From: an uncultured Bacteroidales bacterium | GTDB taxonomy: Bacteria > Bacteroidota > Bacteroidia > Bacteroidales > Bacteroidaceae | Reading direction: 5' to 3' | Length of the DNA stretch: 64,000 nucleotides | Assembly (NCBI GenBank): GCA_902799355.1 | Contig: CADCAG010000005.1 | Coordinates: forward strand, 1 to 64,000 | Part shown: positions 1 to 64,000 of the stretch, one piece after another | Numbering within the stretch: the stretch's first letter is position 1 | Layout of the letters: the number at the start of each line of letters is the position of its first letter | The notes under the pieces: model-generated | What the model was told of the DNA's origin: nothing | The model's input: the letters and a program-made list of their open reading frames with translations, nothing else | Database searches by the model: none | Program-made: the position numbers and the translations under genes

Positions 1-165
1 TTCTCCAGTATACAGACGCATAAATGGGTTGTCAAAAGGAGTAAGATTCTCATCTACGACGAAGGTAATACTCCCATCGGTTCGATTCGTAATTTTGTTA
101 CTGCCTGCATAACCTGCTATTGTTACAAAGGCGAGCAGGGCGGTGATGATAGTTTTCTTGTTCAT
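1..165 (-). CDS. Secreted protein of unknown function (N-terminal fragment)
   Basis: The minus strand is open from the ATG at 165 to the window edge, giving 55 codons with no stop. The protein starts MNKKTIITALLAFVTIAGYA, a clear export signal (basic start, hydrophobic core, small residues at the likely cleavage site), followed by polar sequence. The rest of the gene lies outside the window, so its function cannot be told; redox proteins of the TlpA type in this group can begin similarly, but nothing visible proves that. It lies downstream of the predicted 6S RNA on the same strand and could be read from the same promoter, because I see no good TAnnTTTG box just upstream of it. Confidence 0.6.
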   Translation of the reverse strand, partial: MNKKTIITALLAFVTIAGYAGSNKITNRTDGSITFVVDENLTPFDNPFMRLYTGE

Positions 166-202
166 TGTTCGTTTCTTATTTGTCTTTACCTTTTATTATA
201 TA

Positions 203-240
203 AACGCCGTAATCGCGGAAATATGACGCTGCGGGGCGTT
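203..240 (-). terminator. Possible hairpin terminator
   Basis: AACGCC at 203-208 can pair with GGCGTT at 235-240, with further G/C pairing inside. It lies just past the 3' side of the rod-shaped RNA. On the minus strand it is followed by T/A-rich sequence but not by a clean T run, so its role as a terminator is uncertain. Confidence 0.3.
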
Positions 241-249
241 AAACTTTCC

Positions 250-482
250 TAATCCATTGGGCATAGAGAAAGCGTGAACAACCCATATCTTTCCCTCGTG
301 GCTGTAGGAAGTGCCAAAATAGTCAGATAAGTTTCGCCCACGCTATAACGTGAACGTTCACCTTATCTATTCTCTGACTATTATTCCTTGAAACTTCCTA
401 CATTTCGAGGTCTTTGAATGAGATAGCGAACGCCATTTCTCTTGTCCACAATGTCTTTGGGTATCACACGAATGCGAAATCC
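250..482 (-). ncRNA. ssrS: Rod-shaped structured RNA, probable 6S RNA
   Basis: About 200 bases fold into one long interrupted stem. The pairs I can see are 255-259 with 449-453, 265-275 with 430-442, 294-298 with 406-410, 304-312 with 393-401, 318-327 with 373-382 and 326-331 with 362-367, with a self-complementary GTGAACGTTCAC (350-361) near the tip. There is no open reading frame to explain it. A TACCTTTG box on the minus strand at 488-495 would start a transcript near 482 that covers the whole rod. A long rod with internal bubbles is the known shape of 6S RNA, which binds RNA polymerase; the Bacteroidales-1 RNA motif has been equated with Bacteroidetes 6S. That identity is inference here; the structure is seen directly. 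Confidence 0.6.
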
Positions 483-487
483 AGCGA

Positions 488-495
488 CAAAGGTA
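488..495 (-). promoter_or_regulatory. -7 box for the rod-shaped RNA
   Basis: TACCTTTG on the minus strand matches the Bacteroidetes -7 consensus TAnnTTTG and lies about 6 bases before the predicted 5' end of the structured RNA. A -33 TTG is only found at a somewhat long spacing. Confidence 0.6.
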
Positions 496-540
496 CGAAA
501 ATATTAGAGAAATAAGATACAAATAAGGAGTTTTTTACGC

Positions 541-639
541 TTTGCGAACAAAAATCGAGGATTTTGCGAACAAAATGCAGATACAAAAGCCTTCAGGAGG
601 TATGCACAATGTTCCATGAAATATCATTTTGTTCGCAAA
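541..639. repeat. Three copies of a 13-bp word, two direct and one inverted
   Basis: TTTGCGAACAAAA occurs at 541-553 and 563-575 and, inverted, at 627-639. The second and third copies extend to a perfect 15-bp inverted repeat (563-577 and 625-639) around 47 bp. The stretch lies between the tRNA and the promoter of the rod-shaped RNA and encodes no credible protein. It could be a regulator-binding cluster or a small repeat element. Confidence 0.55.
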
Positions 640-645
640 TCAGTG

Positions 646-719
646 TGGACCAGCCAGGGCTTGAACCTGGGACCTCCAGATTATGAGTCTGTTGCTCTAA
701 CCAACTGAGCTACAAGTCC
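646..719 (-). tRNA. tRNA with anticodon CAT (elongator Met, possibly Ile2)
   Basis: The minus strand carries a full cloverleaf of 74 bases: acceptor stem 713-719 with 647-653, D arm GCTC...GAGC, an anticodon loop reading CTCATAA, and a T arm with CCAGG/CCTGG around TTCAAGC. The CCA end is not encoded. The 27-43 pair is A-G and one acceptor pair is T-T. A CAT anticodon serves initiator Met, elongator Met or, when lysidine-modified, Ile; the start of the acceptor stem is paired, so initiator is unlikely. I cannot decide firmly between elongator Met and Ile2. Confidence 0.92.
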
Positions 720-742
720 AGTGCAAATGCGATTTGCGGATG

Positions 743-750
743 CAAAGGTA
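743..750 (-). promoter_or_regulatory. -7 box for the tRNA
   Basis: TACCTTTG on the minus strand, 23 bases upstream of the tRNA 5' end, matches TAnnTTTG. Confidence 0.6.
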
Positions 751-757
751 CAAAAAA

Positions 758-785
758 GATTAAAGATTAAACATTAAACATTAAA
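758..785. repeat. Four 7-bp tandem units in a promoter spacer
   Basis: GATTAAA, GATTAAA, CATTAAA and CATTAAA follow each other exactly between two divergent -7 boxes (tRNA at 743-750, ATPase at 813-820). The CATTAAA unit recurs in tandem at 26624-26637, again between two divergent promoters. Confidence 0.7.
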
Positions 786-812
786 TAATTAGCCGTTTTT
801 AACATTTTATCG

Positions 813-820
813 TACCTTTG
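813..820 (+). promoter_or_regulatory. -7 box very close to the ATPase start codon
   Basis: TACCTTTG ends only 8 bases before the ATG at 829. The usual start site in this phylum is a few bases past the box, so the mRNA leader would be about 0-5 bases. No clear -33 TTG is present at the usual spacing. Confidence 0.6.
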
Positions 821-828
821 CATGCGAT

Positions 829-3396
829 ATGGAAATAAAAAAGGAAGGATTAACAGCCATTGAGGTGGAGAAAAGCCGCCTAGAACATGGTGAGAATGTA
901 CTTACACCACCTCGCAGGCAGTCGATGTGGCATCTTTATTTCGAAAAATATCAAGACCCCATGATCCGTATCCTGCTGGTGGCCGCTGTGGTGTCACTGG
1001 TGTTGGCCTTTGTCAAGCAGGATTTCGTAGAGACGTTGGGTATCATCTTTGCCATCATCCTGGCCACTACCGTAGGTTTCTTTTTTGAGCGTGATGCCGC
1101 TCGTAAGTTTGACGTGCTTACCCAGTTGGGTGAGGAGCAACCTGTCAAGGTGGTACGCGAAGGAAAGGTGGTGGAGATACCACGCCGCGAAGTGGTGGTA
1201 GGCGATGTTGTCATCGTAGAGACTGGCGACGAGGTGCCTGCTGACGGACAACTCTTTGAGGCTACAGACCTGCAGGTCGACGAGTCGAGTCTGACGGGAG
1301 AACCGATGACGACGAAGGCAGTGGATCACGGGGACGGTTCTCATGATCCAGACGAGGCCTATCCAAAGGATATGCTGCTGCGCTCATCGATGGTGATGGG
1401 TGGCACTGGCCGCTATGTGGTGTCGGCTGTTGGCGACGAGACGGAGATAGGTCATGTGGCTCGTCAGGCTACTGAGCTGACGGGTGTGAAGACGCCTCTG
1501 AACATCCAGCTGGATAAGTTGGCAAAACTTATCAGTAAGGTAGGTGGCGGCATGTCGATAGCAGCCTTCTTCGTTTTCCTTATCCATGACCTGCTGACCA
1601 ACAACCTCTGGCATACCACCGACTATTTGGGCATGGCAGAAGTCGTATTGCACTACTTCATGATGGCTGTCACACTGATAGTGATGGCAGTACCAGAGGG
1701 TCTGCCGATGACTATCACCTTGGCATTGGCACTGAACATGCGCCGCATGCTGAAATCGAACAATCTGGTGCGTAAGCTGCAAGCCTCTGAGACCATGGGT
1801 GCCGTCACCGTCATCTGTACGGATAAGACGGGTACGCTGACGGAGAATAGGATGAAGGTAAACGATGTAAGATGTCTGAAGGAAGAAGGAAGAGATTCAG
1901 CCATCAGCCATCAGCCATCAGCCCTCTTTAAGGCCATCGCACTGAATACGACAGCGATGCACGATGTAGGCAATCCTACAGAGCAGGCACTGCTGCAGTG
2001 GCTGATGGAGCAAGGGGTGGACTATCAGCATCTACGCGAAGAGAACACCATCACGGCCCGTGAGCCCTTCTCGACAGAACGGAAATATATGTCGACCACC
2101 GTTGGTGACACCATATATATTAAGGGAGCCCCTGAGGTTGTCATGGCTCGCTGCACACTGTCGGATGACGAGCGCCACGAGCTGGAGCAGCAATTGCTGG
2201 ACTGGCAGAACCACGCCATGCGTACGTTGGCAGTAGCGGAAGGTTTCAAGGTTCAAGATGCAGGCTTCAAGTTGCTGGCCATCTTCGCCATCAGCGACCC
2301 CTTGCGCAAGGAGGTGCCTGCTGCTATCCGTCAGTGTAACGAGGCGGGCATCGACGTAAAGATAGTAACTGGTGACACGGTAGCTACAGCTATGGAGATA
2401 GCACGACAGTGTGGAATCACGGAATTAAGGAATAACGGAACGACGGAGTTCATTACGGGTGCGGAGTTTGCCGCACTGAGTGATGAAGAGGCGTTGGAGC
2501 GCATCAAGGAGCTGAAGGTAATGTCGCGTGCCCGTCCTACTGACAAGCAGCGTCTGGTTAGCCTGTTGCAACAGCGTGGTGAGGTGGTAGCCGTCACAGG
2601 CGATGGCACCAACGATGCCCCTGCCCTGAACCGTGCCCATGTAGGTCTCTCGCTGGGCTCTGGTACCAGCGTTGCCAAGCAGGCCAGCGACATCACGCTG
2701 ATTGATGACTCATTCAACAGCATTGTCCATGCTGTGATGTGGGGGCGTTCGCTCTACAAGAACATCCAGCGTTTCATCTTCTTCCAGCTCATCGTCAACG
2801 TGGCAGCCCTACTGCTGGTACTCTGTGGTGGTATCATTGGTACGGAGATGCCGCTGACCATTACCCAAATACTGTGGGTGAACCTGATTATGGACACACT
2901 GGCAGCAATGGCACTGGCCTCACTGCCACCCTCGCGTGAGGTGATGGAGGAGAAGCCACGAGCCAGCGATGCCTTTATCATTACCCGTTCCATGATACGA
3001 GGCATTCTGACTATTGGTGGACTGTTCTTTGTAGTTACCTTCGCGCTGCTGTGGCACTTTGAGCAAGGAGCGGGAATGGATGACATCAAACTGACTGTTT
3101 TCTTCACCATCTTCGTCATGCTGCAGTGGTGGAACCTTTTCAATGCCCGCATGCTGGGTTCCTGCCACTCTGCTTTCCGCAGGATATGGACATGCAGGGG
3201 ATTCTTATTCGTACTACTCATCGTCTTGGTGGGCCAGTGGATGATTGTCACCTTCGGTGGCAGATTGTTCCGTACCGTTCCCCTACCTTTTAATATATGG
3301 GCAGCCATCATCGGTGGTACCTCTCTGGTACTATGGGTTGGCGAGATATATAGGAAGTTAAAGAAGTTAATGAAGTTAAGGGAGTTAAAGAAGTAA
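829..3396 (+). CDS. P-type Ca2+-transporting ATPase (PMCA-like)
   Basis: This 855-residue inner-membrane pump should couple ATP hydrolysis to calcium export. In order it has an N-terminal cation-ATPase region (GLTAIEVEKSR near the start), two membrane helices, an actuator domain with LTGEP near residue 156, the M4 helix motif VPEGLP near 288, the phosphorylation site DKTGTLT with Asp near 332, the hinge GDGTNDAPAL near 591, and a C-terminal membrane part with VNLIMDTLAAMALASLPPS, typical of the PMCA branch. The length is right and all key residues are present. Oddities: 28 bp inside the nucleotide-binding domain are four 7-bp units (1898-1925), and the C-terminus KLK-KLM-KLR-ELK is encoded by a 9-bp tandem repeat. 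The start codon follows the -7 box so closely that the message is probably nearly leaderless. It is the first gene of a packed plus-strand unit with ribF. Confidence 0.93.
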   Translation: MEIKKEGLTAIEVEKSRLEHGENVLTPPRRQSMWHLYFEKYQDPMIRILLVAAVVSLVLAFVKQDFVETLGIIFAIILATTVGFFFERDAARKFDVLTQLGEEQPVKVVREGKVVEIPRREVVVGDVVIVETGDEVPADGQLFEATDLQVDESSLTGEPMTTKAVDHGDGSHDPDEAYPKDMLLRSSMVMGGTGRYVVSAVGDETEIGHVARQATELTGVKTPLNIQLDKLAKLISKVGGGMSIAAFFVFLIHDLLTNNLWHTTDYLGMAEVVLHYFMMAVTLIVMAVPEGLPMTITLALALNMRRMLKSNNLVRKLQASETMGAVTVICTDKTGTLTENRMKVNDVRCLKEEGRDSAISHQPSALFKAIALNTTAMHDVGNPTEQALLQWLMEQGVDYQHLREENTITAREPFSTERKYMSTTVGDTIYIKGAPEVVMARCTLSDDERHELEQQLLDWQNHAMRTLAVAEGFKVQDAGFKLLAIFAISDPLRKEVPAAIRQCNEAGIDVKIVTGDTVATAMEIARQCGITELRNNGTTEFITGAEFAALSDEEALERIKELKVMSRARPTDKQRLVSLLQQRGEVVAVTGDGTNDAPALNRAHVGLSLGSGTSVAKQASDITLIDDSFNSIVHAVMWGRSLYKNIQRFIFFQLIVNVAALLLVLCGGIIGTEMPLTITQILWVNLIMDTLAAMALASLPPSREVMEEKPRASDAFIITRSMIRGILTIGGLFFVVTFALLWHFEQGAGMDDIKLTVFFTIFVMLQWWNLFNARMLGSCHSAFRRIWTCRGFLFVLLIVLVGQWMIVTFGGRLFRTVPLPFNIWAAIIGGTSLVLWVGEIYRKLKKLMKLRELKK
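1898..1925. repeat. In-frame 7-bp tandem repeat inside the ATPase gene
   Basis: CAGCCAT x3 (1898-1918) followed by CAGCCCT (1919-1925). It is translated without breaking the frame (AISHQPSA region) in the nucleotide-binding domain, where a surface loop can tolerate extra residues. Confidence 0.75.
3354..3388. repeat. 9-bp tandem repeat forming the ATPase C-terminus
   Basis: GAAGTTAA (last copy GGAGTTAA) starts at 3354, 3363, 3372 and 3381, an exact 9-bp period. It encodes a three-residue repeat (KLK, KLM, KLR, ELK) just before the stop, as if the gene end had run into a simple repeat. Confidence 0.75.
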
Positions 3397-3402
3397 GAAA
3401 AG

Positions 3403-4275
3403 ATGCAAGGATTTGTAGCAACCATTGGCATGTTCGACGGTGTGCATCGTGGACACCAGTTCGTCTTGCAGCACGTCGTTGACGAGGCTCGTCAGCGTGG
3501 ACTGCTGTCGATGGCTATCACCTTTGACAAGACGGGACCAGAGACGCTGACGCCACTCGCTCAGAAGCGCATCTTGCTGATGAAGACAGGCATTGACCGC
3601 ATTGAGGTGCTGACATTCGACGACGCCCTCAAGCAGATGACCGCTCGCCAGTTTATGCAACAGGTGCTGCGCGACCAGTATGGCGTCAAGGTGTTGCTAA
3701 CGGGTTATGACAACCGCTTTGGACATAACCGCTTGGAAGGTTTCGGCGACTATGTCCGCTACGGCAAGGAGTTGGGCATAGAAGTGAAAAGCCTCCCCCA
3801 AGCCCCCTCCTTAAGGGAAGGGGAGATTGCCAGTTCCTCATTCATCCGCCAGCTGGTGGCTGATGGAGATGTCAGTAAGGCTGGCGAGCTCCTCGGGCAT
3901 CCCTATATCATTGCTGGTAGTGTGGAACATGGTGAACACATCGGCACCAAGCTGGGATTCCCTACAGCGAATATTGTGATGGACGACCAGTGCCAGCTGA
4001 TTCCTGCTGCTGGAGTCTATGCGGTGAAAATCAGGATGGAGAACAGTATGGAATGGAAGCATGGCATGATGAATATCGGCACACGTCCCACCTTCGACGG
4101 ACAGCGCCAGACCTTGGAGGTGAACGTCTTCAGGCTGAAGGAGAACCTCTACGGACAACAGCTACAGGTTGCCTTCATCGAACGTCTGAGAGGCGAGCAA
4201 CGCTTTGACAACATAGAAGCACTGAAAGAACAACTACGACAAGATGCCATAGAGGCAGAAAGGATATTAGCATGA
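3403..4275 (+). CDS. ribF: Bifunctional riboflavin kinase / FAD synthetase
   Basis: The 290-residue cytosolic enzyme should phosphorylate riboflavin to FMN and adenylate FMN to FAD. The N-terminal nucleotidyl-transfer domain shows TIGMFDGVHRGHQFVL (G-F-D-G-V-H-x-G-H) and the Ser-rich ASSSFIRQL motif. The C-terminal kinase domain shows LGFPTANI and GVYAVKI, then GTRPTFDG and the VFRLKENLYGQ / FIERLRGEQRFD end. It starts 6 bases after the ATPase stop and its stop overlaps the next start (ATGA). About 11 residues just before the ASSSF motif are encoded by a GC-rich palindromic element (3792-3825), inserted in frame between the two halves of the enzyme's first domain. Confidence 0.94.
   Translation: MQGFVATIGMFDGVHRGHQFVLQHVVDEARQRGLLSMAITFDKTGPETLTPLAQKRILLMKTGIDRIEVLTFDDALKQMTARQFMQQVLRDQYGVKVLLTGYDNRFGHNRLEGFGDYVRYGKELGIEVKSLPQAPSLREGEIASSSFIRQLVADGDVSKAGELLGHPYIIAGSVEHGEHIGTKLGFPTANIVMDDQCQLIPAAGVYAVKIRMENSMEWKHGMMNIGTRPTFDGQRQTLEVNVFRLKENLYGQQLQVAFIERLRGEQRFDNIEALKEQLRQDAIEAERILA
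3792..3825. repeat. GC-rich palindromic element, copy 1, in frame in ribF
   Basis: A C-rich half (CCTCCCCC, then CCCCCTCC) is followed by a G-rich half (AAGGGAAGGGGAG) that can fold back on it. The same arrangement occurs inverted at 5391-5423 in rnhB. In ribF it is translated as the SLPQAPSLREGE segment. Confidence 0.7.
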
Positions 4276-5039
4276 AGAAAGCACTGAGTTATCTTTTGAT
4301 TTTTATTGGTCTTCAACTGGTAGGTGGAGCCATTATGACTACGCTGTGGAACGTGATTGCTGGCAGCAGCGACCAGACAGCAGCCAAGCTCATTACGACG
4401 ACTGGCGTGATTGGTGTGGTGACCATCGTCATCTTCCTATGGACACGCTATGCTGAGCTATCACCGAAGTGGCTGCGCACACGTCCTTGGGCGGTACTCG
4501 CATGGAGCGTCGTGGCATCTATGGGAGCACTCATCCCGTCCATCTGGATACAGGAACAGATGCCTGAGCTACCCAACTTTGCAGAACAGGAGTTCGGCAC
4601 CATTATGGCTACCCCGTGGGGATATCTCGTCATTGGTCTGCTGGCACCGCTGAGCGAAGAGATTGTGATGCGTGGTGCCATCTTGAAAGAACTACTGAAG
4701 TCTGAGAAGTTAGGTGTGTGGCCAGCTATCACCATCTCGGCACTGATGTTTGCCCTCATCCATATGAACCCAGCCCAGATGCCACACGCATTCCTCATCG
4801 GACTATTGCTGGGTTGGATGTACTGGCGTACAGGTTCCATTCTGCCTGGTGTTGCATACCACTGGGCCAACAACAGCATTGCCTTCGTGATGTTTGCCTT
4901 CTATCCAGACCCCGACATGAAACTCGTCGACATGTTCAAGGGTTCTGAGTTGCATGTCTATATGGCACTTGGCTTCTCGCTGCTCATCCTCCTCCCCGCC
5001 CTCTTCCAACTGCATCTATGGATGCGTCGCGCAGAATAA
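4272..5039 (+). CDS. CPBP-family intramembrane metalloprotease (CAAX protease-like)
   Basis: This 255-residue protein has about 6-8 hydrophobic segments and the three hallmark motifs of the CPBP/Abi family: LSEEIVMRGAIL (EExxxR) near residue 125, ALIHMN (a His) near 160, and YHWANNSIAFV near 200. These Glu and His residues form the presumed metal site within the membrane. The family cleaves membrane-bound or prenylated substrates in eukaryotes; bacterial substrates are mostly unknown. The start overlaps the ribF stop by 4 bases and the end overlaps the longest reading of rnhB, so it is read within the same operon. No substrate or partner is evident. Confidence 0.88.
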   Translation: MKKALSYLLIFIGLQLVGGAIMTTLWNVIAGSSDQTAAKLITTTGVIGVVTIVIFLWTRYAELSPKWLRTRPWAVLAWSVVASMGALIPSIWIQEQMPELPNFAEQEFGTIMATPWGYLVIGLLAPLSEEIVMRGAILKELLKSEKLGVWPAITISALMFALIHMNPAQMPHAFLIGLLLGWMYWRTGSILPGVAYHWANNSIAFVMFAFYPDPDMKLVDMFKGSELHVYMALGFSLLILLPALFQLHLWMRRAE

Positions 5040-5044
5040 GAAAG

Positions 5045-5683
5045 ATGTTAGCAAGTCATTATTATACAGGAAAGGTAGAGGCTGGCTGTGACGAGGCTGG
5101 CCGTGGCTGTCTGGCAGGCAGCGTATATGCTGCTGCCGTCATCTTTCCAGAAGATTATCAGAACGACGAGTTGAACGACTCTAAGCAGCTGACAGACAAA
5201 CGTCGCAAGCTGTTGAGAGAGATTATCCAGCGCGATGCTGTGGCATGGGCCGTGGGTATCGTCACCCCAGAGGAGATAGACCGCATCAACATCCTCAATG
5301 CCTCTATCCTCGCCATGCACCGTGCCCTCGACCAGTTGCAGGTACGTCCTGAGGCTATCATCGTCGATGGCAACCGCTTCAAGCCGTATGCTCCCCCTCT
5401 CTTTGGAGGGGGACGGGGGGAGGCTCTCCCCCACACCACCATCGTCAAGGGTGATGGTAAATACCTTTCTATTGCTGCCGCCTCCATCCTTGCCAAGACC
5501 TACCGTGACGACTATATGGATGAGTTGGCCAAGGAGTATCCGCAGTACGACTGGCTGTCGAACAAGGGCTATCCCACCAAGAAGCACAGAGAAGCAATAC
5601 GGCAGTATGGCATTACGCCATACCACCGTAAGACATTTAACATGCTGGGCGACGGCCAGCTGTCGCTAAATTTTGAATATTAG
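5045..5683 (+). CDS. rnhB: Ribonuclease HII
   Basis: RNase HII cuts RNA in RNA-DNA hybrids, including single ribonucleotides left in DNA. The protein has AGCDEAGRGCLAGSVYAAAV with the D-E-A-G-R-G catalytic motif, then LNDSKQLTDKRR, IIVDGN and the C-terminal NKGYPTKKHREAI. I chose the ATG at 5045, just after the stop of the preceding gene, because it gives the usual MLASHYY... start; an in-frame ATG at 5018 would overlap that gene by 22 bases. That makes 212 residues. Between VDGNRFKPYA and LPHTTIVKGD about 11 residues (PPLFGGGRGEA) come from the GC-rich palindromic element at 5391-5423. It ends 18 bp from the convergent GH97 gene, with a hairpin between them. Confidence 0.93.
   Translation: MLASHYYTGKVEAGCDEAGRGCLAGSVYAAAVIFPEDYQNDELNDSKQLTDKRRKLLREIIQRDAVAWAVGIVTPEEIDRINILNASILAMHRALDQLQVRPEAIIVDGNRFKPYAPPLFGGGRGEALPHTTIVKGDGKYLSIAAASILAKTYRDDYMDELAKEYPQYDWLSNKGYPTKKHREAIRQYGITPYHRKTFNMLGDGQLSLNFEY
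5391..5423. repeat. GC-rich palindromic element, copy 2, inverted, in frame in rnhB
   Basis: Its reverse complement begins CCTCCCCCC and ends GAGGGGGAG, matching copy 1 in ribF (3792-3825) in length and layout. It is translated as PPLFGGGRGEA without a frame break. Confidence 0.7.
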
Positions 5684-5684
5684 T

Positions 5685-5702
5685 AAGCAGGCTTGCCTGC
5701 TT
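5685..5702. terminator. Hairpin between convergent rnhB and GH97
   Basis: AAGCAGGC at 5685-5692 pairs with GCCTGCTT at 5695-5702 around a 2-base loop. It overlaps the GH97 stop codon and lies between two converging genes, so it may end transcripts from both sides. There is no T run. Confidence 0.45.
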
Positions 5703-7663
5703 CAGCGAGTGAGAATCAGTCCACCCATGGGCTGCATCGCTACCTTCACGATACCTTTCTTATCCACCTTCAGGGTCTTCAGCACAGGTGTGCTGGGCAT
5801 ACCCTTCTTCTTACCAGGCTGATCGATATAGCACTGCACCGTCTGTCCCGCAAACATCGGCAGAGACAGTTGCAGGGTCTTCACCTGATTGGTACCATTC
5901 AAACCTGCGACATACCACTTAGTGCCTGTACGGCGTGCCAACACCACATACTTGGTAGGATAGCCATCAAGGAAACGCACCTCATCCCATGTGGTAGGCA
6001 GCTGCTTGAGGAAGTCAATCTCAAACTGGGGAATATCCTGCAGGTTGTTGGGGTACATCGCCACGCAGTTGACGCTGGTCTGCAGGACGATACCTGTGGC
6101 CATCTCAAAGATGTCTGTCGTATAGCGACGATGACGACTCTTGTTGTCACGACTGATGTGGTGGTTCATGATGATGCCTCCCCAATCGAAAGAGCCAATG
6201 GCATTGCGGGCAAAAGGATGCATGGTGAGCTCGAAGCCCTCCTGCTTGGCGTGATACTCACTGAACATGATGTTCTCTGACGCCAGACAAGCCTCCGAGG
6301 CGACATAGTTGGGGTACATACGTTCCCAGCCACGCGGAATGGTACAGCCGTGGAACACCACCTGCAAGCCATAGCGGTTGGCATCGGCAAGGATGTCTTC
6401 GTAGAGTTTCATGTTCTCCTGTTTGTCGCTGCCCAAGAAGTCGACCTTGATACCGGCAATGCCCAACTTCTGGAGCCATGCCATCTCGCGGTTACGTGCC
6501 AAGGCGGTATTCATGCAGTGCTTCGGTGTCTGTGGCGCATCATTAGCATAGCCGTTACTGTTATACCACAACAGCAGTTTGACACCTTTGCTATTAGCAT
6601 AGCGGTTCAGTTCAACGATACGGTCACGACCGATCTGCTTGTCCCACCAGTTGTCCACCAGCACATACTCATAGCCCATGGCTGCTGACAGGTCAATCAT
6701 CTTCACCTGATCCTCATAGTTGACACTCTCATCCTGCCAGATGAGCCAGCTCCACGTATAGCGGCCTGGCTTGTAGTCCTGAGAGGGTTCGTAGAGTGGT
6801 TCTACCACATCGTAAGGGATGGTGGTTTCTACGATTGGCTTCAGCGAGGTTCCCAGCGTGATGGTGCGCCATGGTGTGCTGCCTGGCAAGGGAATGCCAG
6901 CCAATGGACTGCCCAAGCCATTCATCTCACCGATATTGGGGAAGGTGACGGTATAACCGTTGTGTGCCTCGTAGTCGCTCAGGTGACTGGCACAGTAGTT
7001 GGAGCCAACTCCCGTTTCACTGACGAGTACCCAGCCTAAAGGAACCCTGAACAGACAAGGGAAGGTGAAGCCTTCGCCAAAGGCAGAACGTTCTGTCATG
7101 GGGGCGTCAGCCTTGTAGTCTTCCTCATAGGACGGTTTGGTACGCTGCCAGCCAACCATCGGTAGACTCTGCGGTGTCAGGAAGGTCGTCGTACCCTCCG
7201 GGAAGTTGAAGGATGACGCCTCGTAATAGACGACAGCACTCAGTCGGCTACCGTCTTCCTTTGCTTGAAGACTATAGCGATAGGCGATATCGTTGTTTGA
7301 CACACAGAAGGTGACAACCAGCGGCAGTCCTGCACTATTGATATAGGTGATGTCAGCCTGACGAGCGACAAAGTGTGCCGAAGACGCCTTGGTACGTGTC
7401 ATCGTATAGGTCTTGTCAATCATGCTCTCCTTCATCTCCTTGAAAGACATGCCACGGGTGAAGTCACCAATATCGGTCTTCAGACCCAGTGCAGACTGCT
7501 TGAGCATGGTCTGTCCCATATAGCTGACATGATAGCTCAACAGTCCTTGTTCGTCCTCTACAGTTACCACCACTCTACCGTCTGGCGACTTGATAGTGAC
7601 CTCTTTACCACTAACGGTCAGTGCCATCAGACATAAGCCAATGGCCAAAAGTTTTCTCATCAT
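5702..7663 (-). CDS. Glycoside hydrolase family 97 (alpha-glucosidase/alpha-galactosidase type)
   Basis: The 653-residue exported enzyme begins with a signal peptide (MMRKLLAIGLCLMALTVSG) and the GH97 N-terminal beta-sandwich (SPDGRVVVTV, LKTDIGDFT). The TIM barrel follows with YVLVDNWWD, LLLWYNSNG, GIKVDFLGSDKQ and VVFHGCTIPRGWER. The family contains inverting alpha-glucosidases (SusB) and retaining alpha-galactosidases; an Asp in the GIKVDF strand near residue 406 fits the nucleophile of the retaining branch, which is inference from the motif alone. It lies 3 bp after the GH67 gene in a three-gene minus-strand unit with GH67 and GH3, so a role in removing alpha-linked sugars from xylan-type glycans is likely. 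No SusC/SusD pair is nearby. Confidence 0.9.
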   Translation of the reverse strand: MMRKLLAIGLCLMALTVSGKEVTIKSPDGRVVVTVEDEQGLLSYHVSYMGQTMLKQSALGLKTDIGDFTRGMSFKEMKESMIDKTYTMTRTKASSAHFVARQADITYINSAGLPLVVTFCVSNNDIAYRYSLQAKEDGSRLSAVVYYEASSFNFPEGTTTFLTPQSLPMVGWQRTKPSYEEDYKADAPMTERSAFGEGFTFPCLFRVPLGWVLVSETGVGSNYCASHLSDYEAHNGYTVTFPNIGEMNGLGSPLAGIPLPGSTPWRTITLGTSLKPIVETTIPYDVVEPLYEPSQDYKPGRYTWSWLIWQDESVNYEDQVKMIDLSAAMGYEYVLVDNWWDKQIGRDRIVELNRYANSKGVKLLLWYNSNGYANDAPQTPKHCMNTALARNREMAWLQKLGIAGIKVDFLGSDKQENMKLYEDILADANRYGLQVVFHGCTIPRGWERMYPNYVASEACLASENIMFSEYHAKQEGFELTMHPFARNAIGSFDWGGIIMNHHISRDNKSRHRRYTTDIFEMATGIVLQTSVNCVAMYPNNLQDIPQFEIDFLKQLPTTWDEVRFLDGYPTKYVVLARRTGTKWYVAGLNGTNQVKTLQLSLPMFAGQTVQCYIDQPGKKKGMPSTPVLKTLKVDKKGIVKVAMQPMGGLILTR

Positions 7664-7666
7664 CTT

Positions 7667-9535
7667 CTATTTTCCTTTTGCAAATTGTCCGAAATACTTG
7701 AGACTGGTGTCACGCCACTCACGGGCATTCTCCACCTGGTGTTGCAGACGCTCGTCGACTTCACGCCAGCGCTGCTCGTCAATATAGTGACGCATTTTGT
7801 AACGCCAGGTTATCTGCATGGCTTCAACGAGCACCACACCTTCATGGTACTCTGCCTGCATTGCCTCCCACAAAGTGCTTCCGTCCTTCATCTTATAGTC
7901 CCAAGGCACATGATGGAACCAAAGCAGCAAATCCTCCGGACAGGTTGCGATGTTATCATACATACGACCTATCTCCTTGCGATACTGGCTGACAGCATCG
8001 GTACCTTTCGACGAACGGTCAAAGCCTACGCCCTGCTTGTCGGCCTTGTGATAGTAGACGGGACACCACTCCAGCGGATAGCTGGCAATGAAGCCATCAG
8101 GTTCGGGACCGTAATGGTGGTCGAACTTGAAGATGTGGTGTAAGCCCAGTGGCATCATATACTTCACACAAGCCTCACGACTCTCCTCCATGATGCTTGT
8201 CATCTGACGGATAAAGTCAGCATCATTGGTAAAGGTCTGCCGCAGCCACTCACGGGCAATCTTATCACTGGTCAGTGACGGGTTCCATGCCAGACGGCCA
8301 AAGGCATACCAGTTAGCCTGTGAGAAATGGTGACCACACCAGTTGCGGTCCAGTCCGATATTGGCCACACCGGCAATACCTTTCAAACTCCTAGGATTCA
8401 CCTGTGAGAAGAACTCCTTCCACATGGGAGCCAGATAGACCAAATGGCGCGACTGGCCAAGATACTCCTGGGTAATCTGCAACTCCACCATGTTGGGTGT
8501 CTGCTTGATCTGGTCGAAGATAGGACTGTATGGCTCGCGCGGCTGGAAGTCCAACGGACCGTTCTTGGTCTGTAGGATGACATTGTCGCGGAACTGGCCA
8601 TCCAGTGGCTTGAACTCCGAGACGGCCTGCTTCACACGGTCTTCACCCTTGTGGTTGGCACCATAGACGAAGCAACGCCACATGACGATGCCTTTGTAAG
8701 GCTTCAGCGCGTCAGCCAGCATATTGGCACCATCGGCATGACTACGCTTGTAGTCGCCAGGGCCAGGCTGTCCCTCACTGTTGGCCTTCACAAGGAAACC
8801 ACCAAAGTCGGGAATCAGCTTGTAGATTTCCTTGGCTTTATTCTTCCACCATTTGGCTACCGACTTGTCCAGCGGGTCTGCCGTCTTGGTATCTCCCAGT
8901 GCCATCGGTGAGGCGAAGTTGATAGACAGATACACCTTGATATTGTATGGACGCAGGATGTCAGCAATCTTCTTCACCTCCTTCAGATAAGGAGCCGTCA
9001 GCATCTTGGGAGATGCATTGACATTGTTCAGCACAGTACCATTGATGCCGATAGAAGCATTGGCACGGGCGTACTCCTTAATAAGTTGAGCGTTGAAAGT
9101 GACAATCTGATTGTTTTCCTGTTTCCAGAAGATGCTCTCACCAGCATAGCCACGCTCAATGCTGCCGTCGAGGTTGTCCCAATGGTTCAGCAAACGCAAG
9201 TCGTACATAGGATGCGTCTCCATATTGGTATCGCCACGCAGCAGGGCATAGGTACCATACAACAGACCAGCCTCACGACGGGCAGAGAGCGTAGAGCCAT
9301 CAAAGCGGTAGCCGTCGTCATCGGGCATCGTTGCGTCGAGCTTGAGGGCGATATGGGCACCTTGATAGTAGGTTTCTAACTCCTGTTTGGCAATGTCGAT
9401 GGTGGGCGACTTGCTGTCGCAGACCACCTTAGCTTTGTTGACGGGCTGATAGCGCAGCCATAGTTGATGGCCATCCTCAGCACTGATGCTGACGGTGGCC
9501 ATGATAGTAAATAATGATATTAACAGTTGCTTCAT
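7667..9535 (-). CDS. GH67 alpha-glucuronidase
   Basis: The 622-residue protein should remove 4-O-methyl-glucuronic acid from the ends of xylo-oligosaccharides, probably in the periplasm. It has a signal peptide (MKQLLISLFTIMATVSISA), the GH67 N-domain (GLLYGTYALLR, LRLLNHWDNLDGSIERGYAG) and the catalytic residues in conserved contexts: Glu near 254 in KANSEGQPGP, Asp near 328 in PLDFQPREP and Glu near 356 in ITQEYLGQ. The spacing of these three matches the known acid/base pattern of the family. It starts 9 bp after the GH3 stop and ends 3 bp before GH97, so the three are cotranscribed. It is slightly shorter than many GH67 enzymes but complete. Confidence 0.93.
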   Translation of the reverse strand: MKQLLISLFTIMATVSISAEDGHQLWLRYQPVNKAKVVCDSKSPTIDIAKQELETYYQGAHIALKLDATMPDDDGYRFDGSTLSARREAGLLYGTYALLRGDTNMETHPMYDLRLLNHWDNLDGSIERGYAGESIFWKQENNQIVTFNAQLIKEYARANASIGINGTVLNNVNASPKMLTAPYLKEVKKIADILRPYNIKVYLSINFASPMALGDTKTADPLDKSVAKWWKNKAKEIYKLIPDFGGFLVKANSEGQPGPGDYKRSHADGANMLADALKPYKGIVMWRCFVYGANHKGEDRVKQAVSEFKPLDGQFRDNVILQTKNGPLDFQPREPYSPIFDQIKQTPNMVELQITQEYLGQSRHLVYLAPMWKEFFSQVNPRSLKGIAGVANIGLDRNWCGHHFSQANWYAFGRLAWNPSLTSDKIAREWLRQTFTNDADFIRQMTSIMEESREACVKYMMPLGLHHIFKFDHHYGPEPDGFIASYPLEWCPVYYHKADKQGVGFDRSSKGTDAVSQYRKEIGRMYDNIATCPEDLLLWFHHVPWDYKMKDGSTLWEAMQAEYHEGVVLVEAMQITWRYKMRHYIDEQRWREVDERLQHQVENAREWRDTSLKYFGQFAKGK

Positions 9536-9544
9536 GATAGGGTT

Positions 9545-11896
9545 TTATTGCTTCAAAAGGTTGAGGGGCTGCTGCGGAGCCAGTGCATTAGAGGTCTTTT
9601 CCGTATATTCCTTCAGTGCCAGAGGCAGGGTAGCCTTGATGTCACGACTTGAGAAACCAATACGGAAGGTATAGGTACCGGCCTCTGTCAGCCACTGTGA
9701 GGCAGCCTCGTCGAAGCTGGCCAGATCACGAAGCAAGAGACTCATGGTCAGTGTCTGGCTCTCACCTGGTTTCAACTCACGGGTCTTAGCAAAGGCCTTC
9801 AACTCCTGAGCGGGCTTCTCCAGCTTGCCTTTCGGTGCCTGCACATAAACCTGTACGACTTCCTTACCTGCTACGCTACCAGTATTCTTCACGGTAACGG
9901 TGACATCAACCATATTGCCACGGCTCTTTACTGTGGGCTTTGAAAGGTCAAAAGTGGTATAGCTGAGACCAAAGCCGAACGGATAGGCCACCTCGCGGTT
10001 GAAGGTATCGAAGAAACGATAACCTACATAGATGTCCTCCTCATGGTTGGTATAGGCGTGTCCAGGAATAGGCATCTTGTTGCCTACCATCAGCTCAAAG
10101 GTATAGTCATCGAGACTGCCTGGGAAGTTCTTTGTCGAGGCATGGTCTGTAGCAGCGATAGGCCATGTCATGGTGAGTTTAGCAGAAGGATTCACCTTAC
10201 CTGTCAGGATGTCGGCAATCGAGTTGCCACCCTCCTCACCTGGCTGCCAAGCACAGAGGATAGCGTCAGGATAGCCGCTCCATGATGCTGTCTCAATAAC
10301 AGAACCACTATTGATAATGACGATGACGGGTTTTCCAACAGCATGGAAAGCGTTGCATACATCAGTGATGAGCGCACGCTCCTCAGGAATCAGGTTGAAC
10401 TCCGTCTCGATATCGCGGTCGATACCCTCGCCAGCCTGACGGCCAATGGTGATGATGGCTGCATCGGCAGCCTGTACTTCCTTGTTGATGGCGATGGGTG
10501 ACAGTCCGATTTCAGGATATTTCTGCTGACCCATCATCTCTATCTGGAACCACTTGGCAGGGTGACGCTCTGCCTGGAACTTCACACGGGCATAGTCGAT
10601 GTATTTACGATAGATCTCTGTCAGTGTGGGCGATGCCTGGATACCGATATTCTTCAGACCCTGAAGCATGTCGACAACATAAGGTGGATGTACACATCCT
10701 GAACCCGTACCACCACTGAGGAAGTCATATGAGTTCTCGCCAAAGAGCGCTACGGTCTTGATGGCACCAGACTTCCAAGGCAGCACACCGTTGTTCTTCA
10801 GCAGTACGATACCCTCGGTAGCACTCTGACGCGTAATCAGGGCGTGTGCCTCCAAATCAGGCTTGTTGGTAGCCGGATATTTGTTGAAGCTGGGCGTCTT
10901 GACAATATATTCCAGCATGCGACGTACGTTGCGGTCGACATCAGCAATATTGAGTTTGCCACTCTTGACGCCATCGATAATCTCCTGAATCTGTGCTGGC
11001 TGACCAGGTTCCATCAGGTCGTTGCCGGCCTGTACCTCGGTAATTGTGGGCAGACCCTCACGGATACCAATCCAGTCGGTCATCACAATACCTTTGAAGC
11101 CCCAGTCATCACGCAGAATCTTGGTTAGGAGGTCGTGGTTACCCATCGAGAACTGACCATTCACCTTGTTATACGACGCCATGATCGTCCATGGGTCACT
11201 CTCGCGAACAGCAATCTCAAAGCCGCGCAAGTATATCTCACGGGCAGCACGTTGGCTGACACGCTCGTCTACGCTGGTACGGTCGGTCTCCTGTGAGTTA
11301 ACAGCAAAATGCTTGGCAGAGACGCCCGCTCCCTGACTCTGAACGCCCTGAATATAAGCAGCAGCAATCTTACCTGTCAACAGGGGATCCTCACTGTAAT
11401 ATTCGAAGTTACGGCCACACAGCGGATTACGGTGCAGGTTCATACCTGGGCCGAGGATGACGTCACATCGATATTCCTTGGTCTCGTTACCGATGGCTTC
11501 ACCTACCTTCTTCACCAGCTCTGTGTTCCATGTGGATGCCAGACAGGTGCCGATGGGGAATGCGGTAGCATAGTAAGTCTGGCTGGTACCCTTACGAGTG
11601 GGATCAATACGTACTCCGGCAGGACCGTCAGTCAGTACGGTGGCAGGAATACCCAGACGTGGAATTGCTGGTGATGTGCCGGCAGCACCTGCCACGAGGT
11701 CAGCCTCGCCACCTACCACGGCACCAGTACCGAAGAAGTTGTTAGCACCGCCAACCAATAGTTTGGCTTTCTCTTCCAGAGTCATCGCCTGCAATACCTC
11801 ATCAATGTTGTCGGCACGCAGTTGAGGAGTTTGAGCTTTCATTGTCATAGTCGTTGTTAGTAAGGCTGTCAAGCCCAGAATAATAAAACGTCTCAT
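9545..11896 (-). CDS. GH3 beta-glucosidase / beta-xylosidase
   Basis: This GH3 enzyme of about 783 residues starts with a signal peptide (MRRFIILGLTALLTTTMTM). The first domain has KHFAVNSQETDRTSVDER and the nucleophile motif GIVMTDWIG with Asp near residue 273; the second domain has GIVLLKNNGVLPW and the third a C-terminal Fn3-like fold (PFGFGLSYTTF, KEVVQVYVQAP). GH3 enzymes release single beta-linked glucose or xylose units; beside GH67 and an esterase, xylo-oligosaccharides are a likely substrate, which is inference. I prefer the ATG at 11896 (or 11902): the longer in-frame start at 11938 would lie almost on the promoter box at 11954-11961. It is the first gene of the minus-strand glycosidase operon. 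Confidence 0.9.
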   Translation of the reverse strand: MRRFIILGLTALLTTTMTMKAQTPQLRADNIDEVLQAMTLEEKAKLLVGGANNFFGTGAVVGGEADLVAGAAGTSPAIPRLGIPATVLTDGPAGVRIDPTRKGTSQTYYATAFPIGTCLASTWNTELVKKVGEAIGNETKEYRCDVILGPGMNLHRNPLCGRNFEYYSEDPLLTGKIAAAYIQGVQSQGAGVSAKHFAVNSQETDRTSVDERVSQRAAREIYLRGFEIAVRESDPWTIMASYNKVNGQFSMGNHDLLTKILRDDWGFKGIVMTDWIGIREGLPTITEVQAGNDLMEPGQPAQIQEIIDGVKSGKLNIADVDRNVRRMLEYIVKTPSFNKYPATNKPDLEAHALITRQSATEGIVLLKNNGVLPWKSGAIKTVALFGENSYDFLSGGTGSGCVHPPYVVDMLQGLKNIGIQASPTLTEIYRKYIDYARVKFQAERHPAKWFQIEMMGQQKYPEIGLSPIAINKEVQAADAAIITIGRQAGEGIDRDIETEFNLIPEERALITDVCNAFHAVGKPVIVIINSGSVIETASWSGYPDAILCAWQPGEEGGNSIADILTGKVNPSAKLTMTWPIAATDHASTKNFPGSLDDYTFELMVGNKMPIPGHAYTNHEEDIYVGYRFFDTFNREVAYPFGFGLSYTTFDLSKPTVKSRGNMVDVTVTVKNTGSVAGKEVVQVYVQAPKGKLEKPAQELKAFAKTRELKPGESQTLTMSLLLRDLASFDEAASQWLTEAGTYTFRIGFSSRDIKATLPLALKEYTEKTSNALAPQQPLNLLKQ

Positions 11897-11953
11897 AATC
11901 ATATAATTGTTTATTAGTTTTGTTATGTTGTAGGTCATCGCGTAATCAGTTTA

Positions 11954-11984
11954 CAAATGTACACTTTTTCTGTGACATGACCAA
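11954..11984 (-). promoter_or_regulatory. Promoter of the GH3-GH67-GH97 operon
   Basis: Read on minus, a TTG (11982-11984) is followed after exactly 20 bases by TACATTTG (11954-11961), a perfect Bacteroidetes promoter. It lies back-to-back with the esterase promoter, about 40 bp apart. Confidence 0.75.
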
Positions 11985-12001
11985 ATTTTCATGGTTTTTA
12001 T

Positions 12002-12032
12002 TTGTTTTTTTCTACGTTTTAAGCTACCTTTG
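12002..12032 (+). promoter_or_regulatory. Promoter of the carbohydrate esterase gene
   Basis: TTG (12002-12004), 20 bases, then TACCTTTG (12025-12032). The leader to the ATG at 12063 would be about 25 bases. Confidence 0.75.
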
Positions 12033-12062
12033 CGTCACAAAAAGAAATACTACCAGAAAACT

Positions 12063-13523
12063 ATGAATAAGAAAGTACTATTTTTTGCGATGTTGATGGC
12101 TGTAGCCACAACTGTGCAGGCCAAGGTGCGTCTGCCCCACATGATTAGTGACAACATGATAATCCAGCAGCAGACCGATGTGCGTCTGTGGGGCTGGGCA
12201 AAAGCTGGCAAGAAGGTGACGGCAACTGTATCGTGGTCAGCACAGAAAGTGGAAGTCAAAGCTGACAAACAAGGACGTTGGCTATTGACGGTGAAGTCTC
12301 CCCAGGCCTCTTACGAACCATTAAGCATCACATTTGACGATGGTGACGGAAAGGTTACCATCAACAATATACTCGCTGGCGAGGTGTGGGTATGTGCCGG
12401 TCAGTCGAATATGGAGATGCCTGTCAAGGGCTTTGGTATGTGTCCTGTCAAAGACTACAACCATCATGTGGTGGATGCCGTCAACTCCAAGGGCGTCCGC
12501 AGCCTTAAGATTCCCAGCATCATGAGTAGCAAGCCGTTGGATGATGCCAACTGTGAATGGCGCCCATGCTCACCCAAGACAGTCGGAGAGTTCTCTGCCA
12601 CTGGTTATTTCTTTGCCCGCCTGTTGAGTCGCACCCTCGACATTCCCGTAGGCATCATCGAGGCTAACAAAGGAGGTACGCGTGTAGAGAGTTGGCTGAC
12701 CAAGGAAAACTTAGAGAAATATACCAGCGACCCCACCGACTCAGTGGCTATCTGCAAGAAATGGCCGGAGTGGGATTATCACCGCTCGCTCTTATGGGGC
12801 AACGGCACCTTCAATCCCATCCTGAACTATACCGTAAAAGGAATTATCTACTATCAGGGCTGTTCGAATGTCGGTGACCCTGGCGACCAGTATTCACAGC
12901 GCATGAAGCTGCTGGTTGAACAGTGGCGCAGCCAGTTCAAGCTCGGCGAGATACCTTTCTACTTCGTACAGATAGCTCCTTGGGCGTATGACGATGGCGA
13001 CGTCAATGCCATCAGTGGCGCCCTGCTACGTGAACAGCAGTTCAAGGCCGCTCAGCAGATTCCCAACAGTTCGCTGGTATGCACCAACGACCTCGTCTAT
13101 CCTTACGAATATTCCCAGATACACCCCACCCAGAAGCAAGGAGTGGGTGAACGCCTGGCCTTCACCGCACTGAATCGTGACTACGGCTATGAGACCATCC
13201 AGTACAAGAGTTCTTCCTACAAGGATATGACTATCAAGAATGACACGGTCTTCATCCACACCCAGGACAACTACTGGTGTGACGCTCCTTTCGAGCAGAT
13301 GCAGGGCTTTGAGGTGGCTGGCGAGGACCGTGTGTTCCATCCCGCTGAAGCCAGACATTTCTGGCAAGCCGGTGGTGGCTACTGGGACGAGGCCATTGCC
13401 ATCACCTCTCCCAACGTCAAGAAGCCTGTGGCAGTGCGCTATTGCTTTAAGAACTTCCAATTGGGTAATGTCAAGAACGGTGGCAACCTACCTTTATTCC
13501 CCTTTAGAACAGACAACTGGTAA
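12063..13523 (+). CDS. SGNH-type carbohydrate esterase (sialate O-acetylesterase-like, SASA family)
   Basis: The 486-residue exported protein starts at 12063 with MNKKVLFFAMLMAVATTVQA, a signal peptide; the longer open frame from 11991 overlaps the promoter and is not used. It opens with the beta-sandwich typical of this group (LPHMISDNMIIQQ, VRLWGWA). The esterase part has the block I motif CAGQSNME with Ser near residue 114, GYFFARLL, a GCSNVGD loop and the block V His in IHPTQKQGVGERL near 352. The family removes O-acetyl groups from sialic acid or from xylan; the divergent GH67/GH3 operon makes acetylated xylan fragments the more likely substrate here. Its stop overlaps the start of the NUDIX gene (TAATG). 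Confidence 0.88.
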   Translation: MNKKVLFFAMLMAVATTVQAKVRLPHMISDNMIIQQQTDVRLWGWAKAGKKVTATVSWSAQKVEVKADKQGRWLLTVKSPQASYEPLSITFDDGDGKVTINNILAGEVWVCAGQSNMEMPVKGFGMCPVKDYNHHVVDAVNSKGVRSLKIPSIMSSKPLDDANCEWRPCSPKTVGEFSATGYFFARLLSRTLDIPVGIIEANKGGTRVESWLTKENLEKYTSDPTDSVAICKKWPEWDYHRSLLWGNGTFNPILNYTVKGIIYYQGCSNVGDPGDQYSQRMKLLVEQWRSQFKLGEIPFYFVQIAPWAYDDGDVNAISGALLREQQFKAAQQIPNSSLVCTNDLVYPYEYSQIHPTQKQGVGERLAFTALNRDYGYETIQYKSSSYKDMTIKNDTVFIHTQDNYWCDAPFEQMQGFEVAGEDRVFHPAEARHFWQAGGGYWDEAIAITSPNVKKPVAVRYCFKNFQLGNVKNGGNLPLFPFRTDNW

Positions 13524-14056
13524 TGGAACACCCCTTAGAGAAATTCAAATACTGTCCCGTATGCGGCAGCAAGCATTTTGAGGTCAACAACTTCAAGAGC
13601 AAGAAGTGTCTGGACTGTGGCTTCACGTACTATGCCAATCCGTGCTCTGCTACTGCTGCTTTTATCGTCAACGACCGTGACGAGTTGCTGGTGGTACGGC
13701 GTGCCAAGGAGCCTGCCAAAGGAACCCTTGACCTGCCCGGTGGCTTTTGCGACATGTATGAAACGGTGGAGGAAGGCATGCGGCGCGAGATCAAAGAAGA
13801 GACGGGTCTCGATGTCAAAAACATCGAGTACCTCTTTTCATCTCCCAATGTCTACATGTACAGCGGCATGGGTGTCCATACCCTTGACATGGACTTCCTT
13901 GTTCGTGTTCACTGCGATTCTGTCGCCGTGAAAGCTGCAGACGATGCAGCCGAGGCTCTCTGGATACCTATTAACAAAGTTAATCCCGCCGAGTTTGGAC
14001 TGACAAGCATCCGAAATGCTGTCATCCGTTTTTTGACAGAAACGTTAAGAAAATAA
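13523..14056 (+). CDS. NUDIX hydrolase with N-terminal zinc ribbon
   Basis: The 177-residue protein has two CxxC pairs (CPVCG near residue 11 and CLDCG near 31), a zinc ribbon, followed by a NUDIX fold. The NUDIX box runs from about residue 73 to 95: Gly-Gly, then Glu, then RREIKEETGL, with all metal-binding Glu residues present. The closest known types are NADH pyrophosphatase (NudC) and ADP-ribose pyrophosphatase relatives, so it probably hydrolyses a nucleoside diphosphate linked to another group, but the substrate cannot be read from sequence. The start overlaps the esterase stop by one base (TAATG), so it is translated from the same message. Confidence 0.87.
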   Translation: MEHPLEKFKYCPVCGSKHFEVNNFKSKKCLDCGFTYYANPCSATAAFIVNDRDELLVVRRAKEPAKGTLDLPGGFCDMYETVEEGMRREIKEETGLDVKNIEYLFSSPNVYMYSGMGVHTLDMDFLVRVHCDSVAVKAADDAAEALWIPINKVNPAEFGLTSIRNAVIRFLTETLRK

Positions 14057-14097
14057 AAAAACTACTATATAAATAAGGTGTAACCAAAACTTTTGCT

Positions 14098-14105
14098 TAC
14101 TTTTG
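14098..14105 (+). promoter_or_regulatory. -7 box for topA
   Basis: TACTTTTG, 63 bases before the topA ATG at 14169, matches TAnnTTTG. No TTG is found at the usual -33 spacing. Confidence 0.55.
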
Positions 14106-14168
14106 CCGCCCGAAAGTCGACATAAGTCCACTTTTCAGTTTTCAGAAAATATAAAGCAAACAAGAAAT

Positions 14169-16472
14169 ATGCAAAAGAATTTGGTGATAGTAGAGTCTCC
14201 TGCCAAGGCAAAAACGATTGAGAAATTCCTGGGCAGTGACTATAAGGTAATGTCGAGCTACGGCCACATCCGCGACTTGAAAAAGAAGGAGATGAGTATC
14301 GATACCGGTACGCTCGAACCTGAATACGAGATTCCTGAAGAGAAAGAGAAACTCGTCAAGGAATTGAAAAGCAACGCACAGAAGGCAGAGAAGGTCTGGC
14401 TCGCATCCGATGAAGACCGCGAGGGAGAAGCCATCTCATGGCACCTGTGTGAGGTATTGGGACTGGACGAAGAGAAAACCAACCGTATCGTATTCCACGA
14501 GATTACCAAGCCTGCCATACTGAAAGCCATTGAGACACCGCGACATCTGGATATGAACCTGGTGAATGCTCAGCAGGCTCGTCGCGTGCTCGACCGTCTA
14601 GTCGGTTTCAAGTTGTCGCCAGTACTGTGGCGCAAGGTGAAGCCCGCCTTGTCAGCAGGACGTGTACAGAGCGTTGCCGTGCGTCTTATTGTTGAGCGCG
14701 AGCGCGAGATTCAGAATTTCCAGAGCGAGGCATACTATAGTGTCGCTGGCATCTTTGCCATCACCAATGCCGATGGTTCTCAGACAGAGGTAAAGGCCAC
14801 CTTGGCTCAGCGTCTGAAGACTCACGAAGAGGTAGAGCAGTTCCTGCAGAAATGTGTCGATGCCACCTATGCTGTTGAGTCTGTCAGCAAGAAACCGCTG
14901 AAGCGCACCCCCGCACCTCCTTTCACCACCTCTACATTGCAGCAGGAAGCCGCCCGTAAGTTGGGATTTACCGTATCACAGACGATGATGGTTGCCCAGC
15001 ACCTCTATGAACACGGACAAATCACCTACATGCGTACTGACTCTGTGAACCTGTCAGGTCTGTGTCTCAATGCCAGCAAAGAAGAGATTGTAAAGCTCTA
15101 TGGTGAGGAATATAGCAAGGTACGTAAGTATCATACCAGTTCAAAGGGTGCCCAGGAGGCTCACGAGGCTATCCGTCCTACCTATATGGACCGTACAGAG
15201 ATTGAGGGTACCGCACAGGAGCGCAAGCTCTATGAGCTGATTTGGAAGCGTACCATCGCTTGTCAGATGGCTGACGCAGAAATAGAGAAGACCACCGTCA
15301 ACATTTCTATCAGTGGTACTGATGAGCAGTTCGTAGCCCAGGGAGAGGTTATCAAGTTCGATGGCTTCTTCAAGGTTTATCGCGAGTCTATCGACGACGA
15401 AGAGAACCAGGAGGAAGAAAGCCATATCCTGCCACCATTGAAGAAAGGCATGGCACTGACCCGTCGTGAGATACAGGCTACTGAGCGTTTCAGCCAGGGT
15501 CCTCAGCGCTATACGGAAGCATCTCTGGTACACAAGCTGGAAGAGCTGGGCATTGGTCGCCCGTCAACATACGCTCCCACCATCTCTACCATCCAGCAGC
15601 GCGAATACGTGCACAAGGGTGACAAGAAGGGTGAGGAGCGCAGCTACACCATCGATACGCTGAAAGGTAAGCTCATCACACAGAAGACACGTAAGGAGAT
15701 GGCTGGCTCTGACAAGGGTAAGCTGCTCCCCTCAGATATCGGTATCGTCGTCAACGACTTCCTGATGAAGTATTTCCCCACCATCATGGATTATAACTTC
15801 ACGGCTAAGGTCGAGCAGGACTTCGATAAGATTGCCGAGGGCACTGAGTCGTGGACAGGCATGCTGAAAGGTTTCTATAAGAAGTTCGAGCCCACAGTGG
15901 AGAAGACCATGAATGCCCGTCAGGAGCGTAAGGCTGGTGAGCGTCAGTTGGGTAAAGATCCCAAGAGTGGTAAACCCGTCTTTGTCAAGATTGGTCGCTT
16001 CGGACCAGTGGTACAGATCGGTTCTGCTGAAGATACGGAGAAGCCCATGTTTGCGCAGCTACCCACTGAGAAGAGTATGGAAACGCTGACTCTGGAGGAA
16101 GCACTGGAACTGTTCCAGTTGCCACGTACCTTAGGCGATTTCGAGGGTTCACCCGTTGTTATCGGTGCCGGTCGCTTTGGACCATACATCTTACATCAGA
16201 AGAAATACACCTCACTGGCTAAAGGTACCGACCCCATGGCCATCACTCTTGAAGAAGCCATTGAGCTGATCAACGAGAAGCGCCAGCAGGAAAGCCAGAA
16301 GCACATGAAGATCTTTGTAGAAGATGCCAAACTGGAACTGCTCAACGGTCGCTACGGTCCCTATCTGGCCTACGATGGTAAGAACTATCGTATTCCAAAG
16401 AACTTGCACGCCAAGGCTGCGGAGTTGACATACACAGAGTGTATGGGCATCATAGAAAAACAGAAGAAATGA
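14169..16472 (+). CDS. topA: DNA topoisomerase I (type IA)
   Basis: The 767-residue enzyme relaxes negative supercoils by cutting one strand through a Tyr link. It shows the TOPRIM domain (LVIVESPAKAKTIEKFLG and SDEDREGEAISWHL), the cleavage Tyr near residue 287 in ITYMRTDSVNLS, and PTYAPTISTIQQR. After about residue 585 come topoisomerase C-terminal repeats, each with GRFGP or GRYGP followed by a Lys-rich strand, instead of the Cys4 zinc fingers of the E. coli enzyme. The open frame begins at 14103 with a non-ATG codon inside the promoter; the ATG at 14169 gives the family's usual MQKNLVIVESPAKA start. The stop overlaps the aroK start (ATGA). Confidence 0.95.
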   Translation: MQKNLVIVESPAKAKTIEKFLGSDYKVMSSYGHIRDLKKKEMSIDTGTLEPEYEIPEEKEKLVKELKSNAQKAEKVWLASDEDREGEAISWHLCEVLGLDEEKTNRIVFHEITKPAILKAIETPRHLDMNLVNAQQARRVLDRLVGFKLSPVLWRKVKPALSAGRVQSVAVRLIVEREREIQNFQSEAYYSVAGIFAITNADGSQTEVKATLAQRLKTHEEVEQFLQKCVDATYAVESVSKKPLKRTPAPPFTTSTLQQEAARKLGFTVSQTMMVAQHLYEHGQITYMRTDSVNLSGLCLNASKEEIVKLYGEEYSKVRKYHTSSKGAQEAHEAIRPTYMDRTEIEGTAQERKLYELIWKRTIACQMADAEIEKTTVNISISGTDEQFVAQGEVIKFDGFFKVYRESIDDEENQEEESHILPPLKKGMALTRREIQATERFSQGPQRYTEASLVHKLEELGIGRPSTYAPTISTIQQREYVHKGDKKGEERSYTIDTLKGKLITQKTRKEMAGSDKGKLLPSDIGIVVNDFLMKYFPTIMDYNFTAKVEQDFDKIAEGTESWTGMLKGFYKKFEPTVEKTMNARQERKAGERQLGKDPKSGKPVFVKIGRFGPVVQIGSAEDTEKPMFAQLPTEKSMETLTLEEALELFQLPRTLGDFEGSPVVIGAGRFGPYILHQKKYTSLAKGTDPMAITLEEAIELINEKRQQESQKHMKIFVEDAKLELLNGRYGPYLAYDGKNYRIPKNLHAKAAELTYTECMGIIEKQKK

Positions 16473-16996
16473 GGCGCATCATCCTGATAGGCTATATGGG
16501 GTCTGGCAAGACCACCGTGGGCAAAGCTCTCTCCAAGGAGACGGGCATGATGTTCTACGACCTCGACTGGTATATTGAGAGCCGCATGCGCAAAACCGTC
16601 TCGCAGATCTTTGCAGAGCGTGGCGAGGAAGGTTTCCGACAAATAGAATACAACATGCTGCATGAGGTGGCTGAGTTTGAGAATGTCATCATCAGTTGTG
16701 GTGGTGGAACGCCCTGCTTCTTCGACAACATGGATTATCTGAACCAACAGGGCGACGTCGTCTACCTGAAAGCCACTCCTGAGACACTCTACAAACACCT
16801 ACTGATGGCTAAGGTAGAGCGCCCACTGCTGAAAGACAAGAGTCCTGAGGAACTGATAGCTTACATCACGGAGCACCTGAAAGAGCGTACCCCTTTCTAT
16901 GAGAAAGCCCGCTATACACTGGATGTCAACGTGCTCGACAACTACGACAAGATAGCTGTCAGCGTAGAGCGCATCAAATCCTTACTATCCCTATAA
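16469..16996 (+). CDS. aroK: Shikimate kinase
   Basis: The 175-residue enzyme phosphorylates shikimate in the pathway to aromatic amino acids. It has the P-loop GYMGSGKTTVG at residues 8-18, the DLDWYIESR Asp motif that binds magnesium and shikimate, FRQIEYNML, and the substrate motif SCGGGTPCF. The ATG at 16469 overlaps the topA stop (ATGA) and gives a family-like MRRIILIGYMGSGK start; an earlier in-frame ATG at 16439 lies inside topA. It is followed by speA and argB, so aromatic and arginine-related metabolism share a unit. Confidence 0.94.
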   Translation: MRRIILIGYMGSGKTTVGKALSKETGMMFYDLDWYIESRMRKTVSQIFAERGEEGFRQIEYNMLHEVAEFENVIISCGGGTPCFFDNMDYLNQQGDVVYLKATPETLYKHLLMAKVERPLLKDKSPEELIAYITEHLKERTPFYEKARYTLDVNVLDNYDKIAVSVERIKSLLSL

Positions 16997-16997
16997 C

Positions 16998-17030
16998 CCA
17001 TATATCCCATTCACCCCATTATACCCATAA
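16998..17030. repeat. Degenerate CCCAT-type simple repeat between aroK and speA
   Basis: The 39-bp gap consists of imperfect copies of a word around CCCATTA / CCCATAT. It has no promoter box and carries no gene; it is one of several simple arrays at gene junctions in this window. Confidence 0.45.
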
Positions 17031-17035
17031 GAACT

Positions 17036-18928
17036 ATGAAGAAATGGACCATCGAAGACTCCAAGGAGCTCTATAACATCAACGGTTGGGGAACCAGCTA
17101 CTTCGGTATTAATGACGACGGTGACATCTATGTCACTCCTTGTAAGGACGACACACAGATAGACCTGCGTGAAGTGATGGACGAACTGGCACTGCGTGAT
17201 GTACAGGCGCCTGTGCTTCTGCGCTTCCCCGATATCTTGGACAACCGCATCGAAAAGACGTGGAGCTGCTTTAAGAAAGCTGCCAAGGAGTACGACTACA
17301 AATCAGAGAACTACGTGGTATTCCCCATCAAGGTCAACCAGATGCAGCCTGTCGTGGAGGAAATCATCTCGCATGGTCGTAAGTTCAACCTCGGCATCGA
17401 GGCAGGCTCTAAACCCGAACTGCATGCAGTCATTGCTGTGCAGTGTCAGAGCGACAGCATCATCATCTGCAATGGCTACAAGGATCAGTCGTACATCGAA
17501 CTGGCCCTGCTGGCACAGAAAATGGGTAAGCGCATCTTCATCGTCGTGGAGAAGCTGAACGAGCTGGACATCATTGCCCGTGAAGCCAAGAAGCTGGGTG
17601 TACGCCCCAATATTGGTATCCGCATCAAGCTGGCCAGCAGTGGCAGCGGCAAATGGGAAGAGAGCGGTGGCGACGCCTCTAAGTTCGGACTGACCAGTGC
17701 TGAACTGCTAGAGGCCCTCGACCTGCTGGAGAAGAAAGACATGAAAGACTGTCTGCGCCTCATCCACTTCCATATCGGTTCGCAGATTACAAAGATCCGT
17801 CGCATACAGACTGCCCTCCGCGAGGCTTCACAGTTCTATGTGCAACTGCACAAAATGGGCTACAACGTAGACTTTGTGGACTGCGGTGGTGGACTGGGTG
17901 TCGACTACGACGGCACACGCTCACCATCGAGCGAGTCATCTGTCAACTATTCTATCCAGGAGTATGTCAACGACTGTATCTATACCTTTGTAGATGCTGC
18001 CAACAAAAACGGACTGCCCCACCCCAACCTGATTACGGAGAGTGGACGTTCGTTGGCTGCTCACCATTCGGTGCTCGTCATCGACGTACTGGAGACTGCC
18101 TCGCTGCCTGAGATGCCCGAGGAGTTTGAGCCTGACGAGAACTCTCACCAGCTGGTAAAGGATCTCTATGAGATCTGGGACAACCTGTCGCCACGCAACG
18201 TCCTCGAAGACTGGCACGATGCAGAACAGATTCGTGAGGAGGTGCTCGACCTCTTCTCCCATGGTATTGTCGACCTGAAGACGCGTGCAGAGATTGAGGC
18301 GATGTACTGGAGTGTGTGTCATGAGATTCACGCCCTCGCCAAGAACCTGAAGCATGTTCCTGAGGAGCTAATGAACATCGACAAACTGTTGGCAGACAAA
18401 TACTTCTGTAATTTCTCGCTATTCCAGTCGCTGCCTGACTCATGGGCTATCGACCAGATATTCCCCATCATGCCCATCCAGCGTCTGAACGAGCGTCCTA
18501 CCCGTAACGCCACCATCCAGGATATTACCTGCGACTCTGACGGAAAGATAGCCAACTTCGCTACCAACCGCCACAACTCACACTCGCTGCCCGTACATAC
18601 CCTCAAGAAGAACGAGAAATACTATCTTGGCGTGTTCCTCGTGGGAGCCTATCAGGAGATTCTCGGTGACATGCACAACCTCTTTGGCGACACCACAGCG
18701 GTACACATCTCCGTCAAGGACGGTAAGTATCATATCGACCAGATCTTCGATGGTGAGACGGTAGAAGAGGTGCTGGAGTACGTACAGTATAACCCCAAGA
18801 AGCTGGTGCGCCAGCTGGAGATTTGGGTGACCAAGAGTGTCAAGGACGGTCGCATCACCTTGGAAGAGGGTAAGGAGTTCCTCTCGAACTACCGCTCAGG
18901 ACTCTACGGTTACACTTATCTGGAATAA
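17036..18928 (+). CDS. speA: Biosynthetic arginine decarboxylase (PLP-dependent)
   Basis: The 630-residue enzyme converts arginine to agmatine, the first step of polyamine synthesis in many bacteria. It has the start WTIEDSKELYNINGWG, the pyridoxal-phosphate Lys in VVFPIKVNQMQP near residue 99, LGIEAGSKPEL, the HFHIGSQI strand, DCGGGLGVDYDG, and the C-terminal VGAYQEILGDMHNLFGDT. Length and motifs match SpeA. It follows aroK after a 39-bp gap filled with a simple repeat. The downstream argB belongs to arginine synthesis, so the pair links arginine supply and use. Confidence 0.95.
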   Translation: MKKWTIEDSKELYNINGWGTSYFGINDDGDIYVTPCKDDTQIDLREVMDELALRDVQAPVLLRFPDILDNRIEKTWSCFKKAAKEYDYKSENYVVFPIKVNQMQPVVEEIISHGRKFNLGIEAGSKPELHAVIAVQCQSDSIIICNGYKDQSYIELALLAQKMGKRIFIVVEKLNELDIIAREAKKLGVRPNIGIRIKLASSGSGKWEESGGDASKFGLTSAELLEALDLLEKKDMKDCLRLIHFHIGSQITKIRRIQTALREASQFYVQLHKMGYNVDFVDCGGGLGVDYDGTRSPSSESSVNYSIQEYVNDCIYTFVDAANKNGLPHPNLITESGRSLAAHHSVLVIDVLETASLPEMPEEFEPDENSHQLVKDLYEIWDNLSPRNVLEDWHDAEQIREEVLDLFSHGIVDLKTRAEIEAMYWSVCHEIHALAKNLKHVPEELMNIDKLLADKYFCNFSLFQSLPDSWAIDQIFPIMPIQRLNERPTRNATIQDITCDSDGKIANFATNRHNSHSLPVHTLKKNEKYYLGVFLVGAYQEILGDMHNLFGDTTAVHISVKDGKYHIDQIFDGETVEEVLEYVQYNPKKLVRQLEIWVTKSVKDGRITLEEGKEFLSNYRSGLYGYTYLE

Positions 18929-18930
18929 CT

Positions 18931-18970
18931 CGAAATATCGAAACATCGGAACATCGGAATATCGAAACAT
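18931..18970. repeat. Five 8-bp tandem units between speA and argB
   Basis: The word CGRAAYAT is repeated five times without gaps (18931, 18939, 18947, 18955, 18963), filling the whole 51-bp junction up to the argB start. Changes between copies are all transitions. Confidence 0.8.
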
Positions 18971-18979
18971 CGATAATAA

Positions 18980-19786
18980 ATGATGAAAGAAAAACTGACA
19001 ATAGTAAAGGTTGGAGGAGCTGTGGTTGAAGACGAACTGCAGCTCTCTCAGTTGCTACGCGACTTTTCTGCTATTGAGGGTCGCAAGGTATTGGTACACG
19101 GTGGTGGTCGTAAGGCCACCAAGATGGCCGAGCGACTGGGCATCGAGACACAGATGGTCAACGGTCGCCGCATCACTGATGCTGCCATGCTGGAAGTAGT
19201 TTCCATGGTGTATGGTGGACTGGTCAACAAGAACCTTGTAGCTCGCCTGCAGGCCAATGGTGTCAACGCCCTCGGACTGACGGGTGCCGATGCTGACGCT
19301 ATCCGCAGCCACAAGCGCTCACCGCTTGTGGTCGACGGTTCCCCCGTTGACTACGGTTTCGTTGGTGACGTAGACCGAGCTGACGGTCAGATGCTGAGCC
19401 GCCTCATCGAGGCTGGCATCACCCCTGTCATGGCTCCGCTGACACATGATGGCGAAGGACATATCCTCAACACCAATGCTGATACCATCGCCTCAGAGAC
19501 CGCTAAGGCACTGGCACCTTTCTATGACGTCACCCTCATCTTCTCGTTTGAGAAGAAAGGTGTGCTTAGCAATCCCGATGACGACGACAGCGTGATACCT
19601 GCTATCACCCATGCTGACTTCGAACGCTATAAGGCCGATGGCACCATTAGTGGTGGCATGCTGCCGAAGATAGAGAATGCCCTCAGTGCTGTCGACGCTG
19701 GTGTCAGTCGCGTCATTATTACGCTAGCTACGGCTATCGATGGTCAACACGGAACAGTCATTACAAAACGGGAACCGCCAATATAG
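18980..19786 (+). CDS. argB: Acetylglutamate kinase
   Basis: The 268-residue enzyme phosphorylates N-acetylglutamate in arginine synthesis. It shows the amino-acid-kinase start (LTIVKVGGAVVED), the HGGGRKATKMAERLG substrate loop, GRRITDAAMLEVVSMVYGG, the GLTGADADAI strand, LNTNADTIASE, and the C-terminal SGGMLPKIENALSAVDAGV. Two adjacent ATGs (18980 and 18983) can start it. The last 43 bp, encoding the tail after GQHGTVI, overlap the 3' end of the convergent histidine kinase gene, so the extra tail TKREPPI is shared with antisense kinase sequence. Confidence 0.94.
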   Translation: MMKEKLTIVKVGGAVVEDELQLSQLLRDFSAIEGRKVLVHGGGRKATKMAERLGIETQMVNGRRITDAAMLEVVSMVYGGLVNKNLVARLQANGVNALGLTGADADAIRSHKRSPLVVDGSPVDYGFVGDVDRADGQMLSRLIEAGITPVMAPLTHDGEGHILNTNADTIASETAKALAPFYDVTLIFSFEKKGVLSNPDDDDSVIPAITHADFERYKADGTISGGMLPKIENALSAVDAGVSRVIITLATAIDGQHGTVITKREPPI

Positions 19787-21768
19787 GCCGTATCAACCAT
19801 GATGTTGCCACCGATACGACGGACCAGGGAACGGGCCACTGTGAGACCTATACCAGTACCGTCGTAGTACTCGTCCAATTGGACAAATTCCTCAAAGATA
19901 CGTTCTGCTTCTTTGAACGGGACGCCGATACCTGTATCCTCGACAGAGAAGAACACACGTCCAGATGATACAGTTATGCGCAAGACCACTTTCTGTTGAT
20001 GGTCGTCAGATGTGCCATGCTGATGTCCCTTTGCAGGAGCCGTGAATTTGCGTGCATTGTCAAGCAACTGCGACAAGGCACGAACAGCAGCAGACAGGTT
20101 GGTCTGAATAGTCGTCTGCTTAGCCTCCGGCGAAACCTGCATGTCGAATGTCAGATGACAGGCATTGGCAATGTTGGAGGAATTAACGGCCTCTGTAGCA
20201 ATCTGTACGGCAGACACCTTGTCGTTACGCTCGATGACGGAATTATTCTTGGCTTCAGAGAGCTCCAACATTTTATTCACAAGGCCAGTAATACGATCGG
20301 TATTCTCCGTAATCTGCCTTTTAAAATCCTCGAGGGTTTCATCGTCATACTGCATGTCTTTCATCGTCAGCACCTGGGTGAACCCCGACAGGATATTGAG
20401 TGGCGTGCGTATCTCGTGGGAAATCTGCTGGATGAAATCACTCTTCATGCGTGACGATTCCTCAGCACGGGCATTGGCTATCTCCAGGTCATGGTAGGCA
20501 GCTTCCAAACGCATGGCGGCACGGTAACGGAAGAACACAAAGAGTCCAAAGGCGAGAACGACGAGACCAAATATGATGATTACCATCCACAGACGTTGAT
20601 CCGACATCGTGGCACGCTGCTCTATCAGTTCCGTTTCCTTTTGCTGAGTCTCATAGATGGTGGCCAGTTCTGCTGCGTCGTCCTGCTTTTGCCAGATGAG
20701 AGCAGAGTCAAGGGCATGACAAATCTGCACTCCCACCGCTATGGTTGTGTCTGTGCGGTGTGCACCTGCATTGGCAAGGTATTTGGGCAACAAGTAAGAA
20801 TGAATGATCTCCAACGACATCTTGACGTCATAACTGGAAAACTGTGCATCCATCAACTGGAAATTATCAGCAGCCTCACGCCAGCGCTCGGCTGTCATCA
20901 GATAGTTGGTGGCCTCCATCTTTCCATCAGCAGTATTCGCATATTTGGTTTGTAAAGCTGCCGAGTAGGCTTTTGCCGCCTCAGCCTTTTTTCCCAACCC
21001 TTCTAAGGCACAAGCCCGATAAAGACATAGTCTGGCCCACTGCTTGTCAACATATTCCTCGCGAACATCAGGATGTTGGCGACACTGTTGTAACATACTG
21101 TCGAAATGGGCAGTCCATTCGTAGGCTTCATGATAGTGGGCTGTCTGAATATACGCATCGACGATAGTGACAATGCCGACAATGGCACTGGTATAGTTGG
21201 CAATAGCTGGATCCGCCTCCGTTACCTGCAGATAATATTGCCGAGCCATGGAGAAGTTATTGGCAGCTTCATCCAGAAGGTTTAATTTCAACTGACAACT
21301 ACCCATGAAGGTCAACAGGTTGGAATAGTCATTATTCATGGTGTAGTTCTTCTCCTTTAATAGCTTGATGGCAGGCAAGGCCACGCGCATGGACTCTTCA
21401 TAGTCTGCCTTCAGATAGAGCAAGCCAACAAGACGGTTAGCCGCCTGTGCGTAATAGTCCAGATCTTCCGCATTGGACACCTTCTGAGAAACCGCATTCT
21501 TCCACTCCATCTCTGCCATTTTCACCTTACGCATTCGTGAATAGGCATAGCCACGCCAGTAGCAAGCCTCCAGCTCAGATAGCGTTCCTTCCTGCTGGTG
21601 CGAGTTGGCCAGACTCAGAATCGAATCATAGTCGCGAGCCTGATAGGCAGCATTCATCAGACTGTCAACCGACATGTGCTGGTGAATGGTTCGATGCTCC
21701 TTGCAAGATACGAACAGCATTACTGCCAGAAGCGAGAATAAAAACGTTGTTTTTCTGAATTCTATCAT
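19744..21768 (-). CDS. Hybrid-less sensor histidine kinase with periplasmic TPR region
   Basis: The 674-residue protein begins with a signal sequence whose end FVSC resembles a lipobox, followed by about 350 residues of TPR-like helices (YWRGYAYSRMRKVKMAE, FMGSCQLKLNLLDEA). One membrane helix follows at about 391-413 (LWMVIIIFGLVVLAFGLFVF), then a coiled coil. The kinase core has the phospho-acceptor His in SHEIRTPLN near 452, the N box LLDNARKF near 570, DTGIGVPF near 612 and GTGIGLTVARSL near 637. It has no receiver or DNA-binding domain, and no response regulator gene is adjacent. It is divergent from a membrane AraC-type regulator, which might be a functional partner; that is inference. 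Confidence 0.9.
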   Translation of the reverse strand: MIEFRKTTFLFSLLAVMLFVSCKEHRTIHQHMSVDSLMNAAYQARDYDSILSLANSHQQEGTLSELEACYWRGYAYSRMRKVKMAEMEWKNAVSQKVSNAEDLDYYAQAANRLVGLLYLKADYEESMRVALPAIKLLKEKNYTMNNDYSNLLTFMGSCQLKLNLLDEAANNFSMARQYYLQVTEADPAIANYTSAIVGIVTIVDAYIQTAHYHEAYEWTAHFDSMLQQCRQHPDVREEYVDKQWARLCLYRACALEGLGKKAEAAKAYSAALQTKYANTADGKMEATNYLMTAERWREAADNFQLMDAQFSSYDVKMSLEIIHSYLLPKYLANAGAHRTDTTIAVGVQICHALDSALIWQKQDDAAELATIYETQQKETELIEQRATMSDQRLWMVIIIFGLVVLAFGLFVFFRYRAAMRLEAAYHDLEIANARAEESSRMKSDFIQQISHEIRTPLNILSGFTQVLTMKDMQYDDETLEDFKRQITENTDRITGLVNKMLELSEAKNNSVIERNDKVSAVQIATEAVNSSNIANACHLTFDMQVSPEAKQTTIQTNLSAAVRALSQLLDNARKFTAPAKGHQHGTSDDHQQKVVLRITVSSGRVFFSVEDTGIGVPFKEAERIFEEFVQLDEYYDGTGIGLTVARSLVRRIGGNIMVDTAYIGGSRFVMTVPC

Positions 21769-21789
21769 CCCTCAATTGTTATTTGCCTG

Positions 21790-21797
21790 CAAAGTTA
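21790..21797 (-). promoter_or_regulatory. -7 box for the histidine kinase gene
   Basis: TAACTTTG on minus, 21 bases before the ATG at 21768. It faces the AraC-type gene's box 41 bp away, so the two genes share a short control region. Confidence 0.6.
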
Positions 21798-21816
21798 CAA
21801 AAAAACATTTCTTTTT

Positions 21817-21846
21817 TTGCTAAAACGGAAAAAAATTGTAACTTTG
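21817..21846 (+). promoter_or_regulatory. Promoter of the membrane AraC-type gene, close to its start codon
   Basis: TTG (21817-21819), 19 bases, then TAACTTTG (21839-21846). The box ends 9 bases before the ATG at 21856, leaving a leader of only about 2-5 bases. Confidence 0.65.
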
Positions 21847-21855
21847 CCATCGAAT

Positions 21856-22935
21856 ATGATACATACAGATATATATTATTGGTACGGACTATCCGCATTG
21901 GTGTACATAGTCACCTGCTGGGTTTTCGCCGCTGTCAGAGGCATCCACAACTGTGGAACCCCCAAAGAGCGCAGAGACTACATCTGGCCAGACCGTAAGA
22001 TGCAGGTAACCGTTTATTTGTGTGCAACAATCCTGTTGCCCTACGTATTGAATCCGCATAGCGAGGCAGCATGGCTCTTGATCAAGTCATACTTCCCCTG
22101 CACCTATTTCTTCTATTTTGGTGCACTGCTGTTTTGCTTCTTCGGTACTGTCAAGCAGTGGAGCAAATGGAAGACAACCACCCGCATAGCAGCCATCACC
22201 ACCACGCTAACCATGTTGCCGCTCATCATTAACGCCTGGTGGCCCTCAGAACTGCTTAGTCCGGAATTCGTCAGCATTTGGGGCTATGTAGTTGTTACGG
22301 TCAGCATTCTTATGATGTGTTATGCATGTGTAGCCTTATGGCAGGTGTGGCAATGGATGGACGAGTCGCGTGACGTCAACTATTCCAACCCGGAAGATTT
22401 TCCCACCGAATATGCCCATCGCGCGTGGCTGGCACCTATTGTGATTACTCCCCTGCTGTGGCCTGCCTATATCTTTGATTCTCCCACTATCATGGCCGTG
22501 CTTTTCATTCCTTTGTCAGCATTCAACATCATATTGCTACTTATCGTAATGCCTGTCTGGCGACGCACCGCCATTCTTTCCGATGTTGGCGAAGTAGAGA
22601 CTGTCATTGATGACGCATCTGACGAGCTGGCAGAGGAACGCACCAATAGGATAGCAGCAGAGATTGAACAGTTCGTAGATACAGAAGGCGCCTATCTGGA
22701 CCCACACCTGAAACTGGAACAGGTCATAGAACGCTGTAGTTTCAGCCGAGGCTACGTATCACGCGTATTCCAAGAACGTTTCGGAGGGTTCTCTGACTAT
22801 GTCAATGGATTGCGCATCGCCTACTACAACCGCTATATTGCCCAGCATCCCAATTCCTCAGCAGAAACAGCTGCAGAGGCAAGTGGATTCACTTCGGCCA
22901 AAGCATACCAAAAGGCAAAAGAGCGACTGTCTTAA
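21856..22935 (+). CDS. Membrane-embedded AraC-type transcription regulator
   Basis: The 359-residue protein has about six or seven hydrophobic helices in its first 230 residues (YWYGLSALVYIVTCWVF, MQVTVYLCATILLPYVL, FFYFGALLFCFFG and others), then a charged linker and a C-terminal AraC-like helix-turn-helix of about 90 residues (LKLEQVIERCSFSRGYVSRVF, FSDYVNGLRIAYYNRY, SSAETAAEASGFTSAKAYQKA). The second helix-turn-helix half, normally FSRxFKK, is here AKAYQKAKERLS. The ATG at 21856 is preferred over the upstream in-frame ATG at 21817, which lies before the promoter box. It probably senses a membrane or external signal and binds DNA while anchored in the membrane. The downstream ECF sigma gene starts after 21 bp. 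Confidence 0.82.
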   Translation: MIHTDIYYWYGLSALVYIVTCWVFAAVRGIHNCGTPKERRDYIWPDRKMQVTVYLCATILLPYVLNPHSEAAWLLIKSYFPCTYFFYFGALLFCFFGTVKQWSKWKTTTRIAAITTTLTMLPLIINAWWPSELLSPEFVSIWGYVVVTVSILMMCYACVALWQVWQWMDESRDVNYSNPEDFPTEYAHRAWLAPIVITPLLWPAYIFDSPTIMAVLFIPLSAFNIILLLIVMPVWRRTAILSDVGEVETVIDDASDELAEERTNRIAAEIEQFVDTEGAYLDPHLKLEQVIERCSFSRGYVSRVFQERFGGFSDYVNGLRIAYYNRYIAQHPNSSAETAAEASGFTSAKAYQKAKERLS

Positions 22936-22956
22936 CCCCAAACAAGACGAAGGCCA

Positions 22957-23475
22957 ATGATTAGTTTCCATACCGATATCCTACCGCTGAAGAACGAGCT
23001 CTACCGCTTGGCGCTCCGCATCACGATGAATGCTGCGGAGGCAGAGGATGTGGTGCAGGAAACCATGATGAAGGTATGGAACCGCCGTGAGCAGTGGAAT
23101 CAGATAGAGTCGATAGAAGCCTTCTGCTTGACTATTTGCCGCAACCTGTCGCTCGACAAGATGCGCCGCATGGACAACCAGACACAATCGCTGGATGCCG
23201 CCTATGACCCCAAAGACCAAGGAGTAGCCGCCAACCCAGAAGAGCAAGCCGTGCAGCGCGACCGCATCCAACTGGTACGCCAGCTCATTAACATGCTACC
23301 GGAAAAGCAGCGTAGCTGTATGCAGCTGCGCGACATGGAGGGCAAGAGCTACAAGGATATCGCTGCCATCCTTGACATCACCGAAGAACAGGTGAAAGTC
23401 AACATCTTCCGTGCTCGACAGACCATTAAAGAACGCTTTCAGAAGATAGAAAATAACGAGAAAATGAAAAAATGA
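22957..23475 (+). CDS. ECF-type RNA polymerase sigma factor
   Basis: The 172-residue protein has sigma region 2 (LYRLALRITMNAAEAEDVVQE, TMMKVWNRREQW, IEAFCLTICRNLSLDKMRR) and region 4 (INMLPEKQRSCMQLRDMEG, SYKDIAAILDITEEQVKVNIF), with no region 1 or 3, as in extracytoplasmic-function sigma factors. It follows the membrane AraC gene by 21 bp. The gene after it encodes a small single-helix membrane protein that is a good candidate for its anti-sigma factor. Its target promoters are unknown. Confidence 0.9.
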   Translation: MISFHTDILPLKNELYRLALRITMNAAEAEDVVQETMMKVWNRREQWNQIESIEAFCLTICRNLSLDKMRRMDNQTQSLDAAYDPKDQGVAANPEEQAVQRDRIQLVRQLINMLPEKQRSCMQLRDMEGKSYKDIAAILDITEEQVKVNIFRARQTIKERFQKIENNEKMKK

Positions 23476-23551
23476 GAAAAAAAAGCGCAGTTTAGTGTAA
23501 CTTTCATTTTTAACAAACGTCTTTGTATATAGAGAACCACAAAAAGTGATT

Positions 23552-24031
23552 ATGGACTACAAGTACATCGAACAACTTATGGAGCGCTACTGGAACGCTG
23601 AGACTACTCTCGAAGAGGAGAGCATCCTGCGTTCTTTCTTCCGCCAGGAGAACATTCCTGCGGAGATGGAGCCCCTGCGCGCCCTCTTTGCTGACGAGGC
23701 AAGCAGCCAGAAGTTAGGCGATGACTTCGATGCCCGTATCATGGAGATGATTAGCAAGGAAGAGTCCGCTAAGACCGTCAAGGCCCGCGAGATCTCACTG
23801 ACACACCGCTTGATGCCACTCTTCAAGGCCGCTGCTGTCGTTGCCATCATCCTTACCATCGGTGGTGCTTTGCAAGCTCCTTGGGACAACAGCTGGAACA
23901 CGCCGCAAGACTACGCCCGTTACCAGCAAGACCTAGACAGCGTAGCTGCCGTCAGTCCCATCCAAGCCGAGAACATGAGCGACAATGCTGTTGACAGTAC
24001 CAGCATCCTCATGGAAAGGTCAAAGAATTAG
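23552..24031 (+). CDS. Small single-pass membrane protein, probable anti-sigma partner
   Basis: The 159-residue protein starts with MDYKYIEQLMERYWNAETTL, a pattern seen at the start of many Bacteroidetes proteins encoded after ECF sigma genes (short helical segment, then EEESILRSFF). A single membrane helix lies at about residues 90-108 (LFKAAAVVAIILTIGGAL), with a short external tail of about 50 residues. No named domain is recognised. Position after the sigma gene and its topology suggest that it holds the sigma factor at the membrane, but this is inference. The ATG at 23552 is used; an in-frame GTG six bases earlier is possible. A strong terminator follows about 100 bp downstream. Confidence 0.75.
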   Translation: MDYKYIEQLMERYWNAETTLEEESILRSFFRQENIPAEMEPLRALFADEASSQKLGDDFDARIMEMISKEESAKTVKAREISLTHRLMPLFKAAAVVAIILTIGGALQAPWDNSWNTPQDYARYQQDLDSVAAVSPIQAENMSDNAVDSTSILMERSKN

Positions 24032-24083
24032 ATTATTTTCTATGCTTTCTCTATATTTACAAATCATGTTTAGTTAAAACACC

Positions 24084-24099
24084 GAAACTGTGAAGTTTC
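24084..24099. other. Short hairpin in the 256-bp gap before radC
   Basis: GAAACT (24084-24089) pairs with AGTTTC (24094-24099). The surrounding sequence from 24032 to 24134 is A/T-rich and holds no gene that I can see. Confidence 0.35.
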
Positions 24100-24134
24100 A
24101 TTTCTCTCAAATTTTTCATAACATACTAACGGAG

Positions 24135-24172
24135 AACGGGCTGCCCATCTGATGAGTCAGAGGCAGCCCGTT
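24135..24172. terminator. Strong hairpin terminator between convergent units
   Basis: AACGGGCTGCC (24135-24145) pairs perfectly with GGCAGCCCGTT (24162-24172), followed on plus by CATTTTAT. It ends the sigma/anti-sigma unit and may also stop radC transcripts from the other side. Confidence 0.8.
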
Positions 24173-24189
24173 CATTTTATGCTACGGCT

Positions 24190-24259
24190 TGGAATGATTT
24201 TTCCACAGCCTGGAATATTTTTTCCACAGTATGGAATAATTATTCCACAGTGTGGAAAA
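24190..24259. repeat. 21-bp tandem dyad repeats with DnaA-box-like words
   Basis: Three units start at 24190, 24211 and 24232 with an exact 21-bp period, and a partial fourth starts at 24253. Each has TGGAA and TTCCA as inverted arms around an A/T core, then CACAG. TTTTCCACA, which fits the DnaA-box form TTWTNCACA, occurs on plus in units 1 and 2 and on minus at 24251-24259; unit 3 has one mismatch. The array lies in the convergent gap after radC. Confidence 0.8.
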
Positions 24260-24287
24260 CAGTTCATTCAACTCTGATTGAAAAGTA

Positions 24288-24977
24288 CTACAACCGTCCT
24301 GTCTCGCGATAGCTAAAATAACTACCATCGGTAAGGATGACGTGATCCATAAAGTGGATGCGCATAAGCTGGCAAGCACGCTGCAGCTGATGGGTCAGCT
24401 CGTTGTCTGCAGTACTGGGGCGCAGGTTGCCAGAGGGATGATTGTGGCAGACGGCAATGACGGTGGCGTTAGCAAGGACGGCCTCACGCAGAATGATGCG
24501 GATGTCAACACTGACCTCGGTAATGCCACCATGTGAGATGCGTAGCTTCTTGATGAGTCGGTTGTTTTGGTTCATCAGCAACAGCCAGAACTCCTCCACG
24601 TCGCAATCCTGCAGAACAGGATGCATGTGGTTGTATATCTTGGTGGCCGTACCTAGGTCTGGGCGCTCCTCAGGCTTCTCCATCTGGCGACGCTTACCCA
24701 GTTCGCAGGCTGCAAGAATCGTGATGGCTTTGGCCTCACCGATCCCTTTGTATTCGCACAACTGGCGAATCGACATTTTGCCCAACGTATTAAGGTTGTT
24801 ACGACAGTCATGCAGAATATCCTGCATCAGGTCAACAGCACTCACCCCAGGCGTACCAGAACCAATGAGAATAGCAAGTAGTTCTGCATCGCTCAACGAC
24901 TGAGGACCATTGTCACGCAGTTTTTCACGGGGTTGGTCATCTTCTGACCAATGAGCTATCGTCAGTCGTTCGTTCAT
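24288..24977 (-). CDS. radC: RadC-family JAB-domain protein
   Basis: The 229-residue protein has the UPF0758 N-terminal helices (WSEDDQPREKLRDNGPQSLSDAEL, LIGSGTPG), a helix-hairpin-helix (YKGIGEAKAITILAACELG) and the JAB/MPN metal motif HNHPSGNLRPSTADNELT near residue 177. The name RadC is historical; its role in repair in vivo is disputed, and members are often linked to recombination or competence. It overlaps the preceding GT2 gene by 4 bp (ATGA) in the efp-GT2-radC unit. A 21-bp repeat array follows its stop. Confidence 0.9.
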   Translation of the reverse strand: MNERLTIAHWSEDDQPREKLRDNGPQSLSDAELLAILIGSGTPGVSAVDLMQDILHDCRNNLNTLGKMSIRQLCEYKGIGEAKAITILAACELGKRRQMEKPEERPDLGTATKIYNHMHPVLQDCDVEEFWLLLMNQNNRLIKKLRISHGGITEVSVDIRIILREAVLANATVIAVCHNHPSGNLRPSTADNELTHQLQRACQLMRIHFMDHVILTDGSYFSYRETGRL

Positions 24978-25984
24978 TTATAGAAGTTCTTTTCGAAAGC
25001 TGTAAACTCGTCCTGCTTCAAGACACAACGCTTCCACCACGACTCAATAAAGCCGAAGCCATAGCCCATCAGCTGGGTAAAGGCAGCAGGTATGCTGAGG
25101 AATCCTACCCACAGGCTTTTGTTCTGCAAGGTAGAGTCGACAAGGATGAGCAGACAGTAAAGCAGCAAAGGTATTAGTGTCAAGCCATAACAGAACGGCG
25201 CCAACAGCAGACAGCCAATGACACCCAAGGTAAACACCATGGGTAACAGATGTACCAGCTTCATGGTTCCAGGATGGCGCTTCTCCAGGTTGATGCGGGC
25301 AATACCACTGTTGTACACCTGTCGGAAGAACTTACGGAAGTCGGTACGACGCTTATGCCACACCCATGCGTCAGGAAACAGCTGTGGCTGATAGCCAGCC
25401 TCAACGATACGGTAGGAGAAGTCGACATCCTCGCCAAAGCGCATCTTCGAGAAACCGCCCAGCTGCAGGTAGACATCGCGACGGATGCCCATATTGAACG
25501 AGCGTGGGAAGAACTTGTCGAGCTTCTTCTTGCCACCACGAATACCTCCCGTAGTAAAGAACGACGTCATGGAGTAGCTGATGGCTTTCTGCACAGGCGT
25601 GAATGACGGGTGCGCAGCATCAGGACCACCCCAAGCGGCGGCTTCACCGCCTAGTGAAGAGTTAATAGTTAATAGTGAAGAGTCAACTGCCTCCAGATAG
25701 CCTGTGGGCAGCACGACATCGGAGTCGAGAATGAGGACGTAGTCCCCCTTGGCACGCTCCACACCATAGTTGCGACTCTGACCTGGGCCACTGTTCTCCT
25801 TATAGTAATAATGCAAAGCAAGGATGCTTGCGTACTTGTCGCAAACATCCTTGCAAGGTTTTTGTGAACCGTCCTCAACAATAATAACCTCAAAGTCTTT
25901 GAGTGTTTGGGAGCAAAGGCTCTCAAGCAACTCGTCCACCTCGTCAGGGCGATTATATACAGGGACGACTATCGAGTATTTCAT
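24974..25984 (-). CDS. Family 2 glycosyltransferase, membrane-associated
   Basis: The 336-residue protein starts with the GT-A fold typical of family 2 (YSIVVPVYNRPDEVDELL, VIIVEDGS, NSGPGQSRNYG, then the metal motif LDSDVVLP near residue 88). Later motifs are the GEDVDFSYRI loop and the W-x-x-R pair. Two or three C-terminal hydrophobic segments (VFTLGVIGCLLLAPF, LIPLLLYCLLILVD) hold it in the membrane. The acceptor cannot be told. After AVDSS comes a segment (LLTINSSLGG) encoded by a simple repeat at 25652-25684, where homologs would be expected to run straight into the next strand. It starts one base into the efp stop (TAATG) and overlaps radC by 4 bp. Confidence 0.88.
   Translation of the reverse strand: MKYSIVVPVYNRPDEVDELLESLCSQTLKDFEVIIVEDGSQKPCKDVCDKYASILALHYYYKENSGPGQSRNYGVERAKGDYVLILDSDVVLPTGYLEAVDSSLLTINSSLGGEAAAWGGPDAAHPSFTPVQKAISYSMTSFFTTGGIRGGKKKLDKFFPRSFNMGIRRDVYLQLGGFSKMRFGEDVDFSYRIVEAGYQPQLFPDAWVWHKRRTDFRKFFRQVYNSGIARINLEKRHPGTMKLVHLLPMVFTLGVIGCLLLAPFCYGLTLIPLLLYCLLILVDSTLQNKSLWVGFLSIPAAFTQLMGYGFGFIESWWKRCVLKQDEFTAFEKNFYK
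25652..25684. repeat. In-frame simple repeat inside the GT2 gene
   Basis: TAGTGAAGAGT occurs at 25652-25662 and 25673-25683, separated by TAATAGT-type words, all translated in frame. Similar GAATAGT/TAATAGTGAA words occur in the gap at 46385-46400. Confidence 0.65.
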
Positions 25985-26550
25985 TACTCCTTAGCGCGAG
26001 CCAGGTAAGAACCATCGCGAGTGTCAACCTGAATCAGGTCGCCCTCGTTGATGAACAGAGGAACGCGAACCTCAACGCCAGTCTCCAGCGTAGCGGGCTT
26101 CAAGGTGTTGGTAGCGGTGTCACCCTTGATGCCGGGCTCAGAGTGAGTAACGCGAAGAATGGTCTTCACGGGCATCTCAGCGTAGAGGATAGTACCATCG
26201 GTGGTGTCGCTGACAACAGATACTACGTCGCCCTCCTTCATGTACTCGTGACCGATTACGAGGTCGTTAGCGATGGGAATCTGCTCGAAAGTCTCCTGGT
26301 TCATGAAGATGCGGCCTTCCTGATCCTCATAGAGGTACTGGTAGTCGCGATGCTCGATGACAACGTCCTCCAGCTTTTCACCGATGTTGTAGCGGCGCTC
26401 CAACACGCGACCGTCGGTAACGTTCTTCATCTTGATGTTCATGATAGTGTTTCCCTTACCGGGCTTACGATGCTGGAAGTCGATGCAAACCCAAATGGCA
26501 CCGTCCATGCGGATGGCGGTTCCCTTCTTAATGTCTTGTGAGTTAATCAT
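25984..26550 (-). CDS. efp: Elongation factor P
   Basis: The 188-residue factor relieves ribosome stalling at proline runs. It shows the KOW-like first domain with the loop HRKPGKGNTIMNIKMKN, whose tip Lys at residue 32 is the position that is modified in many bacteria, then the OB domains (YLYEDQEGRIFMN, VVSVVSDTTDGTILYAEMP) and the C-terminal TRDGSYLARAKE. No EpmA/EpmB or rhamnosyl-transferase gene is in the window, so the modification is unknown. It is the first gene of the efp-GT2-radC unit and is divergent from rpmH. Confidence 0.95.
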   Translation of the reverse strand: MINSQDIKKGTAIRMDGAIWVCIDFQHRKPGKGNTIMNIKMKNVTDGRVLERRYNIGEKLEDVVIEHRDYQYLYEDQEGRIFMNQETFEQIPIANDLVIGHEYMKEGDVVSVVSDTTDGTILYAEMPVKTILRVTHSEPGIKGDTATNTLKPATLETGVEVRVPLFINEGDLIQVDTRDGSYLARAKE

Positions 26551-26593
26551 AAAAATATGCTATTTAATAATGTAATAATCACTTTTGCGGGTG

Positions 26594-26601
26594 CAAAGGT
26601 A
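26594..26601 (-). promoter_or_regulatory. -7 box for efp
   Basis: TACCTTTG on minus, about 43 bases before the efp ATG. No TTG is seen at the usual -33 spacing; instead the CATTAAA repeat unit (26624-26637) lies there. Confidence 0.55.
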
Positions 26602-26623
26602 CGAAGAAAAATTAAAAAATGAA

Positions 26624-26637
26624 CATTAAACATTAAA
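26624..26637. repeat. CATTAAA tandem pair in the efp/rpmH promoter spacer
   Basis: Two exact copies of the same 7-bp unit as at 772-785, again placed between two divergent promoters. Confidence 0.6.
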
Positions 26638-26652
26638 AAAATTGCTTGAAAC

Positions 26653-26683
26653 TTGCACAATTAGAAATAATTATGTAATTTTG
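26653..26683 (+). promoter_or_regulatory. Promoter of rpmH
   Basis: TTG (26653-26655), exactly 20 bases, then TAATTTTG (26676-26683): a perfect Bacteroidetes promoter, 44 bases before the start codon. Confidence 0.8.
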
Positions 26684-26727
26684 CAGCCCGAATTGACGAA
26701 TTACAACAATAAAAATAATATAGAACA

Positions 26728-26883
26728 ATGAAAAGAACATTTCAGCCGCACAATCGTCGCCGCGTAAACAAGCATGGTTTCCGTGAGCGTATGGCAACAA
26801 AGAATGGTCGTCGCGTACTGGCTTCTCGCCGCGCTAAGGGCCGCAAGAAGTTAACTGTATCTGACGAGCATCACGGAAAGTAA
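26728..26883 (+). CDS. rpmH: 50S ribosomal protein L34
   Basis: This 51-residue ribosomal protein of the large subunit reads [20 protein letters not shown], then [20 protein letters not shown], the nearly invariant L34 sequence, with a short acidic-His tail. The length fits the family. It is a single-gene unit with its own promoter (26653-26683) and a strong terminator (26907). In many bacteria rpmH is followed by rnpA; here it is not, and it is divergent from efp. Confidence 0.97.
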
Positions 26884-26906
26884 TTCTTTAGCGAGTCACG
26901 AATAAG

Positions 26907-26948
26907 AATTGGGTATGTTTTTTAGAAATATACCCAATTTTTTTTGCG
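26907..26948 (+). terminator. Strong intrinsic terminator after rpmH
   Basis: AATTGGGTAT (26907-26916) pairs perfectly with ATACCCAATT (26930-26939), followed directly by a run of Ts. The end of this T run also contributes the -33 TTG of the next promoter. Confidence 0.9.
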
Positions 26949-26974
26949 TTTATCAAGAATTCTTTGTACTTTTG
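26944..26974 (+). promoter_or_regulatory. Promoter of the PASTA-rluD-ddl operon
   Basis: TTG (26944-26946), 20 bases, then TACTTTTG (26967-26974). The start codon at 27003 is 28 bases further on. Confidence 0.75.
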
Positions 26975-27002
26975 CGAAATCATAGCACAGTAAGAGAAAA
27001 AC

Positions 27003-27644
27003 ATGAATATTAAAGAGTCTTTGAGCAAGATATTTGACCGTTATGTGGTCATCAACCTGTCAGCCATGCTGGTGGTTATCATCTTGCTATGCGTAGGTGT
27101 GGGCTTCGGCCTGGACCTCTATACACATCATGGCGAAGATATCACAGTTCCCAACCTGAAAGGAATGGATGTCGACAAGGCCGAGCGCCAGATAAACCAG
27201 ATGGGACTGAGCATTGTCGTCAGCGATTCTGGTTATAACAAGTCCCTGCCCGCCGACTGCATTCTGTTGCAGACGCCAGGAGAGGGTCAGAAGGTCAAGG
27301 AGGGTCACGTCATCTACGTAACTGTCAACTCCCCCTCCTCACCATCTTTCGCCATACCTGACATTGTCGACAACTCCAGTGTCCGCGAGGCTGAAGCCAG
27401 ACTGACGGCTATGGGGTTCCGCCTGAATCCGCACAAGATGGTTGACGGCGAGAAAGACTGGGTGTATGGCGTCTTGTGTCATGGACGTCAGGTGGCTAAT
27501 GGCGACCGCATCTCTATTGACAACCCGCTGACCTTGATGGTTGGAAAGGGCACTATCGAGGACCTGGACGATGTTGACATGGTAGATGCCGAGGAAGTGG
27601 AAGAAGGTGGAACCGACGACTTCGAGGAAGTCAAGGAACCGTAA
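27003..27644 (+). CDS. Membrane-anchored PASTA-domain protein
   Basis: The 213-residue protein has an N-terminal membrane helix (INLSAMLVVIILLCVGVGFGL, about residues 17-39) and two PASTA domains outside (ITVPNLKGMDVDKAERQI, and FAIPDIVDNSSVREAEARL), then a strongly acidic tail of about 30 residues. PASTA domains bind peptidoglycan or beta-lactams in Ser/Thr kinases and penicillin-binding proteins; here there is no kinase domain. Its operon continues with rluD and ddl (D-Ala-D-Ala ligase), which fits a cell-wall link. A direct function is not established. Confidence 0.85.
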   Translation: MNIKESLSKIFDRYVVINLSAMLVVIILLCVGVGFGLDLYTHHGEDITVPNLKGMDVDKAERQINQMGLSIVVSDSGYNKSLPADCILLQTPGEGQKVKEGHVIYVTVNSPSSPSFAIPDIVDNSSVREAEARLTAMGFRLNPHKMVDGEKDWVYGVLCHGRQVANGDRISIDNPLTLMVGKGTIEDLDDVDMVDAEEVEEGGTDDFEEVKEP

Positions 27645-27656
27645 TCATAGATTGGA

Positions 27657-28727
27657 ATGACGGAAGAACTCGACGATATAGAACTCTTGGACGGTGAATC
27701 GGATAGCGACCTTCAGGTCGGTGATGGTCAGCTGTATGAGCACCTACGCATGGAGGTTGACCGTGGGCAGGATCCTGTACGTATCGACAAATACATGTCG
27801 GAACATGTGCAGCACTCCTCGCGCAACCGCATCCAGAAAGCTGCCGATGCTGGCTTCATCCAGGTGAATGGCACGCCCGTCAAGAGTAACTATAAGGTAC
27901 GCCCGGGCGACATTATCACGCTGATGCTCGACCGTCCACACTACGACACGACCATCGAACCAGAAGACATCCCCTTGGACGTGGTCTATGAGGACGACCA
28001 GCTGATGGTCATCAACAAGCCGGCAGGACTGGTGGTACACCCAGGAGTTGGCAACTTCCACGGCACACTGGTCAACGCCATTGCCTGGCACCTGCGCAAC
28101 CTGCCCAGCTACGACCCCAACGACCCGAGTGTAGGTCTGGTACACCGTATCGACAAGGACACCAGCGGTCTGCTGGTTATCGCCAAGACCCCTGATGCCA
28201 AGACAGAGCTGGGTGCACAGTTCTTCAACCACGACACACACCGCAGCTACCAGGCGCTGGTATGGGGCAACTTCACGGAAGACACGGGGCGCATAGAAGG
28301 CAATATAGGCCGAGACCCCAAGGACCGTCAGCGCATGGCGGTATTTCCTCCAGGCTCTGACATTGGCAAGAGTGCCGTCACCCACTACCGCGTATTGGAG
28401 CGCTATGGCTATACCACCTTGGTGGAGTGCCGTCTAGAGACAGGACGTACCCACCAGATTCGTGCCCACATGAAGCATATCGGGCACCCGCTGTTTGCCG
28501 ATGAGCGCTATGGCGGCACAGAGATACTACGCGGAGAGCGTACTGCCAGCTACAAGGCATATATCCAGAACTGCTTCAAGCTGTGCAACCGACAGGCACT
28601 ACATGCCAAGACCCTGGGGTTTGTACATCCCGTCACGCACCAGCAGATGGACTTCACCAGTGAACTGGCTGACGACATGCAGGCACTCATTGAGAAGTGG
28701 AGAAACTATACAAGAGTAAAAGAATAA
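27657..28727 (+). CDS. rluD: 23S rRNA pseudouridine synthase, RluD type
   Basis: The 356-residue enzyme has an S4 RNA-binding domain (RIDKYMSEHVQHSSRNRIQKA, GTPVKSNYKVRPGDII) and the pseudouridine synthase core with the catalytic Asp in HRIDKDTSGLLVIAKT near residue 162, then the TGRTHQIRAHMKHIGHPL and LHAKTLGFVHP motifs. RluD makes pseudouridines in helix 69 of 23S rRNA; assignment within the RluA/C/D group rests on the S4 domain and length. An acidic N-terminal extension of about 30 residues precedes the S4 domain. It starts 12 bp after the PASTA gene. Confidence 0.9.
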   Translation: MTEELDDIELLDGESDSDLQVGDGQLYEHLRMEVDRGQDPVRIDKYMSEHVQHSSRNRIQKAADAGFIQVNGTPVKSNYKVRPGDIITLMLDRPHYDTTIEPEDIPLDVVYEDDQLMVINKPAGLVVHPGVGNFHGTLVNAIAWHLRNLPSYDPNDPSVGLVHRIDKDTSGLLVIAKTPDAKTELGAQFFNHDTHRSYQALVWGNFTEDTGRIEGNIGRDPKDRQRMAVFPPGSDIGKSAVTHYRVLERYGYTTLVECRLETGRTHQIRAHMKHIGHPLFADERYGGTEILRGERTASYKAYIQNCFKLCNRQALHAKTLGFVHPVTHQQMDFTSELADDMQALIEKWRNYTRVKE

Positions 28728-28751
28728 AACAATATAAGAATAAAAATATAG

Positions 28752-29741
28752 ATGAAACATTTGAAACGCAACATCGCCATTGTGTGTGGCGGAGACTCTT
28801 CTGAACACGACGTATCCCTGCGTTCAGCACAGGGACTGTACTCATTCTTCGACAAGGAGCGCTACAACGTGTACATTGTCGATATCAAGGGCCAGGACTG
28901 GCATGTAGAGCTGGCGGGCGGCACCACGGCACGCATCGACCGCAACGACTTTTCGTTCGTGGAAGATGGCAAGGCCAAGCTGTTCGACTATGCCTATATC
29001 ACCATCCACGGCACTCCCGGCGAGAACGGTATCCTGCAGGGCTACTTCGACCTGATAGGCCTGCCCTACTCTACTAGCGGTGTGCTCGTCGAGGCGATGA
29101 CCTTTGACAAGTTTGTCCTCAACCAGTACCTGCGTGGCTATGGCATCAGCGTGGCCGACTCATTGCTCATCCGTCAGGGCTACGAGCAGCTGGTCAGCGA
29201 CGACGAGATAGAGCAGCGCATCGGCATGCCTTGTTTCGTCAAGCCTGCTGCCGACGGTTCCTCTTTCGGTGTCAGCAAGGTCAAGAACAAGGATCAGTTG
29301 GCCCCCGCCATCCGTAAGGCCATGCTGGAGAGCTCTGAAATCATGGTCGAGCAGTTCCTGGATGGCACAGAGATTTCTATCGGCGTCTATAAGACACACG
29401 ACAAATCAGTTGTACTGCCTGCCACAGAGGTGGTTACCAGCAACGAGTTTTTCGACTACGACGCCAAATACAACGGTCAAGTACAAGAAATAACGCCTGC
29501 TCGCCTGTCAGAGGATGTGACACGTCGCGTTCGCGAAATTACTAGTCACATCTACGACATCCTGCACTGTAACGGCATTATCCGTATCGACTATATCATC
29601 TCCAAGGAGGGTAAGATCTCCATGCTGGAGGTGAACACCACTCCGGGCATGACACCTACCAGCTTCATTCCCCAGCAGGTACGTGCCGCAGGTCTGGAAA
29701 TGAAGGACGTGCTGACAGACATTGTCGAAAACCAGTTTTAA
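28752..29741 (+). CDS. ddl: D-alanine--D-alanine ligase
   Basis: The 329-residue ATP-grasp enzyme joins two D-alanines for peptidoglycan. It shows the N-terminal motif IAIVCGGDSSEHDVSLRSA, HGTPGENGILQGYFDLIGLPY, the ATP-grasp residues (PCFVKPAADGSSFGVSKV, MVEQFLDGTEISIGVY) and the C-terminal EVNTTPGMTPTSFIPQQ. The HGTPGENG form, in place of the HGxxGEDG of many species, is expected to be usual for Bacteroidales. It sits in an operon with a PASTA protein, rluD and an acyltransferase. Confidence 0.94.
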   Translation: MKHLKRNIAIVCGGDSSEHDVSLRSAQGLYSFFDKERYNVYIVDIKGQDWHVELAGGTTARIDRNDFSFVEDGKAKLFDYAYITIHGTPGENGILQGYFDLIGLPYSTSGVLVEAMTFDKFVLNQYLRGYGISVADSLLIRQGYEQLVSDDEIEQRIGMPCFVKPAADGSSFGVSKVKNKDQLAPAIRKAMLESSEIMVEQFLDGTEISIGVYKTHDKSVVLPATEVVTSNEFFDYDAKYNGQVQEITPARLSEDVTRRVREITSHIYDILHCNGIIRIDYIISKEGKISMLEVNTTPGMTPTSFIPQQVRAAGLEMKDVLTDIVENQF

Positions 29742-29747
29742 TTGTCT

Positions 29748-30887
29748 ATGAACGAGTTTGACGAGATACGGCCTTATGAGGCTGGAGAGATGAAGCAGGC
29801 TTTCAACGATTTGTTGAATGACCGTCAGTTCTCAATGATACTGAAGGGCTTTGCCCCTTGGTTGCCAAAGACTGTTCGTAACGGTTTCTTGAAACTGCTG
29901 TTTATTGGCATCAAGACACCGCTGGACTTCCAGAAACGCTTCATGAAGCCCATCGTCAACTGGATTATCCGCAAACATAGCGATGGCTGTACGTTCGACG
30001 ATGCCCTACTGCCAGCAGACAAGTCGCTGCGCTATACCTTCCTCAGCAACCACCGTGACATCGTACTCGACTCTGCTTTCCTGGACGTGAAACTCGTGGA
30101 GGCCGGCTATCCCACAACGGTAGAGATTGGTATTGGTGACAACCTGCTGATCTATCCATGGATCAAGCGTCTGGTCCGCATGAATAAGGCCTTCACCGTA
30201 CGCCGTGGTCTGACAGCTCACGAGATGATGCGCTCGTCGCAGCTCATGAGCCGCTATATCCACTATGCTGTCACCCAGAAGAAGGAGAACATCTGGATTG
30301 CCCAGCGCGAAGGTCGTGCTAAGGACTCCAGCGACCACACACAGGATGCGGTGTTGAAGATGCTGGCGATGGGTGGTGACCTCAGCGAGTTGAATATCTG
30401 TCCACTGACCATCAGCTACGAGTTTGATCCCTGCGACTACCTGAAGGCTCAGGAGTTCCAGCAGAAGCGTGACAACCCTGCCTTCAAGAAGTCACGCCAA
30501 GACGACCTCGATAACATGAAGACAGGCATCTTCGGTTACAAGGGACGCGTCCACTACCACTGTGGCACGCCCATCAACCAGTGGCTGGGCGAGCTGGACG
30601 GTCTGCCCCGTAACGAGTTCTTCCAGCAGCTCAGCCAGCGCATCGACCAGGAGATTCATGCTGGTTATCGTCTGTACCCCTGCAACTACATTGCTTTAGA
30701 CCAACTGGAAGGAACCTCAGCGTATGCCGACCACTACACCGCAAAGGATGTGGAGCGTTTTGAGAAGTATCTGGCTGGTCAGCTCGCTAAGATCAGCATA
30801 CCCGACAAAGACGAGGCCTTCCTCCGTGAACGTATGCTGACCATGTACGCTAATCCCGTGCGCAACTACCTAAAGGCAAAAACATGA
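29748..30887 (+). CDS. Acyltransferase (PlsC-like)
   Basis: The 379-residue protein carries the glycerolipid acyltransferase motif NHRDIVLDSAFL (NHx4D) near residue 102 and a later EGRAKDSSDHTQDAVLKML, in the position of the PlsC EGT motif. The first 100 residues and last 120 residues are less typical, so it belongs to a distinct large subgroup found in Bacteroidetes. It probably transfers a fatty acyl chain to a glycerol or similar acceptor at the inner membrane. The ATG at 29748 is preferred; an in-frame TTG lies 6 bases earlier, overlapping the ddl stop. The end overlaps the next gene by 4 bp. Confidence 0.8.
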   Translation: MNEFDEIRPYEAGEMKQAFNDLLNDRQFSMILKGFAPWLPKTVRNGFLKLLFIGIKTPLDFQKRFMKPIVNWIIRKHSDGCTFDDALLPADKSLRYTFLSNHRDIVLDSAFLDVKLVEAGYPTTVEIGIGDNLLIYPWIKRLVRMNKAFTVRRGLTAHEMMRSSQLMSRYIHYAVTQKKENIWIAQREGRAKDSSDHTQDAVLKMLAMGGDLSELNICPLTISYEFDPCDYLKAQEFQQKRDNPAFKKSRQDDLDNMKTGIFGYKGRVHYHCGTPINQWLGELDGLPRNEFFQQLSQRIDQEIHAGYRLYPCNYIALDQLEGTSAYADHYTAKDVERFEKYLAGQLAKISIPDKDEAFLRERMLTMYANPVRNYLKAKT

Positions 30888-31564
30888 AAAGACTATCGCC
30901 CTCTATCCTCCTCGGTCTTCTTCTATCTTCTTCTATCTTCCTTCTGTCTTGCGAGAGGGACAGCTATGAGAAGGGCGAAGGCAGCTACTCATTGCTGCAG
31001 GCCGATTTCGCCTGTCTGACGGTTGACAGCGAGAAGCGAGGAGTGTCATTCATGACCGATGAGGGCGAACATTATCTCCTCAGCAATCCTACAAAAGCTT
31101 CCTGGATAGAGACAGCAGACACCGTCTATCGCACCTATTTATATTATAATAAGGTGGAGGATGGTAGAGCGTATGTCAAATCGATAGGCATTCTACCCAC
31201 GCTAATACCTCATGATGTCAAGGACTTCAAGCGCCAGCCACAGGACCCTGTAGGCATGGAGAGTTCGTGGCTGACCCGTGATGGCAAGTATATCAATATG
31301 GGGTTGTTGCTCAAAAATGGTCGCGATGACAATGGCAAAGAAGGCATTCACTCCTTGGCATTGGCCCTCGACGAGGTACGACAGAATAGCGACCACACAA
31401 AGACAGCCTACTACCGTCTGTTACACGACCAGGGCGAGAGTCCCCAATACTATACCAACCGCCGCTATGTGTGCATTCTGCTACCTACAGAAGAACGGCC
31501 AGACAGCGTGTGTCTGACCGTTAAGACCTACGACGGTGTCGTCGTCAGGAAATTCAAATTGTAG
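30884..31564 (+). CDS. NigD-like lipoprotein
   Basis: The 226-residue protein starts with a lipoprotein signal (LLLSSSIFLLSC, Cys near residue 23) and continues as beta-rich sequence (GSYSLLQADFACLTVDSEK, GVSFMTDEGEHYLL, ADTVYRTYLYYN). The layout resembles the NigD-like family (small N-terminal OB domain, C-terminal beta sandwich), which is inference from pattern. The signal peptide is partly encoded by a 10-bp tandem repeat (30921-30940). It overlaps the acyltransferase by 4 bp (ATGA), so it is the last gene of this operon and faces the convergent rubredoxin gene 3 bp away. Confidence 0.65.
   Translation: MKRLSPSILLGLLLSSSIFLLSCERDSYEKGEGSYSLLQADFACLTVDSEKRGVSFMTDEGEHYLLSNPTKASWIETADTVYRTYLYYNKVEDGRAYVKSIGILPTLIPHDVKDFKRQPQDPVGMESSWLTRDGKYINMGLLLKNGRDDNGKEGIHSLALALDEVRQNSDHTKTAYYRLLHDQGESPQYYTNRRYVCILLPTEERPDSVCLTVKTYDGVVVRKFKL
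30916..30950. repeat. 10-bp tandem repeat encoding part of a signal peptide
   Basis: TTCTATCTTC occurs twice in tandem (30921-30940) inside a longer TCTTC-rich stretch, giving the Ser/Ile/Leu-rich core of the lipoprotein signal. Confidence 0.65.
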
Positions 31565-31567
31565 ACG

Positions 31568-31729
31568 TTACTCCTCAGGTGAGAAGTCGTCCTTGCCGAC
31601 GCCACAGATAGGGCATACCCAATCATCGGGGATGTCTTCAAAGGCTGTTCCTGGAGCAATACCGCCATCAGGATCTCCAACTGCAGGATCATACACGTAG
31701 CCACATGTTTCGCAAACGTACTTTTTCAT
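31568..31729 (-). CDS. Rubredoxin
   Basis: A 53-residue protein starting [19 protein letters not shown] and ending [15 protein letters not shown]. The two C-x-x-C-G motifs that bind the single iron atom are present at the usual spacing, with the conserved [15 protein letters not shown] between. It is a small cytosolic electron carrier, often used by anaerobes to reduce oxygen or peroxide through rubrerythrin-type enzymes; none is in this window. It is the last gene of a minus-strand group with the GT9 and DUF4254-like genes, 37 bp after GT9, and is too short for usual ORF cut-offs. Confidence 0.96.
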
Positions 31730-31765
31730 AAGCTTTTTTGTTTAAAGGGTTAGTAATTATTTCAG

Positions 31766-31809
31766 TTCACTCTTCATTCTTCACTTTCAACACCTTCTCC
31801 ACCTTCTCC
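31766..31809. repeat. Simple repeats at the GT9 gene end
   Basis: CACCTTCTC is repeated at 31791-31799 and 31800-31808, preceded by TTCACTCTTCATTCTTCAC-type words. It encodes the repetitive Lys/Val/Glu tail of the glycosyltransferase and runs past its stop codon. Confidence 0.65.
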
Positions 31810-32828
31810 ACGATGGCCTCCGGTGCAATGTTGCGCATACAGGCATAGTCACCACGCAGACAAGGCTTTTGTCCGAAGATGCTACACGGACGACAGTCGA
31901 GCGGAATCTGTACAGCATTGTCCTCTGACTGCCCCCATCCCATAAAACCAGCATAGGGATGCGTAGCGCCCCAGATGCTGACGACAGGTGTGTTCGTCAG
32001 TGATGCCAGATGCATATTTGAAGAGTCCATAGATATCATGACATCCAGATGACTCATCAGTATCAATTCCTGGTGCATCGACTCCAGCTGAGCTCCGACG
32101 TTCACACAGGCAGCATGCTGTGCACTCCACTCAGTAAAGTACTTCGTCTCCTGTTCACCACGGCCAAAGAGAAGGATGCGTGCCTTGGGATATTTCTCCA
32201 TGAGCTGTTCTATCACCTGCATCATCAGGCGAGGCGGATAGGTTTTTCCCTCATGTGCGGCAAAAGGAGCCACACCAATCCATTGCTCATAGGACTTCTT
32301 GACGCACAACTCAGGAGGCAGCATATTCAGATTACCACCTTCTTCCGGGAAGATGCTCTTAAACTGTATATCCACTGGATAACCCAACTTGGCGAATACG
32401 TCGACATAGTTCTGGAACGACGTAGGCTGCTGCACCAGTTCCTTATGCGTTGGTGAGGTAATGCTACGACGGCCCTTACGGTGCTTATTGATATGCTCCA
32501 CACGATAGCGTCCCAAATTAAAGCGCATGCGCAGATAGTTAGAGCGCAGCACACTGTGCAAATCGGCCACTGCAGTAAACTGCTTGGCAGCCAGTCGACG
32601 GTAGAGGGCATTAAGACCCTTGATACCCTTGTATTCGTTCTTCAGGTCAGCAACCATAAACCCGACATTGGGTGCCAGATCTTCGAAGAAAGGACGGGCA
32701 AAAGCCCTGCTCAGCACCGTGATACGGATATCAGGATACTGGTGTGCTAAAGAATAGACGACAGGCACCATCATGGCGACATCGCCCATTGCTGAAAAGC
32801 GGATAACGAGTATGTGTTCTTTCTTCAT
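31767..32828 (-). CDS. Family 9 glycosyltransferase (heptosyltransferase-like)
   Basis: The 353-residue protein has the GT9 features: HILVIRFSAMGDVAMMVPV at the start, a Rossmann-like N half, and in the C half IGVAPFAAHEGKTYP, RILLFGRGEQE, MISMDSSNMHLASLTNTPVVSIWG and HPYAGFMGWGQ. Such enzymes add heptose or another sugar to the lipopolysaccharide core at the inner face of the membrane. The last residues (VEKVEKVLKVKNEE) come from a 9-bp tandem repeat (31791-31808), so the C-terminus seems to have run into a repeat. The DUF4254-like gene is 51 bp upstream and is likely cotranscribed. Confidence 0.9.
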   Translation of the reverse strand: MKKEHILVIRFSAMGDVAMMVPVVYSLAHQYPDIRITVLSRAFARPFFEDLAPNVGFMVADLKNEYKGIKGLNALYRRLAAKQFTAVADLHSVLRSNYLRMRFNLGRYRVEHINKHRKGRRSITSPTHKELVQQPTSFQNYVDVFAKLGYPVDIQFKSIFPEEGGNLNMLPPELCVKKSYEQWIGVAPFAAHEGKTYPPRLMMQVIEQLMEKYPKARILLFGRGEQETKYFTEWSAQHAACVNVGAQLESMHQELILMSHLDVMISMDSSNMHLASLTNTPVVSIWGATHPYAGFMGWGQSEDNAVQIPLDCRPCSIFGQKPCLRGDYACMRNIAPEAIVEKVEKVLKVKNEE

Positions 32829-32879
32829 GTTGGCGGTTAGCAGTCCCTTGCAAGCAGAGGGTGGCGTTGCGAATTGCTG

Positions 32880-33485
32880 TTAGCTATTTTTATATAGAAC
32901 AGGATTGGTCGCGGGGTCGTTGTACATCTTCATTTGGCGGTACACCTTCATGTACTTACGACCGGCCTCGATGTCTTCCAACAGCTGGTCAATGGCTGTA
33001 GAGAGGTCCACCTGCTGCTCTAACAATACGCCGAGTTTGCCCTGACACTTCTGGATGTGCTCAGCATCGGCATCTTTACGCTCGGTCTGTTCCTTCATGT
33101 GCCAGATTTTCAGTGCCAGAATACTCAAACGGTCAATGGCCCATGCCGGACTCTCCGTATTCAGACGGGCACCAGCCTGAGGCTTCACGTCAGCATAGAC
33201 CTTACGGAAGTAGGTATCAACCTCTTCCACCAAGTCCGTACGGTCCTGGTTGGAACGATCGATACGACGCTTCAGTCCCAGCGCCTCTGTGGGATTGATG
33301 TGCGGATCACGGATAATATCCTCCAGATGCCACTGCACGGTATCTATCCAGCATTTCAGGTAGAGGCTATACTCTATCGTATCACGCTCGTAGGGATTGT
33401 TGATGGGAGTATCCACGTCGTCCTTCAAGTGATAGTCACGGATGGCCTGATTGAATATTTTGTTGGCTTTTTCTGTGAATGTCAT
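32880..33485 (-). CDS. DUF4254-like conserved protein
   Basis: A protein of about 201 residues, mostly helical and highly charged (FTEKANKIFNQAIRDYHLKD, DTIEYSLYLKCWIDTVQWHLE, ALGLKRRIDRSNQDRTDLVEE). It resembles the DUF4254 family of Bacteroidetes, whose members are often encoded next to sugar transferases of the GT9 type, as here. No catalytic motif is visible. The ATG at 33485 gives the expected MTFTEKANKIF start; an in-frame ATG at 33497 is an alternative, and the long open frame up to 33596 would read through the promoter. A membrane or enzyme role cannot be assigned. Confidence 0.75.
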   Translation of the reverse strand: MTFTEKANKIFNQAIRDYHLKDDVDTPINNPYERDTIEYSLYLKCWIDTVQWHLEDIIRDPHINPTEALGLKRRIDRSNQDRTDLVEEVDTYFRKVYADVKPQAGARLNTESPAWAIDRLSILALKIWHMKEQTERKDADAEHIQKCQGKLGVLLEQQVDLSTAIDQLLEDIEAGRKYMKVYRQMKMYNDPATNPVLYKNS

Positions 33486-33510
33486 AGCGTTTATCATTTT
33501 GTTTATTCTG

Positions 33511-33518
33511 CAAAGATA
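33511..33518 (-). promoter_or_regulatory. -7 box for the DUF4254-GT9-rubredoxin unit
   Basis: TATCTTTG on minus, about 25 bases before the ATG at 33485. It lies about 100 bp from the divergent promoter of the RluA-like gene. Confidence 0.6.
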
Positions 33519-33588
33519 CAATAAATAAATGAGAACACCGCATTTTTCCGTAATTATTTTTGTTATCATGAAGTAATTTAAAGATGTT

Positions 33589-33619
33589 TTGGTCATGTTG
33601 GCAGATTTTTGTATCTTTG
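33589..33619 (+). promoter_or_regulatory. Promoter of the RluA-like gene
   Basis: TTG (33589-33591), 20 bases, then TATCTTTG (33612-33619), 13 bases before the ATG at 33633. The in-frame upstream start at 33609 lies before the box and is rejected. Confidence 0.75.
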
Positions 33620-33632
33620 CAGAACGAACTTA

Positions 33633-34955
33633 ATGAACATACACCCACTCCATAACACGACCTCAGAACGGCCACAGCGCTTCACCTATCCGTTCTGCTA
33701 TGAGCCTCATCCTCTGTGCCGCGCAGCAGTCACAGAGGTGCAGCAATACATAGCAGAGCATGAAGAGATACGCAGTGATGCCGACCGCGGCAAGATGTTT
33801 GGAGTATTGGTGGTAGACAGTACTGACGGACTGGCTTTTCTGGCTGCCTACAGCGGTCTGCTGGCAGGTCGCAACGACTGGCCATATTTCGTGCCTCCCG
33901 TCTATGACGCCCAACAGCCCGACGGCCACTTCAAGATGACAGAACGCGAGATTTCTCTCATCTCTCACCACTCACCACTTACCTCTAAACAGATGTCTCA
34001 GGAGCTACAGCTGTGGCTGTTCCACCAGTACCAGTTGCTCAACGCCCGTGGTGAGACGAAAGACCTGGTAGACATCTGGCAGTCGTACTACAGCCGCGAG
34101 AAGCTGCGCCGCAAGTTTCCGCTGCCACCAGGAGGTACTGGCGACTGCTGTGCCCCCAAGTTGTTGCAATATGCCTATCAGCATGGTTTGAAGCCTGTCT
34201 GTATGGCAGAATTCTGGTGGGGAGCGCCCACTAAAGAGGAGGTACGCCAGCATCTGAACTTCTATCCTGCCTGCCGAGGCAAGTGCAAGCCTATCCTGAC
34301 GTGGATGCTACAGGGACTGGATGTAGACCCAAACCCCGAGACATTAGGTCTTCAACGCATGGAGATACCTACCGTCTACGAGGATGACGCCCTGCTCGTC
34401 GTTGACAAGCCCAGCGGTATGCTGTCGGTGCCGGGGCGTATAGAGGACTACAGTGTGGAGACGGTCATGCACGAACGTTATTCCGACAGCATCGTTGCCC
34501 ACCGCCTGGACATGGGCACGAGTGGCTTGCTCATCGTTGCCAAGAATGGGGAGGCCTACCGCATCCTGCAACAGCAATTCATCCACCATGAGGTGAGAAA
34601 GAAATACATCGCTATGTTGGAGCATTCAGGCCAGGGCACAGGTGTCATCAGTCTGCCGTTACGCCCAGACCCCATGAACCGTCCCCGTCAGGTGGTGGAT
34701 ACGGATCACGGCAAACGTGCCGTCACCCGCTACGAGTATATCGGTGACCGTCTGGTGGCGCTATGGCCAGAGACGGGGCGAACGCACCAGCTACGCATCC
34801 ACTGTGCACACCCTGACGGACTGTCCAACCCCATCGTTGGCGATGAGTTGTATGGCACCCGCGGCCAGCGGCTCTGTCTGCATGCTGCTGAAATCTGGTT
34901 CCGTCATCCTATATCAGGCGACGAGATGCATATCAAATCAGAAATACCCTTTTAA
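33633..34955 (+). CDS. RluA-family pseudouridine synthase with an N-terminal extra domain
   Basis: The 440-residue protein has a C-terminal RluA-type core from about residue 240: VYEDDALLVVDKPSGMLSVPG, the catalytic Asp in HRLDMGTSGLLIVAK, TGRTHQLRIHCAHPDGL and LHAAEIWFRHP. The first 210 residues are not the usual S4 domain but a separate domain with FGVLVVDSTDGLAFLAAYSGLL, PPGGTGDCCAPKLLQYAYQHG, AEFWWGAP and FYPACRGKCKPIL; its conserved-looking Cys residues could bind a metal. The RNA target is unknown. A stretch ISLISHHSPLTS between two parts of this N-domain is encoded by a CT/CAC simple repeat (33955-33986) and looks like an in-frame insertion. Confidence 0.88.
   Translation: MNIHPLHNTTSERPQRFTYPFCYEPHPLCRAAVTEVQQYIAEHEEIRSDADRGKMFGVLVVDSTDGLAFLAAYSGLLAGRNDWPYFVPPVYDAQQPDGHFKMTEREISLISHHSPLTSKQMSQELQLWLFHQYQLLNARGETKDLVDIWQSYYSREKLRRKFPLPPGGTGDCCAPKLLQYAYQHGLKPVCMAEFWWGAPTKEEVRQHLNFYPACRGKCKPILTWMLQGLDVDPNPETLGLQRMEIPTVYEDDALLVVDKPSGMLSVPGRIEDYSVETVMHERYSDSIVAHRLDMGTSGLLIVAKNGEAYRILQQQFIHHEVRKKYIAMLEHSGQGTGVISLPLRPDPMNRPRQVVDTDHGKRAVTRYEYIGDRLVALWPETGRTHQLRIHCAHPDGLSNPIVGDELYGTRGQRLCLHAAEIWFRHPISGDEMHIKSEIPF
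33955..33986. repeat. CT/CAC simple repeat in frame in the RluA-like gene
   Basis: Repeats of the words CTCTCA and CACCACT / CACCACTT run through 33955-33986 and are translated without a frame break. Confidence 0.55.
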
Positions 34956-34975
34956 TCATTTAAAACGTTATCATT

Positions 34976-35281
34976 ATGGTTAAGCACATTATTCTTTGGA
35001 CATTGAAGTCCGAGCTGAGTGAGGAAGAGAAGAAGGCTGTCAAGGCTGGTATTAAGGAAGGTCTGGAAGGCCTGGTAGGCAAGGTTCCTGGACTCATTGA
35101 TGTCAAGGTACACATCGATGGTCGTCTGGCATCATCGAACGCTGACGTCATGCTCGACAGCACCCTGGAGAGCGAAGAGGCACTGAAGGGCTATGCCATA
35201 CATCCAGAGCATGTAGCTGTGGCCAACAACAAGGTACGTCCCTACACCGTACAGCGCAGCTGCCTGGACTTCGAAATCTAA
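34976..35281 (+). CDS. Dabb-domain (stress-response A/B barrel) protein
   Basis: This 101-residue protein begins VKHIILWTLKSELSEEEKKAV and has the pattern of the dimeric alpha/beta barrel family: a His in the first strand, a long Glu/Lys helix, VPGLIDVKVHIDGRLASSNADVM, and the C-terminal helix with HPEHVAVANN. Such proteins form small dimers; most have no proven function in bacteria. It follows the RluA-like gene by 20 bp and its stop is 10 bp before the helicase start, so they are likely cotranscribed. Confidence 0.85.
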   Translation: MVKHIILWTLKSELSEEEKKAVKAGIKEGLEGLVGKVPGLIDVKVHIDGRLASSNADVMLDSTLESEEALKGYAIHPEHVAVANNKVRPYTVQRSCLDFEI

Positions 35282-35291
35282 CCAACGGTTA

Positions 35292-37187
35292 TTGGTCAAC
35301 GTGCAGACATCACCCATTCAGGCACTGCAACAGCAGCGGCTGCTATTGCAGTTAGAGTACGAGACAGAGAAAGAGGCCTTCCGCCAACAGACCCAGCAGA
35401 CGGGTATTGCGCGGAAGGTCAAGCGCGGCGATGCCTGGTGGCCCGTGAAGGTCTGCAAGAGCTACTATAACTCGCTGAACCAGTTGGCTGTTGAACTGGT
35501 GCGTACGGCCGATACCGACATCGAGCACAACTTCGAGTTCGGAAAGCCGGTATCGTTCTTTAGTGTGGATGACGATTCTGCCGTCATCAAACACTTCCGC
35601 CATACGGGCACCGTCAGCTATGTCGATGGCGACCGCATGGTGGTGACCGTTCCCGACGGTTTCCCCGTTATCGATTTGCAGAATGCCGAGCAGCTGGGCA
35701 TCCAGCTCTCTTTCGACGAGACCAGCTACCGTCTGATGATGGAAGCGCTGGACCGTGCCATCAAGGGCAAAGGACGCCTGGGCTATCTGCGTGACTTGTT
35801 CTATAGTCACCAGAAGCCAGAGACCTTTGTCTTCCCGTCCATGCACTTCCCCTACCTGAATGCTACTCAGGAAGATGCCGTCAACATGGTGCTTCGCGCC
35901 AAAGATGTCGCTATTGTCCATGGTCCTCCAGGAACTGGCAAGACCACCACACTGGTGGAAGCCATCCGCGAGACGTTGATGCGAGAGAATCAGGTGTTGG
36001 TATGTGCACAGAGCAATATGGCTGTCGACTGGATATCTGAAAAGCTCGTCGACCGCGGCATCAATGTGCTACGCATTGGCAATCCCACGCGTGTCAACGA
36101 CAAGATGCTGTCGTTCACCTATGAGCGACGCTTTGAGGCTCATCCCGACTACCCGCACCTATGGGCCATCCGCAAGGCCATCCGTGACCTGCGCAGCCAT
36201 CGCAAGCGAGGTGACGAGAAATTTCACCAAAAGCTGGAGAGTCTAAAGGGTCGCGCTACAGAGTTGGAGATACGCATCAACAACGACCTGTTTGGCGAGG
36301 CACGTGTCATCGCCTCAACACTAGTCAGCTCGGCCAACCGTCTGTTGGATGGTCATAAGTTTGGCACCCTGTTTATCGATGAGGCGGCACAGGCCTTGGA
36401 GGCTGCCTGCTGGATACCATTACGACGCGTCAGTCGTGTGGTGTTGGCGGGCGACCACTGTCAGCTGCCGCCGACCGTCAAGAGCATTGCCGCCCTGAAG
36501 GCTGGGCTGGGCAAGACACTCATGGAACGCATCGTCGAGATACACCCCGAGGCCGTCACACTGCTCAAGGTGCAATACCGCATGAACGATGACATCATGC
36601 GCTTCTCCAGCAACTACTTTTACGATGGACAGGTAGAGAGTGCGCCAGAAGTAAAATATCGCAGCATTCTCGACCTTGACACCCCGATGACATGGATTGA
36701 CACATCACAGCTGGAGTTACCTGCCGACAGTGACGTCTCCTTCAAAGAAGAGTTTGTCGGCGAGAGCTTCGGGCGTATCAACAAGGCTGAGGCCGAGGTG
36801 ACGCTACTAGCGCTACAGCACTATTTCAATCAGATTGGCAAACAGCGCTTGTTAGACGAGCGCATCGATGTGGGTATCATCTCGCCCTACCGTGCTCAGG
36901 TGCAGTATCTGCGGCGCCTGCTGATGAAGCGAGAGTTCTTCAAGCCCTTCCGTAGATATATCAGTGTCAACACCGTCGACGGCTTCCAAGGACAGGAGCG
37001 TGACGTCATCGTCATCTCCATGGTGCGTTCCAACGATGACGGACAAATCGGCTTCCTCCGCGACCTGCGCCGCATGAATGTCGCCATCACCCGTGCCCGC
37101 ATGAAACTCATCATCTTAGGAGACGTCCCCACCTTGACACGTCATCCTTTTTACCATCAGTTGTGGCAGTATATTGACAATTTATAA
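35292..37187 (+). CDS. Superfamily 1B DNA/RNA helicase (UPF1/IGHMBP2-like)
   Basis: The 631-residue ATPase has an N-terminal domain of about 200 residues (PIQALQQQRLLLQLEYETEKEAF), then the helicase core: Walker A GPPGTGKTTTLVEAI near residue 211, CAQSNMAVDW, Walker B LFIDEAAQALEAA near 361, GDHCQLPPTVKS, LKVQYRMNDDIM and the C-terminal VDGFQGQERDVIVIS, VAITRARMKLI. It is related to eukaryotic UPF1, SMUBP-2 and Dna2 types and is probably soluble. No ATG fits the start: the frame opens with TTG at 35292 or GTG at 35301, and the next ATG is about 150 residues inside. A non-ATG start is therefore likely. Confidence 0.9.
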   Translation: MVNVQTSPIQALQQQRLLLQLEYETEKEAFRQQTQQTGIARKVKRGDAWWPVKVCKSYYNSLNQLAVELVRTADTDIEHNFEFGKPVSFFSVDDDSAVIKHFRHTGTVSYVDGDRMVVTVPDGFPVIDLQNAEQLGIQLSFDETSYRLMMEALDRAIKGKGRLGYLRDLFYSHQKPETFVFPSMHFPYLNATQEDAVNMVLRAKDVAIVHGPPGTGKTTTLVEAIRETLMRENQVLVCAQSNMAVDWISEKLVDRGINVLRIGNPTRVNDKMLSFTYERRFEAHPDYPHLWAIRKAIRDLRSHRKRGDEKFHQKLESLKGRATELEIRINNDLFGEARVIASTLVSSANRLLDGHKFGTLFIDEAAQALEAACWIPLRRVSRVVLAGDHCQLPPTVKSIAALKAGLGKTLMERIVEIHPEAVTLLKVQYRMNDDIMRFSSNYFYDGQVESAPEVKYRSILDLDTPMTWIDTSQLELPADSDVSFKEEFVGESFGRINKAEAEVTLLALQHYFNQIGKQRLLDERIDVGIISPYRAQVQYLRRLLMKREFFKPFRRYISVNTVDGFQGQERDVIVISMVRSNDDGQIGFLRDLRRMNVAITRARMKLIILGDVPTLTRHPFYHQLWQYIDNL

Positions 37188-37197
37188 GGGTATTTAT

Positions 37198-37228
37198 TTG
37201 TGTGTTTAAGTTTTTTGCAGTAAATTTG
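37198..37228 (+). promoter_or_regulatory. Promoter of the GNAT-like gene
   Basis: TTG (37198-37200), 20 bases, then TAAATTTG (37221-37228), 23 bases before the ATG at 37252. Confidence 0.7.
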
Positions 37229-37251
37229 CATGCCGAAAAGGAAAATATGCC

Positions 37252-38394
37252 ATGAGCAAGATTGAAATCAAACCAGTGACTACCCGTCAGGAACTGCAAC
37301 AGTTTGTGCAGTTCTTCTACGACTTGTATCGCGGCAACGACTGTGCCGTACCCTACCTGTACAGTGAAGAGATGTCGACGCTACGACACGACAAGAACAC
37401 CTCTTTCGAATGCTGTGAATCCCAGTATTTCATGGCCTTCAAGGACGGCAAACTGGTGGGACGTGTGGCAGCCATCATCAACCACCGTGCCAACGAACGC
37501 TGGGACCGCAAGCAAGTACGCTTCAGCTGGTTTGACTTCGTGGACGACCAAGAGGTCAGCGCAGCCCTGCTAAAGGCTGTCGAGGACTGGGGTCGTTCAA
37601 AGGGAATGACAGAGATTGCCGGTCCGATTGGCTTTATCGATACCGACCGCGAGGGTATGCTGGTAGATGGTTTCGACAAACTCTCCACCATGTACATCAA
37701 CTACAACTACCCCTACTATCCGCAACACATGGAGCAGATGGAGGGCTACGAGAAAGCCAACGACTGGGTGGAGTTACGCGTCAAGGTTCCTGAGGTAGTA
37801 CCCGAGAAATTTGCCAAGATTACCGAGATGGTACGCAAGCGCTACGGTCTGTGCGTACACAAGTTCACGCGCAAAGAGCTCGTCGCTGACGGCTGGGGCA
37901 AGCGCATCTTCGACCTGCTCAACGAGACCTATAAGGATCTTTATGGCTTCAGCCAACTGTCCGACCACCAGATAGGCCAACTGGTCAACGACTATATCAA
38001 GATTGCCGACCTCAACCTCGTGACAGGTGTCATGGATGGCGACAAACTGGTAGGTTTCGGTATCACTTTTCCCTCGTTCTCCCGCGCGCTGCAGAAGACA
38101 CACGATGGTCGCTTCCTCCCCTTTGGTTGGTGGCACCTGCTAAAGATACTGAAATGGCACAAGACGGACACCGTAGACTTGTTACTCATTGGCGTACTGC
38201 CCGAATACCGCAGCAAGGGTGCCAATGCGCTCATCTTCGACGATCTCATCCGCCAATTCCAGCGCTACGGCTTCGACTGGGCCGAAACAGGTCCACAGAT
38301 GGAAACCAACGAGGGCGTGCTGTCGCAGTGGCAATACTTAGAGTCCACCCAACATCGACGCCATCGTTGTTATCGTAAAGAATTAAAAGGTTAA
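37252..38394 (+). CDS. GNAT-like acyltransferase family protein of unknown substrate
   Basis: The 380-residue protein resembles large GNAT-fold proteins: a first part with [49 protein letters not shown] and [18 protein letters not shown], and a second GNAT-like half with [40 protein letters not shown] and a C-terminal [11 protein letters not shown]. The [10 protein letters not shown] segment looks like the acyl-CoA binding motif. The substrate is unknown. It converges on the acyl-CoA ligase gene with a 4-bp overlap of the stops, and such convergent neighbours may share fatty-acid metabolism, but that is inference. Confidence 0.7.
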
Positions 38395-40118
38395 ACTACC
38401 TCGATACCTTGTTTCTTACAAAGTTCCAGGCTCATCTCCTTGAGCTTGAACTTCTGGATTTTACCTGATCCCGTCAGTGGGAACTGGTCAATGAAAAACA
38501 CGTACTTAGGAATCTTGTAGCGAGCTATCTTACCACGGCAGAACAGCTGTACATCCTCTGCCGTCATTGTGGCACCCTCTTCCAGAATAATGAAGGCGCC
38601 CACGGCCTCACCGTATTTCTTGGAAGGAACGGCAGCCACCTGAACATCACGAATGCCAGGCATGTGATAGAGGAACTCCTCTATCTCGCGTGGATAGATA
38701 TTCTCACCACCACGGATAATCATATCCTTGATACGTCCGGTAATCTTATAGAAGCCCTGCTCGTCCTTGACACCCAGGTCACCAGAATGCAGATAGCCGT
38801 TCTTGTCGATGACCTCCGCAGTAGCTGTGGGGTTCTTATAGTAGCCCTTCATCACGTTGAAGCCCTTACAGCACATCTCGCCCTGCACACCAACGGGACA
38901 CTCCTCGCCAGTCTCTGGATCGAGCACCTTGACGTCGACAAACGGAAAGTCGCGACCGACGGTGGTACAACGCTGCTCGAAGGTATCGTTCAGACAGGTC
39001 TGTGTCATGCCTGGCGACGACTCTGTCAAGCCATACACGCTGGTAATGGTCATAAACATCTTCTCCGACACCTGCTTCATCAGTTCCACAGGACAGAGTG
39101 AACCAGCCATGATACCTGTGCGCAGACAACTGAGGTCGAACATATCGAACATAGGGTGGTTCAGCTCGGCAATGAACATGGTGGGCACGCCATAGACAGC
39201 GGTACACCTCTCTTTGTGGATAGAGGCCAGCACAACCAGTGGGTCGAACTTCTCGACCATCACCTCCGTACAGCCATGTGTCAGACAGTTCATCGTGGCC
39301 AGCACCACACCGAAGCAATGGAACAGGGGCACACAGACGCAGAGTTTGTCGTCAGCCGTAAAGCCCATATTCTCACCAGTGAAGTAGCCATCGTTGGCAA
39401 TACCATAGTGCGTCAGCATCACGCCCTTGGGGAATCCCGTAGTACCACTGGTGTACTGCATGTTGCAGACATCGTAGCAGGTCACGTTCTTCTTCATCTC
39501 GTTCAGCGTATCGTCCTCTATATTCTGTCCCAGCAAGAGCAGTTCGGCGGTATTGTACATACCACGATACTTCTCCATACCGATATATACGACACTCTTC
39601 AGGAAGGGGAAACGCTCACTATTCAGGTGACCACGCTCACAGGTCTTCAGCTCAGGGAGCATAGTGTAGGTCATGTCGACATAGTTGCAGTCCCACGTAC
39701 CATCGGTAATGCAGAGCACCTCCATGTCAGAGTCCTTACAGAGATACTCCAGCTCGTTCTGCTTGTAGTTTGTATTAACGGTCACCAGTACAGCACCTAT
39801 CTTAGCCGTGGCATAGAGGAATGTCAGCCAGTCGGGCACATTAGTCGCCCAGATGCCTACGTTAGAACCTTTCTTCACGCCAATGCTAATCAGTCCCTTG
39901 GCGAGGTTATCCACACGCTGGTTGAACGTGCTCCACGTAAAGCGCAGGTTACGGTCTGAATAAACGATATATTCCTTGTCAGGAGTAGTCTCAGCCCAGT
40001 ACTCCAGCCATTCACCCAGCGTTCTTTCCCACAACTGGTAGCCAGCACTTCCTGTCTCAGCAGGGTAGGCTCTATCAGGCAGTGGTCTGCCTGCCATGTC
40101 AAGTCTTACGTTTGCCAT
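38391..40118 (-). CDS. AMP-binding acyl-CoA ligase (FadD-like)
   Basis: The 575-residue enzyme activates a carboxylic acid with ATP and joins it to CoA. It has the P-loop [17 protein letters not shown] near residue 221, the A5-type motif [64 protein letters not shown] and the C-terminal Lys in [12 protein letters not shown]. These fit long- or medium-chain fatty acyl-CoA ligases. The XRE-cupin regulator is 3 bp upstream in the same unit, so its expression likely responds to a small ligand or acyl compound through that regulator. Confidence 0.92.
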
Positions 40119-40121
40119 AAT

Positions 40122-40706
40122 TTAGAATGGGATATAAACGACGGCGAGAATCTTTGCTGATTTGCCGGGGGCACCGTGTACATGGTGCTTCACAATGCTA
40201 TCATAGAAGATGCTGTCACCCTCTTTCAGCAAATAGGTCTCCTTGCCATAGACAATCTCTACCTCACCCTGCATCACATAGATAAACTCCTCACCCTCGT
40301 GTGCTGAGAGTTGGAAGTCGGGATTCTCCTCCGGATTGATGTCGATGATGAATGGTTCCATATGACGGCCAGCCTTCTGCTGTGCCAACGGATGATACTC
40401 CATGTGTTTACGAGCATCGGTAGCACCGTTGGAGAAACTGATGCTGCTGTCACGCTCCCTGTCTTCTGCACGGCATACTACAGGGCCCAAGGCGTCATTA
40501 TCGTCCATAAAGGTACCCAGTCGTACTCCCAGAGCACGGGCAATCTTGATTAACGGACCCAGCGAAGGCATCGTCTGGCCGCTTTCAATGGAAGATATCT
40601 GGTCTGTCGAGAGACCACTACTTTCTGCTATCTCCTCTAAGGAGAGGTTCTTGGATTCCCTGATTCCTTTGATCTTGGATCCTACAAAACTATTATTATT
40701 GGACAT
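40122..40706 (-). CDS. XRE-cupin transcription regulator
   Basis: The 194-residue protein has an N-terminal helix-turn-helix of the XRE type (IKGIRESKNLSLEEIAESSG, STDQISSIESGQTMPSLG, LIKIARALGVRLGTF) and a C-terminal cupin (SAHEGEEFIYVMQGEVEIVYG, YLLKEGDSIFYDSIVKHHVHGA) with the His and Glu residues that can hold a metal or ligand. Such regulators often control genes for small-molecule or fatty acid metabolism next to them; here the acyl-CoA ligase follows by 3 bp. Its message begins with a hairpin that may be its own operator (40723-40745). Confidence 0.9.
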   Translation of the reverse strand: MSNNNSFVGSKIKGIRESKNLSLEEIAESSGLSTDQISSIESGQTMPSLGPLIKIARALGVRLGTFMDDNDALGPVVCRAEDRERDSSISFSNGATDARKHMEYHPLAQQKAGRHMEPFIIDINPEENPDFQLSAHEGEEFIYVMQGEVEIVYGKETYLLKEGDSIFYDSIVKHHVHGAPGKSAKILAVVYIPF

Positions 40707-40722
40707 ACCTTATTATATATAA

Positions 40723-40745
40723 CACGTAGGGGCTTATACCCCGTG
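40723..40745 (-). promoter_or_regulatory. Hairpin at the 5' end of the XRE-cupin message
   Basis: CACGtaGGGG and CCCCGTG form arms around a CTTATA loop. It lies between the -7 box (40762-40769) and the ATG at 40706, so it is transcribed. It could be an operator for the regulator or an RNA structure in the leader. Confidence 0.45.
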
Positions 40746-40761
40746 TCGTCAATATTGGGCG

Positions 40762-40792
40762 CAAAGTTACGATTTTTTTCTCATTCCGCCAA
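40762..40792 (-). promoter_or_regulatory. Promoter of the regulator-ligase unit
   Basis: On minus, TTG (40790-40792), 20 bases, then TAACTTTG (40762-40769). Confidence 0.75.
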
Positions 40793-40892
40793 TTATTTTT
40801 CAATATTTCACTAAAAAATCAAAAAGAACAACAATTTGTAAAGTTTTTGTGCTTACGTGTAGAATAACACTAAAAGAAATTTAAGAAAAAAC
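40770..40892. other. A/T-rich stretch between divergent promoters
   Basis: Within the 317-bp gap 40707-41023, this middle part separates the regulator promoter from the promoter of the surface-protein operon. I see no gene in it. It is A/T-rich with many A tracts that may bend DNA. Confidence 0.4.
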
Positions 40893-40923
40893 TTGGAAGT
40901 TTCAGAAATATTTCGTATATTTG
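40893..40923 (+). promoter_or_regulatory. Promoter of the four-gene surface-protein operon
   Basis: TTG (40893-40895), exactly 20 bases, then TATATTTG (40916-40923). The leader to the ATG at 41024 is about 95 bases and includes a small hairpin GTTAG (40928-40932) with CTAAC (40940-40944). Confidence 0.75.
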
Positions 40924-41023
40924 CCCCGTTAGAGTGCGCCTAACTGAGCTAGCCTTTTTGAGAAAGAATCCAACTAATTATACATAATTCAATATATACT
41001 AATAACTTAAAAAACAAAGACCT

Positions 41024-44000
41024 ATGAAAAGATTGCTTACACTATTTGCATTCTTGGCATTGTTCTTGGGAGCAAATGCACAAGGTGGTAAGTGGGAAAA
41101 AGTCTATTCAATAGACTATTCCACTAACAGAGGTTTCCCATTCTACGTAATGGGGTATGTACCTGAGTGGGTAGGCGGTGTTATGACCGATTACGGTTCA
41201 GCCTACAGATACGCAACTCAGGAAAATCTTGACACTTACGATTTCAATGACAGCGGATGGAGAGATGGAGAGTATTCTGTTGGTACTACTACAACTGAAA
41301 GTGGGATAGAGTATCAGAAGGTAACAGGTGCTGGCCCATATTGGCACCAGTATTTCATCGCTGATGGTATTCCCACCAAGCTTGACGGCAAGTACAAAGT
41401 GGTTGCTAAGGTTAAGGCTACCAACGCTGTTAGCATCAACGTCAACATGTTATGGAGTTGGAGCGAAGCTGCCGCTAGTGCTTCTGTAGCCATTCCTGGC
41501 GAAGCTGATTTCCAGGAAGTAGTATGGGAGTACAGCGGCATTAATGGCCAGTCTTGTAACCTCGTAGCACAGCCAGGAACTTGCACTGAGACCATCGAAT
41601 GGCAGAGCCTTGAGGTTTACGAGTGGCAGAGAGAAAGCCAGAAACCTATTGAGTGGCTTGAAAATCTCAACAATGGTGACGCTTCAAGAACATGGGAAGA
41701 CCTCGGTCTTGCTGATGTCAAATACGATGACATGGACAACTTCTTTAAAGTTTGTGCATGGGCAAAGGAGAAGGGACGCAACTTAGACGGTAACGACGCA
41801 TGGCAGCCATTCCCTGCTGACATCGAAATAGTTGATGGCGATAGTGTATTCGTTGTTCATGGTCAGGCCGCTACCACTGAGGGGGATCCTTCTTCATGGG
41901 ATAACGAGTTCTGGATTCAATCGCCAAGAGCATGGAAGACTGGCTCACAATTAAAAATACACTTTCGTTATAGGGCTTCACAGAGTGTAAAAACAGGAAC
42001 TCAATTTCACAGAGCTCCAGCTAACTATCTATATTGGCAAGCTCTTGGCGACATAGATTTTAAGGAAGAGTGGCAAGAATTTGACAAAATTGTAAATATA
42101 AATGAATCAACGAATGGTGCCACTGCAATTGAATTCACTTTAAATACGAATGTTAAAGATGCTGTAGACTTCTATTTCGACGACCTCTCTTGGCAGAGCA
42201 TGAAACTGGACGAGGGATACTTCTTGGCTGGTATCAACACCAGCATTACTGACTCATACGATGACTTGAGCAATGCTATTGAGTTTATGAATGAAGATTG
42301 GGCGCTCGTTGCAACTATCGGCGAAAAGGGTAATCCCGACTCTTACGTTGACCAGTTGATGATTTCTACCGTTCGTGGTGACGACCAGGCCTTCAAGGGG
42401 GCTACACTGATGCCTCAAGGCAAGATTTACAACGATGCCGATGATTGGCTTTTCTATGTCGCTTCTGCAAATGCTAAGATTAACGTTCCAAACATTGGGG
42501 TTTGGAAGGTTTACCTTGACACAGAGTATACTTCTATGGCCTTTGAGATGCTCGAGGGTGTAGATAGACCGTCTTTTGATATCATTACTAACCCTACAGA
42601 GATAATTGTAAATGCTCTGGAGCGCGAAGACTTGATGGATACCTACTCTGATTCTGGTATAACTGTAAGAGAAGAAATGGATGATCCCGCTGGCGTAGAA
42701 GTAGGTGGCGAAGGTCATGAAGGCCAGCCTTGGGACAACCAGTTCTCCATCAAGGCTAATCGTGCTCTGAAAAAGGGTGAGATAACGAAACTCGTGTTCA
42801 AGTATAGAAGTTCTATTGATGCTAACACCACTACACAGTGCCATGGTGAGACTCCTGGTGCATACCTGCACTGGGCAGCCATCGGTGATGTTAACTTCAC
42901 GACTGACTGGCAGCTATTCGAGAAGGAATTCATTGTTCCAGATGCAGCTGATGGCATGTGGAATATCGTCTTCAACATGGCTGAAATCAAAGACGCTTGC
43001 GATTACTACATTAAGGATGTTCAATGGTATCTGTATGACGGCTATCTGGATGGAGGTCAGACATATGAGAACCTGATTAACGCAGGAGGTACAGCTAACT
43101 TCTACGTGAAGCTTGGTGCAGGAAATTCCCCCGTTCAATACGGTGGTGACGATACCAATATCGTATGGACGATTGCAGGTTCAAGTGAAAACATTTTCGG
43201 TACAGCTTGGGATCCCACCAACACCAGTAACGACATGCGACAGATTGAACCTGGAGTTTTCCTGCTGGAAAAGCAGAATGTCAGACTGGAAGCTGGTGAG
43301 GTCATTGAATATAAGGTTGTCGGCAACCACTCATGGGACATCAACTACGGTGAGAATGGCGAGCCTGATGGTTGGAACGTGACATTCTCTGTTGGTCAGA
43401 CAGACTTCTATGATTTATACTTCTATTTCTACAGAAACTCTGGCAACATACTGTCATGCACTTACCAATATGCATCGTCAGGTATCGAGCCTAACCCAAC
43501 GGAAGTTATTGTTTACGCAATGGAGAGAGACGACCTTTCTGACAATGACACGGATGGTATCAGAGAAGAAGAAGGTGGTACTGGCGAAGTATGGGACAAC
43601 CAGTTCTGGATTGTTGCTAATCGCAACCTTGCTGCAGGCGAGACAACAGTTCTCGAGTTCGATTATATGAGCTCTGACTATGCTTCGACAAGAACAGAGT
43701 TCCACGAAGGACCTTCTGAGTATCTCCACTGGGATGCTCTCGGTGAGATTTACTTCACCCCATATTGGCAGCACTACCGCACAGTATTCACTGTTCCTTC
43801 TGAGGCTGACAACATGAAGTCTATCGCATTTGACATGGCTGTTGTCAAGGAAGCTCGCGATTATCACATCCGAAACGTGGTATGGAGAGTTTCTAATAGT
43901 CAGGAATCTCTGATTAACCAGGAGGGTTCTGAGAACTTCTATGTAAGAATTGGTGCTAATACCGAACCTTACATGTACAATGGTGACTCTCAGGAGAATT

Positions 44001-46381
44001 TGTTCGCACTGTTGACTGCCCAGATTCAGACATCTAATGCTGCTTTGGAGAAATTGAACTATGCCAACGTTCCTGGAGCAGCTGATCTGAGAACACTCAT
44101 TGAAGCGGCTCAGGCCATAACGATTGAGAGTGATGTCGAGACCATCAAGAACAGCTTTACCCAGCTGAGGAGTCTGACCTTGTCTGTGGTCAACATGGAT
44201 ACGCAGTACAAGGCTCTGGAAGACCTGATGGTACGTATAGAGACTGTCATTCAGAACAATCCTGATGCAGACGCCACCCTCGCAGCAGAAGCTATCAACA
44301 AGATGATTGAAGTTCGTGCTGCACTGAACAGTGGTGCGTATAACCAGGAGGAACTCTGGAGAATGACAAGCATCATGAACGATTACTACTATGCTTTGTC
44401 AAAGGTTTATCTGACTATCAACGTCACAACGCCAGGCACGCTCAGAGCACTGATTAACGAGAAGGGCTTCGATGCGTCAAGCATTGTAGGACTGACCGTT
44501 AGCGGAACACTGGACTATGATGATATCAACTTCATCCAGAATATGTATGAGTTAGAGATGCTCAACATAAAGGAAACCAATATCACTGAGATTTGGGGCT
44601 GGATGTTCAATGGTCGCAACCTGAACAAAGTCGTACTGCCCAAGAACCTGCAGAAACTTGGCGAATATGCTTTCGCATGGAATTCTAATCTGACGGAAGT
44701 AGAGCTGCCTGGAGCACTGCAAGAAATCAGTTACTATGTATTCGAAGGCTGCGAGAATCTGAAGAATATTACCTATAATACTATTATGCCGGTATCACTG
44801 TATGACTATCTCATGAGTGAATACTACTCACAGAATTGTACATTGTATGTTCCTGCAGTAGCCGTAAGCTTCTTCCAGTCGAACTACTACTGGAGCAAGT
44901 TCCGCATTGTCGGTACGGACATGATGCCTGAGGATATCTTCATTGCACGCAACATTACACTGGATTGGCCAGAGGGCCTTGGCACAAGCGTTAAGCCTAA
45001 TGTAACAATTGGATACTCAGAGTACAATGGTACTATCGGTAGTCTGACGCTGAATGGCAACAGCACTGTTTCGATGAGCAACTTCAACATGCTCTGGAGC
45101 CCACGCCGCAGCAGCTGGTCGGTTACATACAATGACCAGACAGGCACTTATGAGTGGTACCGTTATCAGTATAGTTCACTGGTAGCTAATGCTCCGATGC
45201 GCGCAGACAATGTTTCTGTATCACTGGAGACCAATACCTATCGTTGGGACTTCCTGACCTTCCCATTCGATGTCAAGGTTAGCGACATTATCAATCAGCA
45301 GCAGACCAATGCTCCGCTGGTAATCCGCCGCTACGACGGTAAGAACCGTGCCGACGGTAAGATGGGTGAGACATGGGTTGACATGACTCCCGACATGACA
45401 CTGGAGGCTGGCAAGGGCTATATCTGGCAGAGCGCAGAGGGCGACCAGGGAAATAGTGAAAACAACTTCACTGTTACTGCATTGGACAATGCAAAGAAGA
45501 ACAACCTCTTCACTACTGGCGACGTGACAGTAGAGCTCGACGAGTTCATCAGCGAGTTCAGCCAGAACCGCAGCTGGAACCTCATCGGTAACCCATATCC
45601 TGCATTCTATGACATCCGTGGCATGCAAACCACTGCGCCTATCACTATCTGGAATGGATATAACAATGTTTATCAGGCATACGTACCTGGTGAGGATGAC
45701 TACATTCTGAACCCAGGACAGGCATTCTTCATCCAGCGTCCACTTGATCAGGAGACACTCACCTTCATCAAGGAGGGTCGTCAGGCCGATTTGGGCATCA
45801 GGAATTGGGACACCAACTCAACACGTGCTGCTGAAAACAAGGAGCACTACGTCTTCAACCTGATTCTCAGCGGTAGTGAGGATGTTCAGGGTGACCGCAC
45901 ACGTATTGTCTTTGACGCTACTGCTAAGGCTGACTATGAGGCTGGTCGTGATGCTTCGAAGTTCATGAGTCCTGAGGCTACTGCAGCACAGATATTCACT
46001 ACCAATGGTGATGTACGTTACGCTATCAACGAGCGTCCTGCTATGGATGGCATCGTAGAGCTGGGGCTGAGCATCGGCACAGCAGGTAGCTACACAATAG
46101 CTCTGAATACCAAGGTGGAGAACGAGGTTTACCTCATCGACCGTCTCACAGGTATGGAGACAAGCATTGATGGTGGTAGCACCTATACCTTCCAGGCTAC
46201 CAAGGGTATCATCGAGGGTCGCTTCGCAGTACGCTTCGGCAATGGTGAGGTAACAGGTATCAAGGCTATTGCCACCGACGGCAAGAATAGTGATAACTGG
46301 TACAACCTGAAGGGTCAGCGTGTTAACGCTCCGACGAAGGGTCTCTACATCCAGAACGGCAAGAAGACCGTTGTGAAGTAA
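41024..46381 (+). CDS. Giant secreted multi-module surface protein, with jelly-roll modules, LRR and T9SS-like tail
   Basis: The 1785-residue protein has a signal peptide (MKRLLTLFAFLALFLGANAQ). Residues up to 205 form a first carbohydrate-binding-like jelly roll. A related module recurs about every 280 residues, recognisable by WDNxFxI near 292, 570 and 856 and by YLHWxALGDI/YLYWQALGDI about 45 residues later, each ending in DYxIxDVxW-type strands. Between modules lie domains like those of starch-binding proteins (NHSWDINYGENGEPDGWNV). A helical part follows at about 1005-1140, then BspA-type leucine-rich repeats at about 1160-1300 (LEMLNIKETNITEI, LTEVELPGALQEI), a beta-rich part, and a short tail WYNLKGQRVNAPTKGLYIQN plus GKK that fits a T9SS sorting end. 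It should be surface-bound and may bind glycan or host proteins. It is the first gene of a four-gene operon. Confidence 0.85.
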   Translation: MKRLLTLFAFLALFLGANAQGGKWEKVYSIDYSTNRGFPFYVMGYVPEWVGGVMTDYGSAYRYATQENLDTYDFNDSGWRDGEYSVGTTTTESGIEYQKVTGAGPYWHQYFIADGIPTKLDGKYKVVAKVKATNAVSINVNMLWSWSEAAASASVAIPGEADFQEVVWEYSGINGQSCNLVAQPGTCTETIEWQSLEVYEWQRESQKPIEWLENLNNGDASRTWEDLGLADVKYDDMDNFFKVCAWAKEKGRNLDGNDAWQPFPADIEIVDGDSVFVVHGQAATTEGDPSSWDNEFWIQSPRAWKTGSQLKIHFRYRASQSVKTGTQFHRAPANYLYWQALGDIDFKEEWQEFDKIVNINESTNGATAIEFTLNTNVKDAVDFYFDDLSWQSMKLDEGYFLAGINTSITDSYDDLSNAIEFMNEDWALVATIGEKGNPDSYVDQLMISTVRGDDQAFKGATLMPQGKIYNDADDWLFYVASANAKINVPNIGVWKVYLDTEYTSMAFEMLEGVDRPSFDIITNPTEIIVNALEREDLMDTYSDSGITVREEMDDPAGVEVGGEGHEGQPWDNQFSIKANRALKKGEITKLVFKYRSSIDANTTTQCHGETPGAYLHWAAIGDVNFTTDWQLFEKEFIVPDAADGMWNIVFNMAEIKDACDYYIKDVQWYLYDGYLDGGQTYENLINAGGTANFYVKLGAGNSPVQYGGDDTNIVWTIAGSSENIFGTAWDPTNTSNDMRQIEPGVFLLEKQNVRLEAGEVIEYKVVGNHSWDINYGENGEPDGWNVTFSVGQTDFYDLYFYFYRNSGNILSCTYQYASSGIEPNPTEVIVYAMERDDLSDNDTDGIREEEGGTGEVWDNQFWIVANRNLAAGETTVLEFDYMSSDYASTRTEFHEGPSEYLHWDALGEIYFTPYWQHYRTVFTVPSEADNMKSIAFDMAVVKEARDYHIRNVVWRVSNSQESLINQEGSENFYVRIGANTEPYMYNGDSQENLFALLTAQIQTSNAALEKLNYANVPGAADLRTLIEAAQAITIESDVETIKNSFTQLRSLTLSVVNMDTQYKALEDLMVRIETVIQNNPDADATLAAEAINKMIEVRAALNSGAYNQEELWRMTSIMNDYYYALSKVYLTINVTTPGTLRALINEKGFDASSIVGLTVSGTLDYDDINFIQNMYELEMLNIKETNITEIWGWMFNGRNLNKVVLPKNLQKLGEYAFAWNSNLTEVELPGALQEISYYVFEGCENLKNITYNTIMPVSLYDYLMSEYYSQNCTLYVPAVAVSFFQSNYYWSKFRIVGTDMMPEDIFIARNITLDWPEGLGTSVKPNVTIGYSEYNGTIGSLTLNGNSTVSMSNFNMLWSPRRSSWSVTYNDQTGTYEWYRYQYSSLVANAPMRADNVSVSLETNTYRWDFLTFPFDVKVSDIINQQQTNAPLVIRRYDGKNRADGKMGETWVDMTPDMTLEAGKGYIWQSAEGDQGNSENNFTVTALDNAKKNNLFTTGDVTVELDEFISEFSQNRSWNLIGNPYPAFYDIRGMQTTAPITIWNGYNNVYQAYVPGEDDYILNPGQAFFIQRPLDQETLTFIKEGRQADLGIRNWDTNSTRAAENKEHYVFNLILSGSEDVQGDRTRIVFDATAKADYEAGRDASKFMSPEATAAQIFTTNGDVRYAINERPAMDGIVELGLSIGTAGSYTIALNTKVENEVYLIDRLTGMETSIDGGSTYTFQATKGIIEGRFAVRFGNGEVTGIKAIATDGKNSDNWYNLKGQRVNAPTKGLYIQNGKKTVVK

Positions 46382-46420
46382 GTAGTAATTAATAGTGAAT
46401 AACGTCAAAATACAGAAGTT

Positions 46421-49400
46421 ATGAACAGACTATTAAGCCTATTCGCCATCTGTCTCTTCCATCTTGGGCTTTTTGCCCAGGATGGCAAAGAGGCGGAGTT
46501 CTACACGTCAGGATACTACGTGCAGGGCGGCGAGACACATATAGCTGGAGAAACGAAGGACATCATAGGCTACATGCTTGACGAAAGTGGTGAACTGACA
46601 CAACAAACTGTGGCCACACTGACGTTTGGTGTCGAAGGTGGTAGCGACTTTACAGAAGCCACCTGGGACTATTCCATTAACGATTTCAGTGCCTACCTTC
46701 GTGGCAATGGTGAAAATGGTAGCAGTGAGGGCGGTACCGTATACGCCATCCAGGCTAATACCAATGGTTATGTAACTGTAGGTGTTGTACTCAACGCCAA
46801 CAAGCCATTCTATATCTTAGAAGATGGTCAGGCACTTGCTGACTTCAACGGTCTGACCGTAGCACAGCAATACCGTGGCACGTATACCTTCCCTGTCAAG
46901 ACAGGTAGCACCTATAAGATTTATGCTGAAGGTTCGAAGCTGGGATTCTATGGTTTCACCCTCCTCTACTCGACAGATGCATCGTATGTCTTCGAAGCTC
47001 ATAACATGACCGTCAGCACGAATGTAAAGAGAAATGTCTATACGAGCTATTCAGGCACCTCTTTGCAGGTAACGGGTAATAAGATATGGCTTTATGCCTA
47101 TAGCTACTCCGGCTATCGTTTCAAGCACTGGCTGGCAAACGGTGGTATTGTTTCAACAGAACAGGAGTTCTACTACACTATGCCCGCTCATGATGTGGAT
47201 ATTGTTGCTGTCTTTGAGTTTAATCCCTCTAACCCTGGAGATCCTGCTTCAGCAGAGAATAGCTATAAGCTGACCTTGCAGAGTCAACCTGCTAATGCCG
47301 GCCATTTCAACTTGCCGAAGATTAGCAAGATTGGCGCAGGTACCACCACGACGGTTTATGCATACAGCAATCGTGATGGCTTTGTATTCCAAGAGTGGCA
47401 GATTGATGGCAACAGGATTTCTACACAGCCTGAGCTGGAATTCACCATGCCAGAGAAGAACATCACATTGACGGCAGTCTATAAGTTCAATCCCACCAAC
47501 CCAGGTAACCCAGGTACTAACCGCTTTGATGCAGAGTCTGGTGAACTCGTCCTCGACGACTTCACTCCAGGCAATGCATATAATGCCGCATGGAATGCCG
47601 TTGGTGGCAACATGGACAAGGTCAAGAGTATCACCATCATCGGTGAGGTAAGCACATGGGATGCTGCCGACGTTGCCAACAACTGCGCTAATTGCACGGT
47701 ACTCGACGTGAGTCGCACGACAGGCATGTACTACATCAATAGTTATGCATTCTCCAACAATACGAAACTGACGACCATCAGTTTGCCGGCAACAGTCATG
47801 TATATATACTACTATGCATTTGCTGGTTGTACTTCGTTGACTACACTGAACATTCATGCGGTTACTCCGCCAACGCTTGATTCGTATGTCTTTGGCTATG
47901 GCGAGCAGAACGTAGCAGGTAATGTCACCGTGTTTGTTCCGGCTTCGTCATTGTCACTCTATCAGCAGTCTGATGCATGGCAGGTTGTCCAAGCTATATT
48001 GCCATTCACCTCAGAAGTTTGCGATCTGGAGGTGAACTTCCCGCAAGGAACCGACATCGCTGCCTATAAGGATATGTATCTGGAGGCTTACAACACGATG
48101 AGTGGTCAGCGCCTACGCTATGTCATCACCAATCAGACGGTATATACCTTCAGTAACATCATCAAGAACACGAAGTGGACGGTATGTCTGAAGAACACCA
48201 ATGGCGATGTGCTGGGAGAAATCCGCGACATCGAGGTGAAGGATAAGAATGTGAGTGTGACATTTGAGAGCCTGAAGGCCCTGTTAGACGTATCACTAGC
48301 TGTTACCACTCCTGGTGGTACCGACGTCACCCCAGAAGTGACCATTACATGGGCAGATAAGAATGGCAACTTCCTGACACAGGGAGCTACCATTAAGAAT
48401 CTGTTGGAAGGCAATGTCGTGAAATACACTGTCGCACTTCCAGAGAATCTGGCTATGCAGTATAAGCTGCCGGAAGCCGGTGAACACACCGTTTCTGCTG
48501 CTACCTCAGGTAACCTGACAGTGGTACTGGAACCGCTTCCACAGCTGACCATTGCCGGTACTGTCACAGACTACAACAATGACAATGCTCCTCTGCAGGA
48601 TGCTGTCATTGCAGTCTCACAGACCATCAACGGACAGTACTCCAAGACCTTCGTCACCAAGACAGACGCAGAGGGTAAGTGGTCACTGACGGTGTTCAAC
48701 GCACCTACAGAGATTACCGCCTCTAAGGTGGGTTACATTGAGCAGACTCAGGAACTGGAGGTACTCAGTGAAACCATTGATCCATTTGCTTTGAAGGACA
48801 TCAATGGTACCACCATCAACCTCTCATTGCGCTATAAGCCTATTGAGGGTGAGGAGACTGACTACGCTGATGAGGCTAACGTAGCCTATACCATCGTTAA
48901 CGAGACCACGGGAGAGGCACTGACAGACATGAGTGTCCAATACCCGAAGATCGTTATGATGGAGAAGTACCCAGAGGGCACCAAGTTCGCCATCACGGCA
49001 TCCAGCAAGAACCAGAAGTTCTTACCAGTGAAGGTTACTGCTGAGGTGAACGACAAGGATGCTGCCAATGCAACCTTCGTCATCAAGCAACTGGGTGGCA
49101 TCAAGGCTTCCTACAATGAGAGCGACAACACTGCTTGCGTAGGAATCCTCTACGATGAAAACGGACAGCTGGTAAAGCGTTACGACTATGTAGACAGCCA
49201 TCTGGTCATCAATGAGGTTCCTGATGGTACTTATACATTGGTAACCATGGGCAGCAGCCTGTTCTTCAACAGCGTAGGTTTGTTGTCACAGCTTGCTGAG
49301 AGCGGCCTGCGCAATGGTGTAGACTATGTACGCCAGACCGCCACCGTAACCAGTGGAGCTTACCAGACCATCTTCTTCGCACGCGTACCTTTCTTTGATG

Positions 49401-52400
49401 AGACGAAGCTGTACTACACTGCTAGCAGCACTTCATTCACAGCCAACAAGAGTCAGGTAACTGCAGGTCAATACCTCACATTGCGTGGACAGGTTGACTT
49501 CAAGGATGCCTATGCTGGACAGGTCAGCAATGTCAACCTGATTGTCGACATGACTCCTGACTGTGAGTTCGTTGCCAACTCTGTCATGCTCGGCAAGAAC
49601 CTCACCGGTTATACGCTCAATGGCAACCAGCTCATCGTGCCCCTCGGCAATTCGACAGAGCAGGTGCGCTTCTGTGTCATCCCGACGAATGAAGGAATGT
49701 ATGAGCCCAGTGCCAGCGTCAGCTTTACCTACAACGGTAAGAATGTGCTGCAGCCTATCGGTTCTGCACAGACCACCGTCAAGGGTGTCACTATTACTGT
49801 ACCCGTCACCACTGCTAATCCACAGTTTACCGCCTCCGGTACTGCTACTGCCAAGTCTGATGTCTATGTCTATGCAGACAACATGCTGGTTGGTAAGACG
49901 GTTGCAAAGGCTAACGGTAAGTGGAGTGCCCAGTGTGAGTTGGGTGAAGTAGCTGATCAGAGCGAGCATCCTGTCTTTGCACGCATCGCTACTCCTCAGA
50001 ATGCAGGAATACTCACTGATACCAAGATGGTGACATTCGACAAGAATGCCATTCTGGCTCAGAAGGTAGGCATGTCGTTCTTCAACGGATGGATGCATCA
50101 GACGCAGAATGTAGAGTGGAACATGATAGAGAAGAAGGTGAACCAGTCGTCATACATGTTCTATAACACGACAGACTTTACATTCACCATCTCCTTTACC
50201 TTCAACAATCCTGAGACTGTGAAGGACGTACAGCTGATTGTCTACAAGAATGACAACACGTACGACATTCTGAATGCCTCTTTCAACAGTAAGAAGAATA
50301 TCTGGGTGGCCAGCCACAGTTACACGTCATGGGCACTGCCTACGACAGTAAAGGTGAAGTATGTCATCAATGGTGTTCAGATGACGATGAGCGAAGACAG
50401 CGATGATGAGGGCAATGAGCATACCAACCCCATCCTCGACCCGTCAGGATTCGTCTATGAGGCTGTCTCTTCAAACCGTCTACAGGGCGTTACCGTCAGC
50501 ATCTACTATAAGGAAGAGGTAGAGGACGAGTATGGTGATACACACGAGAACGTGGTACTGTGGAATGCTGAGGATTATGCCCAGCAGAACCCGCTGTTCA
50601 CGGATGAGAATGGTATGTACCAGTGGGATGTGCCCAACGGATTGTGGCAGGTGCGCCTTGAGAAGGAAGGCTACCTGAAGACCAATTCTGAGTGGCTGCC
50701 CGTTCCTCCTCCACAGCTGGATGTCAATCTGCCTATGACACAGATGAAGCAGCCTACCATCATCAATGCAAAGGCCTTTGCAACTGGTGTAGCATTTGAG
50801 TTCGATAAATATATGACTCCTGCCACCTTGACTGCTGAGAACATCATCGTTACCAAGAATGGTACGCCCATAGATGGTACGATTAAGTTGCAGAACGAGG
50901 AGGCCGCTTACGAGGGTGCTGCAGAGCGCTATGCTTCTAAGGTGCTCTTTGAGGTGGGCAAGGATGATGAGCTGACTCCTAGCGACGAGATACGTCTCAC
51001 CGTCAACAAGGCTGTCGAGAGCTATGCAGGTGTCCAGATGCAGGACAACTACACACAGACCTTCGTCGTTGAGCCTATCGTACGCAGCATTCGCGTCGAC
51101 GCCGACCTTGACCTCGTTAACATCGGCTACGGCGAGACTCGTACACTGACGATTGCCGCTCTGCCTACTGAAGCAGCAAAGGGTAAGACTATCAATGTGG
51201 AGTCGCTGTCAACACTCGTGGCAACAGTAAATGCTGAGCAGCTGCAACTCGACGAGAATGGACAGGCAGAGCTGGTTGTCAGCGGTGAACTGCCCGGTTC
51301 TACCGTCATCGGCTTCACCATGGCAGACTCTGACGTAGAAGGTCAGCTGGCCGTCAACGTCAAGGATGCTAAGGATCTGAAGACCATTGAGCCGAGAGCC
51401 TCTCGCGTATCTGGTTCTAAGTTGTATCGCGGTGCCAAGATCCTGTTGACCAGCGAGACGGAGAATGCCGTCATCAAGTACACGCTGGATGGTAGCAGCC
51501 CCGCAGGCGATGGTGACAACGTTCTGACCTACAATGCTAATGAGCCTATCGTTATCACTGAGGACAACGTAACCATCAAGGCTATCGCCCTAGGTAAGGA
51601 TCTGGAGCCCAGCCAGGAGGTTTCATTCTCTTATGAGCTGAAGAAGTCGACTATCAATTACCAGATGGCTACAGGCTGGACATGGATTTCTCACAACATG
51701 GAGTCTGCTGTCGCTACTGCCGACCTGGCATCGAACGTGGTACGTGTTGTTAGCCAGACCAGTGAGGTCGTTAACGATCCGCAGTATGGACTGGTAGGTT
51801 CACTGACCGAATTGCAGCCTGCCGTAGGCTACAAGGTACAGGTTAGCCAGCCTACAGAGAAGACCATGCAGGGCTTCGAGATGAATGCCAACGAGAATAC
51901 CGTAAGGGTAGAGTCTGGCTGGAACTGGATTGGTTATCCTCTCAATATTCAGATGACTATCGGTGAGGCACTGGCTTACTTCGATGCCACAGCAGGTGAC
52001 ATGATTGTCGGTCAGGATGGTACCGCCACCTACGACGGCACACAGTGGCAGGGTACGCTGGAAGGCATGAAGCCTGGCCAGGGATACCTGTTCAAGACTG
52101 CTACCACCACCGATATCCAGTTCAATACGAATACTGCATCGGATGCTGTCAACCAGATTGGTCAGCACAACTGGCTCATTGGCAGCCCATGGACATTCGA
52201 CAAGCATGCTTACCCGAATGTCATGCCTGTTACCGCTGAGTTCTATGTAGACGGTACTAAGACTACTGACGACGAATACGTCATCGCAGCCTTTGTCGGT
52301 AGCGAGTGTCGTGGTGTCGGTCAGTGGAAGGAAGGCCGTGTACTCATGAACGTATTTGGCGACGGAAGCGAGGATGTGACCTTCATGGCATACGACAAGA

Positions 52401-52753
52401 CCAGCGAGCAGTACTATACGGTTACTGAGCACGTGACCTTCGTGGCTGACAATAGCGGTAGCTGGTTCGCACCGATGAAGCTCACGCTGGGCAACGAAGC
52501 TACTGGTATGAAGCAGCTCAACAGCGACCTGTTACTGAAGGTGGCTGGCAACTACATCACAGTCAATGCTGGCGGTAAATATATCAACCGTCTGACAGTG
52601 ACCAATATGGGTGGTGTTGCCGTGCTGACCGTCAATGACCTGGGCACTGGAGCTACGATTACTACCGGTTCTCTGGCCGAGGGTATGTATATTGTTACCA
52701 TTCAGGCTGAGGGTAAGACCTACTACGAGAAAATACTGAAGGCTAACAAGTAA
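46421..52753 (+). CDS. Giant secreted protein with InlB-like, LRR and chitobiase-C-like modules
   Basis: The 2110-residue protein starts with a signal peptide (MNRLLSLFAICLFHLGLFAQ). Two divergent InlB-type repeats lie at about 195-270 and 280-352 (SGYRFKHWLANGGIV, DGFVFQEWQIDG). A BspA-type leucine-rich block follows at about 407-527 (INSYAFSNNTKLTTISLPAT), then a carboxypeptidase-regulatory-like module at about 707-793, a long beta-rich middle, and a chitobiase-C-like module at about 1660-1740 (YTLDGSSPAGDGDN). A module with VIAAFVGSECRGVG lies near 1953, which recurs at the N-terminus of the next gene product. The end (GMYIVTIQAEGKTYYEKIL) resembles a T9SS type A tail. The many folds suggest a long stalk or adhesin. 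It lies 39 bp after the first gene of the operon. Confidence 0.85.
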   Translation: MNRLLSLFAICLFHLGLFAQDGKEAEFYTSGYYVQGGETHIAGETKDIIGYMLDESGELTQQTVATLTFGVEGGSDFTEATWDYSINDFSAYLRGNGENGSSEGGTVYAIQANTNGYVTVGVVLNANKPFYILEDGQALADFNGLTVAQQYRGTYTFPVKTGSTYKIYAEGSKLGFYGFTLLYSTDASYVFEAHNMTVSTNVKRNVYTSYSGTSLQVTGNKIWLYAYSYSGYRFKHWLANGGIVSTEQEFYYTMPAHDVDIVAVFEFNPSNPGDPASAENSYKLTLQSQPANAGHFNLPKISKIGAGTTTTVYAYSNRDGFVFQEWQIDGNRISTQPELEFTMPEKNITLTAVYKFNPTNPGNPGTNRFDAESGELVLDDFTPGNAYNAAWNAVGGNMDKVKSITIIGEVSTWDAADVANNCANCTVLDVSRTTGMYYINSYAFSNNTKLTTISLPATVMYIYYYAFAGCTSLTTLNIHAVTPPTLDSYVFGYGEQNVAGNVTVFVPASSLSLYQQSDAWQVVQAILPFTSEVCDLEVNFPQGTDIAAYKDMYLEAYNTMSGQRLRYVITNQTVYTFSNIIKNTKWTVCLKNTNGDVLGEIRDIEVKDKNVSVTFESLKALLDVSLAVTTPGGTDVTPEVTITWADKNGNFLTQGATIKNLLEGNVVKYTVALPENLAMQYKLPEAGEHTVSAATSGNLTVVLEPLPQLTIAGTVTDYNNDNAPLQDAVIAVSQTINGQYSKTFVTKTDAEGKWSLTVFNAPTEITASKVGYIEQTQELEVLSETIDPFALKDINGTTINLSLRYKPIEGEETDYADEANVAYTIVNETTGEALTDMSVQYPKIVMMEKYPEGTKFAITASSKNQKFLPVKVTAEVNDKDAANATFVIKQLGGIKASYNESDNTACVGILYDENGQLVKRYDYVDSHLVINEVPDGTYTLVTMGSSLFFNSVGLLSQLAESGLRNGVDYVRQTATVTSGAYQTIFFARVPFFDETKLYYTASSTSFTANKSQVTAGQYLTLRGQVDFKDAYAGQVSNVNLIVDMTPDCEFVANSVMLGKNLTGYTLNGNQLIVPLGNSTEQVRFCVIPTNEGMYEPSASVSFTYNGKNVLQPIGSAQTTVKGVTITVPVTTANPQFTASGTATAKSDVYVYADNMLVGKTVAKANGKWSAQCELGEVADQSEHPVFARIATPQNAGILTDTKMVTFDKNAILAQKVGMSFFNGWMHQTQNVEWNMIEKKVNQSSYMFYNTTDFTFTISFTFNNPETVKDVQLIVYKNDNTYDILNASFNSKKNIWVASHSYTSWALPTTVKVKYVINGVQMTMSEDSDDEGNEHTNPILDPSGFVYEAVSSNRLQGVTVSIYYKEEVEDEYGDTHENVVLWNAEDYAQQNPLFTDENGMYQWDVPNGLWQVRLEKEGYLKTNSEWLPVPPPQLDVNLPMTQMKQPTIINAKAFATGVAFEFDKYMTPATLTAENIIVTKNGTPIDGTIKLQNEEAAYEGAAERYASKVLFEVGKDDELTPSDEIRLTVNKAVESYAGVQMQDNYTQTFVVEPIVRSIRVDADLDLVNIGYGETRTLTIAALPTEAAKGKTINVESLSTLVATVNAEQLQLDENGQAELVVSGELPGSTVIGFTMADSDVEGQLAVNVKDAKDLKTIEPRASRVSGSKLYRGAKILLTSETENAVIKYTLDGSSPAGDGDNVLTYNANEPIVITEDNVTIKAIALGKDLEPSQEVSFSYELKKSTINYQMATGWTWISHNMESAVATADLASNVVRVVSQTSEVVNDPQYGLVGSLTELQPAVGYKVQVSQPTEKTMQGFEMNANENTVRVESGWNWIGYPLNIQMTIGEALAYFDATAGDMIVGQDGTATYDGTQWQGTLEGMKPGQGYLFKTATTTDIQFNTNTASDAVNQIGQHNWLIGSPWTFDKHAYPNVMPVTAEFYVDGTKTTDDEYVIAAFVGSECRGVGQWKEGRVLMNVFGDGSEDVTFMAYDKTSEQYYTVTEHVTFVADNSGSWFAPMKLTLGNEATGMKQLNSDLLLKVAGNYITVNAGGKYINRLTVTNMGGVAVLTVNDLGTGATITTGSLAEGMYIVTIQAEGKTYYEKILKANK

Positions 52754-52767
52754 ACTGTAGAAATACT

Positions 52768-54273
52768 ATGAAAACAAAACATGTAAGATATTTGTTCAGC
52801 GTTGTGCTGGCACTGTGGGCTTCGGCCCTCAGTGCCCAGTCACACTGGACATGTGACATCAACGCATATCAATATGATATGACGGTGTATTATGATTTGC
52901 AGACGAACGGCACAGCTATTGCCGACTGGGGCAACTTCGAGGTTGCAGCATTTGTCGGTGATGAGTGTCGCGGCGTAGGCGAGACCATGGCGGCTATTGT
53001 CAACGAAGCAACCGTACATTATGGTTATCTGCGTGTGCGTAGCAATGCGTCAGCAGGCGGTGAAACGGTATCTTTCAAGGTCTATGTCAAGAACGCCAAC
53101 AAAGAGGTTGCCATAGGGAGTGATGCCAACATCACGTTTACACCCAACGGAGCTGAGGGTCTTCCCTCCTCACCGAAGGTGTTCAACATCAGTGTGTATC
53201 AACTGTCATTCCCCGCTACTATCGTAGGCGGTACTGTCTATGGAGCTGGTTCGTATTATGTAGGGTCACAAGCTACGGCAAGAGCGGTAGCTGACAACTA
53301 CTACACCTTTACGAAGTGGATTGACGATGCAGGAGTAGCCATAATGGACAATCCGTATACGGTTACCATGACGAAAGACCTGACACTGTCACCTGTCTTC
53401 ACGCCAGTATCATTCACTATTAGCTACGACTTAAAGGGCGGTGCACTGGCTGACGGTATCACCAATCCCACAAACTACACCATCGAGAGTGAGGACTTTA
53501 CGCTGAACAATCCCACGAAGTACGGATATGACTTCCTGGGATGGACAGGTACCGATCTCACAGCTCCCACCCTGCAAGTGACGGTGGTAAAGGGCAGCTA
53601 TGACAACCGCAGTTACACAGCACAGTGGCAGCCTATAGCCTACCCCATCACCTATGACCTTGCCGGTGGTACGGTGGAACTGGACAATCCTGAGAATTAC
53701 ACCATCGAGAGTGAGACCTTCACGTTGACCAATCCGACACGTAAGGGATACACCTTCGCAGGATGGACAGGAACAGGTATTGACGGTAAGGCTATGACGG
53801 TGACGATTGCCAAGGGTAGCTCAGGCGCTCTCGCTTATACGGCAACATGGACGCCTATCACTTACACCATCACCTACGATCTGGATGGTGGTATGTGGAG
53901 AGAAGGTTATGCAACGAACCCCACAAGCTATACCATAGAGACCGAAGCCATCTACCTGGTTAACCCAAGGAAGAGCGGTTTCTCTTTCGCCGGTTGGACG
54001 GGTACGGGGCTCACCGAACCTACCTTCATGGTTTCTATTCCCAAGGGCAGCACGGGCGACTACTCCTTCAAGGCAACGTGGTCTGACCAGCTGTTGATGG
54101 GCGATGTCAATGGTGACGGTATCATCTCTGCCGTCGACGCGAACTTGTGTGTCGAGTATCTGCTGAATGGCAGTGCTCCCGACTTCAATGCTGATGCTGC
54201 TGATATGGACAAGAACGGTTCAGTTACAGAGGCTGATGTTACTGCAATTATTAACAAAATCTTAAATCCTTAA
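52768..54273 (+). CDS. Secreted InlB-repeat protein with a C-terminal dockerin
   Basis: The 501-residue protein has a signal peptide (MKTKHVRYLFSVVLALWASALSA), then a module with FEVAAFVGDECRGVG that is shared with the end of the preceding giant. A divergent InlB-like repeat lies at about 150-212, followed by three InlB-like B repeats at about 213-440 (YDLAGGTVELDNPENYTIESE, PTRKGYTFAGWTGTG, YTATW). The last 60 residues are a type I dockerin with two canonical calcium loops: DVNGDGIISAVD, with ligands at positions 1, 3, 5, 9 and 12, and DMDKNGSVTEAD. There is no T9SS-like tail, unlike the other three proteins of the operon. The dockerin may attach it to a cohesin partner; the next gene starts with a cohesin-like domain. 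The start is 14 bp after the previous stop. Confidence 0.88.
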   Translation: MKTKHVRYLFSVVLALWASALSAQSHWTCDINAYQYDMTVYYDLQTNGTAIADWGNFEVAAFVGDECRGVGETMAAIVNEATVHYGYLRVRSNASAGGETVSFKVYVKNANKEVAIGSDANITFTPNGAEGLPSSPKVFNISVYQLSFPATIVGGTVYGAGSYYVGSQATARAVADNYYTFTKWIDDAGVAIMDNPYTVTMTKDLTLSPVFTPVSFTISYDLKGGALADGITNPTNYTIESEDFTLNNPTKYGYDFLGWTGTDLTAPTLQVTVVKGSYDNRSYTAQWQPIAYPITYDLAGGTVELDNPENYTIESETFTLTNPTRKGYTFAGWTGTGIDGKAMTVTIAKGSSGALAYTATWTPITYTITYDLDGGMWREGYATNPTSYTIETEAIYLVNPRKSGFSFAGWTGTGLTEPTFMVSIPKGSTGDYSFKATWSDQLLMGDVNGDGIISAVDANLCVEYLLNGSAPDFNADAADMDKNGSVTEADVTAIINKILNP

Positions 54274-54277
54274 TTCC

Positions 54278-56149
54278 ATGAAGAAGAATTTGATACTATT
54301 CTTAACCTTATTCTTGGGGTTAAAGACAATGGCTGCTGTGGAACCGACAGTTTCACTTTCAGACCTGAAGATGAAGCCTGGCACAGAGGCCACAGTTTCT
54401 ATGGAACTGCAGAATGCCGACTATGCCATCACCTCTTTGCAGGGCGACTTCGTCCTGCCAGAAGGTGTTACAGTATCGGATGTCACACTGGTTAGCAGCC
54501 GTTTTAAGACGAATAATTCTGTAGTGTCACATGTCGTCAATGCTAACGCACAACGTTTCGTAGTTACAGCCAACAAGGAATATGGTGCTATAGCATCGGT
54601 CGATGGTACATCAGGCGCTGTCATCTCTTTCAAGGTGAAGGTTGCTGAGAATGTAGCGTATGGCAAGTACTCCATAGGCATTGCCAATGTAGAACTGGGC
54701 GATGCACAGTTCAAGTCGCATTATGCAGGATGTACAGCCACACTGTCGGTATATGACGAGTTTACCGTGACTGCCAAGGCTGCCGATGCGCAAATGGGTA
54801 CCGTCACTGGTTCAGGCACCTTCGAATATGGCGAGGAGGCGACCGTCACGGCTACTGCCAATGAGGGTTATCACTTCGTGAGTTGGTCTGCTAACGGCGT
54901 TATCGTATCAGTGTCTGACACCTATACGTTTACTGTTGGTGAAAACATCACGCTGACGGCTACGTTCGCTCCAAACATGTACACCCTGACTTTCGTACTG
55001 AACAACGGTGAAGAGAATGTGGTCAAGACGCAGAACTACGGTACTGAGCTAAAGGCTCCGGAGAATCTGAAGAAGACAGGTTACAGTTTCAGTGGATGGA
55101 GTCCTGAGGTTCCTGCGACAGTTCCTGCTGGAAACATGACGTACACTGCTCAGTGGACGATCAATCAGTACAGCATGACCTTCGTGCTGAACAATGGTGA
55201 AGAGAACATCGTCATCAAGCAGGACTACGCTACTGAGCTTGTCGCTCCTATTCCCACCAAGGAAGGCCATACGTTCGCAGGATGGGACAAAGCAGTTCCG
55301 GCCACCATTCCTGCTGAGGACATGACGTTCAATGCCACATGGTCTGTCAAGCAGTACACCATGACCTTCAAATTGAACAATGGTAAGCCTAACGTTGTAA
55401 AGACCCTGGACTTCGGTTCTGAGCTGAAGGCTCCTGAGAATGTGGAGAAGACAGGATATGTCCTCACCGGTTGGGATCCAGAGCTGCCAGCAACAGTTCC
55501 AAGTGGCGACATGATCTTTGAGGCTGTTTGGGCACCGGAAGTGTACGCCATCACCTATAACCTTGCTGGCGGTCAACTGGCAGAGGGTGACACCAACCCA
55601 GACACGTACACCATTGAGAGTGACGCTATCACGCTGAAGAACCCGACACGTGAGGGCTACACCTTCGCTGGTTGGACGGGTACAGGTATTGAGGGCTCCT
55701 CTATGGAGGTGACCATCGCCAAGGGTAGCATGGGAGCCCGTACGTACACTGCTACGTGGACACCTATCACCTACACTATCAGCTATGAATTAGCCGGTGG
55801 TCAGTTGGCACAGGGCGAGTCGAACCCTGGCACGTATACCATCGAGAGTGACGCTATCACGCTGAAGAACCCGACACGTGAGGGTCACGACTTCATAGGT
55901 TGGACGGGTACTGGCCTTACTGAGGCGACCATGACAGTGACTATCGCCAAGGGAAGCATCGGCAACCGCACGTACACGGCCACATGGAAAGAGGCCACAG
56001 GCATCCAGCACATCTTCAGCGACAGTAAGACCGTCAATGTCTATACCGTCTCTGGTGCATTAGTAGGTCGCGACATGACTGCTGACGAGGTGCTCCAGCT
56101 CAAGCGTGGCATCTATGTCATCAATGGCAGAAAGATTACTGTCAGATAA
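54278..56149 (+). CDS. Secreted protein with N-terminal cohesin-like domain, InlB repeats and T9SS-like tail
   Basis: The 623-residue protein has a signal peptide (MKKNLILFLTLFLGLKTMAA), followed at about 20-155 by a nine-strand-like domain with the cohesin pattern: LKMKPGTEATVSMELQNADY, GDFVLPEGVTVSDV, SGAVISFKVKVAENVAYGKY, IGIANVELGD. Then come a divergent InlB repeat (about 160-225), three short B repeats of about 62-66 residues (FVLNNGEENVVKTQNYGTEL, GYSFSGWSPEVPATVPAG), and two long B repeats of 76 residues that are nearly identical over 41 bp. The end (VNVYTVSGALVGRDM, KRGIYVINGRKITVR) resembles a T9SS sorting tail, so it should be anchored outside the cell. It lies 4 bp after the dockerin gene. 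The cohesin reading is inference from fold pattern, not proven. Confidence 0.8.
   Translation: MKKNLILFLTLFLGLKTMAAVEPTVSLSDLKMKPGTEATVSMELQNADYAITSLQGDFVLPEGVTVSDVTLVSSRFKTNNSVVSHVVNANAQRFVVTANKEYGAIASVDGTSGAVISFKVKVAENVAYGKYSIGIANVELGDAQFKSHYAGCTATLSVYDEFTVTAKAADAQMGTVTGSGTFEYGEEATVTATANEGYHFVSWSANGVIVSVSDTYTFTVGENITLTATFAPNMYTLTFVLNNGEENVVKTQNYGTELKAPENLKKTGYSFSGWSPEVPATVPAGNMTYTAQWTINQYSMTFVLNNGEENIVIKQDYATELVAPIPTKEGHTFAGWDKAVPATIPAEDMTFNATWSVKQYTMTFKLNNGKPNVVKTLDFGSELKAPENVEKTGYVLTGWDPELPATVPSGDMIFEAVWAPEVYAITYNLAGGQLAEGDTNPDTYTIESDAITLKNPTREGYTFAGWTGTGIEGSSMEVTIAKGSMGARTYTATWTPITYTISYELAGGQLAQGESNPGTYTIESDAITLKNPTREGHDFIGWTGTGLTEATMTVTIAKGSIGNRTYTATWKEATGIQHIFSDSKTVNVYTVSGALVGRDMTADEVLQLKRGIYVINGRKITVR
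55616..55884. repeat. Perfect 41-bp direct repeat in two B-repeat modules
   Basis: The same 41 bases occur at 55616-55656 and 55844-55884, 228 bp (76 codons) apart. This shows a recent in-frame module duplication and a site for copy-number change. Confidence 0.85.
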
Positions 56150-56174
56150 AACACTATCATTAACCTATTCCAAG

Positions 56175-56213
56175 CAGGTGCATTACAGATAAATGTAGTG
56201 TACCTGTTTTTTA
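56175..56213 (+). terminator. Intrinsic terminator of the surface-protein operon
   Basis: CAGGT...CATTACA pairs with TGTAGTG...ACCTG around a GATAAA loop, followed by six Ts (56207-56212). It separates the four surface genes from the fimbrial locus. Confidence 0.8.
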
Positions 56214-56320
56214 TGTAGTTTTTGTTAGCCATTGTTAACGATTTACTTTTTTTGTATTAAATATTGTTAACATGTGACTAATAATAGGTGTGTATTGTTC
56301 TATTATTAAGAAAAATTTTC

Positions 56321-56328
56321 TAATTTTG
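56321..56328 (+). promoter_or_regulatory. -7 box for the fimbrial locus
   Basis: TAATTTTG, 44 bases before the ATG at 56373. A TTG exists upstream (56295-56297) at a long spacing of 23. Confidence 0.6.
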
Positions 56329-56372
56329 CACATATTGTCGAACAACCTTTACAATCAATCAGAAAACTGTAG

Positions 56373-57641
56373 ATGTATAAAGCAGTAATACATATAATAA
56401 AAGTAGCATCCATTACCTTACTGTTGGTGTGCCACGTGTTAGCTGTCAGAGGCCAACAACCATTCCACATGACAATAGGTAACAACTTGCTATACGACGC
56501 TACGCTGACGCCCAATCTCCGTATCGGCATTAGGCTCGCAGAGCACTGGTCGGCAGGACTTACCGCAGGGTACCGGCCTTGGCCTACCGATGACGAGACC
56601 AATACCAAGTGGCGGCATCTGCTGCTTTCTCCCGACATCCGGTACTGGTTCAAGGGGGTGAACACGGGACATTTCATCGGGGGCAACCTCATATACGCCC
56701 ACTACAACATAGCTAATGTAGATCCCATCATCTACAATGCAGCTAAAGATATTCGACGTCAGGGAGACCTTGGCGCCGTTGGTGCTTTTTATGGATACTC
56801 GTGGCCATTGGGGCGTTATTGGAACATCGAGGCACAGATAGGAGCCGCTGTGGCTTACACCAAATATTCGGCTTATGCCTGCGGACATTGCGGTAAGAAA
56901 CTGAAGGACGACAGCAAGGTGCTGTTGATGCCTCAGGCCGCCCTGTCGGTGGTTTACAACATACCTGGTCGTCCACGCAAGACCAAAGAGGAGCCACAGA
57001 TTATCATCGAGGAACCGATAGCAGAGCCACAGATAGAGCTGCCAGTAAGACCTGCTCCTGAACCTGTTTTCGAGGAGCCCGTTGTGGTTGAACAGAAGTC
57101 GGAGCCTGTCATTGCCAAAACAAAAGTCAGAGACACCCTGTATGTCCACTTCCCCTGGAGCAAGAGTGTGCTTAGCGAAGACTTCCGTGAGAACCGCGAG
57201 ACCCTGCAGCGCATCATCGATGCCACCCGCGAGTCGGCAAGCAATGGCAACATGACCATCAAGAAGATACAGATTGTGGGTTTGGCATCTGTAGAGGGTA
57301 ACACAGCATATAACGAGCGCTTGGCCCATAACCGTGCCCTGGCTCTGAAGAAATATGTGCAGCAGCACGTAGACCTACCTGACGAGAAGTTCGAGATTGT
57401 CGGTGGCGGCGAAGCATGGGAGTGGTTCCGCAAGCAACTGGTGGAGAATGTCGACCAGCGTCCCGACCTGAAGCGCGCTATCGAAATCATCGACACTGCC
57501 CCCAATGTCAACAACCGCAAGTGGCGCCTGCACGTCATGAACCACGGACAGACATGGGAGTACATCCGCCGTCACATCCTGAAGAATCAGCGTAACTCTG
57601 GCTACATCATCGTCTACTACGAAGACGACGAAAAGCAGTAA
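56373..57641 (+). CDS. DUF3575/OmpA-like outer-membrane protein of a fimbrial locus
   Basis: The 422-residue protein has a signal peptide and an N-terminal beta-barrel-like part of about 200 residues (MTIGNNLLYDATLTPNLRIGI, HLLLSPDIRYWFKG, FIGGNLIYAHYN), as in DUF3575 proteins of Bacteroidales fimbrial operons. A Pro/Glu-rich linker follows (about 205-245), then an OmpA-type C-terminal domain (IQIVGLASVEGNTAYNERLAH, RALALKKYVQQH) that may bind peptidoglycan. It is the first gene of the fimbrial unit, 56 bp before the first fimbrillin. In Porphyromonas and Bacteroides such proteins accompany FimA/Mfa1 loci, but their exact role is unclear. Confidence 0.83.
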   Translation: MYKAVIHIIKVASITLLLVCHVLAVRGQQPFHMTIGNNLLYDATLTPNLRIGIRLAEHWSAGLTAGYRPWPTDDETNTKWRHLLLSPDIRYWFKGVNTGHFIGGNLIYAHYNIANVDPIIYNAAKDIRRQGDLGAVGAFYGYSWPLGRYWNIEAQIGAAVAYTKYSAYACGHCGKKLKDDSKVLLMPQAALSVVYNIPGRPRKTKEEPQIIIEEPIAEPQIELPVRPAPEPVFEEPVVVEQKSEPVIAKTKVRDTLYVHFPWSKSVLSEDFRENRETLQRIIDATRESASNGNMTIKKIQIVGLASVEGNTAYNERLAHNRALALKKYVQQHVDLPDEKFEIVGGGEAWEWFRKQLVENVDQRPDLKRAIEIIDTAPNVNNRKWRLHVMNHGQTWEYIRRHILKNQRNSGYIIVYYEDDEKQ

Positions 57642-57697
57642 CGTACTGATTTAGAAACAATAAAAATCAAATAATAATAACAAAAAACCAAACAACG

Positions 57698-59917
57698 ATG
57701 AAAAAGTATTTCAGTTATGCTTTGTCGGGTGCGATAGCACTTGTAAGCATGTATGTCTTCACAGCTTGCTCGTCTTCTGACGACACTTTGGCTGAACAAC
57801 CGAAGGAGACGAATCCCAACTACAATCCCGACACTGGCGAGGTGTTGACTAAGTTCGTCTTTAACGTTGCTACCGGCAACACCACTCGTCAGACATCAGC
57901 GGCTACGCAAGCTACCAGCTCTGATGTTTTCCGTGGTATCAATAGTGCAGTGCTTCTGTCGTTTAAGCAAGCTGATGACAGCAAGCACATTTCAGCGGCA
58001 ACTACCGCAGACAAGCGTTACGACCTGGAAAGCATTATGTCTTCTGGAAGCATTGACCAAACTAATTCACACCGCGTCATTGAGACTTCGCTGCCTCTGA
58101 ACACCAACTCGTTGATTTTATATGGAAAAGCCATCCAGCCCACTCCGGCAGACTACGAAGCGTATGGTCACCTGGAGGATTTCACCATTGCTGACCCTAC
58201 AGCTACAGGCCTTGACATGAGCAAGACCAATATTGAGTTGGCTTCACGCATCAATGGCAATCTGGATAATTACCAGAAGATTGGAAACCTGCTGGGTGGT
58301 ATCCTTACCTGTATCATGCACTCCAACCTTGATGGTGACCACAAAAGCGCTGTCACTTTCCAGGGAAATCCTGTTGTTTACCCTGATGGCATTTATTGGT
58401 CTTCCTATGCAAATCCGGGAGGCACAAGTCCTGTAACTCCTGCTCACGACCTCTATGCTTTGGAGAAAAAGCTGGCTGACGTCTACAAGGAGATGACAAA
58501 CATTCGCGATACTGAAGGTGAACTTCGTGGCGGCTGTGCACATAGCCTTATTTACACTATTCAGGCAATCTGGTCTGTCATCAATGAGATACGTGCCGCC
58601 CAGCCATTCTGCAAAGAAGAGGCTGTTGCTCAAGCACTTGCTAATCATATCCATAACCGTATAGGAAATTATTTCAACGGTACTGTTCCTACCACTGGCG
58701 CAGAAGTAACAGGTGTCAGCATTAAGACTGCTACTGATCAAATCATATCTGCCTTTGCAGCAGACACGGCTTGGCCTACCGAAGCTGGTACAAAACCATC
58801 AAGTTTTTCGAGCATCAGTAGCTTAAATCTGAACCAATTCCCTGAAGAAATGTATCATTTGCCTGCAGGTGCAGCACATTATAAGTTTGATAGTACAAAA
58901 CAACAGTTCATATATCAACAGGACTACAATACCAGTGCTGTGGGTGGCGGATCTTTCAACGTCACAAGCTACTATTATCCTGCAGAGCTTTGCTATTTCG
59001 GCAACAGTCCTATCCGTACTGCAAGCGCTCAGGTAAGACCTGCTGATTATCCTAATGGCGTGTCCACATGGAAGAATGATGCCAGCTGGAACTCTAACTG
59101 GAGCGGCACCCATGTGGTTTCCTCCACACAGGCTGTTGCCATGAAGAACAATATCAACTATGGCACCTCACTGCTGAAGACAACAGTACAATATGGTGCG
59201 GCAATCATTTATGACAACAACCACAATATCCAGCATTACAAGGATAATACTATCGCGCCCACAGACGAGCCCAACAAGGCTATCACTGTTGGTGCAACAA
59301 GTTTCCAGCTGAAAGGCATTCTCATTGGTGGACAGTCAAAGAAGGTGGGTTGGAACTACCTGCCAAAGGCTGTTACAGCTCCTGAAACGAACCCCGTAGG
59401 CTATGTCTACGACAATGTATTGGCCAGTACAAGCATTCCTAAAACCGAAAAATCAGATCCCAACTATACACTGGTGTTTGATAACTTCAATGCCACAGCA
59501 GCCAATGCTAGCCCTAGCCAACCCCAAGATAAGGTATATGTTGCTTTGGAATTGATTAACAATACTGGCGAGGACTTCTATGGTGAGCATGGTCTCATAC
59601 GCAATGAAGGAACATTCTACCTGATTGGTGAGCTTGATCCTGCTTCCAAGGCACCCACATGGGCTGACTCAGATCACCCACTGCCTCCATACAATGCTGA
59701 TGGCACAACCAACAAGGTATCTCGTGTATTCATTCAGGACTATATGACCTCTGTCAACTTCAAGATAGGCGAATACTCTCTGCAGCATGCCTACCTGACA
59801 GTGCCTGATTTGCGCTACAGCGCCCTGACACTCGGTCTCTCAGTAGATATGAACTGGGAAACAGGTATCGACTTCGGAGATATTGTTATTGGTGGTGGCG
59901 AGATTACTACACCATAA
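57698..59917 (+). CDS. Major fimbrillin, Mfa1/FimA family
   Basis: The 739-residue precursor has a lipoprotein signal with Cys near residue 24 (VFTACSSSDD), followed by KFVFNVATGNTTRQTSAATQ. In this family the lipidated precursor is trimmed after an Arg and polymerised by strand exchange; Arg in NTTRQ near residue 62 is a candidate site. The body resembles Mfa1-type fimbrillins (LYGKAIQPTPADYEAYG, SYYYPAELCYFGNSPIRTAS, RVFIQDYMTSVNFKIGEYSL, HAYLTVPDLRYSALTLGLS). It is longer than FimA, about Mfa1 size or more. A stable hairpin follows at 59939, and the second fimbrillin (61127) is a paralog. Confidence 0.85.
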   Translation: MKKYFSYALSGAIALVSMYVFTACSSSDDTLAEQPKETNPNYNPDTGEVLTKFVFNVATGNTTRQTSAATQATSSDVFRGINSAVLLSFKQADDSKHISAATTADKRYDLESIMSSGSIDQTNSHRVIETSLPLNTNSLILYGKAIQPTPADYEAYGHLEDFTIADPTATGLDMSKTNIELASRINGNLDNYQKIGNLLGGILTCIMHSNLDGDHKSAVTFQGNPVVYPDGIYWSSYANPGGTSPVTPAHDLYALEKKLADVYKEMTNIRDTEGELRGGCAHSLIYTIQAIWSVINEIRAAQPFCKEEAVAQALANHIHNRIGNYFNGTVPTTGAEVTGVSIKTATDQIISAFAADTAWPTEAGTKPSSFSSISSLNLNQFPEEMYHLPAGAAHYKFDSTKQQFIYQQDYNTSAVGGGSFNVTSYYYPAELCYFGNSPIRTASAQVRPADYPNGVSTWKNDASWNSNWSGTHVVSSTQAVAMKNNINYGTSLLKTTVQYGAAIIYDNNHNIQHYKDNTIAPTDEPNKAITVGATSFQLKGILIGGQSKKVGWNYLPKAVTAPETNPVGYVYDNVLASTSIPKTEKSDPNYTLVFDNFNATAANASPSQPQDKVYVALELINNTGEDFYGEHGLIRNEGTFYLIGELDPASKAPTWADSDHPLPPYNADGTTNKVSRVFIQDYMTSVNFKIGEYSLQHAYLTVPDLRYSALTLGLSVDMNWETGIDFGDIVIGGGEITTP

Positions 59918-59938
59918 TATAGCAACTATGCTTCTCTG

Positions 59939-59984
59939 CTCTTCTGCCGGAATCGTGCCTTATAAAGCACTTCCGGCGGAAGAG
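59939..59984 (+). promoter_or_regulatory. Very stable intergenic hairpin after the major fimbrillin
   Basis: Arms CTCTTC, GCCGGAA and GTGC (59939-59958) pair with GCAC, TTCCGGC and GAAGAG (59967-59984) around an 8-base loop. There is no T tract afterwards, so it is more likely an RNA-stabilising or attenuating element than a full terminator. Confidence 0.7.
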
Positions 59985-60042
59985 AAGGGAATTCCTAATG
60001 CTTGGGCGCGCTAATACATAATTATATAAGAATTATAATTAG

Positions 60043-61098
60043 ATGATGAGAAAAAGATGTGATTTCGTAGAATGGGGCGTATGCATGTTGTTGATGATGA
60101 CATGCTTCTCTGCATGTAGCTCTATTGACGACGATCTGTCGAACTGTAACGAGGAAGGGCAGTTTCAGACGGACTATCAGCTCAAGCTGGTCACCAATAT
60201 GACCACCGAGCTGAAGACCCAGCTGACTACCATGACTGAGCTCAGTGTGGCAGGTTCCTTGGAAACACATCTGAAAAATATCTTCACCGACTTTGCCCAC
60301 GATGTAGACCTCTCCTTCTATGATACGGACAGCGAACGGGAACGTCTGAAACACGACACCCCCATCATGAATGCCAACCAGAAGAGCTATACACTGACAC
60401 TCCCCATGCGACAGTATCTGCACCTGGCAGTAGCCAACATCGCTGAGAACGCTGTGGTGGGTCTGACGGGTGACGAGTACAGCCACACCTCCATGTTAAA
60501 ACAGAGCATTCCAACAGTGCCTGAAGGCTCTTCCGTCGGCGTCCTGCCCTCGCATACGACAGGTCTTTTCACCGCCCGTCAAGCTATGGAGGTGCTGGAG
60601 GGTGTTGACCAGACGTTCAATGTGCGACTGTATATGGCTAATTGTGCCGCAACGTTAGTGCTCGATCTCAAAGGACAGACCTACAAGGATATCAAGGTTT
60701 ACGGTACAGGTTTTGCCAATGAGTTCCACATCAGTGACAGCACCTACGTCTATCCTACTACGTCACCGCTCATTCGGGCTGACAAAGTGGCTACTTCCAA
60801 CGACCTGCTGTGTTACTGCACGGTGAACTTCCCTTCACGGGATGCTATCTTAGCATCAGCACAGCGACGGGCAGGAGAGAAGCCATCTCTCTGGCAACTA
60901 AAGGTCTATCTCACAAAAATGGACGATTCAGTCACTGAAACAGTGCTGGACATCACCGAACCGCTGAAAGCAGGTGACTTGAAGATTATCAAGGGCTCGC
61001 TCGACGACGAGGGTGCCGTCCGGCCATACGACAGCACAGTGGGTGTTAGCGTCACCCTGGACTGGAACAAAGGCGGGACATACGATCCCGAACTATAA
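60043..61098 (+). CDS. FimB/Mfa2-type fimbrial anchor lipoprotein
   Basis: The 351-residue lipoprotein has CFSACSSIDDDLSNC at the end of its signal; the DDLSNC after the lipidated Cys is a hallmark of the FimB/Mfa2 family, which anchors fimbriae in the outer membrane and limits their length. The body has the two beta sandwiches typical of the family (LPMRQYLHLAVANIAENAV, AANCAATLVLDL region, WQLKVYLTKMDDSVTETVLD). It starts 125 bp after the fimbrillin stop, beyond the hairpin at 59939. Two adjacent ATGs (60043 and 60046) can start it. Confidence 0.85.
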   Translation: MMRKRCDFVEWGVCMLLMMTCFSACSSIDDDLSNCNEEGQFQTDYQLKLVTNMTTELKTQLTTMTELSVAGSLETHLKNIFTDFAHDVDLSFYDTDSERERLKHDTPIMNANQKSYTLTLPMRQYLHLAVANIAENAVVGLTGDEYSHTSMLKQSIPTVPEGSSVGVLPSHTTGLFTARQAMEVLEGVDQTFNVRLYMANCAATLVLDLKGQTYKDIKVYGTGFANEFHISDSTYVYPTTSPLIRADKVATSNDLLCYCTVNFPSRDAILASAQRRAGEKPSLWQLKVYLTKMDDSVTETVLDITEPLKAGDLKIIKGSLDDEGAVRPYDSTVGVSVTLDWNKGGTYDPEL

Positions 61099-61126
61099 CC
61101 ACTGTATTATATAAATAGGTACGCGC

Positions 61127-62794
61127 GTGAAGAAAACTATCAGACATATCCAATACTATCTGTTGTTGAGCATGATGATGATATCGTGTTCAACTTCTGA
61201 CGATATGGCTGAACAGATCAACGAGACGACAGCTTCGGAAGCCAAGCAGGTAGACCTGCTGGTTAGCATGGGCAGTAAAGCTTCCAAACAGGCATCTACC
61301 CCAACCCATCGAGCCCCTACATTCACTGGGATGGATATGCTGGTGGCTATTCCTTATCGCACCAACGGGGCAAATGTGACAGCAAACGACGCTCCGCTGA
61401 TAGACCTCGTAGGTGCAGATGAAGACAACTTAGCGAAAGAATACGAGACAGCGAAATACAACACCTACTATGTGAATACCTGTCACCTGATGACAGGTAC
61501 AGACCGTATGCTGGTGTATGGAAAGGCAACAAAGCCATCAAACGCTGACCTTGCTGTATATGGTGAACTGAGCGCACTGCCTACCGTTCGTAAAAAGACG
61601 GAAGACATTCAGTTCAGTCTGACCTCTATCCGTAATACAACACAGGTACACGCTGATGCCCAGGCATTGGCAGACTATATGACCGCCATTGCCAACACTA
61701 CCGGTTGGAGCACGACAGACGATCCTACGCTGAAGAGCTATTATCTGGACTTTATCCGTATGGGTTCTGAAGGTGTCGGACTTATAAGCGGAGCAGCAGC
61801 CAATATCAGGGCATTCGTTGCAGCCCTCAAGTCTCTGCTGACAGGCAGAACAGATGACCTCAGCACCACCATCGTCGCCAATATTGGTGACGGTACTGCT
61901 ATTGCCGGCAATACCTACCCCCGCTCTCTCGGACTGCCTGATGGAGCCGCTGTTATCCGATGGACAGGCAATAAGTTTGAGGTACGCACAACGACGACTA
62001 CGCTCGACAATATCAACGGTATCAACCGTTATACCTATCCCGCAGAACTGATGTTCTTTGTAGATAGCCCCATACGCACCTCTGCGACAGAGGTATCGAA
62101 AAGCATCTATCAGAATACCAGCATATTGTGGAGTACATTCTTGGATGCATACTACACCGGCTCCACGACCGTCAATACGAATACCAAGGCGGTAGCTGTA
62201 GAGAATCCCATGCAGTACGGCGTTGCCAAGCTGGATCTCACACTGACCGGCATGAGCGCCACGCTGAAGGATGCTAAAGACAATGTGGTAACCAATGCCG
62301 ATATGTCAACGATGCCGCTTACAGGTGTTATCATTGGCGGACAGCATACCGTTGGTTTCAATATGAAGCCACAAGGCGAACAGACAGATGTCGACGGTCG
62401 TTTCATCTATGAGACAACTATAGATGCTTCGAACTTAGCGACCCAAGGCTACAAGACCAGCACACTGGTGCTCCAGTCTTACGACAACGAGAAAGTACCC
62501 GTCATCCTGGAGTTCGAGAACAAGACCGGACATGCGTTCACAGGTAAGGATGGCATCGTCTATCCAGATGCCCGTTTCTACCTCATCGCAATGATAGACC
62601 CTGCCGGACAGGGCTCAGGAGCATATGCAGACCGCGTGTTCACACAAGACTATACCACCACCATGTCGATGAGCGTGACATCGCTCGCCAAGGCATATAC
62701 CTGTATGCCCGACCTGCTGGCTCCACGTCTGGAGATTGGCGTTCAGGTGGTGACCAAATGGATTCAGGCAACCACCACGAATGTGGAACTATAA
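61127..62794 (+). CDS. Second Mfa1-type fimbrillin paralog
   Basis: The 555-residue lipoprotein starts at a GTG (61127; MKKTIRHIQYYLLLSMMMIS then Cys) and has the same C-terminal pattern as the major fimbrillin at 57698: YTYPAELMFFVDSPIRTSATE, a GVIIGGQHTVGFNM strand, LILEFENKTGHAF-type strands, ARFYLIAMIDP, RVFTQDYTTTMSMSV and YTCMPDLLAPRLEIGVQV. It lacks about 180 residues compared with the first copy. It is probably an accessory or tip subunit, or a second fimbrial stalk protein. The start lies 28 bp after the anchor gene. A GTG start is needed, since no ATG precedes the signal peptide. Confidence 0.8.
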   Translation: MKKTIRHIQYYLLLSMMMISCSTSDDMAEQINETTASEAKQVDLLVSMGSKASKQASTPTHRAPTFTGMDMLVAIPYRTNGANVTANDAPLIDLVGADEDNLAKEYETAKYNTYYVNTCHLMTGTDRMLVYGKATKPSNADLAVYGELSALPTVRKKTEDIQFSLTSIRNTTQVHADAQALADYMTAIANTTGWSTTDDPTLKSYYLDFIRMGSEGVGLISGAAANIRAFVAALKSLLTGRTDDLSTTIVANIGDGTAIAGNTYPRSLGLPDGAAVIRWTGNKFEVRTTTTTLDNINGINRYTYPAELMFFVDSPIRTSATEVSKSIYQNTSILWSTFLDAYYTGSTTVNTNTKAVAVENPMQYGVAKLDLTLTGMSATLKDAKDNVVTNADMSTMPLTGVIIGGQHTVGFNMKPQGEQTDVDGRFIYETTIDASNLATQGYKTSTLVLQSYDNEKVPVILEFENKTGHAFTGKDGIVYPDARFYLIAMIDPAGQGSGAYADRVFTQDYTTTMSMSVTSLAKAYTCMPDLLAPRLEIGVQVVTKWIQATTTNVEL

Positions 62795-62802
62795 TATAAG
62801 AA

Positions 62803-63963
62803 ATGACGAAGAATAGACATATATACCTCCTCCAATGGCTCTTGTGCAGCATTCTGACAGTGCTGTGCGCTGCCTGCTCTTCTGGTGATGAAGGAGAGGA
62901 AGTTTCACACAAGCAGGTGAAACTGGCTATCTATGTCTATGCTCCTGAGCAAGCGGCAGCTAAAAAGAATGCCGCACCAACTCGTGCTAACGTGGGTGAG
63001 GTGGATGACATCACCACTGAAGGTACCATCAAGAGCCTGCAGATATGGATTTACGAGTCAGAGTCGGGCAATTACGTCGGTTATTTCAATACCGAAGATG
63101 TGGTAGCACTGAATAATGGGCAAGGTACTACCTACCAGTTACCAGTATCTGACGAATTTGCTGCCGCCAAGCCCAATGTTAACGTCTATGTCTTGGCAAA
63201 TGTGACCACCGCCAACTGCGGTGTAGGGACATTGGACAAGGAGACGACGCGTACAGACCTGCTGGACGGTGCCAAGATAGCGAATGGATACTTTGGTTTG
63301 GAGCAAAATACAAGAAGCATACCGCCCGCTGGTCTGCCGTTTGCAGGTAAGTTGACCGCACAGCCCGTTGTTGGCGATGCCCCCACACTGCGTATAGGTA
63401 CGCTCAGTGCGGTTTCCACCGTTCAACTGACCCGTGCGGTGTCGAAGATGCGCTTCGTCTTTGCCAAGACGACAGGACAGCCAACGGTGAACATTACCAG
63501 CATCAAGATGAATGCCGCTATGATACCCGATGAGGAGTATCTTTTCAAAACTCCTGTTTCTATGTCCTATAATACTGAGGAGAAAGAGCTGCTGTCAACA
63601 GCTATTATTGATATCGCTGAGACTGCTGACCCCACCCAATATCTCTATCTGGGTCAAGAGGCACAGGAATATGAAGACCTGATTAATGAAGCAGCAAGTA
63701 AAACGACACCTGAGGTCACCGTAGAAGGCCCTGTCTATCTACGAGAGAGCGACAAGAAACTGGCAGGTACCATCACATACACCATTGATGGTGGAGCGGA
63801 ACAAACTGTTGACTTCGCCATGCAGCAGGCTGGCGACTTCAGCCGCAACCACACCTGGATTGTCTATGCATACTATGCCGGTGCTGGCAAGCTACAGGTG
63901 GAGTCACTATATGTTAAAGACTGGTCAACGAAAGAAGTCAATCACAACTTCTATAATTGGTGA
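62803..63963 (+). CDS. Minor fimbrial subunit (fimbrillin-like lipoprotein)
   Basis: The 386-residue lipoprotein has the signal LCSILTVLCAAC (Cys near residue 25) and a fimbrillin-type body: VKLAIYVYAPEQ, SLQIWIYESESGNYVGYF, NVYVLANVTTANCG, GLPFAGKLTAQPV, VQLTRAVSKMRFVFAK, and the closing VKDWSTKEVNHNFYNW. The LTRAVAK-like strand and the final YNW are typical of FimC-E/Mfa3-5 accessory subunits of Bacteroidales. It starts 8 bp after the paralog and is followed by another start, so the locus goes on beyond the window. Confidence 0.8.
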   Translation: MTKNRHIYLLQWLLCSILTVLCAACSSGDEGEEVSHKQVKLAIYVYAPEQAAAKKNAAPTRANVGEVDDITTEGTIKSLQIWIYESESGNYVGYFNTEDVVALNNGQGTTYQLPVSDEFAAAKPNVNVYVLANVTTANCGVGTLDKETTRTDLLDGAKIANGYFGLEQNTRSIPPAGLPFAGKLTAQPVVGDAPTLRIGTLSAVSTVQLTRAVSKMRFVFAKTTGQPTVNITSIKMNAAMIPDEEYLFKTPVSMSYNTEEKELLSTAIIDIAETADPTQYLYLGQEAQEYEDLINEAASKTTPEVTVEGPVYLRESDKKLAGTITYTIDGGAEQTVDFAMQQAGDFSRNHTWIVYAYYAGAGKLQVESLYVKDWSTKEVNHNFYNW

Positions 63964-63984
63964 TATTCAGTAAAAGAGTAAAGA

Positions 63985-64000
63985 ATGAGCATAAAGAATA
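63985..64000 (+). CDS. Start of a further gene, cut by the window end
   Basis: An ATG at 63985 follows 21 bases after the previous stop and a GAGTAAAG stretch, and reads MSIKN before the window ends. Its position suggests another fimbrial subunit, but only five codons are visible. Confidence 0.35.

What the first reader, a model, noticed from the sequence alone, without database searches (positions are those of the whole stretch)
52768..56149. Adjacent genes encode a dockerin-bearing protein and a cohesin-like protein: possible surface docking pair
The 501-residue protein ends in a two-loop dockerin with all calcium ligands (DVNGDGIISAVD and DMDKNGSVTEAD) and is the only one of four operon products without a T9SS-like tail. 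The next gene, 4 bp on, starts with a domain of cohesin pattern and does have a T9SS-like tail. The simple model is that protein 4 is anchored and holds protein 3 through cohesin-dockerin binding. Cohesins and dockerins are established for clostridial cellulosomes; a locally encoded pair on InlB-repeat surface proteins of Bacteroidales is, to my knowledge, not described.
Basis: partly seen in the sequence, partly recalled or inferred. Interest (0 to 1): 0.72.

Follow-up and report, generated by a model that had tools for sequence, protein, structure and literature searches.

The report
Dockerin cargo beside its anchored cohesin
Two neighbouring genes of an uncultured gut bacterium related to Prevotella appear to encode a plug and a socket, so that a protein without its own export tag could be held on the cell surface by the tagged protein made from the next gene.

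Summary

The layout recurs. In 46 genomes of the genus, chosen by dockerin count only, 54 of 68 full-length dockerins have a cohesin-like domain within 1.5 kb on the same strand (about 0.2 expected). Of 35 genes ending in a dockerin, 0 carry a tail; 27 are followed directly by a gene starting with a cohesin, 26 of these with a tail. P2-P3-P4 recur in two other genomes, partly in a third.

Most likely P4 is exported and anchored by T9SS and holds P3 by cohesin-dockerin binding; that P3 crosses the outer membrane already bound is inference. Archaeoglobus fulgidus has the same gene layout with reported binding. This would give Bacteroidota dockerins, whose role one paper calls not yet defined, a testable partner.

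The parts
46421..52753 (+). P2, 2110-aa InlB/LRR_5/Fn3_assoc surface protein; a domain homologous to P3's N-terminal domain at 52166-52528, T9SS type A tail at 52547-52741
   Evidence: homologues upstream of the P3-P4 homologues in L131 and L150
52768..54273 (+). P3, 501 aa: signal-peptide-like start, N-terminal 'ECRG' domain, InlB repeats, C-terminal dockerin, no T9SS-like tail
52834..53217 (+). P3 N-terminal domain (residues 23-150), all-beta model with no clear PDB match
53224..54081 (+). P3 InlB B-repeats (approximate limits; absent from the three P3 homologues)
54091..54270 (+). P3 type I dockerin (residues 442-501)
54278..56149 (+). P4, 623 aa: signal-peptide-like start, N-terminal cohesin, InlB repeats, T9SS-like tail
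54335..54760 (+). P4 cohesin domain (residues 20-161)
54773..55993 (+). P4 InlB B-repeats (approximate limits)
55997..56146 (+). P4 short T9SS-like C-terminal tail (VYTVSG...RGIYVINGRKITVR)
   Evidence: no hit to TIGR04183 or PF18962
56172..56209 (+). terminator-like hairpin 22 bp after P4, possible operon end (such sites are no more frequent here than in shuffles)
41024..46381 (+). P1, first gene of the presumed operon, LRR_5 surface protein with short T9SS-like tail; a homologous C-terminal part lies upstream of the set in L131 (47% over 325 aa)

Best explanation
P3 and P4 are a locally encoded cohesin-dockerin pair. P4 (signal peptide, cohesin, InlB stalk, T9SS-like tail) is exported by the type IX system and anchored at the outer surface. 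P3 (signal peptide, ECRG domain, InlB repeats, dockerin) has no export tail and is held by P4 through calcium-dependent binding of its C-terminal dockerin to P4's N-terminal cohesin. Shown by computation: the domains, the cohesin fold of the model, the tail pattern, and the recurrence of the layout in the genus panel. Inferred from the families: binding, calcium dependence, T9SS export of P4. Inferred only: that P3 reaches the surface by crossing the outer membrane already bound to P4.
Against: No binding data and no co-fold. P4's cohesin is not found by Pfam's model, and its best relative in 397 other genomes of the genus is only 32% identical (E 1.4e-12). P3's two dockerin repeats are unlike each other (recognition-helix identity 0.07; mean of 34 dockerins 0.56), so P3 is an outlier. 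14 of 68 dockerins have no cohesin-like domain within 1.5 kb; 5 of 35 dockerin-terminal genes have no cohesin gene next to them or after a second dockerin gene. The partner of the nearest dockerin is the nearest cohesin in only 6 of 28 cases (mean rank 11.4 of 27). The genomes are related, and inheritance of the locus as a unit could give the Mantel result without binding. P4's tail is not found by TIGR04183 or PF18962, each of which matches 1 of 28 partners. Outside the genus 34 of 50 dockerin-bearing genomes gave no match to the cohesin profile.
Confidence: 0.73

Rival explanations
1. Dockerin and cohesin are functional but not a private pair: P3 binds one of the other cohesins of the cell, and P4 takes dockerins from other loci, so that the proteins form a shared surface network.
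For: The genome holds 3 dockerins and 5 cohesin-like domains. Another member of the genus, G098, has dockerin proteins with no cohesin in the stretches fetched, plus small cohesin-dockerin proteins. Nearest-neighbour matching of pairs is weak (6 of 28).
Against: In this genome all 3 dockerins lie beside a cohesin-like domain; dockerin distances track the neighbouring cohesin (r 0.48); P3's dockerin is only 29% identical to that of the C28 locus.
Confidence: 0.13
2. The dockerin is only a stabilising calcium-binding end module and the adjacency is a relic of gene splitting (dockerin-cohesin-tail proteins in one chain exist), without binding today.
For: Proteins with a dockerin and a later cohesin in one chain are common (24 of 31 genes with an internal dockerin); P3's dockerin is asymmetric.
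Against: Both calcium loops are intact; the two dockerin repeats resemble each other within proteins far more than between proteins (0.56 against 0.21, permutation p 0.0002), as expected if recognition is selected; loss of the tail goes with a tailed cohesin neighbour.
Confidence: 0.07
3. The pair forms in the periplasm and stays there, or P3 leaves by another route and docks outside, so that P4's cohesin does not help export. (This rival concerns the export step; it is compatible with docking.)
For: P3 has no T9SS-like tail; 0 of 35 dockerin-terminal genes has a lipobox by a simple pattern. The listings of two paper searches showed no report of non-covalent co-export by T9SS (passages of two of the papers were seen).
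Against: It gives no reason why the tail-less dockerin gene sits directly before a tailed cohesin gene in 26 of 35 cases.
Confidence: 0.3

Closest known systems
Archaeoglobus fulgidus ORF2375/ORF2376 noncellulosomal dockerin-cohesin pair (PMC9705933, passages; cohesin structure 2xdh)
   Different: Archaeon; a single pair, whereas here the pair belongs to a recurrent operon layout in which the cohesin partner carries the export tail and chains occur.
Ca. Stygibacter (Cloacimonadota) cellulosome-like complex (PMC8542988, passages)
   Different: One 3,755-aa scaffoldin with repeated cohesins and CBMs; here P4 has one cohesin and is encoded next to its presumed cargo.
Clostridial and ruminococcal cellulosomes (PMC12484212 and PMC6118326, passages)
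   Same: Dockerin and cohesin modules of the same families.
   Different: No CBM-bearing multi-cohesin scaffoldin in this locus; anchoring through an outer-membrane secretion tail (cellulosome anchors recalled).
Dockerins and cohesins in rumen Bacteroidetes (PMC7480376 and PMC6071333, passages)
   Same: Dockerin-bearing proteins in Prevotella and other Bacteroidetes MAGs; PMC6071333 also says that cohesins were found in certain Bacteroidetes.
   Different: In the passages seen, dockerins and cohesins are not linked as neighbouring pairs; bins 49 and 58 have 11 dockerins and 0 cohesins each; PMC7480376 calls the role of dockerins in PULs of rumen Bacteroidetes not defined yet.

Membership tests
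Cohesin domain (P4 residues 20-161) | Cohesin fold | tested here: met
Cohesin domain (P4 residues 20-161) | Sequence relationship to known cohesins | tested here: met
   Through intermediates: tblastn to two domains over Pfam's cut-off; profile of 28 domains finds solved cohesins first. P4 alone gives no PF00963 hit and no cohesin in the PDB by sequence.
Cohesin domain (P4 residues 20-161) | Binds a dockerin | not testable with these tools
   No co-fold or binding assay available
Type I dockerin (P3 residues 442-501) | PF00404 match and two calcium loops | tested here: met
   E 7.7e-12, 45.7 bits; loops read directly
Type I dockerin (P3 residues 442-501) | Binds a cohesin | not testable with these tools
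   Side note: near-symmetric recognition helices, a mark of dual-mode dockerins but not of all dockerins (recalled), are absent in P3 (0.07 against a mean of 0.56 in 34)
T9SS cargo (P4) | Signal peptide and C-terminal sorting tail | tested here: met
   Signal-peptide-like start by a simple rule; tail E 6.6e-12 and motifs; but no hit to TIGR04183 or PF18962
T9SS cargo (P4) | Genome encodes T9SS | tested here: met
   PorU sortase 1007.8 bits; other components not searched
T9SS cargo (P3) | C-terminal sorting tail | tested here: not met
Cellulosome | Scaffoldin with several cohesins and a CBM | tested here: not met
   P4 has one cohesin and no CBM hit; the 5 cohesin-like domains found in this genome lie in 5 different frames
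Noncellulosomal adjacent cohesin-dockerin pair (A. fulgidus type) | Adjacent genes, C-terminal dockerin and N-terminal cohesin | tested here: met
   compare

The most novel reading that the evidence does not exclude
In Prevotella and relatives the dockerin is an exchangeable substitute for the T9SS sorting tail: a tail-less cargo binds, before export, the cohesin of a tailed carrier encoded by the next gene, and the two cross the outer membrane together through the T9SS translocon. Operons with several cohesin-dockerin proteins before one tailed cohesin protein would be exported or assembled as daisy chains held by a single anchor.
Probability: 0.38. Interest if true: 0.88.

Novelty: new variant of a known kind. 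Interest (0 to 1): 0.74.

Why it matters
Dockerins are reported in Bacteroidetes MAGs, in some bins without any cohesin (PMC6071333), and one paper calls their role in PULs not defined yet (PMC7480376; passages of both). The result suggests a reason: in this genus a partner is usually next door, but Pfam's Cohesin model finds only 6 of 28 of these partner proteins at E <= 0.01. It makes the question directly testable with two short recombinant domains. It also suggests that proteins without a T9SS tail can be surface proteins, which would change surface-proteome predictions.

Tried and rejected

Considered and rejected: a cellulosome in this genome (no multi-cohesin protein found); chance adjacency (54 of 68 against about 0.2); lipoprotein anchoring of P3 (0 of 35 dockerin-terminal genes has a lipobox by a simple pattern).

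Limits of the counts. One search used the 80 of 93 dockerin rows over Pfam's cut-off, and of these the 68 of at least 130 bp; of the 12 short ones 1 has a cohesin-like domain within 1.5 kb. The 46 genomes are those of the 100 with 1 to 8 dockerins; genomes with more were left out of the adjacency count, and the few stretches looked at in three of them show many dockerins without a neighbouring cohesin. Profile A1 was built from the five domains of this genome, the fifth (L006, after the dockerin) picked by eye; profile A2, built without that one, finds all five too. Within the full 1168-aa protein of L005 Pfam's Cohesin match was not listed, only in the single domain. The 423 background ORFs and the 301 include mechanical ORFs that need not be genes, so the background rates are diluted. 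Alignment A3 held 33 of the 35 dockerin-terminal proteins (two short ones left out); A4 held 28 partners (27 plus the one whose cohesin starts at residue 60). One search parsed 34 of 35 dockerins, two of them badly. One search scanned 8 of the 27 dockerin proteins listed. The tail HMM was trained on many of the tails it then counted (not on P4's); the motif test, with motifs taken from PMC11285876 (passages), was the check. From the literature listings only some papers were opened; PMC6851124 and PMC12098361, for example, were seen as listings only.
Full report
WHAT IS THERE. Four + strand genes lie close together at 41024-56149: P1 (1785 aa), P2 (2110 aa), P3 (501 aa), P4 (623 aa), with gaps of 39, 14 and 4 bp; a terminator-like hairpin follows P4 at 56172-56209 (such sites are no more frequent here than in shuffles). 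P3 is: signal peptide, a 128-aa N-terminal domain, InlB repeats, dockerin. P4 is: signal peptide, N-terminal domain, InlB repeats, short basic tail.

DOCKERIN. P3 residues 445-499 match Pfam Dockerin_1 with E 7.7e-12, and the best solved relative is the dockerin of xylanase Y (2ccl_B, E 2e-7). Both calcium loops are intact.

SAME GENOME. It holds 3 dockerins over Pfam's cut-off and 5 cohesin-like domains, and all 3 dockerins lie beside cohesin-like domains. On C28 (L005) a 1168-aa GLUG-repeat protein ends in cohesin-dockerin, without a tail, and the next gene starts with a cohesin and ends in a tail. On C26 (L006) a 2060-aa protein with a C10 peptidase and its inhibitor domain has dockerin, cohesin-like domain and tail, and the next open frame starts with a cohesin.

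GENUS. Genomes of the genus share contig lengths with records titled Prevotella sp. (G069:C48 and ONLG01000014.1; G022:C24 and JAEEQH010000024.1), so I take the genus as Prevotella or close to it. In 100 genomes of the genus, 63 have a dockerin at E <= 0.001 and 51 a cohesin-like domain. Of 47 genomes with a strong dockerin (best E < 1e-5) 45 also have a cohesin-like domain, of the other 53 only 6 (Fisher p 2.6e-19, not corrected for relatedness). The 46 genomes with 1 to 8 dockerins were searched again for complete lists. Of 68 full-length dockerins 54 have a cohesin-like domain within 1.5 kb on the same strand and 0 on the opposite strand; about 0.2 would be expected by a rough estimate. Without this genome it is 51 of 65. 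Against: 14 of 68 have none.

TAIL IN TRANS. I fetched the surroundings and classified the 66 dockerin genes. Thirty-five end in the dockerin: 0 of 35 has a T9SS-like tail. For 27 of 35 the next gene starts with a cohesin, and 26 of these 27 have the tail; the 27th runs off its contig. Of the other 8, one is followed by a tailed gene whose cohesin starts at residue 60, two are followed by a second tail-less dockerin gene and then a tailed cohesin gene, and five have no such neighbour. Of 31 genes with an internal dockerin, 25 have their own tail and 24 a cohesin after the dockerin in the same chain. Of 423 background ORFs (mechanical ones included) 23 have the tail. A simple motif test, drawn from the two CTD elements reported as essential in P. 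gingivalis (PMC11285876, passages), gives 24 of 26 complete partners, 0 of 35 dockerin-terminal genes, 24 of 31 internal ones and 26 of 423 background ORFs. So in this panel the tail is usually either in the same chain as the dockerin or on the cohesin protein of the next gene.

IS THE TAIL A T9SS TAIL? The genome has the T9SS sortase. P2 carries a TIGR04183 tail. The short tails of P1 and P4 are not found by that model, and TIGR04183 and PF18962 each match only 1 of 28 partners. One TIGR04183-matching tail of this genome (L160) scores 45 bits with the short-tail HMM, a second (L158) 8 bits, and two do not match. In P. gingivalis the signal was narrowed to the last 22 residues of a CTD (PMC5445135, passages). 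I take the assignment as likely, not proven.

WHOLE OPERON CONSERVED. Genomes G058 (L131) and G087 (L150) have homologues of P2, P3 and P4 in the same order, and G058 also a P1 homologue (47% over 325 aa). P3 homologues are 35 to 40% identical in the N-terminal domain and 40 to 45% in the dockerin, and have no InlB repeats between them (sequences). P4 homologues are 30 and 35% identical (the second cut by the contig end). G034 (L122) has P2-like and P3-like genes followed by a cohesin gene that does not match P4 by BLAST. The N-terminal domain of P3 also occurs near the end of P2 and of its three homologues, there followed by tail-like ends: in P3 the dockerin sits where P2 has its tail.

DO THEY BIND? 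Not tested. Indirect signs: dockerin distances of 28 pairs follow the distances of the neighbouring cohesins (Mantel r 0.48, p 0.0002) and not those of the tails of the same neighbours (r 0.05, p 0.26; cohesin against tail r 0.15, p 0.013). Inheritance of the locus as a unit could explain part of this, and the nearest dockerin's partner is the nearest cohesin in only 6 of 28 cases. The two repeats within a dockerin are alike at the recognition helix (0.56 against 0.21 between proteins), as in dual-mode dockerins; P3 itself is an exception (0.07). The archaeal pair ORF2375/ORF2376 of A. fulgidus, with the same C-terminal dockerin and N-terminal cohesin layout, is reported to bind strongly and specifically (PMC9705933, passages).

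EXPORT. Dockerin-terminal proteins have signal-peptide-like starts (29 of 34 of at least 120 aa, by a simple rule) as do the cohesin partners (27 of 27; background 93 of 301). By a simple pattern none of 35 dockerin-terminal genes and 1 of 27 partners has a lipobox. How a tail-less protein passes the outer membrane is open. Co-export with the tailed partner is the simplest guess; the listings of two paper searches showed no precedent.

NAMED RELATIVES AND CHAINS. A scan of named genomes gave 43 loci, 42 of them titled Prevotella, Prevotellaceae or Bacteroidaceae, many with a ruminant host in the title. These loci were chosen by a cohesin, so I count nothing on them. L165 reads cohesin-dockerin, cohesin-dockerin, cohesin-dockerin, cohesin-tail in four successive genes, which suggests chains held by one anchor. 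Cargo domains of dockerin-terminal proteins include LRR_5, CotH, peptidases M6 and C10, and Big_2.

OUTSIDE THE GENUS. In 247 genomes of the order (this one included) 51 have a dockerin at E <= 1e-6 and 20 a match to the cohesin profile at E <= 1e-5; 17 of these 20 are among the 51. Leaving out this genome, 34 of 50 dockerin genomes had no match at that threshold. The layout is not universal.

LITERATURE. Dockerins in rumen Bacteroidetes are in print; their role in PULs is called not defined yet (PMC7480376, passages). A camel-rumen study reports two Bacteroidetes bins with 11 dockerins and no cohesin each, but also says that cohesins were found in certain Bacteroidetes (PMC6071333, passages). 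[quoted passage not shown] No description of local cohesin-dockerin pairs with T9SS tails in Bacteroidales showed in the listings; not every listed paper was opened, the library lacks most subscription journals, and Peer et al. 2009 could not be read.

VERDICT. Real, well supported by comparison, with a close archaeal precedent: a new variant of noncellulosomal cohesin-dockerin docking, tied to type IX surface anchoring.

Noticed in passing
G098 (L206-L214): A 3.0-Mb genome of the genus has 21 dockerins and 4 cohesin-like domains; tail-less dockerin proteins with similar dockerins (GH26, GH53, CotH, LRR_5, peptidase M6 among the 8 scanned) show no cohesin in the stretches fetched, and small cohesin-dockerin proteins exist: a cellulosome-like layout in this genus.
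   Followed up: partly
G400:C25:211536-221549 and G445:C85:23410-27756: Open frames of 2467, 1239 and 1728 aa with 6, 5 and 8 listed cohesin-like domains in other families of the order: possible multi-cohesin scaffoldins in Bacteroidales.
   Followed up: no
G049, G063, G072: At least 56 dockerins per genome (the search scored at most 57 candidates), with 10 to 22 cohesin-like domains.
   Followed up: partly
L006:8603-14785 and L006:6767-8567: 2060-aa C10 peptidase with Spi-type inhibitor domain, fn3, weak GLUG motifs, InlB repeat, dockerin, cohesin-like domain and tail. The cohesin gene after it is split over two overlapping frames (276 and 331 aa), so it is interrupted or wrongly assembled.
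   Followed up: partly
52834-53217 and 52166-52528: 'ECRG' domain of P3 and P2: confident all-beta model for P3's copy (pLDDT 89.4), no Pfam family over its cut-off in P3's copy and no clear PDB match.
   Followed up: partly
56373-57641 and 62803-63963: DUF3575/OmpA-family and FimA-like genes follow the operon; probably a separate fimbrial-type locus.
   Followed up: no
G014:C166, G029:C155, G042:C1, G046:C27 (L101, L112, L123, L124): Proteins of 694-1300 aa with an internal dockerin followed by a different C-terminal stretch, without tail and without a cohesin match; possibly a separate dockerin family.
   Followed up: no
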